The position numbers were made by a program, and so were the translations under genes. From contig NZ_BQME02000001.1 in NCBI RefSeq assembly GCF_022180385.2, positions 2,407,636-2,471,635 on the forward strand: a stretch of 64,000 nucleotides of DNA. Reading direction: 5' to 3'. Shown one piece after another: positions 1 through 64,000 of this stretch. This stretch comes from Paenibacillus sp. L3-i20. GTDB lineage: Bacteria > Bacillota > Bacilli > Paenibacillales > Paenibacillaceae. The notes under the pieces were generated by a model. The model saw only the letters and a list, made by a program, of their open reading frames with translations. It ran no database searches and was not told the origin of the DNA. How positions within the stretch are numbered: the first letter of the stretch is position 1; each line of letters starts with the position of its first letter.

Positions 1-54
1 GTCGAAGACAATGAGAAAATTACCTGGGTCATACAACCTACAAACAACAGCTAA
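1..54 (+). CDS. C-terminal end of a gene cut by the window edge
   Basis: The first 17 codons read openly in frame 1 and stop with TAA; the tail reads VEDNEKITWVIQPTNNS. A strong intrinsic terminator lies about 60 bases after the stop, which supports a real transcription unit ending here. The tail is too short to assign a family. It could be chance open frame, so confidence is low. Confidence 0.35.
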   Translation, partial: VEDNEKITWVIQPTNNS

Positions 55-113
55 AGCAATTCAAGCAATTTCTTTCGTATCCAGTTTTCAGGGCATAATA
101 CGCCACTAGTTAG

Positions 114-141
114 CATTGTTCATATTGAACAATGTTTTTTT
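114..141 (+). terminator. Rho-independent terminator
   Basis: Perfect 9-bp stem CATTGTTCA / TGAACAATG with a 3-base loop, followed directly by seven T. It closes whatever gene enters from the left edge. The remaining stretch up to 436 is AT-rich and shows nothing else I can name. Confidence 0.8.
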
Positions 142-436
142 GTGTTTTAAGCTAATAAAACGACAAAAAATAACAACACTTTGATACAATCAATTAGATG
201 AACTTTTTTGATGAACGAAATTGAGATACAGACGTTCAGCAACCGTATTAATCATCTTTAGGCAATAAGTAAGAATTTAGTAACAATTGGGTAAGGAAAA
301 AGAGTGTATTATCGACTAATATAAGAAGTGAGCTTGTATTTAGGGAATTATTGATAACTTAACAAATATGTGGATGGAACACGTTACATCAATATTATGT
401 GGATGCATTGTAATTAGCGCTACAGGAGGTAGAAAC

Positions 437-1021
437 ATGCTAGGAGCATTTTATAAAGGCATAATTAGATCACTTTGGATGATGTGGGAGAAGATTTTTG
501 CGTCAATGTATCAGAGAGGCAACCTGCATACGTTAGATTACGGAATGTGTAAGGTTATGATTAGAAAACATCAAGGTGAAAGTATTTTGTGCAAAGATGG
601 CACTATAATAGTGGCTGGGGATCATATTGGAGAACTACACCTTGATAATGTTCAAATTATAGACCAGCTTAAATCAGGTGGTGCAAACCGTGCTGCAATC
701 GTAATAGCGCGCATGGTTCGAGATTCTTTGGAGGAAATCCATGTCGATATAGACAATAATAAAGCGGAGTATTCAGGGGTAAAGGCATTGATGGGTATTA
801 CGTTGCTGCATCGTGGTATTGTGCATGGGCTAGGATTCGAACAACAAGGAATTAAATCAAGTTTTTTTAGAAGCATTACTACTTTGTATTTACGCATACT
901 TTTATCTGTACTGCATCCGGAAGGTAACAAACGAATAGGGCGTAGGAAAAATCAGCTTGTGCCGATGAGATTAATTCATACTCGTAGTTCACTTAAAGCA
1001 AGATTTGCTGAGGCAGCATAA
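437..1021 (+). CDS. YkoP-like domain protein
   Basis: Protein of 194 residues. I chose the ATG at 437 because AGGAGG sits at 424-429; the frame is open upstream to 368 but without a ribosome site. The sequence resembles Bacillus YkoP as I remember it: a central block with KDGTIIVAGDHIGELHLDN, then ITLLHRGIVHGLGFE and a C-terminal block with LHPEGNKR and QLVPMRLI. YkoP-type domains are found alone or next to polysaccharide deacetylases, but their biochemical role is not established. No clear signal peptide; a short hydrophobic stretch near residues 5-20 (FYKGIIRSLWMMWEKIF) could be a membrane-surface helix. It appears to be monocistronic. Confidence 0.7.
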   Translation: MLGAFYKGIIRSLWMMWEKIFASMYQRGNLHTLDYGMCKVMIRKHQGESILCKDGTIIVAGDHIGELHLDNVQIIDQLKSGGANRAAIVIARMVRDSLEEIHVDIDNNKAEYSGVKALMGITLLHRGIVHGLGFEQQGIKSSFFRSITTLYLRILLSVLHPEGNKRIGRRKNQLVPMRLIHTRSSLKARFAEAA

Positions 1022-1175
1022 TACAGTACTAGGATCAGTTTTTTAATTTACATACCTATTTCATAGAAATTTGGTGTTAAAAAGGAGATAATAGGCAACA
1101 ATACTTTTTGAGTCCAATAAACATGTTATAATGAAGTGTGTTCAGCAAGAAGATGGATGTGAAAGGAAGCATTTA

Positions 1176-1406
1176 ATGCAGGAGTTTGAGGATTGGGATC
1201 AGAAGTTAAAGCATACCTTTAATGAAACAAGCAGGGAAGTGGTACTCACGGTAACGGAAGCTGGTAAGTTGCTAGGCCTTACTAAAGATCAGATGAAGGC
1301 TTATGTAGATAAGAATAAAGTAACTAAAATTCCGATATCAAGAAGTGTACACCGTTACCTGCTATTGAAAAGTGAGATAGATCAAATTGTTGCTGAGAAG
1401 ATTTGA
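1176..1406 (+). CDS. Small helix-turn-helix (excisionase-like) DNA-binding protein
   Basis: About 76 residues if started at the ATG at 1176, which follows AAAGGA with good spacing; the frame is open from 1131, but that start lacks a ribosome site. The segment VTEAGKLLGLTKDQMKAYVDKNKVTKIPIS is a MerR/excisionase-type winged helix: helix, turn, recognition helix and a short wing, then a conserved-looking RYLLLKSEID end. Proteins of this size are common in Bacillales chromosomes as regulators or recombination directionality factors. No integrase lies nearby, so a regulatory role is more likely. The target is unknown. A good terminator follows. Confidence 0.6.
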   Translation: MQEFEDWDQKLKHTFNETSREVVLTVTEAGKLLGLTKDQMKAYVDKNKVTKIPISRSVHRYLLLKSEIDQIVAEKI

Positions 1407-1467
1407 TAAGATGCATTCTTGTGTTTACTTTGCATGACAATGAATCAAATAGCTACAACAAACGTTA

Positions 1468-1507
1468 AAAAGTTCACAACAGCAAAAGGTTGTGAGCTTT
1501 TTTGTTT
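1468..1507 (+). terminator. Rho-independent terminator
   Basis: Stem AAAGTTCACAAC / GTTGTGAGCTTT (one G:U pair) with loop AGCAAAAG, then a T-rich tail. It ends the small HTH gene. From here to 1731 the sequence is AT-rich intergenic with no further gene seen. Confidence 0.75.
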
Positions 1508-1731
1508 TTATTTATAGAAGTTAGAAAGTATGTATGATTTGTTGATTGTAAATTAGTATCTTATTTATGAAAAAACATTCTAATCTATGATGACTAATAA
1601 AATGCTCATATAGAGAGGAATATTAAATCCAATATATACAAATATCGGAATATCAATTAGTATATGATTTGTTAGCAAAAAACGAAGTTTAAAGTAGAAA
1701 GATGTAGAAATATGATTAATTGGAGGCAGAA

Positions 1732-2955
1732 ATGGTGAGAGTAAAAAAAGTACTTATGTTAATTTTAATTGTTCTAGTATGGATGATGCCTGTTTCAGCA
1801 GAAGCGGCATACATTGATGAGACTAAAACAGGATTTGTATTGGGTCAGGCTCAAAGAGCGGCAACAAAGATGTTTATTAATGATGTACAGATTCCTACAA
1901 TGTCATTTAACGGAAAAATAATCGTTTTGACAAAAGATCTTAAAAATTTTGGATTTGTAGCAAATTGGGATTCTGATTTACGTGATCTGACGATTCGGCG
2001 AGATTTGAAAATAACTAAATTTGCTAAAGTGAAGGATACAACTAGTACAAAGCTTGTAGATGTAACGCATACGGATATATTGGTGTTTTTAGACAATCGT
2101 ATGGTTCCGACTTTCTATGTTGATAATGGTACAGCTATTTATGCGGATGATTTATTCCGATATGGTTCTATCAGTTATGATACGAAAAAAAAAGAACAGC
2201 GATTGACGTTATCCAAGTATTCCATTAATGATCTTCCGGTAGGTTTAAAAACAAACTCTGGAGGTGTGGGAGTTATTATAACGGATCGCTCCGCTGAAGG
2301 TATAGCATCTGTTGAATATAATTTATACTTCTACAATCGGGAAACTAAAAAAATTGAGACCATTACAAGAGATTATTTTATTCCAGGTGGTAAAGAGAAG
2401 GAACATATTGAAATCGTAGATTATGCAGATTATTTCTTTGAGGATAATGAATGGAAATACATATTTATTGGATCTGCTATAAAGTCGATTGAAGATCATA
2501 ATTATAAAGTTATAAAGTCTGAGAACTTTAAAGGGGAACAGAAATATATTCAAACAAAATATTTAGAGTATGCTCACATGTTGGAGAAGAATAGAAAGGC
2601 AGAGCTAGCAAAGGAACTCAAAGCGAACAAAAATGCACCAATTAAAGTTACAGGTAGTGAGATAGAATATGATTCACTTGATAATCCTGAGTCACATATA
2701 AGCTTTAAGAACCTATCTACTAAAACGGTAGATGCATTTGAGGTTGATATTTATTGTTATGACACTTTTGATAGAGAAGTTACCTTTACTGGTTATGGCA
2801 ACGTGTTTGGTGGGATTGCACAAGACATCTACATGCCGTCAGGTAGCGAGGAATCTCTTTATTGGACATTAGATTTATTTGATAATACAACAAAAGTGAA
2901 GGTAGTTGTTACGGCTGTTCATTATACAGATGGTACAACGTGGAAGAAGAAATAA
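1732..2955 (+). CDS. Secreted protein with N-terminal stalk-like domain
   Basis: Exported protein of about 407 residues. GGAGG at 1722-1726 serves the ATG at 1732 or the GTG at 1735. The N-terminus has a lysine-rich start, a hydrophobic core (VLMLILIVLVWMMP) and an AEA-type cleavage site. Residues 40-90 (FINDVQIPTM... LTKDLKNFGFVANWDSD) resemble the copper amine oxidase N-terminal-like (stalk) domain used by Paenibacillaceae surface proteins. The C-terminal part contains beta-rich repeats, including SAEGIASVEYNLYFYN and LSTKTVDAFEVDIYCYD, which may be two related folds. No catalytic motif is visible. Function unknown; it stands alone between terminators. Confidence 0.65.
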   Translation: MVRVKKVLMLILIVLVWMMPVSAEAAYIDETKTGFVLGQAQRAATKMFINDVQIPTMSFNGKIIVLTKDLKNFGFVANWDSDLRDLTIRRDLKITKFAKVKDTTSTKLVDVTHTDILVFLDNRMVPTFYVDNGTAIYADDLFRYGSISYDTKKKEQRLTLSKYSINDLPVGLKTNSGGVGVIITDRSAEGIASVEYNLYFYNRETKKIETITRDYFIPGGKEKEHIEIVDYADYFFEDNEWKYIFIGSAIKSIEDHNYKVIKSENFKGEQKYIQTKYLEYAHMLEKNRKAELAKELKANKNAPIKVTGSEIEYDSLDNPESHISFKNLSTKTVDAFEVDIYCYDTFDREVTFTGYGNVFGGIAQDIYMPSGSEESLYWTLDLFDNTTKVKVVVTAVHYTDGTTWKKK

Positions 2956-3016
2956 GTACTAGGGATAGTGACTACTATAGCTGTAAAAGAATTGTAAGGA
3001 CCTCCTATCATACAAG

Positions 3017-3050
3017 AAATCCGATCCTTATTGGTCGGATTTTTTTGTTT
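3017..3050 (+). terminator. Rho-independent terminator
   Basis: Stem AAATCCGA / TCGGATTT followed by seven T. It ends the preceding secreted-protein gene. Confidence 0.85.
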
Positions 3051-3156
3051 AATATGGGACTGTTCTCGGTGGAAAATGATTAAATGTGGATTTCCTTTTT
3101 TACTTTCTAGCAGAAGTTAAGATACAATAAGGGTAGATTAGGAAGGAGCTTGCGCA

Positions 3157-4386
3157 ATGGATACTTTTGAGAAAATGTTGAATAAATATGCTGAATTAGT
3201 TGTTAGGGTTGGGGTGAATGTTCAAGTTGGACAAGTTCTAATCGTTCATGCGCCGATTGAAACGGCCCAATTAACGAGGTTAATTGTTGCGAAGGCTTAT
3301 GAGGCAGGAGCTAAGTATGTCATCGTGGAGTGGGATGATGAGGCGATTACTCGCGTTCGATATGAGAAAGCATCTGATGATACATTTGATTATTATCCAC
3401 AGTGGTTAGCAGATAGCAGAGTGCAGTTTGCGGAAGAGGGCGGAGCGATTTTGCATATTAAAGTGCCGAATCCTGAACTGTTCCGTGGCATTGATTCTTC
3501 TAAAGTATCAACTGCAGTTAAATCTGCGGCTATCGCAAACAAGGAATACTCGAAATATACGCGCAATAGTAAAATTAGCTGGTCGCTGATTAAAGCGCCA
3601 ACTCGTGCATGGGCAGATAAAGTGTTTGCTGATCTTCCTGAGGAGAAGCGAGTGGATGCAATGTGGGAAGCTATTTTCCGAATGGTACGTGTCGATAAAG
3701 AAGACCCAATTGCCGCATGGCGGGAGCATATTAATCATTTGAAGACGAGTCAGGATAGACTGAATGCAAAGCGCTATAAGAGTCTGCATTATCGTGCGCC
3801 AGGAACAGATCTACGAGTTGAGTTGCCTGATGGTCACATTTGGCGTGGCGGCGGTGGAGAGAATGAGAAGGGTGTATATTTTGTCGCGAATATGCCGACT
3901 GAAGAAGTGTACACAATGCCGCATCGCACTGGTGTGAATGGAACGGTCAAAAGTACGTTGCCACTTAATTTGAACGGAAGACTTGTAGAAGGAATTACGT
4001 TTACGTTTGAGGATGGCAAAGTAGTAGCCTATGATGCTGAGTCAGGTCGTGAACATCTAACATCGTTGCTCGAAACCGACGAAGGAGCATCTTATCTCGG
4101 GGAGATGGCATTAGTGCCACATGACTCTCCAATATCGAACTTGAACAGAGTATTTTATAATACGGGTATCGACGAAAATGCTTCTTGTCATTTTGCACTT
4201 GGCAGTGCCTATCCTGTTAATCTTGAAGGCGGTACGAAACTTTCTAATGAACAACTGGTGGAACGAGGAGCAAATGTAAGTCTTACGCATGTTGATTTTA
4301 TGATTGGTTGTGCTGATCTTGATATTGACGGTGAATTGCCAGATGGCACAATTGAGCCTGTATTCCGCAAAGGGAACTGGGCGTAG
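3157..4386 (+). CDS. M29 family aminopeptidase
   Basis: A 409-residue metallo-aminopeptidase of the AmpS/PepS/thermophilic aminopeptidase family, the expected full length. It removes N-terminal residues from peptides in the cytoplasm using a two-metal centre. The family blocks are present in order: NMPTEEVYTMPHRTGVNG (about residues 246-263), LGEMALVPHDSPIS, FYNTGIDENASCHFALG and LTHVDFMIG near the C-terminus. The Glu, His and Asp residues in these blocks are the usual metal ligands. GGAAGGAG lies directly upstream of the ATG. A possible promoter has TTTACT near 3099 and TACAAT at 3123-3128. It stands alone. Confidence 0.9.
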   Translation: MDTFEKMLNKYAELVVRVGVNVQVGQVLIVHAPIETAQLTRLIVAKAYEAGAKYVIVEWDDEAITRVRYEKASDDTFDYYPQWLADSRVQFAEEGGAILHIKVPNPELFRGIDSSKVSTAVKSAAIANKEYSKYTRNSKISWSLIKAPTRAWADKVFADLPEEKRVDAMWEAIFRMVRVDKEDPIAAWREHINHLKTSQDRLNAKRYKSLHYRAPGTDLRVELPDGHIWRGGGGENEKGVYFVANMPTEEVYTMPHRTGVNGTVKSTLPLNLNGRLVEGITFTFEDGKVVAYDAESGREHLTSLLETDEGASYLGEMALVPHDSPISNLNRVFYNTGIDENASCHFALGSAYPVNLEGGTKLSNEQLVERGANVSLTHVDFMIGCADLDIDGELPDGTIEPVFRKGNWA

Positions 4387-4422
4387 TAGTGGATTTTAAA
4401 ATATAAGTTGCAATATTGGCGG

Positions 4423-4472
4423 TAGGGAGTCGAACTTCGATTTAGTCGAGGGGAGGCTCCTTATTTTTTTTA
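4423..4472 (+). terminator. Probable terminator
   Basis: AGGGAG at 4424-4429 can pair with CTCCTT at 4457-4462, with an internal TCGA/TCGA pairing, followed by TATTTTTTT. The stem is imperfect, but the T run and position behind the aminopeptidase support it. Confidence 0.5.
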
Positions 4473-4565
4473 TGCGGGGCCAAAGTTCGATACTTGTTTT
4501 AGGCAGCCAATTATTAAGGCGAGAGAAATAAATGTAATAAAAGGATTTTGTTGTTGATTTATCCA

Positions 4566-4600
4566 GTCTAACTATATATAGTATAACTATACAGTTAGAC
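4566..4600. promoter_or_regulatory. Nested palindrome, probable PadR operator/promoter
   Basis: Outer arms GTCTAACT (4566-4573) and AGTTAGAC (4593-4600) are a perfect 8-bp inverted repeat. Inside them TATAGT (4577-4582) and ACTATA (4586-4591) form a second perfect inverted repeat with the same dyad axis at about 4583-4584. The AT-rich core also offers -10-like hexamers. It lies 30 bases before the padR start, the usual place for an autoregulatory PadR operator. Confidence 0.65.
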
Positions 4601-4630
4601 GATACATCGAGTTGAATTATGGAGGAACAC

Positions 4631-4942
4631 ATGAAAAGAGATAAAAGCTTACCGCTGACAGAAACCGTGTATTACATTCTATTAGCTTTGATGGAACCAG
4701 CACATGGATATTTGATCATGCAGAAGGTGGAGGAACTAAGTAACGGGCATGTAAGAATGGCTGCAGGAACACTTTATGGCGCAATTGAAAACTTGCTTAA
4801 GCTTAAGTTTATACTGCCAGTCAAAAGTGAGGATAGTCGGCGTAAAGTCTATACCATCACGGAGCTAGGGAAAGATATTTTGAGCCAAGATGTAGAAAGA
4901 ATGAAGCGCATGCTTGAGGTTGCGAAAGAAAAATTAGAATAA
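4631..4942 (+). CDS. PadR family transcriptional regulator
   Basis: A 103-residue winged-helix repressor. GGAGG at 4621-4625 places the start at the ATG at 4631 (MKRDKSLPLTETVYYILLAL), a typical PadR N-terminus; an in-frame ATG at 4619 would leave no ribosome site. The family block HGYLIMQKVEELSNGHVRMAAGTLYGAI contains the recognition helix, followed by wing residues SRRKVYTITELGK and a short dimerisation helix. It is followed after 18 bases by a DUF2812 membrane gene, a pairing repeated across Firmicutes in which PadR represses its own operon. The palindrome at 4566-4600 is the likely operator. Confidence 0.9.
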   Translation: MKRDKSLPLTETVYYILLALMEPAHGYLIMQKVEELSNGHVRMAAGTLYGAIENLLKLKFILPVKSEDSRRKVYTITELGKDILSQDVERMKRMLEVAKEKLE

Positions 4943-4960
4943 CAAGCAGGAGGGGATGAA

Positions 4961-5581
4961 ATGAAAAAGTATAAAATTTTTATGAATTTCGATAAGGAAG
5001 AAAAGTGGCTAACTGATATGGAAAGGAAAGGGTATACTTTGGTGAAGAACTCATATGGGTATACGTTTCAATCCGGAGAGCCAAAGCAGACAGAAATAAA
5101 AATCGATTATCGTACTTTTAAAGATGGGGAAGAGTTTGAAGATTACCGTACCTTGTATGAAGATAGCGGTTGGGAGCATATTGCTGGGACTAAGAGATCG
5201 GGTTCTCAGTATTTCCGAAGAACAGATAATTTTGCAAGGGAAGATATTTTTTCAGATACTGACTCAAAAGCAGCTAGATACAATAGAATGTCTATCTTAT
5301 GGTTAAGAACATTAATTCCGATTATAATTATTTATCCAATAATGGTGTGGAAGGACATCATGTCTTTGAAAGCTTTGTTCAATCTGAAACTATTGTATTT
5401 AACACCAGGATTATGGGAAAGATCAGGCGATGATTTTACTACTGCCTTTCTATTTGAAACACCGTTTGCTTTAATGAGAGCATTTTTATGGGCGATTCTT
5501 CCGGTCATGATTGTTGCGTGTATCTTTTATTCAACCAAAGCATATTGGCAGTATCGAAAAACGTTGGATAGTAAGGTTTAA
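4961..5581 (+). CDS. DUF2812 domain membrane protein
   Basis: A 206-residue protein whose cytoplasmic N-terminal half is the DUF2812 domain (KEEKWLTDMERKGYTLVK, then FEDYRTLYEDSGWEHIAG). Two transmembrane segments follow, at about residues 110-130 and 172-195. DUF2812 proteins are nearly always encoded next to a PadR regulator, as here. They are thought to sense or respond to membrane or antibiotic stress, but no activity is proven. AGGAGGGG precedes the ATG. The pair forms one operon. Confidence 0.85.
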   Translation: MKKYKIFMNFDKEEKWLTDMERKGYTLVKNSYGYTFQSGEPKQTEIKIDYRTFKDGEEFEDYRTLYEDSGWEHIAGTKRSGSQYFRRTDNFAREDIFSDTDSKAARYNRMSILWLRTLIPIIIIYPIMVWKDIMSLKALFNLKLLYLTPGLWERSGDDFTTAFLFETPFALMRAFLWAILPVMIVACIFYSTKAYWQYRKTLDSKV

Positions 5582-5633
5582 TCCTATAGTATTCCAAAGA
5601 TCATTTAGTGGGAGCTAATCGCTTCCACGAAGA

Positions 5634-5670
5634 GAATCCACAACTGAATGCGGTTGTGGATTTTATCTTT
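5634..5670 (+). terminator. Rho-independent terminator
   Basis: Stem AATCCACAAC (5635-5644) / GTTGTGGATT (5653-5662), then TTATCTTTT. It ends the padR operon. From 5670 to about 5878 I see no gene or motif. Confidence 0.8.
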
Positions 5671-5878
5671 TCAATAGAAGATTTGGCTCACCTTAGCGGC
5701 AAAATGACAGTGAATTAACTACCCTCACCAAGCTTACTATGGACGGATATTGAGCCATAGTGCATCTTTCTAATTGTGAACTGAATATGAATCAATATGG
5801 GCAAATTAAATAAATGAGAAGCAATATGAGGAATAACTATTATTTTTGATGTCTTCATTTGAGGTTACTAAAACACGT

Positions 5879-5932
5879 AATGTTCGGTTTTTCCGAATAT
5901 TTAATTGGAATATTTGTAGATAGTTCGTGAAA
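5879..5932. promoter_or_regulatory. PurR-type boxes upstream of purine permease
   Basis: The complement of 5879-5891 matches the Bacillus PurBox consensus AWWWCCGAACWWT at all 13 positions. A second, forward copy at 5889-5901 matches 11 of 13, and a reverse copy at 5920-5932 matches 10 of 13; these last two face each other 18 bases apart, close to the usual 16-17. They lie directly upstream of a promoter and a purine riboswitch. The consensus is established knowledge; binding here is inferred. Confidence 0.55.
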
Positions 5933-5956
5933 TATAGCGATAAATACGAAAAATCG

Positions 5957-5985
5957 TTGACATTCCATCGAAAATTGATTATTCT
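5957..5985 (+). promoter_or_regulatory. Sigma-A promoter of the purine permease
   Basis: Perfect -35 TTGACA at 5957-5962, a 17-bp spacer and -10 TATTCT at 5980-5985. Transcription would start about 10 bases before the riboswitch aptamer. Confidence 0.75.
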
Positions 5986-6002
5986 AACCAAGGAAACGAA
6001 CA

Positions 6003-6069
6003 TCTCGTATATCCTCAATAATATGGTTTGAGGGTCTCTACTAGGAGCCAAAGAATCCTAACTACGAGT
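6003..6069 (+). promoter_or_regulatory. Purine riboswitch, guanine/hypoxanthine type
   Basis: P1 is CTCGTA (6004-6009) with TACGAG (6063-6068), a perfect helix. P2 is CCTCAA...TTTGAGG enclosing TAATATGG. J2/3 is GTCTCTAC. P3 is TAGGA...TCCTA enclosing GCCAAAGAA. This matches the family's conserved core. In J3/1 (AACTACG) the base at the specificity position is C, as in guanine-sensing members, not U as in adenine-sensing ones. It controls the downstream permease. Confidence 0.95.
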
Positions 6070-6090
6070 ATGGGCTGCGTGTCATTTAGC

Positions 6091-6128
6091 GTATCCTATA
6101 CTAAGGCTAGGATTTTATTTTATTTTTT
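6091..6128 (+). terminator. Riboswitch-controlled terminator
   Basis: ATCCTA (6093-6098) pairs with TAGGAT (6108-6113), followed by a T-rich run to 6128. The 3' strand of P3 (6055-6060) carries the same hexamer ATCCTA, so TAGGAT has two possible partners; this may be the switching element. The purine permease ribosome site follows at 6130. Confidence 0.6.
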
Positions 6129-6143
6129 TGGAGGATGTAGGAA

Positions 6144-7445
6144 ATGGAGAAAATTTTTAAACTCAAAGAACGGAATAGCTCAATTAGAACTGAGCTTTTA
6201 GCAGGTATTACTACGTTTTTTACGATGGTGTATATCGTCATCGTGAATCCCGGCATACTTAGCCAAGCAGGAATGGACTTTAATGGAGTATTCGTAGCAA
6301 CGGTGCTAGCAAGCATTATTGGTACACTCATTATGGGACTAGCTTCAAACTATCCGATTGTTATAGCACCTGGTATGGGGCTTAATGCATATTTTGCGTT
6401 TAGTGTTGTAGGTGGCGAAGGTATTTCATGGCAGACAGCACTTGGAGCTGTCTTCGTTGCAGGATTGCTGTTCATTCTACTCTCGCTAACTTCATTCAGA
6501 TATATGCTGCTTGATGCGATTCCTTCAAGCTTGAAGCATGCAATTACGGTTGGTATTGGATTGTTCATCACGTTTATCGGTTTGCAAAACTCAGGAATCA
6601 TCGTTGACTCTCCTGCGACGTTGCTTACATTAGGTTCACTATCCGAGCCTATGACGATGCTTACAATAATCGGGCTTATTATAACGCTTGTTCTAATGTC
6701 CTATCGAGTTAAAGGTTACTTATTTATTGGGATGTTAATTACAGCGATCATTGCAGGTTTTATGGGGATTTTGAAAATGCCGGAGAAAGTGGTCTCATTG
6801 CCAACCGGTCTTTCTGAGACGATGTTCCAAATGGATATCGGCGGTGTATTCTCAAACGGATTGTATGCGATCATCTTCACTTTCTTGCTGATCACGTTAT
6901 TCGATACAACAGGAACGATGCTTGGAGTAGCAGAACAAGCAGGATTGTTAGGCAAGGATGGGAAATTCCCTCGTTCAAGAGGAGCACTACTTGCTGATGC
7001 TGTGGGAACGACGACAGGTGCAGTTCTCGGAACAAGCCCAACGTCGGCATATATTGAATCGAGTGCAGGCGTTGCAGTAGGTGGTAGGACGGGGTTAACG
7101 GCAGTAACGGTAAGCTTGCTTCTTGGGCTAACGCTATTTTTCTCACCAATTGTTTCGGTGCTGGCATCTATTCCAGCCATTACTGCACCTTCTTTAATTA
7201 TTGTAGGGTTTCTGATGATAAGCGTAGTGTCAAAAATTGATTGGAGCGACTTCGAAGTTGTTTTCCCTGCATTTTTGATTATCGTGCTTATGCCTTTGAC
7301 TTATAGTATTGCAACAGGGATTGGTGTTGGTTTCATTGTTTATCCAATTCTAAAAGCATTAAAAGGCAAATGGCGTGATGTTCATCCGATTTTTTATGTG
7401 TTTGCAGTTTTATTTTTTGTCCAGCTTGTTTTCTTTGGACATTAG
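6144..7445 (+). CDS. pbuG: Guanine/hypoxanthine permease (AzgA family)
   Basis: A 433-residue purine:proton symporter of the nucleobase-cation symporter 2, AzgA branch, with about 12-14 membrane helices. It imports guanine and hypoxanthine for salvage. Typical blocks are RTELLAGITTFFTMVYIVIVNP at the start, the APGMGLNAYFAF loop near residue 75, FDTTGTMLGVAEQAGLL and GTSPTSAYIESSAGVAVGGRTGLTA, which form the substrate site. The GGAGG at 6130 supports the ATG at 6144. The PurR-type boxes and guanine-class riboswitch upstream fit repression when purines are plentiful. PbuG and PbuO are close paralogues and I cannot separate them with certainty. Confidence 0.92.
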   Translation: MEKIFKLKERNSSIRTELLAGITTFFTMVYIVIVNPGILSQAGMDFNGVFVATVLASIIGTLIMGLASNYPIVIAPGMGLNAYFAFSVVGGEGISWQTALGAVFVAGLLFILLSLTSFRYMLLDAIPSSLKHAITVGIGLFITFIGLQNSGIIVDSPATLLTLGSLSEPMTMLTIIGLIITLVLMSYRVKGYLFIGMLITAIIAGFMGILKMPEKVVSLPTGLSETMFQMDIGGVFSNGLYAIIFTFLLITLFDTTGTMLGVAEQAGLLGKDGKFPRSRGALLADAVGTTTGAVLGTSPTSAYIESSAGVAVGGRTGLTAVTVSLLLGLTLFFSPIVSVLASIPAITAPSLIIVGFLMISVVSKIDWSDFEVVFPAFLIIVLMPLTYSIATGIGVGFIVYPILKALKGKWRDVHPIFYVFAVLFFVQLVFFGH

Positions 7446-7458
7446 AGTTCGTTTCAAC

Positions 7459-7488
7459 AAAAGACACCTCCATGGTGTCTTTTTTTCT
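7459..7488 (+). terminator. Rho-independent terminator
   Basis: AGACACC (7462-7468) / GGTGTCT (7474-7480) followed by a run of T. It ends the permease gene. Confidence 0.85.
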
Positions 7489-7537
7489 TGGGTACAAAAG
7501 GGAAGGGATAGCGGTATAATATATAAACATAAAGAAT

Positions 7538-7580
7538 AGAAAACCGCTGAACAACCCCGTTTGGCGGTTTTACTTTGTTT
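7538..7580 (+). terminator. Second hairpin with T-rich tail
   Basis: AAAACCGC (7540-7547) and GCGGTTTT (7564-7571) form a stem with a 16-base loop. It may be a backup terminator or a leader element of the sigma-factor gene; a -10-like TATAAT at 7515-7520 lies just before it. Confidence 0.4.
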
Positions 7581-7687
7581 TGTTTATGTTGTCTATGCAA
7601 ATTTTATGATCGTACTGATAGATTTAAGTCTTTTCATTCGTATTAACTAGTAGGTTCGAGCCAATAACATAAGGGAGCGCAGCATGT

Positions 7688-8223
7688 GTGAAAATAACAG
7701 AAGATAATGTTGTACAACAAATGATTAGTCGAAATGAGAAGACCCTTTCATTTATTATTCAAACGTACGGGGGTTGCTTTCATCAATTATTAAACATCAC
7801 GTGCACTACAATCAGCAGGAATATGAAGAATGCTTGGATGATGTGCTATTAGCAATCTGGCAGAATATTGGAGCATTCGATGAACGGAAAAATACATTTA
7901 AGCAGTGGATAGCCGCGATTCCCAAACATCGTGCAATTGATTATCAACGAAAAATGATAAGAAATGGGCAGAAATATGTAAATGTAGAAATAACGGATGA
8001 TCTTTTCAATACGAAACATAAGTCACTAGAACAAGATATAGAGAATGTATTAAATCATCTTTCAGCAAACGAGCGGAAAATTTTTGAAAAATATTATTTA
8101 GAAGGTGTGTCATCCCGTGAAATGGCACAACAAATGAATGTGAAGGAATCTTGGATTCATAACAAGCTATCAAGAGGACGTAAAAAGTTGAAGCAGGCCT
8201 TTATTCCAAAAAACGAGGTGTAA
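7688..8223 (+). pseudogene. Sigma-70 family (ECF-like) sigma factor, frameshifted
   Basis: A small sigma factor broken near its N-terminus. GGGAG at 7673-7677 precedes the GTG at 7688, which reads VKITEDNVVQQMISRNEK... IIQTYGG, a typical start. At the run of five G at 7769-7773 the frame is lost; the other frame continues with LLSSIIKHHV to the end. One extra G would restore YGGLLSSII. Region 2 (DDVLLAIWQNIGAFDERKNTFKQW) and region 4 (ISANERKIFEKYY-like block and SREMAQQMNVKESWIHNKLSRGRKKLK) are intact. Translation could restart at the TTG at 7774 but without a ribosome site. The frameshift is either a real lesion or a homopolymer read error. It is followed at once by a DUF4179-type gene, its likely partner. 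Confidence 0.8.
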
Positions 8224-8227
8224 ATTG

Positions 8228-9193
8228 ATGTCCCTATATAAAGAGTTAAACGATGTGAAGCTAGATTTATCCGTTTACAAGGAAGAGACTTTATCTGAAG
8301 TGGAGCAAAAAAGGTGGGAAAAGCGTGTACAATCAAGGCTTGCCAAACCTAAAAAACAATCTAAAAAGTGGTTAGGGATTGCAGCTGCATTAGTGCTCGC
8401 AATTGGTGTAACCTCTCCTCTTGGAAAAGAGGCACTTGCACAGATGACAGCTGTGGCGGGACTTATTGAGCAGTTCATAGATAAAGAGAAGAATCTCGAT
8501 TATTCCGCTTACAAAACAGCAGTCGGGGAAACTGCTGAAAATGAATTTGGCAAGTTAACATTAAATGAAGTACTTGTTGATGCGGACTTTCTATTTATAA
8601 GCTCGACCTTCGAGCCTAACAAAGGTGTTAAGTTCGATGAATTCACGTTTTTACATCCACATATTTTTATTGATGGGAAAAATGTTGAAGTTACAAGGGG
8701 AACAAAGACAGTTAAAGAAAATGATAATACGTATACCATCTATGGAGAAATTAAGCTCAGCGAGATGCCGATGGAGGAGCAATTTCACTTAACGATTTCA
8801 TATGATGAATTCAGTACACCACGTTCAACAATTAGTACAAATGCTATAGATGATCCTTGGATATTTGATGTACTAGTATCTCCAACTCAGCTTAGAGGGG
8901 AAACAAAAACAGTTCAATTGTACAAAACGATTAATCTCTATAACGGCGAAAAAGTGAAAATAGAAAAAATGCTTGCTTCGCCTGTTTTTACGTTGCTTTA
9001 TTATGAACTGAAAGCTGGTTTGGAAAAAACGTACTTTAAACTTGTATCAGCTAGTGGTGAAGAAATCGGGTTTAGGGTGAAATATGCTCGCGTATTAAAT
9101 TGTAACGAAAATACCACCTGTAGCGAAAGTTGTTGCTATGGGTGTTTTTTTTATTGTGGTGATACTCCATTCTCAATAATTTTTGCTTTCTGA
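8228..9193 (+). CDS. DUF4179-type membrane protein, putative anti-sigma partner
   Basis: About 321 residues. GAGGTG at 8215-8220 supports the ATG at 8228. A charged cytoplasmic N-terminus (residues 1-47) is followed by one membrane helix (WLGIAAALVLAIGVTSPLG) and an extracytoplasmic beta-rich domain, the layout of DUF4179 anti-sigma-like proteins in Bacillales. It lies 4 bases behind the sigma gene. The last 30 or so codons are odd: they are cysteine-rich (CNENTTCSESCCYGCFFYC) and read straight through a strong terminator hairpin at 9114-9152. That tail is unlikely to be native, so the gene has probably lost its true 3' end. Confidence 0.75.
   Translation: MSLYKELNDVKLDLSVYKEETLSEVEQKRWEKRVQSRLAKPKKQSKKWLGIAAALVLAIGVTSPLGKEALAQMTAVAGLIEQFIDKEKNLDYSAYKTAVGETAENEFGKLTLNEVLVDADFLFISSTFEPNKGVKFDEFTFLHPHIFIDGKNVEVTRGTKTVKENDNTYTIYGEIKLSEMPMEEQFHLTISYDEFSTPRSTISTNAIDDPWIFDVLVSPTQLRGETKTVQLYKTINLYNGEKVKIEKMLASPVFTLLYYELKAGLEKTYFKLVSASGEEIGFRVKYARVLNCNENTTCSESCCYGCFFYCGDTPFSIIFAF
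9114..9152 (+). terminator. Terminator lying inside the 3' end of the DUF4179 frame
   Basis: CACCTGTAGC (9115-9124) pairs with GCTATGGGTG (9135-9144) with G:U pairs, followed by eight T (9145-9152). The reading frame crosses it and stops only at 9193, so the terminator probably belonged to a longer or differently ended gene. Confidence 0.7.
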
Positions 9194-9256
9194 CATTTGT
9201 CATAATGACTTTGTGACATCCTACACTAATTGCTCGTTCCGTTCCGTTGCTACAAT
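9191..9256 (+). promoter_or_regulatory. Candidate promoter and operator of the ABC/two-component operon
   Basis: TGACA TT TGTCA (9191-9202) is a perfect palindrome, followed by further TGAC and TGACA elements up to 9218. A -10-like TACAAT lies at 9251-9256 but the -35 region is poor. A weak core promoter behind an inverted repeat fits activation by the response regulator encoded in the operon. This is inference. Confidence 0.4.
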
Positions 9257-9320
9257 AAGGACATCAAGTAGCGAACACAAATAGCAGCGAACACACAAAC
9301 ATAACGGAGGATGATTATAA

Positions 9321-10208
9321 ATGAAACATGCAATTGAATGTATAAACCTAGTGAAGCAATTCGGTGATTTCCGCGCCGTTGATCATATGAACTTGACTTT
9401 CGAGCAAGGCAAAATATCAGCACTGCTTGGCCCGAACGGGGCTGGCAAGACTACAGCAATTTCTATGATGCTTGGGATGATGAAACCAACGTCAGGAGAA
9501 GTGCAAATGCTTGGACTACCCGCAGGAACAAAGGAATTAAGACAGCGTGTAGGAGCACTTACGCAGGATGTAAAAGCAGCAGATGGGCTTTCGGTCAAAG
9601 AAGTGCTTGAGTTGTTCCGCAGTTATTACCGTAATCCGATGTCACTTGAGCGACTGCTCGACATTTCCGGTCTTCACGGCGATGCAAAGAGAAGAGCATC
9701 CTCCCTGTCAGGGGGACAACGTCGCAGATTAGCTTTTGCACAAAGTTTGGCAGGAAATCCAGAACTCATTTTGCTAGATGAGCCAACGGTTGGAATGGAC
9801 ATTCAATCTCGTGACCGCTTTTGGGAAACGGTAAGGGCACTAGCAGGCAATGGACGTACGATTCTACTAACGACACATCATCTAGATGAAGCTGATGCGG
9901 TTGCAGACCATATCGCTGTCGTAGCCAGCGGACGTGTAGTAGCCGAAGGAACACCAGAGAAACTGAAGTCGCAAACCGCACTTCGAACTGTATCATTCCG
10001 CGCTTCAAACGCACCTAACGAGCAAGAATGGATAAAGTTGCCTGGTGTCAAAAAGGCAGAATGCAACGGTGAAAGAATTCGTCTACATGCTGAGAACACG
10101 GATGTATTATTATTCTCACTCATGCAATCTAGCTGGGGTGTCACAGATATCGACGTACAATCCGCTAGTTTAGAAGACACATTCAAAAGTCTTACTGCTA
10201 AAAATTAA
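9321..10208 (+). CDS. ABC transporter ATP-binding protein
   Basis: A 295-residue ATPase of a DrrA/YvfR-type exporter. Walker A is GPNGAGKTT (about residues 37-45), the signature is LSGGQRRRLAFAQ, Walker B is ELILLDEPTVGMD, and the switch His lies in TTHHLDEADAVADH. The C-terminal 80 residues form the extension typical of drug or lipid exporters. GGAGGATG precedes the ATG. The next gene is the permease, followed by a sensor kinase and response regulator, the same order as yvfR-yvfS-yvfT-yvfU in Bacillus subtilis. The substrate is unknown; peptide antibiotic or lipid export is plausible. Confidence 0.92.
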   Translation: MKHAIECINLVKQFGDFRAVDHMNLTFEQGKISALLGPNGAGKTTAISMMLGMMKPTSGEVQMLGLPAGTKELRQRVGALTQDVKAADGLSVKEVLELFRSYYRNPMSLERLLDISGLHGDAKRRASSLSGGQRRRLAFAQSLAGNPELILLDEPTVGMDIQSRDRFWETVRALAGNGRTILLTTHHLDEADAVADHIAVVASGRVVAEGTPEKLKSQTALRTVSFRASNAPNEQEWIKLPGVKKAECNGERIRLHAENTDVLLFSLMQSSWGVTDIDVQSASLEDTFKSLTAKN

Positions 10209-10263
10209 CCAACGATTAAACGATAAACCATAAACTATAAAACATACTAAGGGGATAATTGAT

Positions 10264-11007
10264 ATGACACATATGTTTCTTGCACAAACGAAAGCAGAAA
10301 GCTTACGAATCGTCCGTAGCCCATTCTTTTTACTCTTCTCAATCGCAATGCCACTCGTATTTTACTTCTTGTTCACAAGTCTCAATGGTGCTGATAAATC
10401 GGTGGAATCAACAACTTGGGCAGTATTTTCATTAATGTCGATGACAGCATTCGCTCTAATTGGTACAGCTGTAAGTCAGTTCGGCATTCGCCTTTCGTTC
10501 GAACACCAAGAAGGTTGGGTACGTTTGCTTAAACTAACGCCTCTGACTCCAGGTGTTTGGTTGGGAAGCAAAATCGTTGCACAAATGGCTATTCATCTCG
10601 TTGTAATTGTTATTATTTTCGCATCGGCTGCTGTTGTAAATGATATTAATCTTACTGTGGGACAATGGATTTCTTGCGGCATGTGGTTGTGGATTGGAAG
10701 CTTGTCTCTACTAGCTCTTGGAGCATTGCTAGGAACACTAAAAAATGCAAACTCAGCTATTGCAATCGGAAATGTCATTCAAATGGGTCTTGCGATTGTT
10801 GGCGGACTATGGATGCCTCTAAGTGTATTGCCTAAGTGGATGCAAGCAATTGGTGAATGGCTTCCATCCCACAGATTTGCAAATGGTGCATGGAATTTAG
10901 TAGCTGGAAAAGCTCCTGAAATGATGGATTACATAATTTTGTCAGGAAGTGGTCTATCATTTATGGTACTATCTGTGTACATATACAATCGACGGGATGT
11001 GGCTTAA
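10264..11007 (+). CDS. ABC-2 type transporter permease
   Basis: A 247-residue membrane protein with six predicted helices, the ABC-2 permease size. The helices include PFFLLFSIAMPLVFYFLF, VFSLMSMTAFALIGTAV and AIHLVVIVIIFASAAVV, and the conserved segment EHQEGWVRLLKLTPLTP follows the second. It forms the channel for the ATPase just upstream (55 bases apart). The frame ends at 11005-11007, overlapping the likely start of the kinase gene. Confidence 0.9.
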   Translation: MTHMFLAQTKAESLRIVRSPFFLLFSIAMPLVFYFLFTSLNGADKSVESTTWAVFSLMSMTAFALIGTAVSQFGIRLSFEHQEGWVRLLKLTPLTPGVWLGSKIVAQMAIHLVVIVIIFASAAVVNDINLTVGQWISCGMWLWIGSLSLLALGALLGTLKNANSAIAIGNVIQMGLAIVGGLWMPLSVLPKWMQAIGEWLPSHRFANGAWNLVAGKAPEMMDYIILSGSGLSFMVLSVYIYNRRDVA

Positions 11008-12183
11008 ATCAACCGAGAGAAATGGTTCCTATTTCCAAAATCTGAGGGATTCATCCCTTACCTCTTATTATCAAATATGTTCATTCCAACATACTTTCTT
11101 CTTCTTGAGCCGCCTACTATTAGGTGGCTTGGCTTTGTTATTCTTGGCTTATTCATCATTCTGTTTCGTCAATTCTATTTCAATACGAAGTGGGCCGCAC
11201 CCATATTGTTAACTCAGCTGGGCTTATTGTTAGCTTTAGCTGCTCTATTTCATCCGATGTTTACATTTCTAGGATTTATGATTGCTGGTCCGCTCAGTAA
11301 ACAAAAACTGCCTGTATTAATTTCTTCCACTATTATTTTTGCAATTGGTATGGGGGCAATTAGTGCTCCGCTTATAGGAGAGGCAGGTCCTCAGTTATGG
11401 ATTGGGCTGCTGACACCTGTGTTTGGTATTAGCGTTATGCCATATCTGATTCGAGGCACCATAAAAGTTCAACAGAAGTCTTCACGAATGCGAGCAGAGG
11501 CGGCGGAACGAATGGCGCAACAGGAAGAACGCCAGCGTATAGCGCGTGAATTACATGATACTTTAGGTCATACGTTATCTTTAATTGCGTTAAAGGGTGA
11601 AGTTGTAGAGAAGCTGGTCGTTCGTAATCCCGAAAGAGCTATTCAGGAAGCTCGTGAAATAAGGGAAACGGCGCGTGCTGCACTTAAGCAAATGCGCGAA
11701 TTGGTTACAGAGATGAAAGTGGCGTTTTTTGTGGATGAATATGAACATGCTATATCACTTTGTTCAGCAGCTGATATTTCTTTATCTTGCTATTATCAAT
11801 CCGTTACGACTGATCAATCAGCCGAAAGTTTGGAACGAGATGCAGTAGCGGAAATTACTTTGCCACTAAGTACGCTGCAGGAAACGATATTGGCAATGTG
11901 CTTCCGAGAAACGACTACGAATCTAGTTCGGCATAGCAGGGCAAAAAACTGCAAGGTTCTAGTTGTTATTGAAGAGGGAGAAGTCTCCGTATCTGTAAGT
12001 GATGATGGTATTGGGGTAGATTTAAATGATGCATATGCAAGCAGCAATGGTATAGCTGGATTACGTCAGCGACTTATGCTGGTAGATGGCAATCTGTCTC
12101 TTTCTTCGTCCCCAGGCAAGGGGATGGAAGTGACGATACATATTCCTAGAGTAATTAGAACTGTGAAGGTAGGGACAGCATAG
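10997..12183 (+). CDS. Sensor histidine kinase (HisKA_3, YvfT-like), N-terminal frameshift
   Basis: A membrane kinase of the NarL/DesK class. About four to five N-terminal helices are followed by a coiled linker (AERMAQQEERQRIARELHDTLGHTLSLI), with the phosphorylated His in ELHDTLGH, and a C-terminal ATPase domain with NLVRHSRAK, SDDGIGVD and NGIAGLRQRL. The longest continuous frame with a normal start codon begins only at 11077. Conserved-looking residues KWFLFPKSEGFIPYLLL are encoded just upstream in the same frame but lack a start. An ATG at 10997 reads MWLKSTER in another frame; one more A in the AAA at 11020-11022 would join both. It stops one base before the regulator starts. Confidence 0.8.
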
Positions 12184-12789
12184 ATGATTCGAATTATTTT
12201 GGGAGAAGATCAGAAGTTATTACGGGGAGCCTTGGCGACCTTACTTTCATTGGAGGATGATATTGAAGTTGTTGGTCAAGCGGAGAATGGGGAAGAAGCC
12301 ATTGCAGTTATTCAGCAGGTACAACCGGATATCGCGGTTCTCGATATTGAAATGCCGTTAAAAACGGGATTGGATGTTGCCGAATTTATTCACAAAATGG
12401 GAATAGAGTGCCGTGTAATTATTTTAACGACATTTGCGAGACCAGGTTATTTCCAGCGTGCTATAGCGGCAGGGGTATACGGATATATGCTCAAAGATAC
12501 GGGCAGCGATGATTTATCTGATGCGATTCGAAGAGTCTATCAGGGGAAACGTGCTATTAATGCGGAATTGTCTCTCGCAGTTTGGGAGGAGCAGTGTCCA
12601 CTATCTCCACGTGAGAAGGATGTTTTGAAGCTAGCAGCCCAAGGTCTAACCCTTCAAGAAATTGGGGCGCAGCTGTTTTTATCTTACGGTACTGCTCGTA
12701 ACTATATGTCGGAAGCCATCAGCAAGTTAGGGGCTAATACTCGGATTGAAGCCATTGAAATGGCTCGCGGAAAAGGCTGGTTAGATTAA
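12184..12789 (+). CDS. Response regulator, NarL/LuxR family
   Basis: A 201-residue regulator partnered with the kinase: its ATG follows the kinase TAG directly. The receiver domain has the acidic pocket E8-D9, the phosphoacceptor D54 in VLDIEMP, Thr in ILTTFA and Lys in MLKD. The C-terminal LuxR-type helix-turn-helix (LSPREKDVLKLAAQGLTLQEIGAQLFLSYGTARNYMSEAISKLG) binds DNA. It probably activates the ABC operon through the repeat at 9191-9218. A strong terminator follows. Confidence 0.92.
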   Translation: MIRIILGEDQKLLRGALATLLSLEDDIEVVGQAENGEEAIAVIQQVQPDIAVLDIEMPLKTGLDVAEFIHKMGIECRVIILTTFARPGYFQRAIAAGVYGYMLKDTGSDDLSDAIRRVYQGKRAINAELSLAVWEEQCPLSPREKDVLKLAAQGLTLQEIGAQLFLSYGTARNYMSEAISKLGANTRIEAIEMARGKGWLD

Positions 12790-12853
12790 GCAGGAAAGAG
12801 ACTGTTCCAGGATGGGGAATTGTAGCTAATTTGCCCTCTTGTAAGCTAATAAT

Positions 12854-12905
12854 GAAGCCTCCAAAATCACTTTTAAAAGTGACGATGGAGGCTTTTACGT
12901 TTTTA
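12854..12905. terminator. Bidirectional terminator
   Basis: AAGCCTCC (12855-12862) / GGAGGCTT (12887-12894) enclose a second hairpin, TCACTTTTAAAAGTGA. T-rich flanks on both strands let it end both the regulator gene and the converging MFS gene. Confidence 0.8.
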
Positions 12906-12915
12906 ATTAATGGAA

Positions 12916-14178
12916 TTAAGTTACGGCAGTGGTTAATCGCTTTTCACGAAATGATATAAAAAATAACATTGAAGCGGTAACATATAATGCGCCTGTAATG
13001 CTGAATGTAATGGCATAGCCCCAATAGTAGCCGTAGGTTGATATGAGATAGGAATGAACCGGTCCCATTGTTGCCCATCCAAGCATAAAGGCCGTTTGCA
13101 TACATGAATTAGCTAGGCTGCGCCTTTTACTCGACACCCGATCAATTAGAATAGCTGATTGCAATGGATTAGCTGCATTCATTAACGCCTGTCGGAAGAG
13201 AAAACTGATGGAAGCGACAAGCAGTAAATTCGTAAATCCTGTTAATAGAAGGAATGGTAACGAAAGTGTTTGAAAAATAACAATAGCTTTAACTTGTCCG
13301 ACTCTATTTGCTAACGTTGGACCTATGAGCATAGAAAGGATAGTCATTACTTGCCCTAACGAGAGTAAGAAACTCATTGCACTAAGTGAGATTGTAAATC
13401 GATTTGTGAAATACAGGTTTAAATAAGGAACGACAAGTCCAGAGCCAATACCAATCAATAGCTGTATAGCAGCAAATTTTACGATAAATGAAATTTCGCC
13501 TTTTGATTGAACTGCTTGGTTTGTAGTACTTTCCTCACTAGATGATTCCGCTTCAGCATTTTGGGAACGTTTCGATTCTCTTATCGCTTGTAAAGGTATA
13601 AAGGCTGCAACAGTTGCTAGACTTCCTATAAGTAAAACAATTTTAAACGAAAGCAGCTTATTTAATCCGACCGCCTGCATAATATCCGCAATAATTCCCC
13701 CGCCAAGGCTGCCGGCAACTTGGGAAGCAAGTACAAAAGCAGAATAGATGCTGAAAACGCGCAACCGGTCTGCTTTGGATATATTTTCGGCGAGGAAGGG
13801 AATGGCGAGTACTTGAAACACAGCTGCGAAAATGCCTGTAAGAACAGCCATCGTCAGCAAGCTTCCTTCAGATTCAAACAACGAGCGACCAGCAAGTACG
13901 ATGCCGCTGCATAAAGCACCGATCACGAGCAATCGTTTGCGGCTGGTGCGATCACCAAACAGACCGATAGGAATAAAGCAAAGTGCCGTTGCAAGTGACT
14001 GCATACTGACGATTCGTCCACTCATGGCATCGGCGTAACCTAGCTCGTGAATATATAAGTTGTACAATACCGAGAACATGCCTGTGCCGATTTGAAATAA
14101 CATATTTGCTAGAAAGAAAAGACGGATGTTTTGGGACCAGCCTTGCCACTCCGCAGTGGTAGATTGAAGGATTTTCAT
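12916..14178 (-). CDS. MFS transporter
   Basis: A 420-residue major facilitator with 12 helices in two halves separated by a charged, serine-rich loop (about residues 200-225). The segment between helices 2 and 3 holds GLFGDRTSRKRLLVIG, the MFS loop signature. The C-terminal half has GPTLANRVGQVK, a second copy. On the minus strand AGGAGG precedes the ATG with 7 bases of spacing. It is convergent with the two-component operon and has no partner gene, so the substrate (probably a drug or metabolite) is unknown. Confidence 0.85.
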   Translation of the reverse strand: MKILQSTTAEWQGWSQNIRLFFLANMLFQIGTGMFSVLYNLYIHELGYADAMSGRIVSMQSLATALCFIPIGLFGDRTSRKRLLVIGALCSGIVLAGRSLFESEGSLLTMAVLTGIFAAVFQVLAIPFLAENISKADRLRVFSIYSAFVLASQVAGSLGGGIIADIMQAVGLNKLLSFKIVLLIGSLATVAAFIPLQAIRESKRSQNAEAESSSEESTTNQAVQSKGEISFIVKFAAIQLLIGIGSGLVVPYLNLYFTNRFTISLSAMSFLLSLGQVMTILSMLIGPTLANRVGQVKAIVIFQTLSLPFLLLTGFTNLLLVASISFLFRQALMNAANPLQSAILIDRVSSKRRSLANSCMQTAFMLGWATMGPVHSYLISTYGYYWGYAITFSITGALYVTASMLFFISFREKRLTTAVT

Positions 14179-14336
14179 ATATGCGCCTCCTGATGCTATT
14201 CAATCCAACCATACTCCTCTAGCAGACGTAAAGCAACCAAAAGTTGTCACGGAGCGTGATAAACGTATCTATCATTCCATCGCTCGTATAATCATGATAT
14301 GCTTAACGTACTTATGAACGATGAAGGAGGATTTAT

Positions 14337-14699
14337 ATGCAAACGTTTGTTATGTTAGGCAGTATTTTAATGGTACTCGCGGTTGCTATCGGTGCATTTG
14401 GCGCACATGCGCTTAAGAGTAGAATCGCACCAGATAAGCTGAAAGTATATGAGGTAGGTGTGCAGTATCACATCGCACATGCTTTGGGCTTGATACTAAT
14501 CGGAATACTCGCTAGTCTCTATCCAGAAGAGCAGCTTATTATTACAGCAGGCTGGTTTTTGGTAGCGGGAATCGTCTTATTCTCGGGAAGTCTATATGTG
14601 CTAAGTGTTGCAAAAGCTAGATTTCTTGGACCTATTACCCCACTAGGCGGACTTTCTTTTATGATTGGCTGGGTGCTTGTAGCGGTTGCTGTTTTGTAA
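14337..14699 (+). CDS. DUF423 family membrane protein
   Basis: A 120-residue protein with four helices, the standard size for the YwdK/YgdD (DUF423) family. The diagnostic blocks are AVAIGAFGAHALKSR near the start, HIAHALGLILIG, FSGSLYVLSV and GPITPLGGLSFMIGW. The function of this family is not known. AAGGAGG sits 7 bases before the ATG. A -10-like TATAAT lies at 14287-14292. The gene is divergent from the MFS gene and monocistronic. Confidence 0.92.
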   Translation: MQTFVMLGSILMVLAVAIGAFGAHALKSRIAPDKLKVYEVGVQYHIAHALGLILIGILASLYPEEQLIITAGWFLVAGIVLFSGSLYVLSVAKARFLGPITPLGGLSFMIGWVLVAVAVL

Positions 14700-14750
14700 G
14701 GGGAAATCAATGCTAGTGTTGATATAAAAGCTAAATACAACGAATAGATA

Positions 14751-14793
14751 AAACACAACCCAGTTCGAATATAAACGGGGTTGTGTTTTTCTG
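14751..14793. terminator. Bidirectional terminator
   Basis: AAACACAACCC (14751-14761) pairs perfectly with GGGTTGTGTTT (14778-14788), followed by T on the plus strand; it serves the DUF423 gene and the converging hydrolase gene. Confidence 0.8.
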
Positions 14794-15360
14794 TTAAAAC
14801 GATACGTTTTTCTCAACAAACGCCTTTATTGAAGCAGCCAATCGCTCGGGGCATTGTTCCATTAATACGTGACCATAACCTTCGTAAACCGTTGTCTGAA
14901 GAGCAGTTAGCTTTTGCTGATACTGTTCAAAAACACGTTTCGGGATAAATCTATCCTTTGTGCCATGAATTAATAGGGTGGGAGCAATAATACTACTAAT
15001 TTCATTAGATAGAATCCCCGTATCATCGTCGGCTAATGTTTTTGCGATTATATAGGGTAAGTTTGGATGAGAAAATGGTTTTGTCCAATTTTTTATAAAA
15101 TCGGGAGTAATATCATCACGGGGAATACCTAATAATTTTGATAGCATTTTCGGTTTCATTTGGTTTCGCATTGCCCCAATGAACATACCATTCATCAATC
15201 CGTTACGTGCCGCCCATCTAATAGGGGGAGAGACTCCTCGTCTCAGTCCGTAGGCAGCAGTACCATGCAATAAAACGACTGGGATGAGATTCTGTGCACC
15301 ATATACAGCAATATGTAAGTTTCCATCTGGAACGGGAATGGTTAGTGCAGATGTATTCAT
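14794..15360 (-). CDS. Alpha/beta hydrolase with internal deletion
   Basis: A 188-residue remnant of an alpha/beta hydrolase, against 250-280 for the family. The N-terminal strands and oxyanion motif (VVLLHGTAA at about 28-36) are present, and so is the C-terminal part with the acid (HGTKDRFIP) and catalytic His (GYGHVLMEQCPERLA). The middle that should contain the nucleophile elbow GxSxG is missing; the sequence jumps from LLHGTAA into a cap-like region. The product should be inactive. Its ATG overlaps the stop of the upstream MerR remnant (TAATG), so the two formed one translationally coupled operon that has decayed together. Confidence 0.7.
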   Translation of the reverse strand: MNTSALTIPVPDGNLHIAVYGAQNLIPVVLLHGTAAYGLRRGVSPPIRWAARNGLMNGMFIGAMRNQMKPKMLSKLLGIPRDDITPDFIKNWTKPFSHPNLPYIIAKTLADDDTGILSNEISSIIAPTLLIHGTKDRFIPKRVFEQYQQKLTALQTTVYEGYGHVLMEQCPERLAASIKAFVEKNVSF

Positions 15361-16333
15361 TACGTGTCACCCCGGGAATGAAATTGATCAGCATTGTAGA
15401 TTAACCACTGAATAGTTTGTTTTATCGTTTTTTGTGAATGGGCATAGGGGGTGAGCAAAGGGTTTAGCACCAGCAGCAACTTCCACCATTCGCGCATGCG
15501 ATCTGATGTCATTTGGTTAGCGTTATGAATAAATAGCTTCAAGTCCTCTATCACAGGCTGCGACTTCTCACCCATGAATAAAGAGACATAATCAAGAGCT
15601 GCTTTTTGCATAGGTACACTACTTTCCATTTCTCCCGCATCCATTAAATAAATGACTCTGTTGTATTTTGTTTGTATTTCTCTTGCCACGGCGAAGCATC
15701 AATGTGCTGTTCCTGTATAGCTTGCCTAAATGGATTTAACTGTCCCTTTATCTCTTGATTGAAAGAAACGTCATCCAACATAGCGTTCATTTGTGACCAA
15801 GCTTACAGCTGAGACTCTGTTAAGCGTTGCTGATCTGGAACAAAACCTATATAAGCGGCGAGTAACTGACTCTGCCACTCATCTGGATGTAGAGGCTCAA
15901 CGAATGCATCATGTATCTTTGCGGCAATAAAGTTTTGACGATCTTTCGTGCTTTTATTAATTATTTCTGCGATGTCGTGCAAATAGCTCAGCTGTAAGTT
16001 TGTTTGCGATTGTTTATCAGAGCTGATAAGTATTTCTTTAATACGATGAAGGTGTTCGAGCTGCTGCTCGATGGCTTCAAGCTGCCACTTTATTGAGGAG
16101 GATATGAGCTGTTCGTTCTGCAGCATTCTTTTAATATCATTAACTTTAAAATCAAGATATCGTAGAAACAAAATAAGCTCTAACTGCTCAATATCATGTT
16201 GATTGTAATATCGATAGCCTGTATGACTAACATGAGAGGCGGATAACAAATTAATATCATCGTAATAACGGATTGTTTTGACTGTTGCCCCAGTAAGCTT
16301 CGAAACTTTTCCGATTGAATAGTTTTTTTTCAA
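15360..16333 (-). pseudogene. MerR family regulator, broken by stop and frameshift
   Basis: The N-terminal 176 codons encode an intact MerR winged helix (YSIGKVSKLTGATVKTIRYYDDINLL, then the GYRYYNQHDIEQL wing) and a coiled coil. An in-frame TAA at 15803-15805 then ends the protein. Directly behind it the same frame continues AWSQMNAMLDDVSFNQEIKG to DASPWQ, after which a one-base loss near 15688 moves the frame to REIQTKYNRVIYLMDAGEME, which runs to 15360. The whole would be about 324 residues: DNA-binding domain plus a ligand-binding domain. The truncated protein might still bind DNA. Its own 19-bp-spacer promoter remains. Confidence 0.85.
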
Positions 16334-16363
16334 TCATTCTACTTATCACCTTCTTCTATTTTC

Positions 16364-16394
16364 ATTATAAATTCCCCAGAAACTGGAGAGTCAA
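16364..16394 (-). promoter_or_regulatory. MerR-type promoter with 19-bp spacer
   Basis: On the minus strand -35 TTGACT (16389-16394) and -10 TATAAT (16364-16369) are separated by exactly 19 bases. The spacer holds the dyad CCAG TTT CTGG. An overlong spacer with a central palindrome is the hallmark of promoters that MerR proteins activate by DNA distortion. It drives the MerR remnant. Confidence 0.8.
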
Positions 16395-16656
16395 TAAGTT
16401 GTTGGAGGTGACGGTTATTGAACTTCTGAAGATTGTTGAGACCCCAGTAGACAGTAAGGTAAACGGATCGGTTCTCAAAAGAAGTGTTCAGTATGGTAGC
16501 AATCGCTGGCTCCTAAGGGGAGTATCTCATTTTAGGGAACGACTTTTAAGAGGAGTTCATCTTTTTGGATTTATTATCTAGAAATATCTGAATTATTAGA
16601 TAAAAACTTTATTAAGGATTATGGAACACTGAAAAAGAACATTAATATATGTTATT
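16395..16656. other. Intergenic stretch without a recognisable gene
   Basis: Between the MerR promoter and the IS element. A short frame from the GTG at 16407 (VTVIELLKIVETPVDSK... to 16581) exists, but it matches nothing I know and has only GGAGG at 16402 in its favour. It could be the relic of the gene interrupted or displaced by the insertion. Confidence 0.3.
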
Positions 16657-17728
16657 TGACGGATTGTCAACTCAAGTGCGACACTTCTTCCATAAAGGCT
16701 TCGTGTGCCGATTTCCAACCTAGACATTTACGAGGGCGATTGTTAATGAGAAACAATGCACATGTTAGTTCGTCTTCTGTAACTTCTGCGAAATCATTAC
16801 CTTTTGGGAAGAATTCTCTCAGCAGTCCGTTTGCATTCTCATTTGTTCCTCGTTGCCAGGATGAATAGGGATCAGCAAAGTACACGTTCATACCATGTAA
16901 TGCTGTTAAGCGTTCATGGCAAGCAAACTCTTTTCCACGGTCAACAGTAGCCGTTTTGAAGGCAATAGCAGAGAACGAACGGACAATTTGCTTAAACGAT
17001 TCTTCCATTGAATCTGCTGTTCGGTCTATCATGTTTATGGCATGGTAGTATCTTGTTTTGCGTTCAACAAAGGTCGAGACGCAAGCTTTGCTTTTACCAC
17101 GGCTTGAAACCATTGTGTCCAATTCCCAATGCCCAAAAGATTTACGCGTACGTACTTCTTTCGGACGATCGTGAATAGACTGCCCAATAGTAAAGCGACC
17201 TCGTTTCTCTAGCAGCTTACGACGCTTCCCCTTGTGTCTTAGAAAGCTTGTATTTCCTTTGACTAGTCTTCCTTGATAAATCCAACGGTAAATGGTTTTG
17301 AATGACACTTGTAGAAGAGGTTCATCCTGTTTCATTCTGCCTTCAATTTGTTCAGGTGACCATGTTTCTACAAGCTTAGAAGTGATATATTGCTGCCGTA
17401 CTGCATTCCATTTTTCAGGACGTTTACAGTTCTTTCGTTTCATTTCATAGATTTTCTGAGCACGGACTGCACAGTAAGTCTCATCCTTCTTTTGACGCTT
17501 CAGTTCACGGGATACACTCGAATGATGGCGATCTAGTTCACATGCAATGGCTCTAGCGGACCATCCTAATCGGTGGAGCAATTCTAGCTGACTTCGTTCC
17601 CTTGTGTTAATATGACTATAGCTCATGACTGATTCTCCTGTGTAGGGATGTGGTGTGGTAACTTCATTCTACACACGAATCAGCCATGGGTCATTTTTAT
17701 ATGTCGCACTTCATATTACAATCCATCA
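16657..17728. mobile_element. IS30 family insertion sequence
   Basis: About 1.07 kb with one transposase gene on the minus strand. The ends are imperfect inverted repeats: the left end from 16657 reads TGACGGATTGT and goes on to AAGTGCGACA; the complement of the right end, from 17728 inward, reads TGATGGATTGT and likewise reaches AAGTGCGACA. About 20 of 27 positions match. I could not find a convincing target duplication; IS30 elements make only 2-3 bp. The transposase frame is intact, so the element could be active. Confidence 0.85.
16667..17626 (-). CDS. IS30 family transposase
   Basis: A 319-residue DDE transposase, full length for the family. The N-terminal helix-turn-helix is in RERSQLELLHRLGWSARAIACELDRHHSSVSREL, which is typical of IS30 (the SxVSRELxR motif). 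The catalytic core shows the first Asp in FGHWELDTMVSSRG, the second in TATVDRGKEFA and the Glu in QRGTNENANGLLREFFPKG. AGGAG lies before the ATG. It catalyses transposition of the surrounding element and has no role in neighbouring functions. Confidence 0.95.
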   Translation of the reverse strand: MSYSHINTRERSQLELLHRLGWSARAIACELDRHHSSVSRELKRQKKDETYCAVRAQKIYEMKRKNCKRPEKWNAVRQQYITSKLVETWSPEQIEGRMKQDEPLLQVSFKTIYRWIYQGRLVKGNTSFLRHKGKRRKLLEKRGRFTIGQSIHDRPKEVRTRKSFGHWELDTMVSSRGKSKACVSTFVERKTRYYHAINMIDRTADSMEESFKQIVRSFSAIAFKTATVDRGKEFACHERLTALHGMNVYFADPYSSWQRGTNENANGLLREFFPKGNDFAEVTEDELTCALFLINNRPRKCLGWKSAHEAFMEEVSHLS

Positions 17729-17834
17729 TAATTATATCTTAAGGATAAGATGCGACTAAGCATTATATAAATACTTTTTTATTATTGAGAATATGTATAT
17801 AACAGTAATATCTACATGAAGGTAGGGATTAAAT

Positions 17835-18356
17835 ATGTTAATGCAACAATTGGATGAACAGTTTAAAATAAAGCAAATACCGACAAATTATAGTCTAGCA
17901 GAAGTAGAGAAGTTTCTTAAGACAAAATATAACGCTAGAAATGTTGATAAGAATAATTTTATTGATTTGAAATTAGATCCTTCAGTAAATTTCGATAACA
18001 TAGTAGCCTGTTATATAATTGATGATAAAACTGTACTAGAATCAATATATAACGAAAGTGAAATTGAAATGCATATTCAATTTTCAGAAATGTATGCATC
18101 TAGCTCTGAAAGTATCCCTAAATCAGAATTAATGTGGAGAGATATTCAAAGGGGGAAAATTATAAATGTTGTTATTGAGAGTGCTGATCAGAAGAGTATG
18201 ACGGCATTTACATTACAAGGGCTATGTGAAAAATTGCTATATGATCTAATCATATTAAAAGGTATCGACCGTAAGGAATGTAAATTAGGAAATGAGCAGT
18301 ATGAATTTTATTTAACCATATTAAATAATGCTGGACTTCTAAAGTCAGAAGATTAG
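17835..18356 (+). CDS. Hypothetical protein
   Basis: A 173-residue protein I do not recognise. It is acidic, lacks a signal peptide or membrane helix, and looks like a compact alpha/beta cytoplasmic domain. Visible segments are YSLAEVEKFLKTKYNARNVDK, IVACYIIDDKTVLESIYNESEIEMHIQF and a helical C-terminus. A GGTAGGG-like ribosome site precedes the ATG, and a strong terminator follows the stop, so it is probably a true gene. It lies right beside the IS element and is AT-rich, which could mean acquisition by transfer. DUF4391-like folds are one possibility but I cannot support it. Confidence 0.6.
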   Translation: MLMQQLDEQFKIKQIPTNYSLAEVEKFLKTKYNARNVDKNNFIDLKLDPSVNFDNIVACYIIDDKTVLESIYNESEIEMHIQFSEMYASSSESIPKSELMWRDIQRGKIINVVIESADQKSMTAFTLQGLCEKLLYDLIILKGIDRKECKLGNEQYEFYLTILNNAGLLKSED

Positions 18357-18370
18357 CTGAAAAGGAAAGT

Positions 18371-18409
18371 TAAGGCTGCCGAGATATAGTCTCGACAGCC
18401 TTATTTTTG
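18371..18409 (+). terminator. Rho-independent terminator
   Basis: AAGGCTG-C-CGAGA / TCTCG-A-CAGCCTT with loop TATAG, followed by ATTTTT. It ends the hypothetical gene. Confidence 0.85.
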
Positions 18410-18599
18410 TTTATTGTTAATAAAAAACTCAGAAGTAGCCGAGCTGCTTCTAAATGGAATCAAGCGGTGACGTAATCCGCTAAACAAAATGCTTAAACAA
18501 AACTTAAACAAAGCGATAACTTCCTTTAACCTCCATCTTCTAACATAGTAATCAAGAGATTGATTGCAATTAAATATAGCTAGAGAGGTGGAGGCAACA

Positions 18600-20096
18600 T
18601 TGAGACCATTAGAGATCATACTTGTTATCGCATGTTTGTGCTTGCTTGTTCATTTGTTCAGTGGGAAATTGATGAAAAAAACTGGGCTTGCGGCAGTTGC
18701 CGCGAGTGTAGCGGCATTGGCTTTACATGTAGTTGTTGAGGGCTATAGATGGCAGATGGGTTTTATTTATGTGAGTAGTGTACTTGCCAGTATTATAGTA
18801 GGAGTCGGAAGTAGACGACGAAATAACCGTTCCCGTGTGTGGAAACCAATAAAATTTGCATTCTATTCAATAATGGTAATTTTCACATTAGGTTCAGCGG
18901 TGCTATCGATATATTTGCCGGTATTTAATTTGCCAAAGCCGAATGGTCAATATGCGGTAGGCACTGAAAGTTTCCACTTTATGGATGTTAATAGAGATGA
19001 GACTTTTACAACAATGAAAGAAGACAAGAGGCAATTAATGGTCCAACTTTGGTACCCAGCTGAGGCAACTGCTGACAAAAAACAAAGTCCAATCTTCCCA
19101 ACTGAAGATGCTGTATTTAAGGAGTTTATAGGTGCTTATGCAGAAACATTCAAAGTTCCAGCGATTACGCTTGATTACTGGAAATATGCAAAAAGTAATG
19201 CCTATAAAGATGCCAAAATAGTGACCTCAGCAGTACCATACCCGGTTGTTATGTTAAGTCATGGCTTTGGCACAGGCAAAGTTATTCATGCAGGGCAAGC
19301 CGAAAGTTTAGCGAGTCATGGATATATCGTGGTTGCTATTGACCATACGTACAATACGATGGCTACTGCTTTTCCAGATGGGAATATAACAAAGTTTAGT
19401 GATGCCAAAACAGATATGGATCGAAATACGAATTCCAACGTGACGTTAGATATTTGGGCAAATGATGTAAAATTTGTTCTAAAGCAACTAAAACAAATAA
19501 ATGAGGGTCAGTTATCGAGTCAGTTTACGGGGAAGCTCGATATGGGGAACGTGGGTGTTATGGGTCATTCGATTGGCGGAGCAACAGCATTCAAATCGTA
19601 TTATTCCAATCCCGACCTAAAGGCGGGAGTTTTAATGGACAGTTCGATGTTCGAATTAGAGAAAACATATGATATTACGAAACCTTTTATGATTATGGAG
19701 GCTGAGAATACATTTGAGATTAGGGAGAAAAGCAAAAAGTTTATTACAGACGAGGAGCTGAAGGAAATAAGCTTAACCCGTGAAGAGATGAATGGGATTA
19801 TAGAAGATAATAACAAGCAATATAAAATTATTGACCATATCGTTGATCGTGGTGGCACTATGATTTATATAGAGGGTACAAAACACTTTAATTTTACAGA
19901 TCTCCAAATGTATACGCCGCTAGCTTCAATCATGGGTATTACAGGCGAACTTGATGGAAACAGAGGTGCATTTATTGTGAACCAGTATGTACTGGACTTC
20001 TTCAATAAACATTTAAAAGGTACAGAAGGAGAGATCATTAAAGGCTCCAATCCAAAGTTCCCTGAGGTGAAATTTCCTTATGAAGACGGTCATTAG
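18600..20096 (+). CDS. Membrane-anchored esterase, PAF acetylhydrolase-like
   Basis: About 498 residues, started at the TTG at 18600 behind GGAGG (18590-18594). Three or four N-terminal membrane helices (residues 3-22, 28-45, 50-68, 85-108) anchor a C-terminal alpha/beta hydrolase. The nucleophile S324 lies in GHSIGG, with the oxyanion segment VVMLSHGFGTGK upstream; D347 in LMDSSMF and H429 in GTKHFNF complete the triad. The fold and order match the platelet-activating factor acetylhydrolase (p-II) family, which removes short acyl groups from lipids or cleaves similar esters. The substrate here is unknown. It has no obvious operon partner. Confidence 0.85.
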   Translation: MRPLEIILVIACLCLLVHLFSGKLMKKTGLAAVAASVAALALHVVVEGYRWQMGFIYVSSVLASIIVGVGSRRRNNRSRVWKPIKFAFYSIMVIFTLGSAVLSIYLPVFNLPKPNGQYAVGTESFHFMDVNRDETFTTMKEDKRQLMVQLWYPAEATADKKQSPIFPTEDAVFKEFIGAYAETFKVPAITLDYWKYAKSNAYKDAKIVTSAVPYPVVMLSHGFGTGKVIHAGQAESLASHGYIVVAIDHTYNTMATAFPDGNITKFSDAKTDMDRNTNSNVTLDIWANDVKFVLKQLKQINEGQLSSQFTGKLDMGNVGVMGHSIGGATAFKSYYSNPDLKAGVLMDSSMFELEKTYDITKPFMIMEAENTFEIREKSKKFITDEELKEISLTREEMNGIIEDNNKQYKIIDHIVDRGGTMIYIEGTKHFNFTDLQMYTPLASIMGITGELDGNRGAFIVNQYVLDFFNKHLKGTEGEIIKGSNPKFPEVKFPYEDGH

Positions 20097-20193
20097 ATTC
20101 TGATTATTAAAATGATAGCCAAAAATTAGGTTAAGCGTTATTCTCTACTAAAAGCTTGAATACTGCAATCAAGCAAATGAAGGAGATTGGCTT

Positions 20194-20886
20194 ATGAAAG
20201 TTATTGGTCTTATTGGCGGGATGAGTTGGGAATCTACCGTGAAATACTATCAAATTATTAATGAAGAAGTGAAACGAAGATTAGGCGGATTGCATTCAGT
20301 GAAATGTTTGTTGTATAGCGTTGATTTTGCAGAAATTGCACGTTATCAAGCTGAAGGAGATTGGGAAGGAGCGGGTAAGTTGTTAGGCGAAGTCGCGCTG
20401 TCTTTGGAGAAGGGCGGGGCAGACTTTATTGTCATATGTACAAATACAATGCATAACGTAATCGAATATATAGAAGAGAAAATTAGTATACCTATTTTGC
20501 ATATTGCTGACGCAACAGCGGACCAAATCAATCAAGCAGGGATAAGTGCGGTTGGGCTGCTTGGCACCAAATATACGATGGAGCAAGATTTCTATAAATC
20601 TAGAATAGAATCTGCGGGCATTCATGTGTTGGTGCCAGGAATTGAAGATAGAGAAACGGTTAATAAAATTATCTATGATGAATTGTGCTTAGGGAAGATA
20701 GAGCAGTCATCAAGGGACTATTATAAGCGAGTTATTGGGCGTTTAGTTGAACGTGGAGCAGAAGGGATCATATTGGGGTGTACCGAAATTGGATTGTTGA
20801 TCACTCAAGAGGATTCGGAAGTGCCTTTATTTGATACCACTGTCATACACGCTATTGAATCGGTGAATCAAGCATTAGACGAGTAA
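20194..20886 (+). CDS. Aspartate/glutamate racemase family protein
   Basis: A 230-residue cofactor-independent racemase. The start MKVIGLIGGMSWEST is diagnostic of the RacX/YgeA branch. The two catalytic cysteines lie in ICTNTMHN (about residue 88) and LGCTEIGLL (about residue 198). Members racemise aspartate or other amino acids in the cytoplasm and contribute D-amino acids to the cell wall or to signalling. GAAGGAG precedes the ATG. It is about 100 bases behind the esterase gene and may be co-transcribed with it, but no functional link is evident. Confidence 0.9.
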   Translation: MKVIGLIGGMSWESTVKYYQIINEEVKRRLGGLHSVKCLLYSVDFAEIARYQAEGDWEGAGKLLGEVALSLEKGGADFIVICTNTMHNVIEYIEEKISIPILHIADATADQINQAGISAVGLLGTKYTMEQDFYKSRIESAGIHVLVPGIEDRETVNKIIYDELCLGKIEQSSRDYYKRVIGRLVERGAEGIILGCTEIGLLITQEDSEVPLFDTTVIHAIESVNQALDE

Positions 20887-20911
20887 TGATTTCAAGTAGA
20901 ATGTGCAAAAA

Positions 20912-20965
20912 AGAAAATGCCATTCCCATACATCTATGAAGTGATGTATGGGAATGGCGTTATTT
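20912..20965. terminator. Bidirectional terminator
   Basis: A perfect 16-bp stem GCCATTCCCATACATC (20919-20934) / GATGTATGGGAATGGC (20943-20958). The minus strand continues into ATTTTCTTTTTT, so it best serves the converging lipoprotein operon; on the plus strand it follows the racemase stop. Confidence 0.85.
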
Positions 20966-20968
20966 GCG

Positions 20969-21832
20969 TTACTTCACTTGTAGGACAAAAGGGGCAACTA
21001 TCACTTTGCCGTTGACTTGAAATTGTCCCCAAATTTTGTACAGGCCAGCTGCGGGGAATTCAGTATGGAACATAACATTTGAACCTCCGCCCATACCGTC
21101 CATAGCATGAACATGCAAATAACGATCCGCAGAAGAATCGAGTATGACCGCATGACCGCGTGTCCCAAGGAAAGGTTCTACATCAGCAATAGGCTTGCCA
21201 GAATTTTTATCTGTGAGTTGAAAATTGAGCATAACCATTTGCCCAGCTTTTAACTCATCTGAGTCAGGCATCGTTGATAAAGTGACGACCACGTCGTCAA
21301 TTGTTTTGGTGGATGATGAATCGGGAGATACGGACGAATTTGCACGAGATGTTCCCGGCAACGTTATCCATTGCTTATGGACAGTGAGTTCTTTTCCCGC
21401 AGGTATAAACTCGGAAATGAGTAGAAAGTCTCCAGCGAACGGGAATTGATGTTGGATTTCGAATGTCCCATTCTCATTAAATTCAGGGTGAATATGTGCA
21501 AAAATCGAAAGATCACGGCTTACAATGATGAAGTGAAACAGCTTCGTCATATCTTCGGTAAACCTGTTTACAGGCTTGCCTGCCTCATCTTTAACTGCGA
21601 GGAGCAACGTTTCAGATTGACCACTCACTATTTCACCGTCACTAGTACTTACTTCAACGACATAGCCATTACTTGTGGGGTTTTTCATTCCCGACGTTCT
21701 GAGCTCATGCAGCAAACCACGATCCGGTGGATTGCGTCCTAAGTCATCCCATGCCCCATTTGTACACCCATTTAGAAAAAAAATAACTGCAAGCACTAAT
21801 GAACCTACAAGCAATAATCTTTTCTTGACCAT
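20969..21832 (-). CDS. Lipoprotein with histidine-rich beta domains (YtkA-like)
   Basis: A 287-residue exported lipoprotein: the signal peptide ends in a lipobox with Cys23 (VIFFLNGC). Two beta-sandwich domains follow, one with FHFIIVSRDLSIFAHIHPEF and one with FLGTRGHAVILD...YLHVHAMDGM. Such HxHP and HxH pairs resemble YtkA/FixH-type proteins and copper-handling lipoproteins. It probably binds a metal or a hydrophobic ligand on the outer face of the membrane. GGAAGGA overlaps the end of the upstream gene, whose stop is 4 bases away, so the two are one operon with linked roles. Confidence 0.75.
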   Translation of the reverse strand: MVKKRLLLVGSLVLAVIFFLNGCTNGAWDDLGRNPPDRGLLHELRTSGMKNPTSNGYVVEVSTSDGEIVSGQSETLLLAVKDEAGKPVNRFTEDMTKLFHFIIVSRDLSIFAHIHPEFNENGTFEIQHQFPFAGDFLLISEFIPAGKELTVHKQWITLPGTSRANSSVSPDSSSTKTIDDVVVTLSTMPDSDELKAGQMVMLNFQLTDKNSGKPIADVEPFLGTRGHAVILDSSADRYLHVHAMDGMGGGSNVMFHTEFPAAGLYKIWGQFQVNGKVIVAPFVLQVK

Positions 21833-21836
21833 TGGC

Positions 21837-22898
21837 TTAACTTCCTTCCCGCGCAGGGGGAATGGCTAATATAGACAATGCGAGTGAAGCTAGTGCAGAC
21901 TGAACAAGCGCACCACCCCAAAATTCTGGAGGCCAGCCGACCCCAACATCAATTTGCACGATTATAAAATACAAGCCCCAAACGACAAGCGGCACTAAGA
22001 GTGCGATTAGTCTGTAAGTCCATATTCGGGTTTGATTTGGTTTCAGTGTATGGACTAACACATCAGCTACAAAGCCACCTGCTAGCAAAAACAGAATTGA
22101 GGGCCATGATACAAATCCGTAAAGTGCCCCCATCGCTGTTCCAAGGAATGTCATGTAAAACGTGAATGCACCGAATGGTGTTTTCCAACGACTTAATATA
22201 AGGAAAATCGGGTACATCATCAATATCGTATCAAGCAATATAGTAATCAAGCCGCGAATAGCTTCTATTTCAACTAAAAAAGGCATCTTCTCTGTCAGTT
22301 GATCGACGTTTGGTTTAGCCGGAATGTTCTCGAAAAATGCCCACGCATACATTAAGAAAAAAGCAACAATCGTCGCGGATAAAGTAGCAGACATTAATGT
22401 GGGGAAAAACTGTTTCCATGTTGGTGCCTGCTCTGGCTTTCTCCAACCAACTCGGAAGGGGCTGCTTAGAATCAATAAAGAACCAAGTAATAAAAGTAGA
22501 TGTGTTGGGCTTAGAAGTGCAGCAGTGTTCTCCTCAATGCCGAAAACGATGTGCCAAGCCATATCGCCTAGTCCACCAATAAAAAATACGAGTACGCCAG
22601 ATACACCAAGGCCATAGCCCTCGGGGATCGCTTTTAACCAGCCTAACCCAGTACTCCTTTTGTTCTGATACACGATCCACAATAGCCATGTAGCGGTAGC
22701 TAAATAACCAGAGTACAGGATGGCATGCCAAGGTGTGAAGAATGATTCTACTGCACCATGGTTATGTGCATAGCCATCGATAAAAAATCCGATAATTAGC
22801 CAAGTTCCTAACAGCATTGTAATTACGTTTTTACTGGTTGAAACTTTGTCCTCTGATGTCTGCAATTGTGAGTTCCCCTCATCTTGTTGCTTAGCCAC
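21837..22898 (-). CDS. Polytopic membrane protein, operon partner of the lipoprotein
   Basis: A 353-residue integral membrane protein with about nine helices. Histidines sit at helix edges: IDGYAHNHG, TPWHAILYSG, GDMAWHIVFGIEE and SPTHLLLLLGS. This pattern suggests metal or heme binding, though no named family is certain. It lies directly upstream of the histidine-rich lipoprotein with a 4-base gap, so they likely form a metal-related complex or assembly pair. The first 25 residues are polar and cytoplasmic. Function is inferred from context only. Confidence 0.65.
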   Translation of the reverse strand: MAKQQDEGNSQLQTSEDKVSTSKNVITMLLGTWLIIGFFIDGYAHNHGAVESFFTPWHAILYSGYLATATWLLWIVYQNKRSTGLGWLKAIPEGYGLGVSGVLVFFIGGLGDMAWHIVFGIEENTAALLSPTHLLLLLGSLLILSSPFRVGWRKPEQAPTWKQFFPTLMSATLSATIVAFFLMYAWAFFENIPAKPNVDQLTEKMPFLVEIEAIRGLITILLDTILMMYPIFLILSRWKTPFGAFTFYMTFLGTAMGALYGFVSWPSILFLLAGGFVADVLVHTLKPNQTRIWTYRLIALLVPLVVWGLYFIIVQIDVGVGWPPEFWGGALVQSALASLALSILAIPPAREGS

Positions 22899-23091
22899 AG
22901 TATTCCCTCCCTATTTCTCTCTTTGTAGTTGAACAGTAGTCCGGAGTTCGTCAGCTATTAGGAAGAAATTATAAAGGGTTTATGAATAAGATCGGACACC
23001 GTCATTTATTATGTATGCCATTAAATAGGTAATAATCACTATCCGTTCACAACATGATTGTGTGTATAACGTTAATTAGCTGTATTCTGAG

Positions 23092-24351
23092 CTACGGATT
23101 CATACGTAATCCAACTTCTTTTTTCTCCTCAATTGGCCATAGAAATCGGCTTAGTAACAGGCCCAAACAACCAAGTATAGCGGTTATTGTTCCAATTATG
23201 ATGAAGGATTGACCAGCTCCGACGCCACGAATGAGCATTCCTCCTGCAAGTGGTGCAGTCAGCATAATAGAACCTACTATTGTATTTTGGATGCCGAATA
23301 TTCGTCCAGTCATGTTGGGAGGTGTATGTTGTTGCAAAGTATAATTATGCGTTACCATGTAGAGCCCGTTTCCAATGCCGATCATAATCCCGAAGCAAAG
23401 CAAAAAGCCAAGTTCTATTCCGGGCTTGGAGCTGCCAAGCAGGATGATGCCTGCACCTATCAACAGATAGCCACCGCCAAATCCCCATCCGCTGTTTATA
23501 GTACTAAGGCGGTTTAAAAATAAGATGATGCCAACAGCTCCTACACCTATTGCTGAAACAAACCAACCTAGTAATGGCTCATTTGTGGGATCAATTCCTC
23601 GTAATACCGTCGCAAATTGATAGTCAATCATTAAAATGGACAACAGGCCGAAGGAGCCGTATATCAATGTGTGCAGCAACCTTTTTGTACGATACATGAA
23701 TCGCCAGCCCTCACGCCATTCAGCCCAAAACGTATGATGTATCTGTGTTTGTTCTTCGCTAGTAGCGACAAACTCTTCCCGCATAAGGCGAAGTGGCCAT
23801 AACAACAGTGCCGACAGCGTCTTGGTAATCGCATTAAATATTATGCATGCTTGTGGCGTTAGTACGACTAAAGCAATTGCACCCAAAAGAGGTCCTGCCA
23901 CCTTGGACGCTTGGCTAACTAATCCGTTAAGTGAAGTAGCTTGAAGCAGTAGGTCAGAGGGGACAACTTGTTTAGTGAGAGCTTGCTGGGCGGGTACATG
24001 GAATACACTCATAGCAGCGCGAAGTGCAAGTAGAGGCAGCAGCCATTCTATACTCGAAATAGTTAATATGGATAATGTTAAACCTGCCGTAATAACATCA
24101 CACACCATCATAATACGAGCTTTTTGGACATGGTCGACGATTGTCCCAGCGAAAGAGCCGAATAGAAGCCCTGGCAATGCCATTACGACTGGTATTAAAG
24201 CAATCATAAGTGGGTCGACGCCCCATTGATAGGCTACCAATACTTGAATAGCGAGCATGTCGAACCATTCTCCGAATGAAGCGAGGGAGTAAGAAGAAAA
24301 TAGAAGTCTAAATTTTCGATCCTTGAGTAGTGCATGATTTTGTTTGCCCAT
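23092..24351 (-). CDS. MFS transporter (MFS_3 / EntS-like)
   Basis: A 419-residue transporter with 12 helices. The start KDRKFRLLFSSYSLASFGEWFDMLAI and the loop AGTIVDHVQKARIMMVCD are typical of the MFS_3 group, which includes enterobactin exporters and macrolide efflux proteins. Later motifs include HVPAQQALTKQVVPSDLLLQATSLNGL. It is encoded 61 bases behind a winged-helix regulator in the same direction, so the regulator probably controls efflux of an unidentified compound. Confidence 0.85.
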   Translation of the reverse strand: MGKQNHALLKDRKFRLLFSSYSLASFGEWFDMLAIQVLVAYQWGVDPLMIALIPVVMALPGLLFGSFAGTIVDHVQKARIMMVCDVITAGLTLSILTISSIEWLLPLLALRAAMSVFHVPAQQALTKQVVPSDLLLQATSLNGLVSQASKVAGPLLGAIALVVLTPQACIIFNAITKTLSALLLWPLRLMREEFVATSEEQTQIHHTFWAEWREGWRFMYRTKRLLHTLIYGSFGLLSILMIDYQFATVLRGIDPTNEPLLGWFVSAIGVGAVGIILFLNRLSTINSGWGFGGGYLLIGAGIILLGSSKPGIELGFLLCFGIMIGIGNGLYMVTHNYTLQQHTPPNMTGRIFGIQNTIVGSIMLTAPLAGGMLIRGVGAGQSFIIIGTITAILGCLGLLLSRFLWPIEEKKEVGLRMNP

Positions 24352-24412
24352 AGATTATTCCTCCGTCAAAGTGATGATGGAATAATCATAGAGGATCAAT
24401 GTCAGAGGAATA

Positions 24413-25564
24413 TCAGACGGACAAAAGTGCACTTTCGATCATTTTTTCCAAGCTTGCTTTATGTTTGGTTAATCCATATTCCTTGTCTAGAGTTTCGTAT
24501 ATTGTCTTATATTTGCCGAGGAGTGCAGATTCGAACTGTTGTTGTTCCAAATAAAAGATGATCTGACATACTGAGATCAGCAGAAGATGAATGTTCAAGG
24601 TCATTTTTATTACATCTATGCCTTCATCCAGTATAACAATCGCCTGATTTCGTTCACCGATTGTAAGGAGCCAAAGCCCCTTGAGCACTAGAAAACGTCC
24701 GATTTCTCGTAAATAGGGAGTTTGTTGGAGCAATTCCTCTAACTTAGCGACTTTTTGCTCCGCCTCTGACAGATTTCCAGCTAATAGATATACATACATT
24801 TCTGCAAGCTCTACAGCCATAACAAATCCGTCGAGTCCTTGTTCTCTAACAACTAGGTGCGTATGAGCAAATTTTTCTATTGCTTCAGCTGTTTTATCTG
24901 CTTCTGCATATACATCTATAATATTAAGGATGTCTAGTTCTCTATGTTGTTCGTATGGAAGTAGATTTGCAGAGAGCACTCTCTTACAGAAGTTCAACAT
25001 TTGCTCTGGATGGGGTCTAGCTGCTCGATATAATAACAACATCCAGTACAATCGTTCACGAACTGGAATATCTTCAGAGTTAGTAAACCATGAGATGTCG
25101 CCTTGGATGAAATGGATATAGATGCGATAAAAAGGATCGATTTCGAAGCCGAGTATATCCTGTTGAGAAGATAATGTCAGCATCGATTTCCCTTGCCCGA
25201 AGCGCTGATATTTTTTAAACAAGCTGCTGATCGTTTCTTTCATGCCTTTATCATTCATTGAAGGATTGTCTAACCGGTTTGGCTGAGCGATAGTCAGACT
25301 ATAACCGTAGCCTCTCACTGTATTAATCGTGATACCTTCCCAATGCTTTAGCTTTTTCCTCAGTCTGTAAATATGGTCATCAACCGTACGTTCTACCGGA
25401 TATTCAAGTGGCCACACCCTATCAAGAAGCTGACCTCTTGTAAATGTTCGATTGCGATTTTCATATAAAAATTGCAGCAATGCAAATTCTTTGGCCAGTA
25501 ACTCCCGGTGGTTCACACCTTGGGTAACGATATAATTAGTAGGGTCAAATATAAGCTCCAACAT
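24413..25564 (-). CDS. Winged-helix regulator with TPR-like C-terminal domain
   Basis: About 383 residues. I start at the ATG at 25564 (MLELIFDPTNYIV), behind GGAAGGA; the frame is open six codons further but without a site. Residues 15-95 form an OmpR/PhoB-type DNA-binding domain (LLAKEFALLQFLYENRNRTFTRGQLLDRVWP, then RTVDDHIYRLRKKL and RGYGYSL). The rest is all helical with repeat-like helices, resembling the TPR-type sensor regions of stand-alone regulators (SARP/BTAD-like). There is no receiver domain. It is the first gene of an operon with an MFS exporter and probably responds to the exported molecule. Confidence 0.8.
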   Translation of the reverse strand: MLELIFDPTNYIVTQGVNHRELLAKEFALLQFLYENRNRTFTRGQLLDRVWPLEYPVERTVDDHIYRLRKKLKHWEGITINTVRGYGYSLTIAQPNRLDNPSMNDKGMKETISSLFKKYQRFGQGKSMLTLSSQQDILGFEIDPFYRIYIHFIQGDISWFTNSEDIPVRERLYWMLLLYRAARPHPEQMLNFCKRVLSANLLPYEQHRELDILNIIDVYAEADKTAEAIEKFAHTHLVVREQGLDGFVMAVELAEMYVYLLAGNLSEAEQKVAKLEELLQQTPYLREIGRFLVLKGLWLLTIGERNQAIVILDEGIDVIKMTLNIHLLLISVCQIIFYLEQQQFESALLGKYKTIYETLDKEYGLTKHKASLEKMIESALLSV

Positions 25565-25742
25565 CGTCCGTATTCCTTCCATTTCTAGTTACTAAATAGA
25601 ATAACACACATCGTTAAGTCAATTAAGGTAGCAATGAAAGATTAGCCCAGTGAGCGTTTCAACATGATATTATTTCTATATAGTCTAATGAAATAACGTT
25701 CCACATTTTCAATAAAAGGTTGATTTGAAAGGATAGATACTT

Positions 25743-26561
25743 ATGATTCAATATCAAAGTGAACAAGTAACGGTATTTCAAAGCGAACTATTTCAGACGA
25801 CCTCGACGGTCATTCAAACGAATGAAATTGTACTTATTGTAGATCCTAACTGGCTTGCGGGTGAAGTTGAAGCGATTAAACAATATGTTAATACGATAAA
25901 AAGGGAGCGGGATACCTATCTCTTGTTTACGCATGGAGACTTTGATCATATTATCGGATATCAAGCGTTTCCAGATGCAAAAGTGATTGGGAGCGCGGGA
26001 CTACATCATCATCCGGAGAAAAAGCAGAAGCTTGAGATGATCCGAGAGTTCGATGCCAAAAATTATATTAGTAGAAATTATCCGATCGAATTTCCAATGG
26101 TGGATATCGTTATACATGAGGATGGGCAGCAACTTCAGTTGGGAAATACTTCGATAACGTTCTATTTGGCTCCTGGTCATACGGCAGATGGATTGATTAC
26201 AGTAGTAGAGTCGCTCGGAGTTATGATTGCAGGTGACTATCTATCGAATTTTGAGCTGCCTTTTATTTATGATAGCGCAAAAGCGTATGTCCAGACTTTG
26301 GAGAAAGCCAAGCAAATTTTTTCTGCACATGCGATTAACCTGCTCGTGCCGGGTCATGGACAAGTATCAGACGATTCAGCTGAGATGAAAAGGCGTTTGG
26401 AAATGGCTGCTGATTATTTAAACCGACTTATCGAGGCAGTTTTATTGAGCGATGATATCACAATAGACGCACTTTATAAGGAACATGCCTATTTGTCTTC
26501 TTTTACAGAGTTTTGTCACGAAGAAAATATACGAATCATTAGAAGTGAATTCATCACCTAA
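25743..26561 (+). CDS. MBL-fold metallohydrolase
   Basis: A 272-residue metallo-beta-lactamase-fold enzyme. The metal motif reads THGDFDH, an HxDxDH variant of the usual HxHxDH; the other ligands are His in APGHTADG, Asp in IAGDYLSN and His in VPGHGQ. The variant motif is known in some branches, so the protein may bind one metal or use a different pair. A helical C-terminal region (about 205-272) follows. It is divergent from the regulator/MFS operon and followed by an alpha/beta hydrolase on the same strand. The substrate is unknown. Confidence 0.85.
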   Translation: MIQYQSEQVTVFQSELFQTTSTVIQTNEIVLIVDPNWLAGEVEAIKQYVNTIKRERDTYLLFTHGDFDHIIGYQAFPDAKVIGSAGLHHHPEKKQKLEMIREFDAKNYISRNYPIEFPMVDIVIHEDGQQLQLGNTSITFYLAPGHTADGLITVVESLGVMIAGDYLSNFELPFIYDSAKAYVQTLEKAKQIFSAHAINLLVPGHGQVSDDSAEMKRRLEMAADYLNRLIEAVLLSDDITIDALYKEHAYLSSFTEFCHEENIRIIRSEFIT

Positions 26562-26621
26562 GTTTCCCTAGGAGAGTATCTTGTTATAGATACTGTTTTT
26601 GTTGAAGGAGGGAATGGGTGC

Positions 26622-27404
26622 TTGGGTTACTTTGTTACTGTTGAGCCAGGTGTAAATATTTTTGTAGAAGATATAAATCCTAGAGGGAACAAAACGATAT
26701 TTTTTATACATGGCTGGCCTTTAAGTCATAAGCAATTTGAGTATCAGTTCAACGTGCTTCCTAAATTGGGATTCCGCTGTATAGGCATTGACTGGAGAGG
26801 ATTCGGCAATTCGGATAAGCCATACACAGGTTATAATTATGACAGGTTAGCGGATGATGTCCGGGCGGTTATTGATGCATTGCAGCTAAGAAATATCACA
26901 TTGGCAGGTCACTCCACAGGAGGGGCAATATCGATTCGATATATGGCGCGGCATCAAGGTCATGGCGTATCGAAGCTTGTTCTTATTGACGCTGCATCCC
27001 CAATAGGGGTCACACCAGAAGTAGCAGAAAAGTTTATTAGCGGAACGCTAAATGATCGACCCAAAATGTTGCGGGAAGTAACGGATATCTTCTTTTTCCA
27101 ATATGTTACCGGCCCATTCGCTGATTGGTTTTTACAACTTGGTTTGCAAGCAGCAAGCTGGGCGACCGCATCTATTATGGCAATGTTAAGAGATGAAAAT
27201 GTGTACAATGATCTTGGCAAAATCGTTGCACCTACATTAATTATTCATGGCATTCATGATAAAGTCGTTCCGTTCGCACGAGCTGAAGAAACACATAAGT
27301 TAATAAAAAGTTCACAGCTTGTTCCGTTCCAATATAGTGGTCACGCTGCTTTTTGGGAGGAACGCGATAAGTTTAATACATTGTTGCAGCAGTTTATTGG
27401 CTAA
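26622..27404 (+). CDS. Alpha/beta hydrolase
   Basis: A 260-residue hydrolase with a TTG start behind GAAGGAGGG. The oxyanion loop is FFIHGWPLSHKQ, the nucleophile Ser is in AGHSTGG (about residue 95), the acid is in HGIHDKVVP and the catalytic His is in QYSGHAAFWEE. The RGFGNSDKP motif and overall plan match the family of haloperoxidase-like esterases and lactonases. It is 60 bases behind the MBL gene and may be co-transcribed with it. A terminator follows. No substrate can be named from sequence. Confidence 0.88.
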   Translation: MGYFVTVEPGVNIFVEDINPRGNKTIFFIHGWPLSHKQFEYQFNVLPKLGFRCIGIDWRGFGNSDKPYTGYNYDRLADDVRAVIDALQLRNITLAGHSTGGAISIRYMARHQGHGVSKLVLIDAASPIGVTPEVAEKFISGTLNDRPKMLREVTDIFFFQYVTGPFADWFLQLGLQAASWATASIMAMLRDENVYNDLGKIVAPTLIIHGIHDKVVPFARAEETHKLIKSSQLVPFQYSGHAAFWEERDKFNTLLQQFIG

Positions 27405-27437
27405 ATACTTTGGTGATATGTTGCCATTTAAAATGGA

Positions 27438-27470
27438 TAAGGGTGTCCAAAGGGGCATCCTTTTTCTTTT
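27438..27470 (+). terminator. Rho-independent terminator
   Basis: AAGGGTGTCC (27439-27448) pairs with GGGGCATCCTT (27452-27462) using G:U pairs, followed by TTTTCTTTT. Confidence 0.7.
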
Positions 27471-27477
27471 CTCATTA

Positions 27478-27700
27478 TGGATTTTGGAGGGTGCCGATAA
27501 AAGTGAAGTTAATGCCTTAAAGGGGGAATTTAATTTTAGCGGCGATCCAAATATGCAAGCATTTTTATATGCAATGTGGGAGCCGTTCGTTTTCAAAATG
27601 GTTGTCGGATAACGCCTATGCGGTCTATTTAATACACCCGCCGATTATTGTTGGTTGGACAATCCAAAATAGAAACATTTCACTTCATTCATCCGTCTAA
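27478..27700 (+). pseudogene. Remnant of an acyltransferase-3 family membrane protein
   Basis: Two short frames preserve the C-terminal part of an acyltransferase 3 (OafA-like) protein. The first reads SGDPNMQAFLYAMWEPFV, the second, one base out of frame from about 27591, reads FSKWLSDNAYAVYLIHPP and runs to the stop at 27698-27700. YAVYLIHPP is a typical block of this family. The part between WEPF and FSKW, normally some tens of residues, is missing, and there is no 5' end. It is a real deletion, not a read error. Confidence 0.75.
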
Positions 27701-27724
27701 TTGGAAAAGAGTGGAGGTATGCTT

Positions 27725-29956
27725 GTGCGTAATTTGTTTAATTCATGTCTATCTCTTAGCAAATATTTAGTCATAGTGCTTGGTGTAGTTATTCTATTAG
27801 CAGGGTGTACGAAACAATCAGAAAAGATAGAGTCTACTGAAAAACCGTATGCTCAGGAAGTCCGGACGACCTCCCCACCGTCTTTAAATCCAGAAGAAAT
27901 AATGCATACAGTTGCTAAAGAGCGAGTGAATTTAAAGTATTCGGCTCCTATTTTCAAAGAAAAAGTAACAGATTTGCAAGCCCCATTAGGGATGTTTGAC
28001 TATGGTTTATTGAAGGACTCCTTCGAACTTGTTGCATATGATGGGGACTGGGTGTCTGTAGAAAAAAGTGACAAGGAGCAGGCTTGGATTCCTGTTTGGT
28101 ATAGTACCGAAGCTGCGAATGACATTCGCAAAGAGTCTTTGACCCGACTTAATTTAAAGAAGAATGCTACACTATCCCTGTTTCCATCGAGTGAATTAAA
28201 GCAAGAGATCTTTAGCGGTGAACAGCCACTGTACAGCGTACATAAGTGGAAAGAATGGTTTGGTGTTTCTGGTACCTCTAAGTCTTGGTATGAAGTGGGG
28301 CAGATTTATGCACCTGTGTTACTTTGGATCCATGAATCTGAAGTAGATAGGTTGGAAAAGGTAGAGGACGATCTATGGGAAGTAGGCGCAGTGATTCCAG
28401 TAAATATTATTCAGGACCTTATAGAGGACAAACTCAAAAAGGGAATACAGCAATCATTCGTGGAGCAGTTGCTTGGATCACCCAGTAATGTCGAAACATC
28501 GAGCAATTTGAATTTTACAGGTGAACCTATGCATCTTGGTACGATATGGCGTTATGAGCATGAAAGCATGCATCTCGCACTTACATTCTCTAAAGCTAAA
28601 AAGCTCGAAAGTTGGACTTGGTCGCCATTCACAGATCCGCTCAAAATAGATTACAACCATGGGGATGATGCATTGCTCCATTCCTTTCCAGTACCTGCCT
28701 CTGCTAAGGTCAACTGGAGCTGGAGAAATAAAGGAACGTTACCCTTTACGTATTTAGAGGGAGCTACTGATGACGTTGTACTCGTAAGAGGTGACGATGG
28801 AGGTTATAGTGGTATGCATGATGATTCAAGCATCTACGCTATTGATCAACAAAGTGGTAAAACGCTTTGGCAAATTGATGCTGGTTTTGGTTGGGCATAT
28901 ACGAAGATGGACGAAGAACGAGGGCGGGTTACCGTCTATACACCATACGATCCAAACAAAAAAACCTACCGTCATCAGGTGCGGAATGTGCGACTTTCGG
29001 ATGGGAAGACGCTGTGGAACTATAGATTCCCGACTGAAGGCAATTGGATGATGACCGGAGCAGAGGGGGTAATTATTTTCTACAGGAAGTCATTAGAAGA
29101 AGACGGTCTAATTATTACGCTGGATATGGAGACTGGAAGGCTACTGTGGGAGAAACCATTTAAAGAACCTTTTCGAGTGTTGAATGATAGTGAAAAAGAA
29201 CCTTTTATTTTGATAAAGCAGCCATATACAGTGTACGCACTCAATCCCCAAACAGGAAAGTTGGAATGGGAGATGAATGCGAATGCGAAGGAAGTTCTGG
29301 CTGATGAGGAAGCGTATAGGAATGTTTATGAAGAACAACGTAGAAACCCTCTTGATCCCGATAAATCCTATCGGTGGGTGGGGATTGGCAACCAAATGAT
29401 GTTAATTGATCTAGCATCGGGTAATGTTAGAGCTAGTTATGAATTGCGATTGAAGGAAAAAATCACTATTGTGGACGATAAGTATTTGCTCGTTCAAGCA
29501 GCGACCGATGCATTTGACTTCGGGGATGGAACAACGTTCGAAACGTCATTTTATGATGTAATCCGAGAAAAGTCGATATGGACAATACCCGGAAGAGCTT
29601 CAGGAGCAGTAATAGAAGGTGATCGAATATATCTAGCTATAGATGGTATACCTTCTGCCCTTAATAAAAGGACTGGAGCCGTTGAGTGGCAAACGACCAT
29701 AGTTGAACACCCGCCTGCTCAGGTAAGTGCACTGTTAGCGGAGCCGTTGTTATATTGGGTGGGAGGAGATTTATTACGATTAAACAAAGCCGATGGGAGC
29801 ATGAATAGCCGGTTTCAGAACGTACTTCTAGGCTACCCGGATGGGAGAGGGCAATCTATAAGTGACGGACTATTCAATCGTGAAGGAGATAGCATTTACT
29901 TAGGCTCAGCGAATGGATATTTCTCCAAGTTTAATGTGAAACAATTCAAAGAGTAG
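27725..29956 (+). CDS. Lipoprotein with SH3-like region and PQQ-like beta-propeller
   Basis: About 743 residues. I start at the GTG at 27725, 7 bases behind GGAGG; an ATG at 27719 is too close to that site. The signal peptide ends in the lipobox LLAGC. Residues 65-210 look like two SH3-type modules (FELVAYDGDWVSVEKSDKE...AWIPVWY and WFGVSGTSKSWYEVGQIYAP). The C-terminal 400 residues carry PQQ-like propeller repeats, each with a T/GK-xLWxxx motif: KTLWQIDAG, KTLWNYRFP, RLLWEKPF, KLEWEMNA, AVEWQTTI. It is probably a surface-exposed scaffold or sensor; no enzyme residues are seen. Confidence 0.8.
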   Translation: MRNLFNSCLSLSKYLVIVLGVVILLAGCTKQSEKIESTEKPYAQEVRTTSPPSLNPEEIMHTVAKERVNLKYSAPIFKEKVTDLQAPLGMFDYGLLKDSFELVAYDGDWVSVEKSDKEQAWIPVWYSTEAANDIRKESLTRLNLKKNATLSLFPSSELKQEIFSGEQPLYSVHKWKEWFGVSGTSKSWYEVGQIYAPVLLWIHESEVDRLEKVEDDLWEVGAVIPVNIIQDLIEDKLKKGIQQSFVEQLLGSPSNVETSSNLNFTGEPMHLGTIWRYEHESMHLALTFSKAKKLESWTWSPFTDPLKIDYNHGDDALLHSFPVPASAKVNWSWRNKGTLPFTYLEGATDDVVLVRGDDGGYSGMHDDSSIYAIDQQSGKTLWQIDAGFGWAYTKMDEERGRVTVYTPYDPNKKTYRHQVRNVRLSDGKTLWNYRFPTEGNWMMTGAEGVIIFYRKSLEEDGLIITLDMETGRLLWEKPFKEPFRVLNDSEKEPFILIKQPYTVYALNPQTGKLEWEMNANAKEVLADEEAYRNVYEEQRRNPLDPDKSYRWVGIGNQMMLIDLASGNVRASYELRLKEKITIVDDKYLLVQAATDAFDFGDGTTFETSFYDVIREKSIWTIPGRASGAVIEGDRIYLAIDGIPSALNKRTGAVEWQTTIVEHPPAQVSALLAEPLLYWVGGDLLRLNKADGSMNSRFQNVLLGYPDGRGQSISDGLFNREGDSIYLGSANGYFSKFNVKQFKE

Positions 29957-29997
29957 GGTAGCTCATTATGAAAATGTTCCTCTAAAGTCTACACTTA

Positions 29998-30047
29998 CAA
30001 AAGGAGCTATTCGAGGTGATTCCATCACCAGGAATAGCTCCTTTACT
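29998..30047. terminator. Bidirectional terminator
   Basis: AAAAGGAGCTATTC / GAATAGCTCCTTT with an inner hairpin GGTGATTCCATCACC, between the converging lipoprotein and WYL genes. Confidence 0.8.
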
Positions 30048-30048
30048 G

Positions 30049-30855
30049 TTACTCCTCACCCACACTATAACGACCCAGCGCTTTAGAAGATGTTTCACGC
30101 ATTCGGTGCTGTAGATAGTTCCCTTCAACGATCTTAACTCGCAGCCCAAGAAGACGTATCTTAGACAAGAGAAACTCACTTTCATCAGAGGGATAGGTCA
30201 CTCTAATATGATAGACATTTAATTTTTCGTTATAGCTGACGGACTTCTCAAAGCAAGAAAAAGCATATAATATTCGTGATAATTCTGCGTTATATGTTTG
30301 AATGATCTCAATGACGGCATGTTTTTTACGCTGTTCTTGTAATCTAGCAATACGTGCTTTTAAATCCGTAATTCGATGCATAGGTAGATCTTTCTCTTCA
30401 ATAGATACAATATTTTGCAGCTTGGTGGACATGAGAGAACGTCCAGAAGTATTGTACCAGAGTAAGTACCACTCACGTTTTACCATAGAATACTCGAGCT
30501 TATAAGGGAGTCCTGACAGATTTTCTTTGACCCCGCCATGCTTGATGTTGCAAGAGAGAACAATTCCCTTGTCCATCATAATCATCCGCCGAAGCTGGCG
30601 GAGAAGTGGATGATAAACATGCCGCACAATACTTTTAGCCTTTTCTGTAATGATGCTGCTAACTTCAGCAGTGGCTTCATCTTGCAATAACGTCTGAAGT
30701 TTAAGTAGAGTTTCTGGGGCAAAAGCTTCTCTAGCGGCAGGGAGGCCTAACATGGTTTTCACCCATGAGCGTTCCTGACTGGTTAGTGCAATCGTTCCTG
30801 ATTCATCAAGACGAGAGATGATTTGGTAATTAAATATTTTTTCAAAGGGATTCAT
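30049..30855 (-). CDS. WYL-domain type regulator (second of a pair)
   Basis: About 268 residues. I start at the ATG at 30855 (MNPFEKIFNYQII), which overlaps the end of the upstream WYL gene by 14 bases. The sequence resembles WYL proteins: a central RMIMMDKGIVLSC...LPYKLEYSMVKREWYLLWYN with sensor-type beta strands, then a C-terminal WCX-like region (VYHIRVTYPSDESEFLLSKIRLLG). A classic winged helix is not clear at the N-terminus. It is co-translated with the larger WYL gene, and both face away from the nucleotidyltransferase and rtcB genes. Paired WYL proteins often act together on one promoter. Confidence 0.75.
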   Translation of the reverse strand: MNPFEKIFNYQIISRLDESGTIALTSQERSWVKTMLGLPAAREAFAPETLLKLQTLLQDEATAEVSSIITEKAKSIVRHVYHPLLRQLRRMIMMDKGIVLSCNIKHGGVKENLSGLPYKLEYSMVKREWYLLWYNTSGRSLMSTKLQNIVSIEEKDLPMHRITDLKARIARLQEQRKKHAVIEIIQTYNAELSRILYAFSCFEKSVSYNEKLNVYHIRVTYPSDESEFLLSKIRLLGLRVKIVEGNYLQHRMRETSSKALGRYSVGEE

Positions 30856-32155
30856 AGTACGTTTGAATCTCCTTCCATTCTTTAATAAACTCTTGGCGCA
30901 GCCAAGCAGGCTCAAGTACCTCACAGCTTGATCCGAAGCTTCGCAGCCACGGCTTTATTTCAAAGATGCCATTGACCGTAATTTCAAACAGGAATGTTGA
31001 CTCAGATTCCTCTATAATTGAACCCCATTGTCCCTGTGCAACAACTCGCTCCCTAACAAAATTCACGCCAGATCTATCGGGGTTATAAAAGCGTGCCACA
31101 ACTTTAGAGGGACGGAGTGTATCTGTAACCCAACTGTTTCTAAGCTGCTCGTCAGCATGATTTTTAGCTCGTATAAACTCTTCTTCCGAGGCGGGATCAC
31201 TTTCTTCCATCTGAGTTAGCCCTTCCATCCGAAACTTGATAAGACCTTTCCCAGTTTTATGTCCGATTAAATACCAGCGACCGTATTGATGGTCATATAC
31301 AACCTGAATGGGAAGAATAGTTTCTGTAACCCCGTTTGACTCTCGTTCGAAGAGGGGATTCGTGTTTTGTGAGGCATAGCTATTATTCTTTTTAGGAGAA
31401 AAATATAGAAAACGTAGCTTTCTCCGCTGCTTTATGGCGCCAAAAATAGTATGCAGATGAGCTTCGTCAAGAATTCGTGAATGATAGTGGTACTTGTATC
31501 GATGGGTATCTTCAACATCCCACTTGAACGATCGGTTGCTCAATGCTTTCTTGAGCGTATCTCGCAGCAGATAGCCTTGGACAGAAGGCACTTGTGTATT
31601 GGACATCACGTCAACGAAATCGTAGAGATCGAGCAACTCATCATCTGATAATTGATCGATTAAATCGTTAGCAACCCTGTATGTATAAGGTCGAGTGCTA
31701 TCTATCCGAATAACAACGCCTATATCACCTAAATATTTTAGGTCTTTACGTATCGTTTTTTCATCAGGTGGTGGAAATTCGGCGGGCATTTGTGCGCTGC
31801 AATAATCCATTATTTCTTTAGCTGTAAGTTCTTGAGATTGTAATAAAGTTAATAATAAAGACAGCCGAATACTTTCCGATTCCTTTAATGACTTTGCCCG
31901 AAAGAGGAATAGGAGCAGCGGGTCTGCCGACTCATAATAGCTATAATTTATTCCTTCTGTTAGCTCAGTAGCTTGATAGGAAGGAAGATGTTGCTTCAAA
32001 CTGCTCATCATGTCTTTCAGATGCCGTAGCGTTTTGTCATAAGTATGCACAGAAATGCCAAGTCGAGCCGCAAACTGTTGCCTATTGTAAGCTCCTCCCG
32101 CTAATGAGAGCATACGGAGAAATTGAATTTCTTTATCGAAGCTTTCTCGGGCCAC
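30842..32155 (-). CDS. WYL-domain transcriptional regulator
   Basis: About 437 residues, with the GTG at 32155 as start because GGAGGT lies 6 bases before it. The N-terminus has two helix-turn-helix-like units (YNRQQFAARLGISVHTYDKTLRHL and PDEKTIRKDLKYLGDIGVVI). The WYL domain follows: KQRRKLRFLYFSPKK, ETILPIQVVYDHQYGRWYLIGHK (the WYL-type core) and a C-terminal WCX extension. WYL domains sense nucleic-acid or nucleotide ligands in several bacterial stress and defence systems. Its divergent position next to rtcB suggests control of the RNA-repair genes, perhaps by RNA ends or DNA damage. Confidence 0.85.
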   Translation of the reverse strand: MARESFDKEIQFLRMLSLAGGAYNRQQFAARLGISVHTYDKTLRHLKDMMSSLKQHLPSYQATELTEGINYSYYESADPLLLFLFRAKSLKESESIRLSLLLTLLQSQELTAKEIMDYCSAQMPAEFPPPDEKTIRKDLKYLGDIGVVIRIDSTRPYTYRVANDLIDQLSDDELLDLYDFVDVMSNTQVPSVQGYLLRDTLKKALSNRSFKWDVEDTHRYKYHYHSRILDEAHLHTIFGAIKQRRKLRFLYFSPKKNNSYASQNTNPLFERESNGVTETILPIQVVYDHQYGRWYLIGHKTGKGLIKFRMEGLTQMEESDPASEEEFIRAKNHADEQLRNSWVTDTLRPSKVVARFYNPDRSGVNFVRERVVAQGQWGSIIEESESTFLFEITVNGIFEIKPWLRSFGSSCEVLEPAWLRQEFIKEWKEIQTYYESL

Positions 32156-32374
32156 ATGACCACCTCCAGCAAAATGTATTAACACGCTAAACTCCATTGT
32201 AGCTCCAATGAATAGTAAATTGAATGGATATTTTTATTCGTTGCCATACATTCGCCATGTTCGAATAGCTATATATGAGCGAAGATAGTAACAGAAAGCA
32301 GCAACTGAAACCGTATCAAATAGTATTGTTGGGGCATTGGGAAGAGTTATTTTGAATTGTAGGGGCTGATCATC
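32156..32374. promoter_or_regulatory. Divergent control region of the WYL pair and the RtcB operon
   Basis: About 220 bases between divergent genes, without coding potential. ATTCG...TTCGAAT elements near 32239-32265 (GCCATGTTCGAATAGCTATATATGAGCGAA) give short inverted repeats, including TTCGC / GCGAA. These are candidates for WYL binding but are weak by eye. Confidence 0.35.
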
Positions 32375-33157
32375 ATGAAAGACATGACACAACTAATCAA
32401 GGAACAATTGAAACAATTAGAAAACGATGAGCAAGTTTGCATCCTTTATGCCTGTGAATCGGGCAGCAGGGCGTGGGGTTTTCCTTCAAAAGATAGTGAT
32501 TACGATGTTCGTTTTATATATGTAAGAAGACCGGAGTGGTATTTGTCGATATTCGAACAGCGGGATGTGATCGAGAGACCGATCAATGACATGCTCGACA
32601 TCAGCGGTTGGGATTTAAAGAAGACACTAAATCTATTCCGCAAGTCAAACCCACCGTTGCTGGAGTGGCTGCAATCACCTATTCAATATGAAGAAAAATA
32701 TAGTGTAGCTCAGCAAATTCGAGAGCTATCACCGCTAACTTTCTCGCCAGTATCTTGCATGTATCACTACTTGAACATGGCTCGCGGAAATTATCGGGAT
32801 TACTTACAAGGCGATCGAGTGAAAATAAAGAAGTACTTCTATGTACTGCGCCCAATTCTCGCATGTGAGTGGATCGAACAATATAACGAAATGCCCCCAA
32901 TGGAATTTGATGAGCTGGTAGAGAACTTACTCCCTATAGGAGGTAAACTTCGGGAATCAATAGAACAACTGCTAGTCCGGAAAAAAGCAGGCGATGAATT
33001 AGACTACGAGCGCCGTATAAGCCCGATCAATGATTATTTGGAGGAAAGAATAGCGTATTTTGAACGAATAACAGGTTCTATGAGGTCGCCAAAAAGCAAT
33101 CATGATGAACATCTTGATGCTCTGTTCAGAACAGCATTACGAGAAGTATGGGGCTAG
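32375..33157 (+). CDS. YcgL-type nucleotidyltransferase
   Basis: A 260-residue member of the nucleotidyltransferase superfamily (COG3541-like). The signature is GSRAWGFPSKDSDYDVRFIY (about residues 30-49): GSR with the catalytic Asp pair DYDVRF. The helical C-terminal half contains CMYHYLNMARGNYRDYL and KKYFYVLRPILACEWI. Such enzymes transfer a nucleotide to RNA, DNA or protein; the exact substrate is not known. It lies about 150 bases upstream of rtcB in the same direction, and COG3541 members often neighbour rtcB, which points to work on RNA ends. Confidence 0.85.
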   Translation: MKDMTQLIKEQLKQLENDEQVCILYACESGSRAWGFPSKDSDYDVRFIYVRRPEWYLSIFEQRDVIERPINDMLDISGWDLKKTLNLFRKSNPPLLEWLQSPIQYEEKYSVAQQIRELSPLTFSPVSCMYHYLNMARGNYRDYLQGDRVKIKKYFYVLRPILACEWIEQYNEMPPMEFDELVENLLPIGGKLRESIEQLLVRKKAGDELDYERRISPINDYLEERIAYFERITGSMRSPKSNHDEHLDALFRTALREVWG

Positions 33158-33311
33158 TAGACTTTAGCTAAGTAAATGAGATCATGGGAGGAAGATTACC
33201 CCAAAGCTGCGAAACTCAGCTAAGGAGTATCACATGGGTCAACGTTTACTTGCTAAGGAAAAGAGATTATCCCTAGATTATAAAAATGGAAATGTAGGAG
33301 GTTGTAATAAA

Positions 33312-34538
33312 ATGGCTTACCAAACGATTAATGGCGTCCGAGTCTGGGGCAATCCAGATCCGGGTGCAATGCTGCAAGCTGAAACATGTGCGAAGCATGG
33401 GAATGTAGTGCAAACTTTACTGATGGCTGATCATCATAAAGGCTACAGTCAACCGATAGGTGGAGTAGTAGCTTATGATGGGCAAATATCGCCTTCGGGC
33501 GTTGGATACGATATTGGATGTGGCAACAAGGCTGTTCGGACTACGCTGATGGCAAAAGATATTGGGCCGAAGCTCTCTGGATTGATGGATCAGATAGCAA
33601 GGAAGGTGTCATTTGGTGTAGGCCGTGTGAACAAAGATAAAGTTGATCACGACTTGTTTGATGATCCAGATTGGAGTGTCTATGGGGCTATTGGTCGGCA
33701 TGAACTGGATAAGTTGAAGACTCTAGCTCGGGATCAACTAGGAACAGTCGGAAGCGGGAACCATTATGTAGATTTGTTTGAGGAAGAAGCAACGGGCAGA
33801 CTGTGGATTGGGAATCACTTTGGGAGTCGTGGATTTGGTCACAAAACAGCTAGCGGATTTTTGAATCTAGCTGCTGGAAGGGGCTTTTTAGCTAATGCTC
33901 CCGGTGAGAGTATGGACCAACCACCCGTATTGCTTAATATGGATAGTGAGCTAGGCGACATGTATTACCGTGCGATGAAGCTTGCTGGCAGATATGCTTA
34001 TGCTGGAAGAGACTACGTCATCGATGAAGTTCTTTCTATTATTGGAGCGGAAATAGATTTTGAAGTGCATAATCATCATAACTATGCATGGAAGGAAAAC
34101 CATAATGGCAAGGATACGATCGTCGTTCGTAAAGGTGCAACACCTTCTGCTCCAGGTCAGTTAGGTTTTATTGGAGGCAGCATGTGTGACATATCCGTTA
34201 TTGTGAAGGGAAAGGACTCTATCGAAAATCGGGATTCGTTCTATAGCACCGTGCATGGAGCGGGACGCACAATGAGCCGTACACAAGCAGCAGGCAAGAT
34301 GAACTGGAAAACAAGAAAACGTACGGGCGGACAAATTTCTATTGAGCAAATGATGGCAGCCGTTCGGAGTTTTGGCATCGAGCTTCGTGGGGCAGGAACT
34401 GACGAAAGTCCATTTGTTTATCGGAAATTGCAAGAGGTGTTGGATGCACATAAGGATACGATTGATGTTCTACATGTTCTGAAACCAATTGGAGTATGTA
34501 TGGCAGGTGCGAATGAGTTTGATCCTTATAAGGATTGA
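33312..34538 (+). CDS. rtcB: RtcB family RNA ligase
   Basis: About 408 residues, start at the ATG at 33312 behind GTAGGAGG; the frame is open to 33234 without a site. RtcB joins 2',3'-cyclic phosphate or 3'-phosphate RNA ends to 5'-OH ends using GTP and manganese. The family residues are present: metal-binding C70 in YDIGCGNKAV, GSGNHYVD, the histidines in NHHNYAWKE, and H315 in HGAGRTMSR, the guanylylated His. The size fits the shorter bacterial RtcB branch. With the nucleotidyltransferase and the divergent WYL regulators it forms a probable inducible RNA-repair locus. Confidence 0.95.
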   Translation: MAYQTINGVRVWGNPDPGAMLQAETCAKHGNVVQTLLMADHHKGYSQPIGGVVAYDGQISPSGVGYDIGCGNKAVRTTLMAKDIGPKLSGLMDQIARKVSFGVGRVNKDKVDHDLFDDPDWSVYGAIGRHELDKLKTLARDQLGTVGSGNHYVDLFEEEATGRLWIGNHFGSRGFGHKTASGFLNLAAGRGFLANAPGESMDQPPVLLNMDSELGDMYYRAMKLAGRYAYAGRDYVIDEVLSIIGAEIDFEVHNHHNYAWKENHNGKDTIVVRKGATPSAPGQLGFIGGSMCDISVIVKGKDSIENRDSFYSTVHGAGRTMSRTQAAGKMNWKTRKRTGGQISIEQMMAAVRSFGIELRGAGTDESPFVYRKLQEVLDAHKDTIDVLHVLKPIGVCMAGANEFDPYKD

Positions 34539-34590
34539 GGCTGGTATTACATCCAGCTGAAGCCAAACCAACGAGAAAGGAACAACCAAC

Positions 34591-34704
34591 ATGCCTATGT
34601 ACAATAAACTCGTTAGAGACAAAATTCCGCAAATCATCGAATCCAATGGTCAATCATTTGATGCCAACCGGCAACTCGAGTTAACTGATCCTCAGGAGCT
34701 ATAA
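34591..34704 (+). pseudogene. 5' fragment of a MazG-like phosphohydrolase gene
   Basis: The frame begins MPMYNKLVRDKIPQIIESNG, the standard N-terminus of small MazG-like/phosphoribosyl-ATP pyrophosphohydrolase-related proteins of about 100 residues, behind AAAGGAA. After about 22 codons it runs into DNA that on the other strand encodes an MFS protein, and it stops at 34702. The 3' two thirds are gone. The join lies near 34655-34665. Confidence 0.7.
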
Positions 34705-34942
34705 GCGGAATTGTCGCTTGGAATGCAGGTGCATGAAAAGCTGATGCTATGGTTCGTATGATCAATATCAAATATACATAACCCAAACTTGGTTCACCCA
34801 AAAAGAAGTATAAACCAAGACCTAAGCTAAAGAAGGCAATTGTACTGTCTGCAATAATCCTTGTTTTTTTACGATTCCATCGATCGAGCCAAACGCCGAT
34901 AGTTAAAATGATGATCCAGCGTAAGGTTGATCCTTTATCATT
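34662..34942 (-). pseudogene. Internal fragment of an MFS transporter
   Basis: On the minus strand about 93 codons read without a stop: IIILTIGVWLDRWNRKKTR (the MFS loop between helices 2 and 3), then two helices and RTIASAFHAPAFQATIPLI, ending in APEDQLTRVAGW. This is residues about 60-150 of an EntS/macrolide-efflux-type transporter. The remaining gene is absent at both sides. It lies antisense to, and joined with, the MazG-like fragment. Confidence 0.75.
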
Positions 34943-35094
34943 CTAGGGGCTGAATTCAGCTTAGAAATTCGCTTCTACTCGGAATAGATATCGCCTATCG
35001 CCACACTGTGCGCAGCGTTTACATTTTGCAATGTAGAATGGAATGTCACCAATTGGATTATATTAAGACGATAAAATGTTAGATTTAAGGTTAC
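34943..35094. other. Intergenic debris, no feature recognised
   Basis: Between the MFS fragment and the acetate transporter promoter. The sequence has no open frame of note and no hairpin I can support. Confidence 0.3.
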
Positions 35095-35123
35095 TTGTTT
35101 GGGCTAAGTTGTGCTAATATAAG
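35095..35123 (+). promoter_or_regulatory. Sigma-A-type promoter of the acetate transporter
   Basis: TTGTTT (35095-35100), a 17-base spacer and TATAAG (35118-35123), about 45 bases upstream of the start codon. Confidence 0.55.
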
Positions 35124-35168
35124 ATCTCAACAGCTAAGTTCAACATTAAAGGAGAGTATATTTTCACA

Positions 35169-35783
35169 ATGAAGTCGGACTATCAGCAAGTTAAAATTGC
35201 CACGGCAGATCCAAGTGCGATAGGATTGTTTGGTCTCGCCATGGTTACATTGGTTGCCTCCACACAAAAGCTCGGCATAACGGAAGGCACCTCATTTATT
35301 ATCCCTTGGGCTATTTTCCTAGGGGCGTTCGCACAGCTATTCGCTTGCATCCACGATGCTAAGAAGGGCAATACGTTTGGTACGACAGCATTTGGAGGTT
35401 ATGCGTTCTTCTGGTTCGCAGTAGCTTCTTCATGGATGATTCAAGATGGCGTGTTCGGTGAATCTTTAGCAGCGGGAGTAGATCCCCATCAGTTAGGTTT
35501 TGCTTTCCTAGGGTATCTCATTTTCACCCTGTTTATGACAATCGGAGCGATGGAGACACATAAAGTATTGTTTATGATCTTTGTGTTTATCGATTTCTTG
35601 TTTGTAGGACTTACTTTGAATGCCTTCGGTATTGCGGCTGATTCAATGAAAATGTTAGCCGGGATTGCTGAATTGTGTATTGCACTGCTTAGCTTCTATG
35701 GTGCAGCAGCTGCCGTACTTAATACGCATTTTGAACGCGAGTTTTTACCAGTGGGCAAGCCATTTGGCATATTTAAAAAGTAA
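35169..35783 (+). CDS. Acetate uptake transporter (SatP/YaaH family)
   Basis: A 204-residue protein with six helices, typical of the GPR1/FUN34/YaaH (AceTr) family of acetate and succinate channels or proton symporters. The N-terminal signature appears as ADPSAIGLFGLAMVTLVAS (usual NPAPLGL), and the family's FGGYAFFWFAVA and YLIFTLFMTIGAMETHKVLFMIF blocks are present. GGAG lies about 13 bases before the ATG, a long spacing. It is monocistronic between gene debris and a terminator, and would import acetate for growth or resorption after overflow. Confidence 0.9.
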   Translation: MKSDYQQVKIATADPSAIGLFGLAMVTLVASTQKLGITEGTSFIIPWAIFLGAFAQLFACIHDAKKGNTFGTTAFGGYAFFWFAVASSWMIQDGVFGESLAAGVDPHQLGFAFLGYLIFTLFMTIGAMETHKVLFMIFVFIDFLFVGLTLNAFGIAADSMKMLAGIAELCIALLSFYGAAAAVLNTHFEREFLPVGKPFGIFKK

Positions 35784-35882
35784 ATTTAGTTTTATGATTT
35801 ATTGTGTCACGGGGCTGTGCCAAAAGTAGATTTGTTCGATCGGTGAACACCTCACCAAGGTGTTGTAGGTTCAAAAACCATA

Positions 35883-35925
35883 AAGGGCGGTGCTAGGGTT
35901 GTTATCCTTGCACCGCCCTAATTAT
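35883..35925. terminator. Hairpin between convergent genes
   Basis: GGGCGGTGC / GCACCGCCC with TAGGG...ATCCT inside. The T tracts are weak on the plus strand and short on the minus strand (TTTATGG), but it sits between convergent genes. Confidence 0.55.
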
Positions 35926-35944
35926 GTCTTATAACGAATGATGA

Positions 35945-36511
35945 TTAAAAGTCATATTCTTCATCTTTTGCTTGCCTAATTTTTGCATAGGCATCTACAA
36001 GCATCACGGTATCTTCTACTAATCGCTCTATGCGGAAGTGAATGCCATCATTAACAATTTCTTTGCGCTGGAAATCCTTTTCTTCGATAAATACAAAAGT
36101 TTGTACAATATGAGCCTTCATATAAGCGAGAATCGGCTTTAGTTGTTGCTCCACCATCAAATAATGTTTAGAAGTGCCGGCGGTAACTAGCATACTGACC
36201 ACTTTGTCGCGGAAAGCATTTACGGGCAATAAGTCGAAAATATTTTTTAGAGTGGCTGGAATTGATGCTTGGAATACAGGTGTCCCAATAATGATGGCAT
36301 CGGCTGACATGATTGTTTCGGTGACGAATTTTGTATCGCCCTCGTAGTCCGAATAGTTGCGGCCATCGCTGAAAACCATGTTATATTCAGCAAGATCAAG
36401 TAAAGTAATATGTGCATCTGGATATTTTTCACGTGCTGCTTTGAGTGTATAATCCATTGCTGTACGTGTTTTAGATCCGACATTGGAACCTGAGATACCA
36501 ACAATCTTCAT
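35945..36511 (-). CDS. NADPH-dependent FMN reductase
   Basis: A 188-residue flavodoxin-fold reductase; the ATG at 36511 (MKIVGISGSNVGSKT) is preceded by AAGGAG. The phosphate-binding loop is SGSNVGSKTRT, and the active-site block GTPVFQASIPATLKNIFDLLP is close to SsuE/MsuE-type reductases, which supply reduced FMN to two-component monooxygenases. It is the last gene of an operon with a luciferase-like monooxygenase, so it probably feeds that enzyme. The stop lies near a hairpin at 35883. Confidence 0.9.
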   Translation of the reverse strand: MKIVGISGSNVGSKTRTAMDYTLKAAREKYPDAHITLLDLAEYNMVFSDGRNYSDYEGDTKFVTETIMSADAIIIGTPVFQASIPATLKNIFDLLPVNAFRDKVVSMLVTAGTSKHYLMVEQQLKPILAYMKAHIVQTFVFIEEKDFQRKEIVNDGIHFRIERLVEDTVMLVDAYAKIRQAKDEEYDF

Positions 36512-36523
36512 TATAATCACTCC

Positions 36524-37582
36524 TTATTTATTGGAAGTATGTTTCTTAATGGCAGGCATAATGTGTGTAGCAATAAGCTCGATATTTTTAGCAATCTTAT
36601 CAAAAGGAACACCGCCGAAGTCGATCTGTGCCATAAAGCGCTGATGACCATACAACTCGTATTGGTAGAGCATTTTTTCGATCAGTTGCTGTGGGCTGCC
36701 GATCATTAACGCATCTCGGTAATCAACAGATTGTGCAAATTGTTGTTTAGGATAACCTCCGCCACGTAAAGCCTGCATACCGGAATTAGCATGTGGATAG
36801 TACTCTCTTAGTGCATCCTGTGAATTTTCTGCTGTATAGAGCAAGCTCGTAGTTGCGATTGGCAACGTTGCTGGGTCAAATCCAGTTAGTTTCGCTGCAT
36901 CTCTGTATGCATCAACAGAAGCTTTGAAGCTAATGGCAGGACCGCCAAGCGTTGTCAGCATCATCGGTACTCCTGCATATCCGGCTTTAATCGCACTAGC
37001 TGGCGGTCCTCCAACCGCACGCCAGATAGGCATGTGACCGTTTTGAGGTTGAGGTAGAATGGAGGCTTGATTAAGTGGTGCGCGGAATTGACCTTCCCAC
37101 GTAACCTTGTCTTCGTTGTTTAGCTTCATCAGAAGCTCCAACTTTTCCTCAAATAATTCTTCATAATCACGTACATCATAGCCAAGCAAGCTATAAGCCC
37201 CTACACGTGAACCACGACCAGCGACAATTTCAGCACGTCCATTAGAAATTAAATCAATAGTCGCGAAATCCTCATAGACACGAACGGGATCGGATGTGCT
37301 TAACACCGTTGCTGAGCTGGCAATTTTAATGTTTTTTGTCGCTTGAGCAATTGCACCTAATATGACCGAATGAGCCTGAGTTGTAAAATGAGTTTGGTGA
37401 CTTTCGCCCACCGCGAACACATCAAGTCCTGCCTCATCTGCTAGCTTGCTAGCTTCAATTAATTCTTGAATACGTTGTTCAGCACTGATCATCGTTCCTG
37501 TATGCGGATTAGGCAAATGATCCCCAATTGAATATAAGCCGAATTCGAGACCTTTTTCTTTTTTAATACGATATTGTTCCAT
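36524..37582 (-). CDS. LLM-class flavin-dependent oxidoreductase
   Basis: A 352-residue luciferase-like monooxygenase of the bacterial luciferase TIM-barrel fold. Recognisable blocks are FGLYSIGDHLPNP, LADEAGLDVFAVGESHQ, AIAQATKNIKIASSATVLSTSDPVRVYEDFATIDLISNGRAEIVAGRGSRVGAY and the C-terminal LMIGSPQQLIEKM. Residues of the flavin site lie in the strand ends of these blocks. It lies 12 bases upstream of the FMN reductase gene and 37 behind the VOC dioxygenase gene, making a probable three-gene operon for oxidation and ring cleavage of an aromatic or quinone-like compound. Confidence 0.9.
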   Translation of the reverse strand: MEQYRIKKEKGLEFGLYSIGDHLPNPHTGTMISAEQRIQELIEASKLADEAGLDVFAVGESHQTHFTTQAHSVILGAIAQATKNIKIASSATVLSTSDPVRVYEDFATIDLISNGRAEIVAGRGSRVGAYSLLGYDVRDYEELFEEKLELLMKLNNEDKVTWEGQFRAPLNQASILPQPQNGHMPIWRAVGGPPASAIKAGYAGVPMMLTTLGGPAISFKASVDAYRDAAKLTGFDPATLPIATTSLLYTAENSQDALREYYPHANSGMQALRGGGYPKQQFAQSVDYRDALMIGSPQQLIEKMLYQYELYGHQRFMAQIDFGGVPFDKIAKNIELIATHIMPAIKKHTSNK

Positions 37583-37619
37583 GTCTAATCTCTCCTTTTT
37601 CCATGATGTGGATTACCTA

Positions 37620-38561
37620 TTAATCGAGCGGGATTAAATTCGCTTCAATCTCTGCACGTTTCTTTTCTAGAAATGGTGGCAAGTCCAGCGCTTTGCCTAG
37701 TTCGTCGACGGTTGAATCAGCGGTGAATCCAGGACCATCCGTTGCTATTTCAAATAAAATTCCGTTTGATTCCCGGAAGTATAAGCTTTGGAAGTAAAAG
37801 CGATCGATAATTCCTGATGTGTGGAATCCTCGTTTCTTCAGGATTACATCCCAATAGCGCAGCTCGTCGATATCTTTAACACGGATTGCCAAATGATGAA
37901 CGCTTCCTTTACCGGGTTTCTCACTAGGTCCGTCTTCCTGCTGGATAACAATTTCACCGTAAGAATGTCCTGACATAGACTGCAAAATAGCCTGCTGCTC
38001 AGAGCGAGAAACTTCCTTATAACCGAAAATGTCTTTGAGCGTTTCTGTTAATCGATCCAGATTTTTCACGGTCATTTCTACTGAACCAAGTCCTAATATA
38101 CGATGTGTTTGCTCGACATCAGAATCTTCCCATGCGGCCCAGTTATCAGGAATGTTTTCGCCATTGTTATTTAGTAATATCATTCGCAGTCCTTCTTGAT
38201 CTTCAAAATGGAGAGCGTCTCGTCCCGCATAAGTTGTTATTTCGCCATGGGAGACATCTAATAACTGAAATCGGTTTTTCCAATAGGCCAAACTTTCAAA
38301 AGAGGGGACGAGCAAGCCAATCCCAGTAATAGCATTTGTTCCACGAACTGTACTGCCTGCACGAGGCATTTCAAAAAAGGACATTTCAGTTCCTGCACTG
38401 CCTGTTAAGTCTCCGTAAAATAAGTGATACATACTCGGGTTGTCTTGGTTGACTGTCTTTTTTACTCTGCGTAGCCCTAATACATTTTTGTAGAAGTGAT
38501 TATTGAGTTGGCCGCTTTTTGTAAGCATTGAGATATGGTGATGTCCTTGAATGGTGTACAT
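37620..38561 (-). CDS. VOC-family ring-cleaving dioxygenase (MhqO-like)
   Basis: A 313-residue protein made of two vicinal-oxygen-chelate domains, as in MhqO/MhqA and related hydroquinone dioxygenases. The start YTIQGHHHISMLTKSG holds the first metal His; the second half has VHHLAIRVKDIDE, with another His, and the Glu lies in GILFEIATDGPGF. Such enzymes open hydroquinones with iron and oxygen. GAGGAGG precedes the ATG. It is the first gene of the operon with the LLM enzyme and FMN reductase. Its promoter overlaps a palindrome at 38577-38600 that matches the one in front of the adjacent marR gene. Confidence 0.9.
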   Translation of the reverse strand: MYTIQGHHHISMLTKSGQLNNHFYKNVLGLRRVKKTVNQDNPSMYHLFYGDLTGSAGTEMSFFEMPRAGSTVRGTNAITGIGLLVPSFESLAYWKNRFQLLDVSHGEITTYAGRDALHFEDQEGLRMILLNNNGENIPDNWAAWEDSDVEQTHRILGLGSVEMTVKNLDRLTETLKDIFGYKEVSRSEQQAILQSMSGHSYGEIVIQQEDGPSEKPGKGSVHHLAIRVKDIDELRYWDVILKKRGFHTSGIIDRFYFQSLYFRESNGILFEIATDGPGFTADSTVDELGKALDLPPFLEKKRAEIEANLIPLD

Positions 38562-38576
38562 TTATGTTCCTCCTCT

Positions 38577-38600
38577 TATTAGTTGACTAGTCAAGTGATA
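38577..38600. promoter_or_regulatory. MarR operator in front of the VOC operon
   Basis: A 24-bp imperfect palindrome with the perfect core TTGACTAGTCAA (38583-38594) and outer arms TATTAG / GTGATA. Its right half TCAAGTGATA is identical to that of the site at 39088-39111. It lies 16 bases before the VOC ATG, where binding would block transcription or translation. Confidence 0.7.
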
Positions 38601-38613
38601 GTGTAAAAAAATA

Positions 38614-39057
38614 CTACTCAGGTGGTATTTCTTTAATTTGACTGTGCTTGTGAAGACGTGTCATTAGTTTATATAGTATCCTTTGTTCTTCTTCATTTAA
38701 TACTTCATCAAAAAAGGATGTTTGAAATGCAATTTGTTCGGGCAATGCTTGTTCCAAAATAGATTCAGCTTTTTCTGTAAGGCTGATCGTTTTTGTTTTC
38801 CAATCCTGTTTTCGAACGATATAACGTTCTTTTTCTAAACGAGCGAGCATACGTGATATGCCGCCTTGTGTAACCGTCACTTTATTGGCTAATTCCGTTT
38901 GAGTGAGTGGTTGATATACATGAATTTGTACAAGTACATCAAATTGAGCAGTCGTTAAGTCGAATCGTTTTAGAAAAGCATCTGACATGCCATTACTTTG
39001 GTTCGTAAAACGCATTAAACGTAACCAGATCAACGAACCTAATGTATTGTTACGCAT
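38614..39057 (-). CDS. MarR family regulator (MhqR-like)
   Basis: A 147-residue winged-helix regulator; the ATG at 39057 follows GGGGAGG, whereas the frame open to 39120 does not have a site. The helix-turn-helix is [34 protein letters not shown], the wing [12 protein letters not shown]. The start [20 protein letters not shown] and adjacency to VOC genes resemble MhqR, the repressor of quinone-resistance genes in Bacillus. It probably represses itself and the VOC-LLM-FMN reductase operon through the two matching 24-bp operators and releases on binding a quinone or phenol. Confidence 0.9.
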
Positions 39058-39087
39058 CGCGTTTGCCTCCCCTGTTTTTAAGTATAT

Positions 39088-39111
39088 TATCACTTTACTA
39101 CTCAAGTGATA
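39088..39111. promoter_or_regulatory. MarR operator upstream of its own gene
   Basis: Arms TATCACTT and AAGTGATA (9 bp perfect with the next pair, TTATCACTT / AAGTGATAA) around TACTACTC. It has the same length and same right half as the site at 38577-38600. It lies 31 bases upstream of the marR start. Confidence 0.75.
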
Positions 39112-39147
39112 AAAAAGCAAGCAAAACTGTTTGCGAAAATTTTCTAA

Positions 39148-39181
39148 ATTGAAAAAGGCTGTCGATCATTTCGACAGCCAT
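39148..39181 (-). terminator. Rho-independent terminator of the PP-loop gene
   Basis: On the minus strand GGCTGTCGA / TCGACAGCC with loop AATGA, followed by TTTTTCAATTT. It lies 10 bases after the stop. Confidence 0.85.
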
Positions 39182-39188
39182 AGCTTAT

Positions 39189-39884
39189 CTACTTGATTGA
39201 ATCCAGCTCTAATGGCAAAAAGGAATAGTCACCGTCTCTGAGGATGTCGCAAGTACGAATAGGAATTGGGTTTTTGAAGATAGGTCCATCGATAACTGTC
39301 GTATGGAATTCTCCGCCTTCTCCGCAGGGGTCAATTCCACGATCTTCAAGCTCTTTTACATAGTCAAGAGTTAACGTTCGCCCTAAATCATCTTCGCTCA
39401 TGCCTAAAGAACGGTTTACTGTGACAACAATCGTTATGAATCCTAGATTGATAAACTCTTCTACGGCATCACGATGATTCATCTCCCAAAGAGGCATTGC
39501 AAGATTCAATCCAGCTTTTTGAGTTACTTCATCATGCCAGCAGCCGTGAGCAGGCATATCCAAATCTCCAGTTACTAAAACTTCTGCTCCTTGCTGTTTA
39601 GCGTTTTCTAGTAGACGCACGAAATGTTGTTCATAATCTGCCCAGCTTGAGGCAGCAGTATACAGGGGTAGACCAATGGATTCAGCTTGGGCGCGCATGA
39701 GAGCTGGCGGCGTCCCATGGGATCTGGAACGTTGCCCTTCTTCCTCTAACATCACGATAAGTCCCATCGCTTGTCCAACCTTCATTGCTTTATATAGAGC
39801 GAGCGTACTATCCTTTCCACCGCTAAAAGAAGCTATAAAGGAATGCCCGCTAGCACCATTTTTCCAATCCAATCGTTCTGACAT
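39189..39884 (-). CDS. Diphthine--ammonia ligase-like PP-loop ATPase
   Basis: A 231-residue member of the Dph6/DUF71 (adenine nucleotide alpha hydrolase) superfamily. GGGGGAAG precedes the ATG at 39884. The PP-loop is IASFSGGKDSTLALYKAM (about residues 17-34); other family marks are GLPLYTAASSW, VTGDLDM and the conserved C-terminal GIDPCGEGGEFHTTVIDGP. In archaea and eukaryotes the family amidates diphthine; bacteria lack that target, so the substrate is unknown (some members join B12 or siderophore-related reactions). It lies behind the MarR gene on the same strand but is probably separate. Confidence 0.88.
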   Translation of the reverse strand: MSERLDWKNGASGHSFIASFSGGKDSTLALYKAMKVGQAMGLIVMLEEEGQRSRSHGTPPALMRAQAESIGLPLYTAASSWADYEQHFVRLLENAKQQGAEVLVTGDLDMPAHGCWHDEVTQKAGLNLAMPLWEMNHRDAVEEFINLGFITIVVTVNRSLGMSEDDLGRTLTLDYVKELEDRGIDPCGEGGEFHTTVIDGPIFKNPIPIRTCDILRDGDYSFLPLELDSIK

Positions 39885-39959
39885 TCGAATCTTCCCCCTT
39901 GTTGTGCATGCTATATATTCTATCATTTCTCTCCATTTATTTCGCATGATGGTAAGGGT

Positions 39960-40463
39960 ATACTCTACAGGCCCACGGATCAAGTAGTTGGCAGTAATGA
40001 CATTGTGACTGTGGATCTTAGTCCCGAGTTTAATACGTATTGGGGAGACTACGCTCGAACATTGTTAGTTACAAATGGGAAGGCAATAGGGGAAGATGAA
40101 CTAGTAAATAACAACCATGAGTGCGAATCTGAACTTATAAATGGTGTAAAAATAGGAGTAGAACTTCATCATATCTATAAGAATCATGTCAAACCCGAGA
40201 TGACTTTTGAAGAGGTATACTTATACATGAATGAGGCTATAAGCCAACACGATTATATTAACCTTGATTTTATTGGAAATTTGGGACATACGATAGAGTT
40301 TAATAAGGATCACAGACGATATTTTGAGTTAGGAAATAAGACTAAGCTGAACGAAGTAGAGCTCTTTACATTCGAGCCACATATTAAGCACAAAAATGGC
40401 CAATACGGCTTTAAAAGAGAGGATATTTATTATTTCCGTGATGGGGAATTAGTTGTTATATAA
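39960..40463 (+). pseudogene. 5'-truncated M24 family (Xaa-Pro aminopeptidase-like) gene
   Basis: From about 39975 the frame reads PTDQVVGSNDIVTVDLSPEF, then YWGDYARTLLV, with the metal-binding Asp pair (VDLS and GDYAR), the His in NLGHTIE and the Glu in LFTFEPHI. These mark the catalytic domain of an M24 pitta-bread peptidase. The N-terminal part, usually 60 or more residues, is missing, and an adjoining frame with STGPR suggests a join with a shift. A possible GTG start at 40005 has no ribosome site. A terminator follows, so the 3' end is original. Confidence 0.75.
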
Positions 40464-40486
40464 GATGAAGACTGAGACGAATTTAT

Positions 40487-40532
40487 TAGCGGATTTCACA
40501 GCCCAATCAGGTTGTAGAGTCCGCTTTTTTGC
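40487..40532 (+). terminator. Rho-independent terminator
   Basis: AGCGGA (40488-40493) / TCCGCT (40520-40525) with an internal stem, followed by six T. From here to 40721 the sequence is noncoding, and I see no further element. Confidence 0.65.
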
Positions 40533-40734
40533 ATCCACAGATTATCCTGTGCATGATCACTTTCTGTGTAGATAGAAATATGAACCATCGCAATTTCGCT
40601 TCTATATATCCGTTTTCTATATACATATATCCGTATTCTACCAGATACAAAATTAACAGTGCCACTACGAAGGGAAAACACATATTTTGTCGAATTATAT
40701 CAGATAAAGAGATATGGTTTAGGAGGATATAGTT

Positions 40735-43602
40735 GTGGTTAAAGTACTTGAATATTTTCGACATAGTATCAAAAGAAGAATGGTGTCAATGATGATGGGC
40801 AGTCTTCTGCTCATATTGATCGGTGCAATTATTATGCCGTGGAGCACATTTCGAAATGTTCAGGACTATGACAATGCTGCACGTCATTTGAATGAAAATC
40901 AAGAGCATATTACAAGTATCGTTAATCATACAAATGAAATTATTTTGCGAGTAAGAGGTTACTTTGCCTACCTAGATAATTACGAATATGAGCAAATTTT
41001 TGTTGCAAAAGACGAGCTGGAGAAATCATTAACGGCATTTAAAAGTACGGCGCTAACTGCAGATGAGCAGGAGCTTGTTCGGCGTATTGAAAGTTATTTT
41101 GAAAATTATATAAACGATGTATTGCCTAAAGGTGCAGCATTTGCACAGAAGGGCGATTATGAGTCTTTACGCGAATTAATTACGCTAGGAGCTAGCAATC
41201 CAACAAATGAAATCATTCTTTATGCGCAGAACTCGGAAGAAGTTATTCGAGAGCAGTTAGTTTTAGAAAACGAAAAACTGTTTAAATCATTATTGCTGCA
41301 AGGTGTTTATTTCGTAATTTATAGCTTATTTGTGCTATTATTTTCACTTATTATAACTCGAAAGATGGCTAAGGATATTGGAATACCGCTAAGCGAGTTA
41401 TCACATTATGCGTTGAATTATACAAGGGATTCAAGTATAGAGGGAGCTATGCTGGAGCGCAAAGATGAGATCGGATTGTTATCCAGGTCGCTTCATAACA
41501 TGATTTATGACATAAGAGAGAAAAAAGAGGAGCTACTCGCCCAGAATGAGGAGCTTCAAGCACAGCAAGATGAGCTCCAAGCACAGCAAGAAGAATTGCA
41601 AAAGGCACTTGGAAAGATGGAAGAAAATGAAGTGTATTTGAATAAACGGAATCTATTAGCTCAATCCTTGGCGAATACGCTCGACAAAAAAGAGTTGCTG
41701 GACAGTATTATTCGAAGCGTTGTAGAAATCTCCCGTACGGAAAAAGGAATACTCGTTTTAATGAACGAGTCCCATAATTATGCCGCTCATGGTATCTCAC
41801 AAGAGGAAGCGCAACAATTCCGAGACCATATCGGCGGGAGTGCAGTTATTCGCGCTATAGAGACGAAAAAGGTGTATGTACGTGAAAGGGCCGCTACAAC
41901 GGATGAAAAGGGCTATTTGTCGGGTGAGCTCAGTGCTTATGATATTTTCGTACCTATTATGAAAGGCAACGGCGAAGCTGCTGCTTTTATGGTACTGACG
42001 CGTGTAGGTATGGTCATTCATAGGCGGGAAGAGCAAGAAATTATCGGATTAGCCGGACAAATTTCATTATCACTTGAGAAGCTTGAGATGTTTGAAGCGA
42101 TTGAAAGTCAGAGGCAGATGACTCAAGATATGTTGAATACGATTCAAGAAGGCGTTCAGCTTATGAATTTGGATGGACAATCTCTTCAGATCAATGAAAA
42201 GTTATATGAGCTCATGGATCTTTCCTATGATCGTTCGGAGCTTAAGAGCATGTCCCTGAGTAACTTTAAACAGTTATTAAAGTCGAGAGTTGATGATCCA
42301 GAGGAATTATTTATTTTCATCGATCATGCACTAAGCGGAGAAACAGATCAAGCTCAAAGCATGAGCTATGTATTAAAGGGAGAAGATACAAGATATATCG
42401 GTATTTATTGGGAGCCAATCTTCCGAAACAATATACAAATCGGTATATTGCTTGTTCATAGAGATATGACGAAGGAGCATGAAGTAGATCGTATGAAGTC
42501 AGAGTTTGTGAGCACGGTTAGTCATGAATTGCGGACGCCGCTTGCTAGCATTCTTGGATTTTCCGAGTTATTGCTCCATCGCGAATTAAAGCCTGAGCGT
42601 CAGCGCAAATATATGGCTACTATTCATCAAGAGGCGCAGCGTCTAACCCAATTAGTTAACGATTTTCTTGATCTGCAACGTATGGAGACAGGGATACAAT
42701 ATTATAATTTACAGCCAGTCGACATGATATCTCTTATTAAAGAAGTGCAGGAACTGCAACAAGCAATTACCGCACAGCACACCATTACATTGCATTCAAA
42801 TAATGAGAACTCAATTGTGTTTGGTGATAAGGATAAGCTTCTGCAAGTATTGGTGAATTTGGTTGGCAATGCAATCAAGTATTCACCAAAAGGTGGACAT
42901 ATACAGATAACTGCTCAACATGTTGGTGATGATCTGTGTGTGGATGTGTCAGACGAAGGCTTAGGTATTCCGGAACAAGCGATCCCTAATTTATTCACTA
43001 AATTTTACCGTGTAGACAATTCCGATCGACGTGAAATAGGTGGGACAGGTTTAGGTCTTGCCATTGTCAAAGAGATCGTGAACCGACATCAAGGTCAAGT
43101 CAGTGTGAGAACCGAGCTAGGGGTAGGAAGTACTTTTTCAATTATGCTTCCTAGTCATCAAAAGTCCAGTGTAAGAGATAGCGAAGATGTCTTAATGAAT
43201 GACTCACAGGAAGCTTCTTCATTAGAGGTTATGCTTATTGAAAATGATTATAGCTTATCCGTTATGCTGCAAGATGAATTAGTGGAGAGAGGTTATCGCA
43301 CTACCTTATTTACAGATGGAATGAGTGCGCTTGATGCTATGGAGGCGCGTCGACCAGATATTATTATACTGGATCTAAAGCTGGCAGTAGATATGAGTGG
43401 TTGGGAAGTTATTGAACGAATGAAGTCCTCTCCTAAGTTAAAGGATATTCTGATCATTATCTCCAGTGCGTTCGAGGAGAAGGAAAGGGCAGCGCAGCTA
43501 GGGATTAACCATTTCCTAATTAAGCCGTATGTGCCTTTCAAATTGATCGAAGCTATAGAAGATATTATGTCAATCCATAAGGAGCAGGCCATTGATAAAT
43601 AA
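40735..43602 (+). CDS. Hybrid sensor histidine kinase (CHASE3-like, HAMP, GAF, PAS, kinase, receiver)
   Basis: A 955-residue membrane kinase with a GTG start 8 bases behind AGGAGG. TM1 at about 17-37, an extracytoplasmic helical CHASE3-like domain, TM2 at about 182-205, HAMP, then a coiled coil with a repeated unit (LQAQQDELQAQQEELQ). A GAF domain covers about 310-450 and a PAS domain about 465-575. The kinase has H597 in SHELRTPL, ATP-site NLVGNAIKYSP, DEGLGIP and GTGLGLAIV. A C-terminal receiver has acceptor D880 in ILDLKLAVD. It overlaps the next gene by 11 bases and should pass phosphate to that protein's HPt domain. Confidence 0.9.
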   Translation: MVKVLEYFRHSIKRRMVSMMMGSLLLILIGAIIMPWSTFRNVQDYDNAARHLNENQEHITSIVNHTNEIILRVRGYFAYLDNYEYEQIFVAKDELEKSLTAFKSTALTADEQELVRRIESYFENYINDVLPKGAAFAQKGDYESLRELITLGASNPTNEIILYAQNSEEVIREQLVLENEKLFKSLLLQGVYFVIYSLFVLLFSLIITRKMAKDIGIPLSELSHYALNYTRDSSIEGAMLERKDEIGLLSRSLHNMIYDIREKKEELLAQNEELQAQQDELQAQQEELQKALGKMEENEVYLNKRNLLAQSLANTLDKKELLDSIIRSVVEISRTEKGILVLMNESHNYAAHGISQEEAQQFRDHIGGSAVIRAIETKKVYVRERAATTDEKGYLSGELSAYDIFVPIMKGNGEAAAFMVLTRVGMVIHRREEQEIIGLAGQISLSLEKLEMFEAIESQRQMTQDMLNTIQEGVQLMNLDGQSLQINEKLYELMDLSYDRSELKSMSLSNFKQLLKSRVDDPEELFIFIDHALSGETDQAQSMSYVLKGEDTRYIGIYWEPIFRNNIQIGILLVHRDMTKEHEVDRMKSEFVSTVSHELRTPLASILGFSELLLHRELKPERQRKYMATIHQEAQRLTQLVNDFLDLQRMETGIQYYNLQPVDMISLIKEVQELQQAITAQHTITLHSNNENSIVFGDKDKLLQVLVNLVGNAIKYSPKGGHIQITAQHVGDDLCVDVSDEGLGIPEQAIPNLFTKFYRVDNSDRREIGGTGLGLAIVKEIVNRHQGQVSVRTELGVGSTFSIMLPSHQKSSVRDSEDVLMNDSQEASSLEVMLIENDYSLSVMLQDELVERGYRTTLFTDGMSALDAMEARRPDIIILDLKLAVDMSGWEVIERMKSSPKLKDILIIISSAFEEKERAAQLGINHFLIKPYVPFKLIEAIEDIMSIHKEQAIDK

Positions 43603-45229
43603 CAAATATAAACAGCTTGTAACGCAGCGGATGAAGGTTTCTTTCGACGAATGGACGAATAAAGCTTATGTAGAGGAACGGGAAATCTATCGGTTTCTGC
43701 ATAATCTCAAAGGTACAGCAGGGACGATTGGTTTGATTGAAATTGAACAAGAAGCAGAGCATAAGCTTCATTTATTTTCGGATGTTAGTACTCGTCCATT
43801 TACGTTTCCTGATTGGTATGAGTTATTGAAGTCTCTGTTTGTATATATTTCCGATCAAGAAGCGGTTAATGTCTCTGCCCGAAGCAGTGAAGTTTCCGCA
43901 GAATCAATTGGCTCAAGCGATCCATTTGGAAAACGGATATTAATTATTGATGATGATGTTGATTTAGCTGCTTACTTAAAAGGGATTTTGGAGGAACGTG
44001 GTTATCCGGTACATATAGCCCTCACTGCTGAGCGTGGATTAAAACTATTTTACGACTGGAAACCAGATATGATATTGCTTGATATTCTTCTTCCAGATAA
44101 AAATGGTTTAGTCGTGCTTAAACAAATTGTTGAGAAGTCTCATCAAGAGCATTCGCCAATTATTGTGATGAGCACCAAAGATACGATAGAGCAGCGGATT
44201 CATGTTTATCGCACTGGTGCAATGGACTTTTTTCCTAAGCCAATCAATCAAGAGCTGTTTCTCGCCTTAATCGAAAATCGGTTTCAAACTAAACAACAAT
44301 GGGAACGCTCGATCATTATAGATGAGCTGACAGGAGCATATAATCGAAAACACTTTAACCGTATGATGAAGGAGCTAATCGCTTCCTACCAGCGTACAGG
44401 CCAGCGGTTTACTATTATATTAATGGATCTTGATCATTTTAAAGGGGTCAATGATGCATATGGTCATGTTATGGGTGATGAGGTTTTAAGAGTATTCGCC
44501 AAAACGGTCATGGAAACGAAAAGAGAAGGGGATATTTTATGCCGTTATGGAGGCGAAGAGTTTGCATTGCTCCTTCCGAATACAGGCAAAGAACAAATAA
44601 CCGATTTCGTTCAGCGGATTAGGGCACGATTTTCATCACATGTTTTTGTATCAGGGGACACAACATTTAATGTTACATTTACGGCAGGTGTAACGGATAT
44701 TGATAACAAAAATGCACATCCTGAGCAATTGGTTGAAGAAGCCGATCAAGCACTTTATTGGGGTAAAGAATCTGGCCGCAACATGACAGTGTTGTATACT
44801 CCGAACATGAATAGCGAAGGAAAAGCACAAATACTAAACATCATCATTGTGGACGATGATCCATTAATTCGTGAACTAGTGGTCTCTCAGCTACAACAGT
44901 GGATGCCAAACCGTAACTTGTTAGTATCTGTGAAGAGCTATGAGGATGGTGTTCAATTTCTGGAATCGGATTGGTATTTGGAGCAGCATAAATATATGAT
45001 TTTGCTTGATGGTGCGATGCCGACGATGGATGGGGTAGAGGTGCTTACGAAACTTCGTAATGACTACCCAGAACGTAATATTGTAGTAGCTATGCTGACG
45101 GCTAGAACGAATCAAACAGACATTATTTATGCGCTTCAGCATGGAGCAGATGACTATATTATTAAACCTTTTCAAATACCGGAGTTATTGTCACGAGTGG
45201 AGCGTTTAGTGCAGAAGCTTTATAAATAA
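43592..45229 (+). CDS. HPt-REC-GGDEF-REC phosphorelay diguanylate cyclase
   Basis: A 545-residue protein with a TTG start behind AGGAG and overlapping the kinase gene. Order: HPt domain with H37 in FLHNLKGTAG (residues 1-80); receiver 1 (about 115-235) with acceptor in MILLDILLPDKNG; a GGDEF domain (about 245-405) with RYGGEEF, the active-site motif, and MDLDHFKGVND; receiver 2 (about 415-540) with MILLDGAMPTMDG. It would take phosphate from the kinase and make cyclic di-GMP from GTP. No EAL domain is present. An RxxD inhibitory site is not obvious. Next is a single receiver protein. Confidence 0.92.
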   Translation: MINNKYKQLVTQRMKVSFDEWTNKAYVEEREIYRFLHNLKGTAGTIGLIEIEQEAEHKLHLFSDVSTRPFTFPDWYELLKSLFVYISDQEAVNVSARSSEVSAESIGSSDPFGKRILIIDDDVDLAAYLKGILEERGYPVHIALTAERGLKLFYDWKPDMILLDILLPDKNGLVVLKQIVEKSHQEHSPIIVMSTKDTIEQRIHVYRTGAMDFFPKPINQELFLALIENRFQTKQQWERSIIIDELTGAYNRKHFNRMMKELIASYQRTGQRFTIILMDLDHFKGVNDAYGHVMGDEVLRVFAKTVMETKREGDILCRYGGEEFALLLPNTGKEQITDFVQRIRARFSSHVFVSGDTTFNVTFTAGVTDIDNKNAHPEQLVEEADQALYWGKESGRNMTVLYTPNMNSEGKAQILNIIIVDDDPLIRELVVSQLQQWMPNRNLLVSVKSYEDGVQFLESDWYLEQHKYMILLDGAMPTMDGVEVLTKLRNDYPERNIVVAMLTARTNQTDIIYALQHGADDYIIKPFQIPELLSRVERLVQKLYK

Positions 45230-45252
45230 AGGGACTTATTGGTGGAGGATTT

Positions 45253-45624
45253 ATGAAAAAAGTATTGATTGTTGATGACGACGACATTTTAAGAATGTTG
45301 ATCGCAGATACATTGGAAGATTTAGATGTGGAAATTGAAGTTGCAGAAGATGGACGAGTTGCGCTCGAGAAGCTTAGCAACACTAATTATGACTTAATGC
45401 TGCTTGATTACATGATGCCTGAGCTTACAGGGTTGGAAGTGTTGCAAAGATTGTCTGAAGAGCAGAAAGCTCATATGCCGATCGTAATGTTAACAGCGAA
45501 AGCTCAGGAGTCAGATCGGAAGGGTGCGATGGAAGCGGGAGCGCACAGCTTTATCCCGAAACCATTTAGTCCAATGCAGCTATTGCAGATAGTAGAGGAA
45601 CTATTGGAGAATGAAGCTGTTTGA
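45253..45624 (+). CDS. Single-domain response regulator (CheY-like)
   Basis: A 123-residue receiver without output domain: acidic pocket D8-D11, phosphoacceptor D52 in LLDYMMPE, Thr in MLTAKA and Lys in PKPFS. GGTGGAGG lies before the ATG. It lies 23 bases after the GGDEF protein and completes the phosphorelay, probably as a phosphate sink or a switch acting on a partner protein. The arrangement of kinase, HPt-REC-GGDEF-REC and lone receiver recurs in Paenibacillaceae, as far as I recall. Confidence 0.9.
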   Translation: MKKVLIVDDDDILRMLIADTLEDLDVEIEVAEDGRVALEKLSNTNYDLMLLDYMMPELTGLEVLQRLSEEQKAHMPIVMLTAKAQESDRKGAMEAGAHSFIPKPFSPMQLLQIVEELLENEAV

Positions 45625-45667
45625 TCAGACATATCAGTCTTTGATTATGATAGAAGGATAAAGCAAA

Positions 45668-45716
45668 GAGTGTTGTCCCATAAGCAGAGTAATCTACTTT
45701 GGGACAGCCTCTTATT
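45668..45716 (+). terminator. Probable terminator
   Basis: GTTGTCCCA / TGGGACAGC stem with an AGAGT...ATCTACTT loop followed by CTTATTT. It separates the phosphorelay operon from the converging gene. Confidence 0.6.
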
Positions 45717-45729
45717 TGTGTACAAACGA

Positions 45730-46512
45730 TTATTTTAGTTTTGTTTTGCTCCAAAGACTTGCTGTGTAAGGAGCAGGAGCCCAATTGAATGCATATGCAG
45801 TGTGAGAAGTTACACATCTATAAAATGTACCAGCGTGGAATATAATTTGACCTGATTTGTAAGTGCCGTTAAGTTTCCATGAATCAGTCACATCTAGATT
45901 CAATTGAATGGAAGTTGAGAAGTTATATCCCTCAATGTTCACTTTGTTCCAAAGAGCAGGAGTTTGGTCAGGCGTCCAGTTAGCAACATGAGTTTGGTGT
46001 GCTTGAATGGCGCGGTAAAACTTACCTTTATGTTCAACAACATCATCAACTTTATAGGTATCCCATAATACCCATTTGCTAGCTGAAATTTCTGGACGTA
46101 ATGTGATGTTATTAATTGTTGCAGATTTAGCACCATTTAATGTGCTTTCAATTTTTAAATGTAACGTTTCACCGTTAGCAAGGTCTGTTTTATTCGTTCC
46201 TTTAAGTTTGTAGCGGTTACCTGTTTGCTTAGTAACAACAGCGCCTGCTACTGATTTGATTTGACCAGCAAAGTCAAATTCCAGTACCCAAGATTTAATT
46301 GTGTTTCCATTTGATGAATCTGTGTAGTTATTTTTGATTTGTAGATCGAATTGAGCTGTTTCATACTTTGTGCCAATTCCCCATGCTTTACCTTTTGCAG
46401 ATACTTGCAGCTTGTCCGTCGATTGTGCGCTTGCTGCTGGAACGAGTAAGACCGTTAGAAGAAGTGCAGAAGTAAGTAGTGCAGTTGTTGATTTGAACAA
46501 TTTGTTTAACAT
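45730..46512 (-). CDS. Secreted protein with carbohydrate-binding domains, no catalytic domain
   Basis: A 260-residue exported protein: the signal peptide ends near PAASA-QS (about residue 29). Residues 35-135 look like a CBM2/CBM3-type beta sandwich (IKSWVLEFDFAGQIKSVAG). Two CBM5/12 chitin-binding-like modules follow (about 145-193 and 210-258), each with the aromatic signature: WDTYKVDDVVEHKGKFYRAI...NWTPDQTPALW and YKSGQIIFHAGTFYRCV...NWAPAPYTASLW. No hydrolase or LPMO part is present. It would attach to chitin or cellulose and could help adhesion or act with separate enzymes. AGGAGG precedes the ATG. Given the nearby c-di-GMP operon, control by c-di-GMP is conceivable but not shown. Confidence 0.85.
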   Translation of the reverse strand: MLNKLFKSTTALLTSALLLTVLLVPAASAQSTDKLQVSAKGKAWGIGTKYETAQFDLQIKNNYTDSSNGNTIKSWVLEFDFAGQIKSVAGAVVTKQTGNRYKLKGTNKTDLANGETLHLKIESTLNGAKSATINNITLRPEISASKWVLWDTYKVDDVVEHKGKFYRAIQAHQTHVANWTPDQTPALWNKVNIEGYNFSTSIQLNLDVTDSWKLNGTYKSGQIIFHAGTFYRCVTSHTAYAFNWAPAPYTASLWSKTKLK

Positions 46513-46686
46513 GAAAAATGCCTCCTAAAATGTTTGAAATTTCAGGTGGGTTGCACTACTGACTCCATATAGCTTAAGTGCCCAGATAGTAGCTATACTT
46601 CAATGTCCCCTAAATATGGAAATGTCTTATTCATAGAGTATATGTCGGGTTTATAGATTAAGTCAATTGAAACTTAGGTCCATTTT
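46513..46686 (-). other. Leader region of the carbohydrate-binding gene
   Basis: On the minus strand TATAGCT (near 46597) can pair with AGCTATA (near 46570), and a conserved-looking ACTGACTCC/GGGTTGC context follows toward the start. It might be a structured leader; I could not match it to a known riboswitch. Confidence 0.3.
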
Positions 46687-46712
46687 ACTACTTATCTCTG
46701 TTCATAAGTAGT
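46687..46712. repeat. Inverted repeat upstream of the carbohydrate-binding gene
   Basis: Perfect 9-bp arms ACTACTTAT (46687-46695) and ATAAGTAGT (46704-46712) around 8 bases. It lies about 175 bases upstream of the gene start on the minus strand. An operator or the leftover of a terminator are both possible. Confidence 0.45.
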
Positions 46713-46971
46713 TCTAAAGTCATTCATGTGAAGGGATAACTTAATAATATTTACAGCAAAAATGGAGGTTCTATATTCAGAATAAGAGATAGTTAAGGAG
46801 AGCAGCTAAGATAGACGTAGAAAAATGAAGGTATTGTATGTGAGAGGTTCTATTAAACGCTTTCATTTCGATTTATGTTGAAATTCCAGTCAAACTTCTG
46901 TAGTTTTGGTCGCTTTACAGAAATTAGGAGCAAGTGTAATATTCAATTTATTGCGAGCGCTATTTTCATAA

Positions 46972-47232
46972 ATCGAATCTGTCAGCGTGGCAGAATCGAC
47001 GTACTTGTTAGCGCTGCATGCTACTATTGAAGCAGCTAGAGCAGGGGAGCATAGCCTTGGATTTGGCATAGTGGCGAATGAAGTGAAGAAGCTGGCAATC
47101 CAAGGTTGCTTCCGAGCAAATCGTATCGAGGGATACGATTTATCAATCAACGGATTCTCTAAAGCAAGTAAGCACATGAACATAAGGAACTGGTTAGCAA
47201 GTTTATATTGTAGGTTTACTGATATAGTTTAA
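46972..47232 (+). pseudogene. Fragment of a methyl-accepting chemotaxis protein
   Basis: The frame reads [39 protein letters not shown], clearly the hairpin tip of a chemoreceptor signalling domain (usual [19 protein letters not shown]). Both upstream (stop at 46969-46971) and downstream parts are absent; after KKLAIQ the frame is unrelated. Several conserved residues have drifted, so the decay is old. Confidence 0.75.
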
Positions 47233-48236
47233 AGCAGTGGAGTGATTCCAATACTTAACCCACTACTGGGTTGACCCATCCATACGTATAGCAGCATAAA
47301 TCCAAATAAAAAGACACAGAAAAGGATAAGTAGGAGTGCATGGCGAAGTACGGGGAACCAGTTTAAGCGAAGAATAAACGGTTTGTTCTTGCGCCCGCCA
47401 ATTAAAAAAATGATCAGAAGAGTGTGAACGATCATATGCCCGATAATTTCTGTAATACCAAACACCATAGTTGTAGTGAGGAATAGACCTGTTAGCATAA
47501 GTGCAGTGAAGCGATTCAATATACCTACAATAAATGCCCAAGCTAAGCCAACTTCGATAAAAGCACTTATGAGTACAAAGTCTTCCACGGAGAAGCCCAG
47601 CGATGCAATACCGTATTCGTGCATAAGAGAACATGCAAGCTTTGCAAGAGTAAGCTTCTCCATAGCTAGCCATGCGAGTGACAAGCCTGTAAACGTATAC
47701 AATACTGTTAATGAAGTTTTATGAAACCGTGTTGCAGAAACTAATAAATAATAAATGATTCCAAGATAGAACATATAATCAAGGGAGTGGAACAGTCCGT
47801 ATGTGATAGATGCGATAATAAACAGTGTTAATAGAGCGAAACCGCTTACAACTAAAGTTCTTTTGTGCAGTAGACCTAAGGTAGCAATGACAAGCAGTGC
47901 AGTTGTCCCCCAATCGTTGGGAATTAAATCGGGTGCTAAATAAGTTCCTGTGCCCAGCTGAAGCAGTAGTCCTATACCTAAGCCGATACGTAAAATAGGA
48001 AATTGGAAGGGTTCTAGCCTACTCATAAATCCTTCAATCTTCTGAACAAACGCGATTCGCTTAATTAGAGGGTCGCAGATCGATATCAGTAGAAGAATAG
48101 CTAATGTAAAGCCGAACCAGAATACAAAAGTTGGAGTAATGACATGTGTTAATGACTGAGGCGTCCACTCGGAATCGCGAACGAACCATTTAACATGCAA
48201 GTACGGCGCTATAATTGCCTGTTGTACTATATTCAT
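47229..48236 (-). CDS. Polytopic membrane protein (DoxX-like region)
   Basis: A 335-residue membrane protein with about nine or ten helices. A cytoplasmic or lumenal stretch, [19 protein letters not shown], lies near the start. Segments such as [44 protein letters not shown] and [17 protein letters not shown] recall DoxX or vitamin-K-dependent-carboxylase-like membrane folds, but I cannot assign it. Histidines of GHMIVH could bind metal. It is a single gene, divergent from the panD-NRPS operon; a shared role is possible but not indicated. The Shine-Dalgarno region reads AAGGAGG. Confidence 0.65.
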
Positions 48237-48414
48237 TATTTATCCTCCTTATAGTAGCGGTAATTTCGAATAACCGGAATTTTTCCGGCATGCTAAACAC
48301 AATATGAGAGGAAGAACGATTTGGAATAGACAAAGTAGATTAATTATGTTGTTTATATAAAGTTTATTAATAAATAAGTAAATGCCTATGATGTGAACGA
48401 AAACAGAAATAACA

Positions 48415-48433
48415 CCGACATTACGCATGTCGG
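48415..48433. promoter_or_regulatory. Palindrome in the divergent control region
   Basis: Perfect arms CCGACAT (48415-48421) and ATGTCGG (48427-48433) around TACGC. It lies about 180 bases upstream of the membrane gene and 600 upstream of panD. It looks like a repressor operator; the regulator is not in the window as far as I can tell. Confidence 0.45.
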
Positions 48434-48649
48434 CACACTTTCTAGTGAAATGCAGAATGATAATCGACCTCTTAATATAATGTTTGATCCCCCTTTGAAA
48501 TGACTATCGCAATAAAAAAATTAAATTTTCCCCCTTTTTGTAGGATAATCTCCCTTACTTTAAAGCGTTAATCCAACTAGTATATGAAGGAGACCCAATC
48601 ATTGATTACTATAAACTATAAGAGAAATGTGACATCAATCCCAATATTA

Positions 48650-48677
48650 TTGTTCTTTGATAACAGAATAGTATAAA
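48650..48677 (+). promoter_or_regulatory. Candidate promoter of the panD-NRPS operon
   Basis: TTGTTC (48650-48655), a 16-base spacer and TATAAA (48672-48677). It would give a leader of about 345 bases. Weak by sequence alone. Confidence 0.35.
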
Positions 48678-48684
48678 ATATTCC

Positions 48685-48960
48685 AATTTCAACTTCGTCT
48701 AAACTTAGGATTTACTGTTGCTTTCTCCCCTTGGCTCAAGACATCATTGTTTTCATCATGTCAGACTACTCATTCAACCCACCTATGATATTACTACATT
48801 CAAACTTCCAAACTTTCAGATCTCTCAACTCTCTCATTTTTGTATACTCAACTTTTCAACTATGGAACTTACTATACATCGATTTAAAAAAATGTCAAAT
48901 TATGTTCTTTCCTGTCAGCTGGATTCCAATTTCATGAAAAAAACAATTAAGAAGATAAGG
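48685..48960 (+). other. Long C-rich, G-poor leader of the NRPS operon
   Basis: Between 48721 and 48840 the plus strand has 37 C but only 8 G, with repeated CTCTC, CAAC and ATTC elements and no stable hairpin. The bias continues to about 48880. A short frame (48718-48966) crosses it but has low-complexity composition and no ribosome site. The composition resembles Rho-utilisation (rut) sites, which could control read-through into the 15-kb operon. This is inference. Confidence 0.4.
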
Positions 48961-49029
48961 GCGTGAAATTTCTTTACTTTTTTTATTTCGTCTATTAAAA
49001 AACCACTATTCCAAGAGGAGCGTGTCATT

Positions 49030-49413
49030 ATGTTCAGAGAAATCCACAAATCCAAAATCCATCGTGCAGTTGTTACCGAGGCAAATTTAAACTATGTAGG
49101 TAGTATTACAATTGATGAGGATATATTAGAGGCTTCTAATATATTGGAAAATGAAAAGGTGCAAGTTGTGAATATCAACAACGGTGCTAGACTCGAAACA
49201 TATGCAATAACGGGACCTAGAGGTTCCGGTGTAATTTGTTTGAATGGGGCGGCTGCAAGGCTTGTACAACCTGGGGATCGGGTAATAATTATCTCTTATG
49301 CAATGATGGAAGAGAAGGAAGCAAGAGGGTATAAACCTAATGTCGTCATTATGGACGACAACAATCGTATCGTAACAGATTCCTATCAAGAGCTGCACTC
49401 TACGACGCTTTAA
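49030..49413 (+). CDS. panD: Aspartate 1-decarboxylase
   Basis: A 127-residue, full-length PanD. It decarboxylates L-aspartate to beta-alanine in the cytoplasm using a pyruvoyl group made by self-cleavage. The cleavage site is G24-S25 in NYVGSITID; catalytic and substrate residues lie in [12 protein letters not shown] and the block [31 protein letters not shown] precedes the ATG. Normally panD sits with panB and panC; here it is alone, 29 bases before a giant NRPS gene, the first gene of that operon. It therefore likely supplies beta-alanine to the pathway, or to 4'-phosphopantetheine synthesis for the carrier domains. Confidence 0.96.
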
Positions 49414-49442
49414 CAAAAGAGACGGGAAGTAGGGGAGCTATT

Positions 49443-52400
49443 ATGAACCGAATCCGAAATCTATCGGGAGTACTGTCCGCACGTTTTGAAGGCGAAGCTG
49501 GAATTACGTTTTGTGAAGCGGGTAACGAACGATTTATGTCATATAGCGTGTTGCTGCAAAAGGCGCAAAAGGTGCTTGGCCAATTGCAATATAGAGGTGT
49601 GGGTACTGGGAATTTCGTCATATTACAGACCGAAGATAACGAACGGTTTATTGTGCTTTTCTGGGCTTGCGTATTAGGTGGAATTATTCCTATTCCACTG
49701 ACAGCTGGTCGTACTGATGAAGGCCGGAGGAAGCTGCTGCAGGTTAAGAGTCAACTTGGTGAGCCTTATTTACTCTGTGAGCCGGATATATTGGAATCGA
49801 TATTGACCTATTGCAAGAAGAATGGTGAGGATTCTGCTGCGGAACAGCTCGGGCAGAATATGTTGCCTATTCAAGAACTAATGGAGTGCGATGTTGACCC
49901 TAATTATCCGGGAATCATGTATGATGCCAATGAAGATGATGTTGCATTTATCCAGTTCACTTCAGGTTCTACAGGTGACCCTAAAGGTGTTGTGCTAACA
50001 CATGGAAATTTGCTCTCCAATATGCGGGCGATCATAGAAGGTGCACATTCGACTGAAGCGGATTCGTCCTTAAGCTGGCTGCCGCTTACACATGATATGG
50101 GCTTGATTGGCTTCCACCTGACACCTATTCTTGGAGGAATGAATCAGTGGCAGATGCCGACATCGATGTTTGTCCTTCATCCAATGAAGTGGATGGAAAT
50201 AACAAATCGAAATCGGATTACTTGTCTGTCTTCGCCGAATTTTGGATATGTACACTTTCTTCAGCACTTTAAGCCTGAGGGAGCTTTAAACTGGGATTTG
50301 TCTTGTGTACGCCTAATTTTCAACGGTGCTGAACCAATATCTGCGGTGCATTGTAGAGATTTTACGGGTCAAATGGAACGTTACGGGCTTCGTGAGCAAT
50401 GTATTTTTCCTGTTTATGGACTAGCCGAAGCAAGTTTGGCTGTGACATTCCCTCATGTGGAGGAGCGGCTCCACTCGCTGATTCTGAACAGAAAAGGTGT
50501 CGGGATCGGAAATTCAATACAAACGGCATCAGCCGGCGAATCCGATAGTATTGAAATCGTGGAGCTTGGATTTCCTGTAGCGGAATGCCAATTAAAGATT
50601 TGTAGTGAATCCGGAGTAGAAGTTGCCGATGGAATAGTTGGCATTGTGCATATAAGAGGCAGCAATGTTACGAGTGGTTATTTTAATCGTCCTGATATTA
50701 ATGAGGTCATCATATCACCGGAAGGTTGGTTGAATACGGGTGATCTCGGCTTCATGCAAGAGGGTCGGTTATATGTGACTGGGCGAATGAAGGATGTTAT
50801 TTTCGCTAATGGACAGAACGTGTATCCTCATGACCTTGAAGCTTTAATTAGTGAAATCAAAGGCGCTGAAATTGGTAAGACAGCAGTTTGTGCGGTACAA
50901 GATGAAACGACAAAGCAGGATGAAATTGCTGTATTTGTGCAGTACAGAGGTAAGCTCATTAACTTCTTATCTATCAAGGATAATATCCAGCGGCTGCTCA
51001 ATCGGAAGACAGGTCTTCAAGTGAGCCTTATTGTTCCTGTACGGCGCATTCCGAAGACGACGTCTGGCAAAATTCAACGGTATGCACTTGCGGAAAGTAT
51101 GCGAGAAGGAGAATTTGCCTCCATACTTTCGGAGTTAGAGCAACTTGTCGCTGCTTCTGTATCACAAGTTATGACTGAAAGTCTTGTACCTCCTGATACT
51201 GCCACCGAGCGTGTACTGCACTCAATCTGGCAAGATGTGCTCAAGAAGGAATCGATTGGAATTGATGATCACTTCCTAGAGCTTGGCGGCAATTCATTGC
51301 AAGCTGCATACGTGGCTGCTCGGCTCGAAGACTCATTAGGAGCAGATATCACACTGGGGGATTTATTTAGGCATACGACGATCCGAACGTTGGCAGCTTT
51401 TATTGATAAGTCAATAAGTGAGAATACCTCAATACCACTAAGAAGCCAGCGAATTGAGAAGTTGCCATCTATGGAAAACTACATGGCTTCCTCAGCTCAG
51501 AAGAGATTGTTTGTTTTAGAAGAAATGAATCCCGGGTTGCTAAGTTATCATCTCCCGCATTCCATTCACGTAGAGGGTGAACTCGATCAGGAGAAGTTTG
51601 AGCAAGCTTGGCGGAATCTAATTGAGCGCCACGATGCTCTAAGAACCTCATTTGTGATGACGGAGGATGGAGTCCGGCAAACGATAGCTGAGGAAGTTTC
51701 GTTGCCGATAGGCTACTTTGACGGAAGTCAGTGTTCAGAAGATAAATTGTTGGACAGACAGATCTCGTTTCTAAAACCATTCGACATTGAGAAAGCTCCA
51801 CTCTTCCGAGTGGAGCTGGTTTCATTGGGGCAGGATCGTCACCTTATATTGTTCGATATGCATCATCTCATTACGGACGGCACCTCTATGGGACTACTCA
51901 TAGGTGAATTTGTTGACCTATACGATGGCAAGAAACTTCCACCATTGCCGCTGCAATTCGTTGATATCGTCGGCTGGGAAGAAAGGACGAAACATTCGAA
52001 TCGTATGGAGCGACAACGTTCCTATTGGCTGGAGCAGTTCCAAGATGGTGCGCCGGTAGTGAACATACCTTCCGATTTCTCTAGACCACTTAATGCCAGC
52101 TATCGTGGAGAGATAGAACGATTTGAATTGGATAGAGACCTCACAGCGGAGCTTAAGGAACTCGCTTCACGCACTGGAGGCACTTTATATACGGTTTTAA
52201 TCGGAATCTATTACGCATTAGTGTCCAAATATACAGGTGCTCAGGATGTTGTAATTGGTACTGCAGCAGCACGTAGAACCCGTGCAGAGATGGGACAAAT
52301 TGTCGGACTGTTCGTGAACATGGTTCCCCTCAGGCTACAGGGAAATAACGAGATGCCTTTGTCCGAGTGGATGAGCCAAGTCAGTGCTAAAGTGCTGGAT

Positions 52401-55400
52401 TCGCTTGGAAATCAGGATATTCCGTATGAAGAAATTGTAGAGCTTGCAGGGACGAAGTTGGAATATGGACGCAATCCATTATTCGATACCGTATTTACTT
52501 TGCAAAATATGGAGCTGCCTCATTTCAGAGCGAAGGATGTTACGTTCCGATCTGTACCGATGGATACGGGATCAGCTAAATTCGACATGACGTGGGAGTG
52601 TGTGGAGAAAGAGGACGGAATTGCTGTATCCGTTGAGTTCTCGTTGGACTTGTATAGTTCGTCAACTATACGCCAGCTCGCTCGCCATTATGTAACATTA
52701 GCACGAAATATCGTTCGGTATTCGGAAATGCCGCTTGCTGAGGTTGAATTGCATGATTTAGCAGAGATGGAATTGCTTAAAGAGTTAGGAACGGCTTCTC
52801 GAACGGGATATCCGAGGGATATAACGCTGAGTCAATTATTCGAACAACAAGCCAATCGGACTCCACATCTTCCTGCTGTAGTATTCAACAACGATGTGAT
52901 GACCTATCTGGAGCTAAATGAAGAGGCGAATAGACTGGCGCATTTGCTGCTTCGTCATGGTGTACATCCAAGTTCACGTGTTGCACTTGTGCTGTCACGA
53001 TCGATAGCAATTCCTGTCGCTATCATTGCCACCTTGAAAACAGGATCTGCTTATGTGCCTATCTCTCCTCAATATCCAGCGGAGCGTATTCGCTTCATGC
53101 TGCAGGATAGTGGTGCTGCTGTTCTACTAGCTTGCGGATCAACAGCAGAGATATGTCGTGAGCTCGTTAGCGGAATGTCGCTATCTGTTGAAGTGATTGA
53201 TATGGACGCAAGTCGAGAGGAATGGCTGAAGGAGGATATCTCTAATTTGCCCTCACAGGCAGTTGCTACTGATCCGGCTTATATCATGTACACATCAGGC
53301 TCGACAGGACAGCCAAAAGGGATAATTACAACGCATCGCAATGTAATACGAGTGGCAGTGGATACAGACTACATTCAACTGACAGAAGAAGATGCACTGC
53401 TACAACTTTCTAACTATGCTTTCGATGGTTCTACATTTGATTTGTTCGGTGCGTTGCTAAATGGTGCGAAGCTTGTTATGCCGGGTGAGGTTGACGTGCT
53501 GGATGTTCATGCCTTACTTGAGCTTATTGTTAAACAAGGTGTCACTGTTTTCTTTGCAACGACAGCGCTGTTCAATACATTAGTTGATCATGGTCTTCAG
53601 GAGCTGTCGTCCGTTCGGCATGTGTTATTCGGCGGTGAGCGTGCATCTGTATCCCATGTTAGAACAGCCTTTCTGGCGCTTGGCCCAGGTGTATTATTGC
53701 ATGTTTACGGTCCAACGGAAACAACCGTGTTTGCAACTTGTTATCCTATTATGACACTTGATCGGGATGCCACAGTTATTCCAATCGGCAGGCCAATCGG
53801 ACATTCGGAAGCAATCATTTTGGATGATAAGGGTCGGCTTCTCCCTGTTCTTGTAGGTGGAGAGTTATGTATTGCTGGTGATGGCTTGGCTGCTGGTTAC
53901 TTAAATCTACCACATATGACGTCTGATAAATTCGTTCCACACCCATTCTGGGAAGGTGAGCTTATTTACAAAACAGGCGATCTAGTGCGATGGATGCCGG
54001 ACGGTAACTTAGAGTTTCTTGACCGAAGAGATTCACAAGTGAAGCTGCGCGGTTTCCGAATTGAGCTTGGTGAAATTGAAAGCAAGTTGCTCCAATGCGA
54101 AGGAGTTAGAGAGGCGCTTGTCGCTTTGAAGCATAGGGATAATGATCCGCTGTTATGTGCATACATTGTGGCGGATGGTGAGTTGTCAGCGGATAAACTG
54201 CGAGGAGAATTGGGTAGTAAACTACCGTCATTTATGATACCTGCAACGATCGTCAGGCTGGAGAAGCTTCCGCTAACTTCGAACGGAAAGATAGATAAGA
54301 AAGCGCTACCAGAACCTGATTTCGCCGCATATGGTGCATGGAAGTCTGCGTCTTATGTTGTACCTGCAACTTCTACAGAGGTCAAGATTGCTGCAATTTG
54401 GCAAGAAGTACTGAGGGTAGAGCGGGTCGGAGCTTGCGATCATTTCTTCGAACATGGTGGACATTCGCTTAAAGCTTCAGTGTTAGTATCTGAGCTTTAT
54501 AAGCAATGTGGAGTTAGAATGCCGATTAAGGCAATTTTCGAACGGCCTACAGTAAGAGAACAGGCTGAATGGATGGATAAGGCCGTAACTGAAAGTTATG
54601 AGCCGATTATTCCCATTTCTAATGCCATCTCCTATCCGATTAGCCCAGCTCAGCAGAGAATCTACTTAATTGAACAGTTTGGTGATGTCGGCATTGCGTA
54701 CCATGTTCCTCTTGCTCTGCAATTGACTAAGCCTGTTAGTCATGAAGAGCTTGAGAGAGCACTACTAACCATAATTAATTGCCATGAGCCGCTAAGAACA
54801 TTTATTCATCTCATTGATGGTGAAGTACGTCAAATTGTGCATGAAGAGGTTACCTTTAAGCTCAGTGAAGTAAGTAATGTAAGTGATGTAGCTGATGAGG
54901 AAGCTGACCTAAAGGAGCTCTTTGCAGCTTTTGTTCAGCCGTTGCCTTTACACAAGGCGCCCATGCTCGATGCGCTTCTCGTTAGAAGTGTAGCGGGGAC
55001 GAGCTATCTGTTTCTAAATGTGCATCATATCGCTGCTGATGGTATATCCATGGGACTCATCATAGAGCAGCTAGCCCAAGTTCTAAAGGGGGCCTCAATT
55101 GAGGGGTCATTCGTTCAATATAAGGACTATTCGGCATGGCGTGCTTCGCAAGAAGAAACGAAACGGATGGTTGCTAGCAATCAGTATTGGAGTGAGCAAC
55201 TAGCTGGACCACTCCCATTGTTAAATATGCCGCTTGATTATCCACGGGGAGATCGTCAATCTTTCGGTGGAGAAACGATTACGTTTCCGTTGTCCCCGGC
55301 ACTTACAGCTCGTTTACAAGAGTTGTCGAATACGATGGGACTAAGTTTAAACAGTTTATTATTTGCTTCTTATGCTTTACTTTTGCAGAAGTATTCGGAG

Positions 55401-58400
55401 CAGAATGAACTAGTTATTGGGGCTTTGACGGCGGGAAGAACTCATCCTGATACGGAAAAAATGGTAGGTATGTTCAACAACTTCCTACCTATTCGGCTTA
55501 CCGTTAATGGCGAAACAACCTTTGCACAATTTGCAAAAGAAACACACCATCATTTGCTAAACGCTTACGAGCATCAGGATGCTTCCTTCGACAAGATGTT
55601 GGAAGCGGCACAGCTTTCGTTTGATCCTTCGAGGAATGCTTTATTTGATACGATGCTAATTCTGCACAACCAATTCGAAGATGATTTTGAGGATAAAGGT
55701 AAAGCATGGGGAGTTCAGCCAGTTACAATTGGCCGAAATACAACGTCTAAGCTGGATTTCAAGCTAGACCTGTATCTTCTAGGTGAAAGAGGGCTTCGTT
55801 GCGAACTTGAGTTCAATACCCGTCTGTTCCAAAAGAGCACAATGGAGCAACTGGCGGAGCGATGGCTACATTTGCTAGAGCAAGCAGCGGGCGATCCCGC
55901 TTTGGAATGTGCAACGATAGCGTTGTTAACGAAGCAGGAGGAGTCTCTCATTCTTACGAAATGGAATGAGACTGCACATGACTTTCCGAAGGACCAAACG
56001 ATCCATAGTTGGTTCGAGCTGCAGGCGAGCAAGACACCAGATCGTATTGCTGTGCGAGGAAGTGAAGGGACGCTTACTTACGGTCAGTTCAATGATCGTG
56101 CGAACCAGCTTGCTTTACTCCTTCGGTCTAAGGGAGTTTGCGCAGATACCATCGTACCAATTGCAGCGCAGCGCTCATTTTCGATGATGATCGGTATTAT
56201 GGGCATTTTGAAAGCCGGAGGAGCTTATTTACCGATCGATCCAGAGTTCCCGGAAGATCGTATTCGCTATATTTTGGACGATTGTGGTGCAACTCTATTA
56301 TGTACGGAGCAGAAGTGGCAGAATAACCTTCCGTTCGAAGGTGAACTTATCGTTCTTGATCATTTAGATAAGCATGGAGAAGCAGGGCATTCAGCTAATG
56401 GTTCATTGACGACTGATAATGGCTCGCTACTTGTGCCTGTTGCTGGTCCGAATAATTTAGCTTATGTCATTTATACTTCTGGTTCTACGGGCAAGCCCAA
56501 AGGGGTAATGATCGAGCACGGAGCAGTCATCAATCGCTTGAATTGGATGCAAACAGCGTATCCGATTGACGAGCAGGATGTCATTTTGCAAAAGACACCA
56601 GTTACATTCGATGTATCGGTATGGGAATTGTTCTGGTGGAGCTTCATCGGTGCTTCTGTTTATTTACTAGACCCGCATGGTGAGAAGGAACCGCAAGTCA
56701 TGCTGAGGGCGATGAAGGAGCAAGGTGTAACCGTTATGCACTTCGTTCCATCGATGTTGGGCGTGTTTCTGCAATACGCTGGGGAAGCGGACAATGCGAA
56801 GAGAGCTGCAGCAAACCCAGAGGGTATATTCAGCAGCATGCGTTACATATTTACGAGCGGAGAAGCACTTAAGCCAGCACATGTAACCCAGTTTTATCAA
56901 TTGCTCATCGATGGAGAAGCGGATACAAAGCTTATTAATCTATATGGTCCAACGGAAGCAACAGTTGATGTCAGCTACTATGACTGCGCTCGTTATACGG
57001 AAGGCTCTGTGCCTATCGGATCACCGATTCATAACATAAGACTTTATATTGTGGATGAGAAGCGCAGACTTCAGCCTATTGGCATGACTGGAGAGTTATG
57101 CATTGCTGGAGTAGGTCTAGCAAGAGGTTATTTGAATCGTGAGGAGTTAACGAACGAGAAGTTTGTTGATGATCCTTTCCTACAGGGCGAGCGCATGTAT
57201 TTGACGGGGGATCGCGCAAGATGGCTTCCTGATGGCACAATCGAATATTTGGGGAGACTCGACTATCAAGTTAAGATCAGAGGACTACGTATCGAATGTG
57301 GTGAAATCGAACACGAGTTATTACAGATGGATGCAATTTCTGATGCTGTAGTCGTGGCGGTCAAGGATCGTGCAGGGGATGAAGTATTATGTGCTTACCT
57401 TGCAACCCGGAGTTCATTAGATGAACGAGAACTGAAGGATTCGCTAAAGCGCAAGCTGCCCGAATACATGGTTCCATCGCTGTTCGTCATTATGGAGGCG
57501 CTACCACTTAATGCAAGCGGCAAGACCGATCGCAACCGACTTCCACAGCCGCAGTTTGCTGAATCAGCAAGTGGAAGAGAGCCTAGCAGCGTGACGGAAA
57601 AAGTGCTATCTGAGCTATGGCGAGCTGTGCTTGGCGTTCCGGAGCCAAGTGCTTCCGATCATTTCTTCCAGCTTGGCGGACATTCACTTCGCGCAGCTCA
57701 GCTTGCTGGTGCAGTAGAGCAGAAGTTAGAGATAGCCTTTTCGTTAAAGGATGTTTTTGCTTATCCGGTCCTTGAGGAGATGGCAGCTTTCATCGAAGCG
57801 GCTCCTAGGAAAAGGGCTGTAGTTATTCGAAAAGCGAGTGAGCAAGCTCATTATCCATTGTCACTGGCGCAGAATAGATTGTTTGTCCTGCATCATATGA
57901 ATCCGGAAGGTACGACATATAATCTTCCGCTCGCACTCAGAATAAGCGGAGAGCTAGACGTTGAGCGATTGCAGCTTGCACTGCAAGGACTAGTTGACCG
58001 ACATGAGCCGCTTCGAACAAGTTTCGAATGGCAAAGCGGTGTGCCAGTGCAGCATATACATGAGCATTTTGCCTTGCAGGCAAGCATAAGAAGGACAGAT
58101 CGAATAGATGGAACGGAATGGTTAGAAGGCTTTGTTATTCCATTTGATCTAGGCCAAGCGCCGCTGCTTCGAGCTTCCCTTATGACCGATGGCATTCAGG
58201 ATCATATGCTGCTGCTCGACATGCATCATATCGTATCAGATGGCATATCGATGTCCGTATTGGCTAGCGACTTTATTGCTTTGTACGAAGGAGTAGAGCT
58301 TCGAGCTCTTTCAATTCAATACAAGGATGTTGCTGTATGGCAGCAGGATTGGATGAAGAGTGAAGCACGGAATCGTGAAGAACGCTACTGGAAGGAAGTT

Positions 58401-61400
58401 CTGGGAGGAACGCTGCCACTCCTGAATCTGCCGACTGATAGGCAACGTCCTGCGGAGCATAGCTTTGAGGGTAATAAGCTCATAAGCTCACTTCCTCCAT
58501 CATTGCTGAATAAAGTTGAACGACTTGCGCTTCAAACTGGTCTAACATCCTATCATATATTGCTAGCATGCTACCATGTACTGCTTTATAAGCTGACTGG
58601 ACAAGAGGATATTATCGTTGGCACACCGGTAGGTGGAAGATTCCATCCGAGTACGGAACCGTTAGTAGGGATGTTCGTCAACACGGTTGCTATTCGAAGC
58701 GAGCTCTCTGGGGAGCGAACGTTCCAGCAATTTGCGGAGGAGTTAAAGGGAAATGTGCTAGGTACTCTAGACAATAGCATGCTCCCTTTTGAGCATATTG
58801 TCAGTTCACTCGATGTAACACGCGACCTCAGCCGCAATCCAATTTTCGATACGATGTTTGTTTTGCAAAATATGGAGCCGCCAAAAACAGAAACCGATAA
58901 TTTACGCTTTGAGACGATACAGATGACAAATGCTGTTTCCAAGTTGGACCTTACATTTGAGCTGGCACAGCGCGGTAATGGTATGGATATTACGGTAGAG
59001 TATGCGACAGCACTATTCGATTTTGAAAGTATTGGTCGAATGGTAAATGGATACGTTCGCATAGTTGAGACAGCAGTAGGAAATGCGAATACATTGCTTC
59101 GAGATGTTAACCTGCTGTCTATAGAAGAGGAAACGAGTCAAATCGCAGCATTAAATGATACGACTACTCCTTACCCTAGCAGCATGACGATCGAACGTTA
59201 TTTGGAGGCGCAAGCGGAATGGATACCACATACGGTTGCTGTTCTACATGAATCGGGTGAGATGTCATATGGCGAATTGAATGAGAAAAGCAACCGTCTG
59301 GCTAGAGTGCTTCGAAAGCGCGGGACAGGTTGTGAAGCCATTGTCGCCATTATGATGGAGCGTTCAGTAGAGATGCTCATTGCAATCTATGGTGTGTTGA
59401 AGGCTGGAGCAGCGTACATGCCAATTTCACCTCAGCTTCCAAAAGAGCGCATTTTGTATATGATCGAGGATTCGGGAGCGGAAATCGTTCTAACTAATAG
59501 TTCAGATTCCTTCGGGTTAGGTGCGACCGCTGAGTGGCTAGATGTAATGGGAGCAGTAGATGGTGAGCGGGATGGGACGACAGTGGAGAAGATTCATAAC
59601 TCGCGAAATTTAGCTTATGTACTGTATACATCTGGCTCCACTGGCCAGCCCAAAGGCGTTATGATCGAACATCATTCTGTCGTGAATCGGATAATGTGGA
59701 TGCAGGGCAAATATGTGCTTGATATGCAGGATGTGATTTTGCAAAAAACACCATTCACGTTCGACGTATCAGTCTGGGAGCTGTTTTGGTGGAGTTTCGT
59801 TGGTGCGAGGGTAAGTCTGCTTCCTCCTGGAGGAGAGAGGGACCCAAGCATCATTGCCGCATCAATTGCTCAGCATTCAGTGACAACGATGCATTTTGTC
59901 CCATCGATGCTTCATTTATTTCTAGAGCATCCTAGTTTATTAACGGCAAGGCTGGATAGTTTACGTACAGTTTTTGCAAGTGGAGAAGCATTAACGATTA
60001 ATCAGGCTAAACGTTTCAAGAGCAAGTTAGAAGAACCGTTTGGTGCAAGGCTGGTGAACTTGTACGGACCGACCGAAGCGACGGTTGACGTGTCTTATTA
60101 CGATTGCAACGAGCTCGGGACGATGACAAGTTTACCTATCGGTAAACCTATCGACAACATTTCCTTATACATCATAAATGATGCAATGCGCTTACAGCCG
60201 ATAGGTGTCGCAGGTGAGTTGTGCATCGCTGGTGTAGGTTTGGCGAGAGGGTACTTGGGTCGGCCAGATCTGACAGCGGATCGGTTTGTAGACAATCCGT
60301 TCGAAGCAGGCAGCGTGATGTACCGAACTGGTGATCTAGCGAAATGGCTTCCAGACGGCAACATCGAATATTTGGGTCGTATCGATCATCAGGTGAAATT
60401 GCGAGGTTTCCGTATTGAATGTGGTGAAATCGAACATGCGATCATCGCTCATGAAAGAGTGAAGGAAGCGGTTGTTGTGATGCGCGAGGCAATGAACAGG
60501 GAATCTGCGATGCTGTGTGCATACATCGTTGCTAACGAAGCTGTAACGGTTACCGAGCTGCGCTTGCATCTGACAAAATCTCTTCCCGATTATATGATTC
60601 CTGCTGCTTTTGTGGAGTTAACTGAGATGCCGTTGTCACCTAATGGCAAGGTTGATCGGAAGGCGTTGCCTGCACCAAGCGATACGATGAATACAGGCGT
60701 GCAATACGTAGCAGCATCCAGCGAGACGGAATTGGCAATCGCTGCGATCTGGCGAGAGCTGTTGAACCTCGCAGAAATTGGCATACATCATAACTTTTTT
60801 GATGTCGGTGGGGAATCACTCCTGCTCATCCGAGCCCATCAGCGTCTAGATGAGCTATATCCTGGTGTATTGAAAGTAACGGATCTATTCAACTATCCAA
60901 CAATTTCGAAGCTGGCGGAATATATGGGTTCGAGGACAGATGCATCTCGGACCTGGGCATGGAGCGGGATACCAATGTCTGTCAGCTACTTTCAAGCTGA
61001 ATATACCGCACAACGAATGGGTTCGTTCCAACTTTCACTAGATGGAGATGTGGCAGAAGGTTTAGTAGAAATGGCAGCTGCACAATCAGTTTCGGTTGAA
61101 AATGTAGCATTGGCATTATATGCCTTGAGTTGGAAGCAACAATCCGGAATTAATGATATTCGACTTCCAGTTGCGGGATCTAACGGGAAATTTTCACCGC
61201 TAGTAATCGATTTTGGTGCTGTAAAAGAGTTTGGAGATCTTTTGCGCTCTGCTGCATCAATTTGGGGTGAAAATGATGGCAATGAAATGTACGACTGGCA
61301 GCAAATTAGGCTTCAACGGGATAGTAACACATTGGCGCCGCTTTTTGTGAATAGTGCAAGGTCACAGATGCCTGTTGCTGGTGGGGAATTGTTGCAAGTG

Positions 61401-61595
61401 TTTGATTTTGTCCTGACGTTAACTACGGGAGGGCAATCTGGAACGAAAAGAGACGTTACTGCACTAATTGAATTTAATGCACGTCGCTTGAATAAGGAAA
61501 AAGTAAAGGGCTGGGCGGAAAGTTACGTCAAGCTGATTCGGATGGCTGTTCACCAGTTTCATGAGTCGGCGAAGTCTGGAGTAAGTGGCAAATAG
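49443..61595 (+). CDS. Nonribosomal lipopeptide synthetase, FAAL-T-(C-A-T)x3 with orphan C-like end
   Basis: 4050 residues. Order: fatty acyl-AMP ligase (1-570; TSGSTGDPKG at about 173, LPLTHDMGLIG); T1 with S618; C1 (HHLITDG at 807); A1 (YTSGSTGQPKG at 1283); T2 with S1675; C2 (HHIAADG at 1861); A2 (2344); T3 with S2748; C3 (HHIVSDG at 2928); A3 (3395); T4 with S3792 in GGESL. Aligned by eye to GrsA, pocket residues are A1 DGFFLGVVF (Ile-like), A2 and A3 DVWHFSLVD (Ser). No epimerase, thioesterase or reductase. Residues about 3840-4040 resemble the C-terminal half of a condensation domain without HHxxxDG. Predicted chain: fatty acyl-Ile/Val/Leu-Ser-Ser. AGGGGAG precedes the ATG. Confidence 0.95.
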   Translation: MNRIRNLSGVLSARFEGEAGITFCEAGNERFMSYSVLLQKAQKVLGQLQYRGVGTGNFVILQTEDNERFIVLFWACVLGGIIPIPLTAGRTDEGRRKLLQVKSQLGEPYLLCEPDILESILTYCKKNGEDSAAEQLGQNMLPIQELMECDVDPNYPGIMYDANEDDVAFIQFTSGSTGDPKGVVLTHGNLLSNMRAIIEGAHSTEADSSLSWLPLTHDMGLIGFHLTPILGGMNQWQMPTSMFVLHPMKWMEITNRNRITCLSSPNFGYVHFLQHFKPEGALNWDLSCVRLIFNGAEPISAVHCRDFTGQMERYGLREQCIFPVYGLAEASLAVTFPHVEERLHSLILNRKGVGIGNSIQTASAGESDSIEIVELGFPVAECQLKICSESGVEVADGIVGIVHIRGSNVTSGYFNRPDINEVIISPEGWLNTGDLGFMQEGRLYVTGRMKDVIFANGQNVYPHDLEALISEIKGAEIGKTAVCAVQDETTKQDEIAVFVQYRGKLINFLSIKDNIQRLLNRKTGLQVSLIVPVRRIPKTTSGKIQRYALAESMREGEFASILSELEQLVAASVSQVMTESLVPPDTATERVLHSIWQDVLKKESIGIDDHFLELGGNSLQAAYVAARLEDSLGADITLGDLFRHTTIRTLAAFIDKSISENTSIPLRSQRIEKLPSMENYMASSAQKRLFVLEEMNPGLLSYHLPHSIHVEGELDQEKFEQAWRNLIERHDALRTSFVMTEDGVRQTIAEEVSLPIGYFDGSQCSEDKLLDRQISFLKPFDIEKAPLFRVELVSLGQDRHLILFDMHHLITDGTSMGLLIGEFVDLYDGKKLPPLPLQFVDIVGWEERTKHSNRMERQRSYWLEQFQDGAPVVNIPSDFSRPLNASYRGEIERFELDRDLTAELKELASRTGGTLYTVLIGIYYALVSKYTGAQDVVIGTAAARRTRAEMGQIVGLFVNMVPLRLQGNNEMPLSEWMSQVSAKVLDSLGNQDIPYEEIVELAGTKLEYGRNPLFDTVFTLQNMELPHFRAKDVTFRSVPMDTGSAKFDMTWECVEKEDGIAVSVEFSLDLYSSSTIRQLARHYVTLARNIVRYSEMPLAEVELHDLAEMELLKELGTASRTGYPRDITLSQLFEQQANRTPHLPAVVFNNDVMTYLELNEEANRLAHLLLRHGVHPSSRVALVLSRSIAIPVAIIATLKTGSAYVPISPQYPAERIRFMLQDSGAAVLLACGSTAEICRELVSGMSLSVEVIDMDASREEWLKEDISNLPSQAVATDPAYIMYTSGSTGQPKGIITTHRNVIRVAVDTDYIQLTEEDALLQLSNYAFDGSTFDLFGALLNGAKLVMPGEVDVLDVHALLELIVKQGVTVFFATTALFNTLVDHGLQELSSVRHVLFGGERASVSHVRTAFLALGPGVLLHVYGPTETTVFATCYPIMTLDRDATVIPIGRPIGHSEAIILDDKGRLLPVLVGGELCIAGDGLAAGYLNLPHMTSDKFVPHPFWEGELIYKTGDLVRWMPDGNLEFLDRRDSQVKLRGFRIELGEIESKLLQCEGVREALVALKHRDNDPLLCAYIVADGELSADKLRGELGSKLPSFMIPATIVRLEKLPLTSNGKIDKKALPEPDFAAYGAWKSASYVVPATSTEVKIAAIWQEVLRVERVGACDHFFEHGGHSLKASVLVSELYKQCGVRMPIKAIFERPTVREQAEWMDKAVTESYEPIIPISNAISYPISPAQQRIYLIEQFGDVGIAYHVPLALQLTKPVSHEELERALLTIINCHEPLRTFIHLIDGEVRQIVHEEVTFKLSEVSNVSDVADEEADLKELFAAFVQPLPLHKAPMLDALLVRSVAGTSYLFLNVHHIAADGISMGLIIEQLAQVLKGASIEGSFVQYKDYSAWRASQEETKRMVASNQYWSEQLAGPLPLLNMPLDYPRGDRQSFGGETITFPLSPALTARLQELSNTMGLSLNSLLFASYALLLQKYSEQNELVIGALTAGRTHPDTEKMVGMFNNFLPIRLTVNGETTFAQFAKETHHHLLNAYEHQDASFDKMLEAAQLSFDPSRNALFDTMLILHNQFEDDFEDKGKAWGVQPVTIGRNTTSKLDFKLDLYLLGERGLRCELEFNTRLFQKSTMEQLAERWLHLLEQAAGDPALECATIALLTKQEESLILTKWNETAHDFPKDQTIHSWFELQASKTPDRIAVRGSEGTLTYGQFNDRANQLALLLRSKGVCADTIVPIAAQRSFSMMIGIMGILKAGGAYLPIDPEFPEDRIRYILDDCGATLLCTEQKWQNNLPFEGELIVLDHLDKHGEAGHSANGSLTTDNGSLLVPVAGPNNLAYVIYTSGSTGKPKGVMIEHGAVINRLNWMQTAYPIDEQDVILQKTPVTFDVSVWELFWWSFIGASVYLLDPHGEKEPQVMLRAMKEQGVTVMHFVPSMLGVFLQYAGEADNAKRAAANPEGIFSSMRYIFTSGEALKPAHVTQFYQLLIDGEADTKLINLYGPTEATVDVSYYDCARYTEGSVPIGSPIHNIRLYIVDEKRRLQPIGMTGELCIAGVGLARGYLNREELTNEKFVDDPFLQGERMYLTGDRARWLPDGTIEYLGRLDYQVKIRGLRIECGEIEHELLQMDAISDAVVVAVKDRAGDEVLCAYLATRSSLDERELKDSLKRKLPEYMVPSLFVIMEALPLNASGKTDRNRLPQPQFAESASGREPSSVTEKVLSELWRAVLGVPEPSASDHFFQLGGHSLRAAQLAGAVEQKLEIAFSLKDVFAYPVLEEMAAFIEAAPRKRAVVIRKASEQAHYPLSLAQNRLFVLHHMNPEGTTYNLPLALRISGELDVERLQLALQGLVDRHEPLRTSFEWQSGVPVQHIHEHFALQASIRRTDRIDGTEWLEGFVIPFDLGQAPLLRASLMTDGIQDHMLLLDMHHIVSDGISMSVLASDFIALYEGVELRALSIQYKDVAVWQQDWMKSEARNREERYWKEVLGGTLPLLNLPTDRQRPAEHSFEGNKLISSLPPSLLNKVERLALQTGLTSYHILLACYHVLLYKLTGQEDIIVGTPVGGRFHPSTEPLVGMFVNTVAIRSELSGERTFQQFAEELKGNVLGTLDNSMLPFEHIVSSLDVTRDLSRNPIFDTMFVLQNMEPPKTETDNLRFETIQMTNAVSKLDLTFELAQRGNGMDITVEYATALFDFESIGRMVNGYVRIVETAVGNANTLLRDVNLLSIEEETSQIAALNDTTTPYPSSMTIERYLEAQAEWIPHTVAVLHESGEMSYGELNEKSNRLARVLRKRGTGCEAIVAIMMERSVEMLIAIYGVLKAGAAYMPISPQLPKERILYMIEDSGAEIVLTNSSDSFGLGATAEWLDVMGAVDGERDGTTVEKIHNSRNLAYVLYTSGSTGQPKGVMIEHHSVVNRIMWMQGKYVLDMQDVILQKTPFTFDVSVWELFWWSFVGARVSLLPPGGERDPSIIAASIAQHSVTTMHFVPSMLHLFLEHPSLLTARLDSLRTVFASGEALTINQAKRFKSKLEEPFGARLVNLYGPTEATVDVSYYDCNELGTMTSLPIGKPIDNISLYIINDAMRLQPIGVAGELCIAGVGLARGYLGRPDLTADRFVDNPFEAGSVMYRTGDLAKWLPDGNIEYLGRIDHQVKLRGFRIECGEIEHAIIAHERVKEAVVVMREAMNRESAMLCAYIVANEAVTVTELRLHLTKSLPDYMIPAAFVELTEMPLSPNGKVDRKALPAPSDTMNTGVQYVAASSETELAIAAIWRELLNLAEIGIHHNFFDVGGESLLLIRAHQRLDELYPGVLKVTDLFNYPTISKLAEYMGSRTDASRTWAWSGIPMSVSYFQAEYTAQRMGSFQLSLDGDVAEGLVEMAAAQSVSVENVALALYALSWKQQSGINDIRLPVAGSNGKFSPLVIDFGAVKEFGDLLRSAASIWGENDGNEMYDWQQIRLQRDSNTLAPLFVNSARSQMPVAGGELLQVFDFVLTLTTGGQSGTKRDVTALIEFNARRLNKEKVKGWAESYVKLIRMAVHQFHESAKSGVSGK

Positions 61596-61609
61596 GAGGA
61601 GAATTTAGG

Positions 61610-62482
61610 ATGCAAAGGGGCAGCACGGTGAAAAAAATCTTGTTCATGCTTGGGAATATCGCTATTTATCTCGGTGTCTTTTACGCCTTTCTTTATTTAC
61701 TTCGCTCAACCTATGATTACGAATTTACGGCCAGCTTCGCCAAGTTTCTTGATATTAACCCAGCAATGTTTTTTGCAGTGCTCTTCACGGCTATTGTGCT
61801 CGTTTACATGTTGATGTTCCGGATTAAGCGAAGTCTATGGCCGGAAAATAAACAAACCTTGTTTCAAGCTAGCGGTTTTAAACGAATTGCATTGAAGGAC
61901 GCTTGTCTTATGTTTGCAATGGGTGTTGCTGGTTGTTTATTCAGCATTGGACTTATGGAAATTGATATTATTGCACGGAATTTCCCATCGATTCCGTTTT
62001 TAGTAGAAGACCTTATTCGTGGCGATTCTATTTTTTACGTTATTCTCGGGGCGGGGCTTATTGCCCCGATCTACGAGGAAATATTATTCCGTGGATTAAT
62101 ATTCGGACAATTACGTTCAGTTATGCCAGTGTTTGGGGCACTTATTTTGCAAGCACTGCTCTACGCTTATTTCCAACCGAGCCTTAGCTTGTCGTTTATT
62201 GGCCTCGGTTCAGGAATTATCTACGCCATTTTGTATATTCGAATCGCAACACTCTGGGCGCCAATTATCGTCCAAACGACTGCGATGAGTCTCATCTTTA
62301 TTTTGAAGGATGCTGGTTTCTACGAGGTTCTCAATAAATTGGGTGAGCCTATGCTGTATATCCTTACTGCGATTAGTTTGCTCTTCCTATTAGGGGCAAC
62401 GTGGTTTGTATGGCTTAGAGGAACGAAAGTTGCTGGTCATTCCATTCAAGTAAAGCCGAACACGGCAGAAAAAGGGATATAA
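61610..62482 (+). CDS. CPBP family intramembrane protein, first of three
   Basis: A 290-residue membrane protein with about eight helices, of the CPBP (CAAX protease/bacteriocin-processing, Abi) family. GGAGGAG lies just after the NRPS stop and supports the ATG at 61610. Motif 1 is intact (E156-E157 in IYEEILFRG). The second and third motifs, which normally provide metal-binding His (FxxxH and HxxxN/D), appear as LLYAYF and APIIVQTTAM, lacking both His. It may therefore be inactive as a protease. It could bind, export or protect against the lipopeptide, or help release it. The next gene starts one base after its stop. Confidence 0.85.
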   Translation: MQRGSTVKKILFMLGNIAIYLGVFYAFLYLLRSTYDYEFTASFAKFLDINPAMFFAVLFTAIVLVYMLMFRIKRSLWPENKQTLFQASGFKRIALKDACLMFAMGVAGCLFSIGLMEIDIIARNFPSIPFLVEDLIRGDSIFYVILGAGLIAPIYEEILFRGLIFGQLRSVMPVFGALILQALLYAYFQPSLSLSFIGLGSGIIYAILYIRIATLWAPIIVQTTAMSLIFILKDAGFYEVLNKLGEPMLYILTAISLLFLLGATWFVWLRGTKVAGHSIQVKPNTAEKGI

Positions 62483-62483
62483 G

Positions 62484-63284
62484 ATGAGACGTTGGGGAAT
62501 GGCGTTAGGGCGTATTGCGCTCATTATAGGCATTTATTTCGCTTGGTTTTTTACTGTAAATAAGTTGTTTTTTGATTACATCTATCCACTCAGCACGTGG
62601 TTTCAGCAAAACACGTTAGTTGTAATTATTCTCAACGATATTATCGGACTTCCTCTAATGTATATTGCGTTTAGATTGATCTATAAGCAAAGCCTGTTTA
62701 AAGAAGCTCGATTCCACAGAATGGATAGCAAAGCAGTGTCGATTGCCCTGTTGGTTGGTATTGGAGCCGGGTTATTTACATTCGCTTTTTCACAATTACC
62801 AGTCATTCAATCCGACCAGTATAAATTCCGTGAGTTGTTTGACTACTTGAATAGAGCGGAATGGTACGTATTTCTTGTGTTCTTACTGCTAGGCAATATT
62901 TATAAGGAAACATTGTTTAGAGGCATGCTTCTTAACGAATTTAGAAGGGTACTCCCGCTTGCGGTCGCTATTATCCTTCAAGGTGTTTTGTATGGCGTAT
63001 TGTTTTTCTTCTTGGATATTCCACTTACACTATACGGGTTTCTCGGAGCTGTTATCTTTGCAATATTGTATGTATGGTTTGATTCCATCTGGGCGCCGAT
63101 TGCTGCACAAGTTGCTTGTCAGGGACTTCAATACATCCTTTGGCATCATGGTCCCAAAATAAGCAATGTAGATGTTTTGGGTGTAATTATGGCGATATCT
63201 GCTCTTATTATTGGCTGTGGCCTTTATTGGGCTAATCATCATCGTCGGAAGACACTGCCTCGTCACCAGGGGGTTCAAGCTTGA
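62484..63284 (+). CDS. CPBP family intramembrane protein, second of three
   Basis: A 266-residue paralogue of the preceding protein, same fold with about eight helices. Motif 1 is altered: K141-E142 in IYKETLFRG, so the first catalytic Glu is Lys. The later motifs appear as LQGVLYGVLFF and APIAAQVACQG, without the usual His. By family knowledge it should not be a protease. Stop and start are coupled on both sides (one-base gap upstream, overlap with the next TTG), so all three CPBP proteins should be made in similar amounts and may form a complex. Confidence 0.85.
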   Translation: MRRWGMALGRIALIIGIYFAWFFTVNKLFFDYIYPLSTWFQQNTLVVIILNDIIGLPLMYIAFRLIYKQSLFKEARFHRMDSKAVSIALLVGIGAGLFTFAFSQLPVIQSDQYKFRELFDYLNRAEWYVFLVFLLLGNIYKETLFRGMLLNEFRRVLPLAVAIILQGVLYGVLFFFLDIPLTLYGFLGAVIFAILYVWFDSIWAPIAAQVACQGLQYILWHHGPKISNVDVLGVIMAISALIIGCGLYWANHHRRKTLPRHQGVQA

Positions 63285-64000
63285 AAATAATAATCGTAAT
63301 AGCAAAAGCGCTCCTTTATTTGATCATTTATGCGGGAGTTGTTCTGTTAACAAATGAAGCACTTTATGGGTGGATCACCCATAAAGGGTTTCATGCTTGG
63401 CTTGCGGATAATCCTGCTTCGTTACTCATCGTAGCTAACACAATTGTGTTGGCTCTATTTATTCCACTGCTACGCCTTCAAAAAATTAGCTTCCGTGATC
63501 TAGGGTTTCAACGCCCGAATTCACTAACTGTCAGTGCGGGAGCTGGCATATGGTTAGGTCTTTTCATTGCCGTATTTACACAGTTGCCCTGGATGAAGGA
63601 AGGTTTCCCGGAGATTTCGGGATTAGTGAGCTTTGTAACGGGCGGGGAAAGCTTTCTCGTGTTTGTATTAGGCAGCCTCTTGCTTGGTTCACTATTAGAA
63701 GAATGGTTATTCCGAGGAATGTTGCTTCATGTATTCCGTACACGTTTCAACGTATTGTTGTCGGTACTGTTTCAGGCAATATTGTTCGGAGTTGTACTGA
63801 TGAATGTTACGGTTGGTCTTTTTGCAGCACTTGGAGCTGTCATTTATGGCATTATTCGAGTAACTTCGGGATCATTGTGGTCATCATTAATTGCACATAT
63901 CCTCAGTACAGCTACCTTGTATGTTGTTTCTTCGTTCATCAAAGAGTGGCCATCGGACATGCTGCTCATTCTTACAATTGTTAGTGGGGCTGCAATACTT
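63281..64000 (+). CDS. CPBP family intramembrane protein, third, cut by window edge
   Basis: A TTG at 63281 overlaps the TGA of the preceding gene (TTGA) and follows AGGGGG. The frame stays open for 240 codons to the window end: KIIIVIAKALLYLIIYAGVV, helices, then E140-E141 in LEEWLFRGMLLHVFR. Motif 1 is perfect; motif 3 keeps a His (SLIAHILST) but the motif 2 His is replaced in ILFGVVLM. It is the most family-like of the three. The C-terminus and any later genes of the operon lie beyond the window. Confidence 0.85.
   Translation, partial: MKIIIVIAKALLYLIIYAGVVLLTNEALYGWITHKGFHAWLADNPASLLIVANTIVLALFIPLLRLQKISFRDLGFQRPNSLTVSAGAGIWLGLFIAVFTQLPWMKEGFPEISGLVSFVTGGESFLVFVLGSLLLGSLLEEWLFRGMLLHVFRTRFNVLLSVLFQAILFGVVLMNVTVGLFAALGAVIYGIIRVTSGSLWSSLIAHILSTATLYVVSSFIKEWPSDMLLILTIVSGAAIL

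Follow-up and report, generated by a model that had tools for sequence, protein, structure and literature searches.

The window, the whole 64,000-nucleotide stretch of Paenibacillus sp. L3-i20 DNA analysed here, runs at its right-hand end into a gene cluster that we read, with a probability of a little over 60 %, as a hybrid NRPS-PKS lipopeptide line primed by a fatty acyl-AMP ligase (FAAL), in which PanD would feed beta-alanine to modules with the code DIVQMGLVW, a CtaG-like enzyme would release the product and the CPBP proteins would act as a non-proteolytic device. The predicted order of the product is fatty acyl-Ile-Ser-Ser-[malonyl C2]-X-(beta-Ala)n-(Y), with n = 3 in the genome of the window and 1, 2 or 3 in relatives. 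PanD, as the pathway's own paralogue of the housekeeping enzyme, would convert aspartate to beta-alanine for the tandem DIVQMGLVW modules encoded by the second NRPS gene, and malonate would be loaded onto the lone KS by a free-standing AT. A cysteine enzyme resembling CtaG, CcbD and BtrH may free the finished chain from the carrier protein onto an amine, and the CPBP trio, built around a CPBP1:CPBP2 pair, may serve as a membrane device for the product (self-protection or presentation), not as its protease.

Layout and recurrence of the cluster

The features identified are listed in Table 1. Intergenic distances were 29 bases between panD and NRPS-A, 14 bases between NRPS-A and CPBP1 and one base between CPBP1 and CPBP2, whilst CPBP2 and CPBP3 overlapped by 4 bases. 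CPBP3 starts with TTG and runs over the end of the window, and the extended contig showed that the operon continues for approximately 30 kb beyond it.

Table 1. Features of the panD-NRPS-CPBP region, in window coordinates
Feature	Position	Strand	Description
panD	49030..49413	+	Second, NRPS-linked putative L-aspartate 1-decarboxylase, 127 aa
NRPS-A	49443..61595	+	4,050 aa; FAAL-T-(C-A-T)x3 and C-terminal tail
FAAL (fatty acyl-AMP ligase) starter domain of NRPS-A	49443..51170	+	Assigned from PDB sequence relatives and NCBIfam
NRPS-A A domain 1	52839..54302 (bounds approximate)	+	Code DGFFLGVVF
NRPS-A A domain 2	55980..57524 (bounds approximate)	+	Code DVWHFSLVD
NRPS-A A domain 3	59130..60647 (bounds approximate)	+	Code DVWHFSLVD
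NRPS-A C-terminal tail	60903..61592	+	No significant BLAST match to the full C domains used for comparison
CPBP1	61610..62482	+	Rce1/SpdC-like membrane protein; both catalytic His replaced by Gln, EExxxR retained
CPBP2	62484..63284	+	EExxxR changed to KExxxR; motif 2 His replaced by Phe and motif 3 His by Gln
CPBP3	63281..64000 in window; true end 64078 (extended contig)	+	EExxxR and the His of motif 3 retained; motif 2 without its His

The panD-NRPS-CPBP order was repeated in eight other genomes of the genus that carry the cluster panD (the contig of G033 and the fetched stretch of G042 both end within the cluster), and is therefore not due to chance. The operon proposed in the earlier note is thus real, as judged by its coordinates, Pfam families and recurrence, whereas the description of its panD as ‘lone’ proved wrong, since a second panD of the same genome sits in a panBCD set. 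The composition had been considered probably undescribed, and this impression stood: no matching described cluster, and no paper matching the A-domain code strings, was found among open-access papers. The large fatty-peptide gene cluster is apparently undescribed.

NRPS-A

NRPS-A contained the Pfam domains Condensation, AMP-binding and PP-binding, and its N-terminal fatty acyl-AMP ligase is followed by a carrier domain. The best family of the FAAL domain was fatty acyl-AMP ligase (NCBIfam; 344.5 bits, below the cut-off of 600), and its PDB sequence relatives included Fatty Acyl-Adenylate Ligase, FadD32, FadD23 and FadD28; both bear out the FAAL start suggested earlier. NRPS-A is thus predicted to be FAAL-initiated, and its product to carry a fatty acid. 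Ile/Ser/Ser units had also been proposed, and the three modules in the window did carry fitting codes: DGFFLGVVF, which we take to specify Ile, in A domain 1, and DVWHFSLVD, presumably specifying Ser, in A domains 2 and 3. The codes, which leave out position 517, were read from printed motif lines and checked in part; A domains were located through a motif pattern, and some may have been missed.

Identity and distribution of the cluster PanD

The cluster PanD scored 180.6 bits against TIGR00223 (cut-off 106) and 182.1 bits against the Pfam aspartate decarboxylase family PF02261 (cut-off 25), and the stretch YVGSITID, which we take to be the self-cleavage site, has Gly-Ser intact. It is accordingly a putative L-aspartate 1-decarboxylase, predicted to form beta-alanine from aspartate.

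The cluster panD was detected in nine of 51 genomes of the genus and, among 394 genomes of the family surveyed, in 24 of the 25 with a BtrH-like match of more than 600 bits; the 25th, G294, corresponds to a genome whose panD copy is split. All 23 named genomes holding the cluster had it (26 of 27 loci used, L050 being omitted as the same species record as L033), on the contig of the BtrH-like gene in 21 and on that of CPBP1 in the other two; contig identity and the G294 match were judged from coordinates. The three clostridial genomes in the named-locus set had one panD each. Absence of panD-NRPS linkage in relatives had been named as grounds for abandoning the original proposal; the linkage held in 23/23, and PanD does belong with the pathway.

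The 15 NRPS-linked panDs sampled formed a single clade (support 98/95), with His at position 6 in 15/15, versus Met in 19/19 others when a third class was excluded. The third-class panDs (50–57 %), found in G016, G019 and G040, had no NRPS in the stretches read. A panD in G126 (75 %) turned out to adjoin panB and panC (named by eye). A role of the second PanD in self-resistance, as a copy insensitive to a product inhibiting PanD or pantothenate synthesis, would fit a housekeeping gene duplicated inside a biosynthetic operon and the clade-specific His for Met (15/15 vs 0/19), but is very improbable given that the same clade stands beside two other NRPSs (G390 and G065), is missing from the clusters of G016, G096 and G101, which have the FAAL-Ile-Ser-Ser-KS core in common with this one, and covaries with a module fitting beta-alanine.

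NRPS-B and the candidate beta-alanine modules

Beta-alanine had been proposed to feed one pathway together with a fatty acid and the Ile/Ser/Ser units; its likely modules lie not in the NRPS of the window but in the next NRPS gene, NRPS-B, which carries tandemly repeated DIVQMGLVW modules. Such DIVQ modules were present in all eight genus clusters with a readable NRPS-B (that of the window included), in G365, G369, G346 and G350, and in 22 of the 23 named loci, the 23rd being cut by a contig end. Among the named strains, P. chitinolyticus NBRC 15660 has one such module and P. antarcticus CECT 5836 has two. They were not found in any of four panD-less sister clusters (G016, G096, G101 and G008), nor was any DIxQ module seen in 10 fused-CPBP loci, a weak result with 20 kb read per locus. 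G346 and G350 were at one stage taken to hold the module without panD; this was rejected when panD was found at the opposite cluster end, beyond the first 40 kb, adjoining the DIVQMGLVW NRPS gene. A DILQLGMVW module occurs in each of two other NRPSs accompanied by a panD of the cluster clade (G390 and G065). The panD-module association is drawn from few independent lineages.

The code DIVQMGLVW is near DTLQLGVIWK of AurB (see below) and also near glycine-type codes, DIxQxGxVW being such a code as well; co-occurrence with panD supports beta-alanine as the candidate substrate. In genomes of the genus that lack an NRPS-linked panD, nine A domains of the DIxQxGxVW type were read from 30 loci among the matches listed. 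This control set comprised 38 of the 51 genomes, leaving out the nine with the cluster and G016, G019, G040 and G044; automated extraction yielded 21 distinct control A domains, with positions 299/301 misplaced in some and other domains missed. The A-domain tree held 31 of 109 extracted domains (25 flagged ‘Q’ and six others of the window's genome); its bootstrap values were unsettled, and the placement of G390, G065 and two controls was not fixed. Since some controls have the same code as the panD-linked domains in G390 and G065, no pocket residue marks beta-alanine. Val239, present in all 14 cluster domains sampled, was discarded as a mark because Leu occurs in G390, G065 and controls, and a ‘PSR’ motif next to Gln278 because eight of nine control domains have it. 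Module B1 (X, code DV[SAC]YLGG[VI]C) was also considered for beta-alanine and rejected, as the cluster panD is missing where B1 occurs alone. Beta-alanine modules need not resemble DIVQ, the one of kasichelin having been predicted, weakly, as Ile; the accessible part of the syrilipamide report also describes a beta-alanine A domain (PMC12171316).

Alternatively, glycine might be the substrate of the DIVQ modules, and PanD would help to provide coenzyme A when production is heavy, pantothenate being needed for phosphopantetheine arms, malonyl-CoA and fatty acids. The glycine-type character of the codes and the near-identical codes in genomes without an NRPS-linked panD would agree with this, as would the PPTase that the window's cluster and some relatives possess. 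It is nevertheless unlikely: in four sister clusters that do have FAAL, KS, carrier and NRPS machinery, neither the cluster panD nor the module was seen, so that panD follows the module and not the carrier load, and neither panB nor panC was seen within the cluster.

Within residues 1–800 of NRPS-B, the only Pfam matches were to linkers, PP-binding and parts of the KS, with a weak one to thiolase. The iturin-type line has the order FAAL-ACP-KS-aminotransferase; here, no aminotransferase domain was found between the KS and the next C domain in these residues.

The candidate release enzyme

The predicted fold of the release enzyme combines a papain-like domain with a C-terminal helical domain bearing Cys-His-Asp, as in BtrH, CcbD and CtaG. 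It was named by fold match, since its score against PF14399 (BtrH_N) was 19.2 bits, below the cut-off of 29.7, and no PDB sequence match was obtained; the best match among solved structures was CtaG, at 12–14 % identity. CcbD (celesticetin) and BtrH (butirosin) are carrier-dependent cysteine acyltransferases, from which the enzyme differs in missing the PF14399 cut-off. Its putative activity is the transfer of an acyl chain from a carrier to an amine. No recognisable BtrH-like protein was seen in the stretches read of G346, G350 and G008, and lone BtrH-like genes occurred away from NRPS genes in G019, G338 and G333.

The CPBP trio

All three CPBP proteins have the Rce1-like membrane fold according to Pfam (44.6, 46.3 and 50.5 bits, cut-off 22.4). 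Proteases of the CPBP/Rce1 type combine the motifs EExxxR, FxxxH and HxxxN/D in one protein. Every CPBP paralogue lacked at least one catalytic His in 16/16 clusters, and CPBP2 also lacked the first Glu of EExxxR; each entry in this comparison is a best tblastn match, so that paralogues may be swapped in distant clusters, although the residue patterns were consistent. The relatives found are labelled in databases simply as CPBP or CAAX proteases. SpdC of the Staphylococcus SagB-SpdC complex showed 14 % identity; it is the partner of a cell-wall hydrolase and is not known to be linked to an NRPS.

An exporter or flippase role for the trio is doubtful. No known transporter family was found among the genes scanned from panD to the regulators in the window's cluster, as such a role would predict, but an MFS-exporter-like gene (labelled by eye) adjoins M20 in the related clusters of G016, G096 and G101, and an ABC transporter gene lies just upstream of NRPS-A in G346, in each case alongside the CPBPs. 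That the CPBPs are working intramembrane proteases, maturing or degrading the product or processing a leader protein, is improbable; with at least one catalytic His lost in every paralogue, they are not intact intramembrane proteases, one of the two readings given in the earlier note. A non-proteolytic membrane device remains our preferred reading.

Comparison with known systems

There is already precedent for an NRPS with its own Asp decarboxylase nearby, as far as the accessible parts of the sources extend: in the Streptomyces kirromycin pathway the decarboxylase KirD supplies the beta-alanine NRPS KirB, and AurB of aurodox has the code DTLQLGVIWK for beta-alanine (PMC5818483, PMC9361827). 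The present decarboxylase is likewise cluster-borne, here in addition to a housekeeping copy; these systems share with this cluster a trans-acting AT, and their beta-alanine module code is near DIVQMGLVW. They differ in their product, a long polyketide with one beta-alanine and a pyridone end, whereas the lipopeptide predicted here would involve as many as three modules in tandem, and the same parts name no FAAL, CPBP or CtaG-like enzyme (PMC5818483, PMC9361827).

Fungal pleosporacin, grouped here with destruxin, has lipo-initiation by an AMP-ligase (PleB), a dedicated Asp decarboxylase (PleC) and an NRPS; however, its decarboxylase is a fungal 519-aa DtxS4 homologue, compared with a 127-aa PanD here, and the accessible text describes one cyclic lipodepsipeptide NRPS and names no KS or CPBP (PMC12177691). 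Pleosporacin was produced in the absence of its decarboxylase (PMC12177691), so PanD may be dispensable here. Closthioamide of Ruminiclostridium, whose peptidyl transferase is CtaG, has a poly-beta-alanine backbone, with tri-beta-alanine on a carrier, and a cluster decarboxylase, CtaF, but an ATP-grasp enzyme, in place of A domains, is predicted to load its beta-alanine, it has thioamides, and no FAAL-NRPS appears in the accessible part of the report (PMC6772006). Paenilipoheptin shares the genus and the hybrid NRPS/trans-AT PKS lipopeptide type; identity with it was rejected because its predicted order, Ser-Dab-Trp-Val-Phe-Tyr-Glu in the part of the source available, differs from the codes found here (PMC11959601).

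Implications

A broader proposal can be put forward only tentatively: that a dead CPBP1:CPBP2 heterodimer may be the hallmark of an undescribed FAAL-NRPS/KS lipopeptide class in Paenibacillus and Cohnella (perhaps Brevibacillus), forming a new membrane device for immunity, flipping or surface display, with PanD, exporter and release enzyme as swappable accessories, and that in one lineage the PanD-fed module was tandemly duplicated to give a beta-alanine tract of variable length. The findings point to a family of Paenibacillus lipopeptides, probably unexamined and with a testable predicted structure, in 25 of the 394 family genomes surveyed. A glycine-type A-domain code may need to be read as beta-alanine when it adjoins a panD of this clade, and the dead CPBP proteins point to a conserved role in lipopeptide producers.

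Gene organization of the operon

The gene set described in the earlier note, panD followed by a FAAL-NRPS gene (NRPS-A) and three CPBP genes, was seen in the window (G000:C1:2407636–2471635, in a 5.3 Mb genome of two contigs). The genes were separated by 29, 14 and 1 bases, and the last two overlapped by 4 bases. On the extended contig, the operon continued past the window on the same strand. The KS sequence of NRPS-B contained the DTACSSS, HGTGT and NIGH motifs, and a domain scan of residues 1–1800 of this protein gave no AT, KR or aminotransferase.

Genes of the operon beyond the window (extended window coordinates)
Feature	Coordinates	Strand	Content
NRPS-B	64094–80695	same	KS, carrier, four C-A-T modules, terminal C
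BtrH-like protein, 323 aa	80801–81772	same	
Type II thioesterase	81807–82535	same	
NRPS-C	82551–85775	same	A-T plus flanking pieces
Free-standing acyl transferase	85775–87049	same	
M20 peptidase	87082–88419	same	
PPTase	88469–89179	same	
Hybrid sensor kinase, then BTAD response regulator	up to 93791	same	

Pieces of ~220–260 aa were seen at the tail of NRPS-A (window 60903–61592) and at both ends of NRPS-C, the head of which had a weak likeness to the C-terminal part of a C domain. Upstream of the operon, a 260-aa protein encoded on the opposite strand (window 45730–46512, −) carried a CBM_5_12 carbohydrate-binding module.

Distribution of the cluster and phylogeny of panD

The panD gene, called lone in the earlier note, is a duplicate; elsewhere in the genome, a second copy was found in a panB-panC-panD set (panB and panC named by eye). 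Cluster-type panD was present at 84–100 % identity in nine of the 51 genus genomes (the window's included), all nine of which also held a housekeeping panD at 67–73 % identity, and in five genomes from a second family. The proposed search for the gene order in relatives recovered panD, NRPS-A, CPBP1, CPBP2, CPBP3 and NRPS-B in the other eight of these nine genus genomes, followed, as far as the stretch extended, by the BtrH-like gene, thioesterase, AT and M20; the contig of G033 ended within NRPS-B, and in G021 and G036, where an antisense ORF masked panD in the ORF filter, its position was taken from the genome panD search.

Among 394 family genomes, 25 encoded the BtrH-like protein at >600 bits, and the same 25 encoded CPBP1 at ≥60 % identity. 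Cluster panD was present at ≥83 % identity in 24 of these, the 25th being, by coordinates, the genome with panD split in two frames. A scan of named genomes gave 27 BtrH-like loci, of which 23 were from Paenibacillus (64–90 % identity), with carriers including P. antarcticus, P. glacialis, P. solani, P. chitinolyticus, P. lutrae, P. pini, P. tuaregi and P. shirakamiensis. All 23 possessed the cluster panD (22 intact, one split). In 21 of them, panD preceded the BtrH-like gene by 24.9–31.5 kb (distances calculated by hand from coordinates); the remaining two had the BtrH-like gene near a contig end and panD on the contig of CPBP1 (matched by coordinates). The two-frame panD of Paenibacillus sp. 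DMB20 (G073:C22:145885–146266) may reflect either sequencing error or decay.

In the panD tree, all 15 NRPS-linked sequences formed one clade (98/95), separate from the housekeeping panDs. Position 6 was His in this clade and Met in all 19 others outside a third class. The latter (50–57 % identity; loci L024, L025 and L026 of genomes G016, G019 and G040) had no NRPS within the stretch read, and in two of these genomes adjoined a ~241-aa gene, the two genes looking alike.

Co-occurrence of panD and the DIVQMGLVW-type module

The cluster PanD tracks the DIVQMGLVW-type module of NRPS-B. At least one such module was found in every readable panD-bearing cluster (eight of eight in the genus, together with G365, G369, G346 and G350) and in 22 of 23 named loci, which partly represent the same genomes, the exception being truncated by its contig end. 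In G346 and G350, panD was found at the opposite end of the cluster, where it immediately preceded an NRPS gene carrying a further DIVQMGLVW module. Sister clusters in G016, G096, G101 and G008 shared the FAAL-NRPS, CPBPs, KS and module B1; the DIVQMGLVW-type module was absent from the genes read in all four, and whole-genome panD counts revealed no cluster panD. G096, G101 and G008 each had a single panD, and the second panD of G016 was elsewhere (57 % identity). A panD of the same clade was also combined with a DILQLGMVW module in two NRPS operons of other kinds, one in G390 and one in P. lutrae (G065), where the panD concerned is the genome's third.

The G390 panD (L072/L074, G390:C16, joined position 27841–28293) was at the end of its operon; of the A domains in this operon, one read DILQLGMVW and three others started DLTVT. 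The third P. lutrae panD (L096, L100 and L101; G065:C1:288104–288475) was directly upstream of a 4,306-aa NRPS with a DILQLGMVW A domain, followed by 6,107- and 1,559-aa NRPS genes.

The G008 sister cluster (L136/L137) was shorter, comprising FAAL-NRPS, CPBP1, CPBP2, a KS-B1 gene, thioesterase and PPTase, with no panD within it and no recognizable BtrH-like gene. In the named clusters L035 and L041, the interval from the BtrH-like gene to M20 showed neither a thioesterase nor a trans-AT gene. BtrH-like genes in G019 (L062/L105), G338 (L070) and G333 (L071), with 61, 40 and 40 % identity, respectively, had no NRPS alongside in the stretch read. Distant BtrH/CtaG-like proteins (26–29 %) of Eubacteriaceae/Lachnospiraceae (L051, L052 and L053) neighboured an acyl-ligase-like gene and a gene reading like a decarboxylase, and perhaps belong to small thiotemplated pathways.

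Predicted substrates of the adenylation domains

The NRPS-A codes presumably specify Ile, Ser and Ser. In NRPS-B, the first module, B1, had the code DVSYLGGVC, position 239 being Ser, Ala or Cys among relatives; the three modules after it all read DIVQMGLVW. Among genus relatives, G042 had three such modules, G034 two and five others one; the corresponding module of G369 had Leu at position 299. These modules are tandem duplicates: the window genome's three share 62–64 % identity among themselves (38–40 % to B1), the two domains of G034 pair with each other in the tree (100/100), and the 14 cluster domains of this type that were sampled form a single clade (99/100) to the exclusion of other DIxQ domains.

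PanD produces β-alanine, which it would feed to the DIVQMGLVW modules. This type of code is also that of glycine, however, and at least nine DILQ[LM]GMVW A domains were found among 30 loci of genus genomes without NRPS-linked panD. Position 239 was Val in the cluster's modules and Leu in the controls. Because Leu was likewise found in the modules next to panD in G390 and G065, no pocket residue marks β-alanine. Codes for β-alanine also vary, the kasichelin module being weakly predicted as Ile (PMC12305651). Cluster-encoded KirD produces β-alanine for KirB in kirromycin synthesis (PMC5818483), and the aurodox β-alanine module has the code DTLQLGVIWK (PMC9361827), close to DIVQMGLVW. Given the glycine-type code, the lack of a marker residue and the variable β-alanine codes, β-alanine is a candidate assignment based on the aurodox precedent and on the joint occurrence of module and panD in a small number of independent lineages.

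Relation to known clusters

NRPS clusters that include a dedicated Asp decarboxylase are a known kind, exemplified by those of kirromycin (PMC5818483), aurodox (PMC9361827), madurastatin (PMC10951976), kribbellichelin (PMC9962454) and pleosporacin, the last of which shows that such a decarboxylase can be dispensable if the cellular pool is large enough (PMC12177691). In agreement with the earlier note, searches of an open-access library revealed no account of a cluster of this composition. New here are the way these elements are combined, the PanD-linked module tract of variable length and the conserved pair of 'dead' CPBPs, Rce1-like membrane proteins that have lost catalytic His residues.
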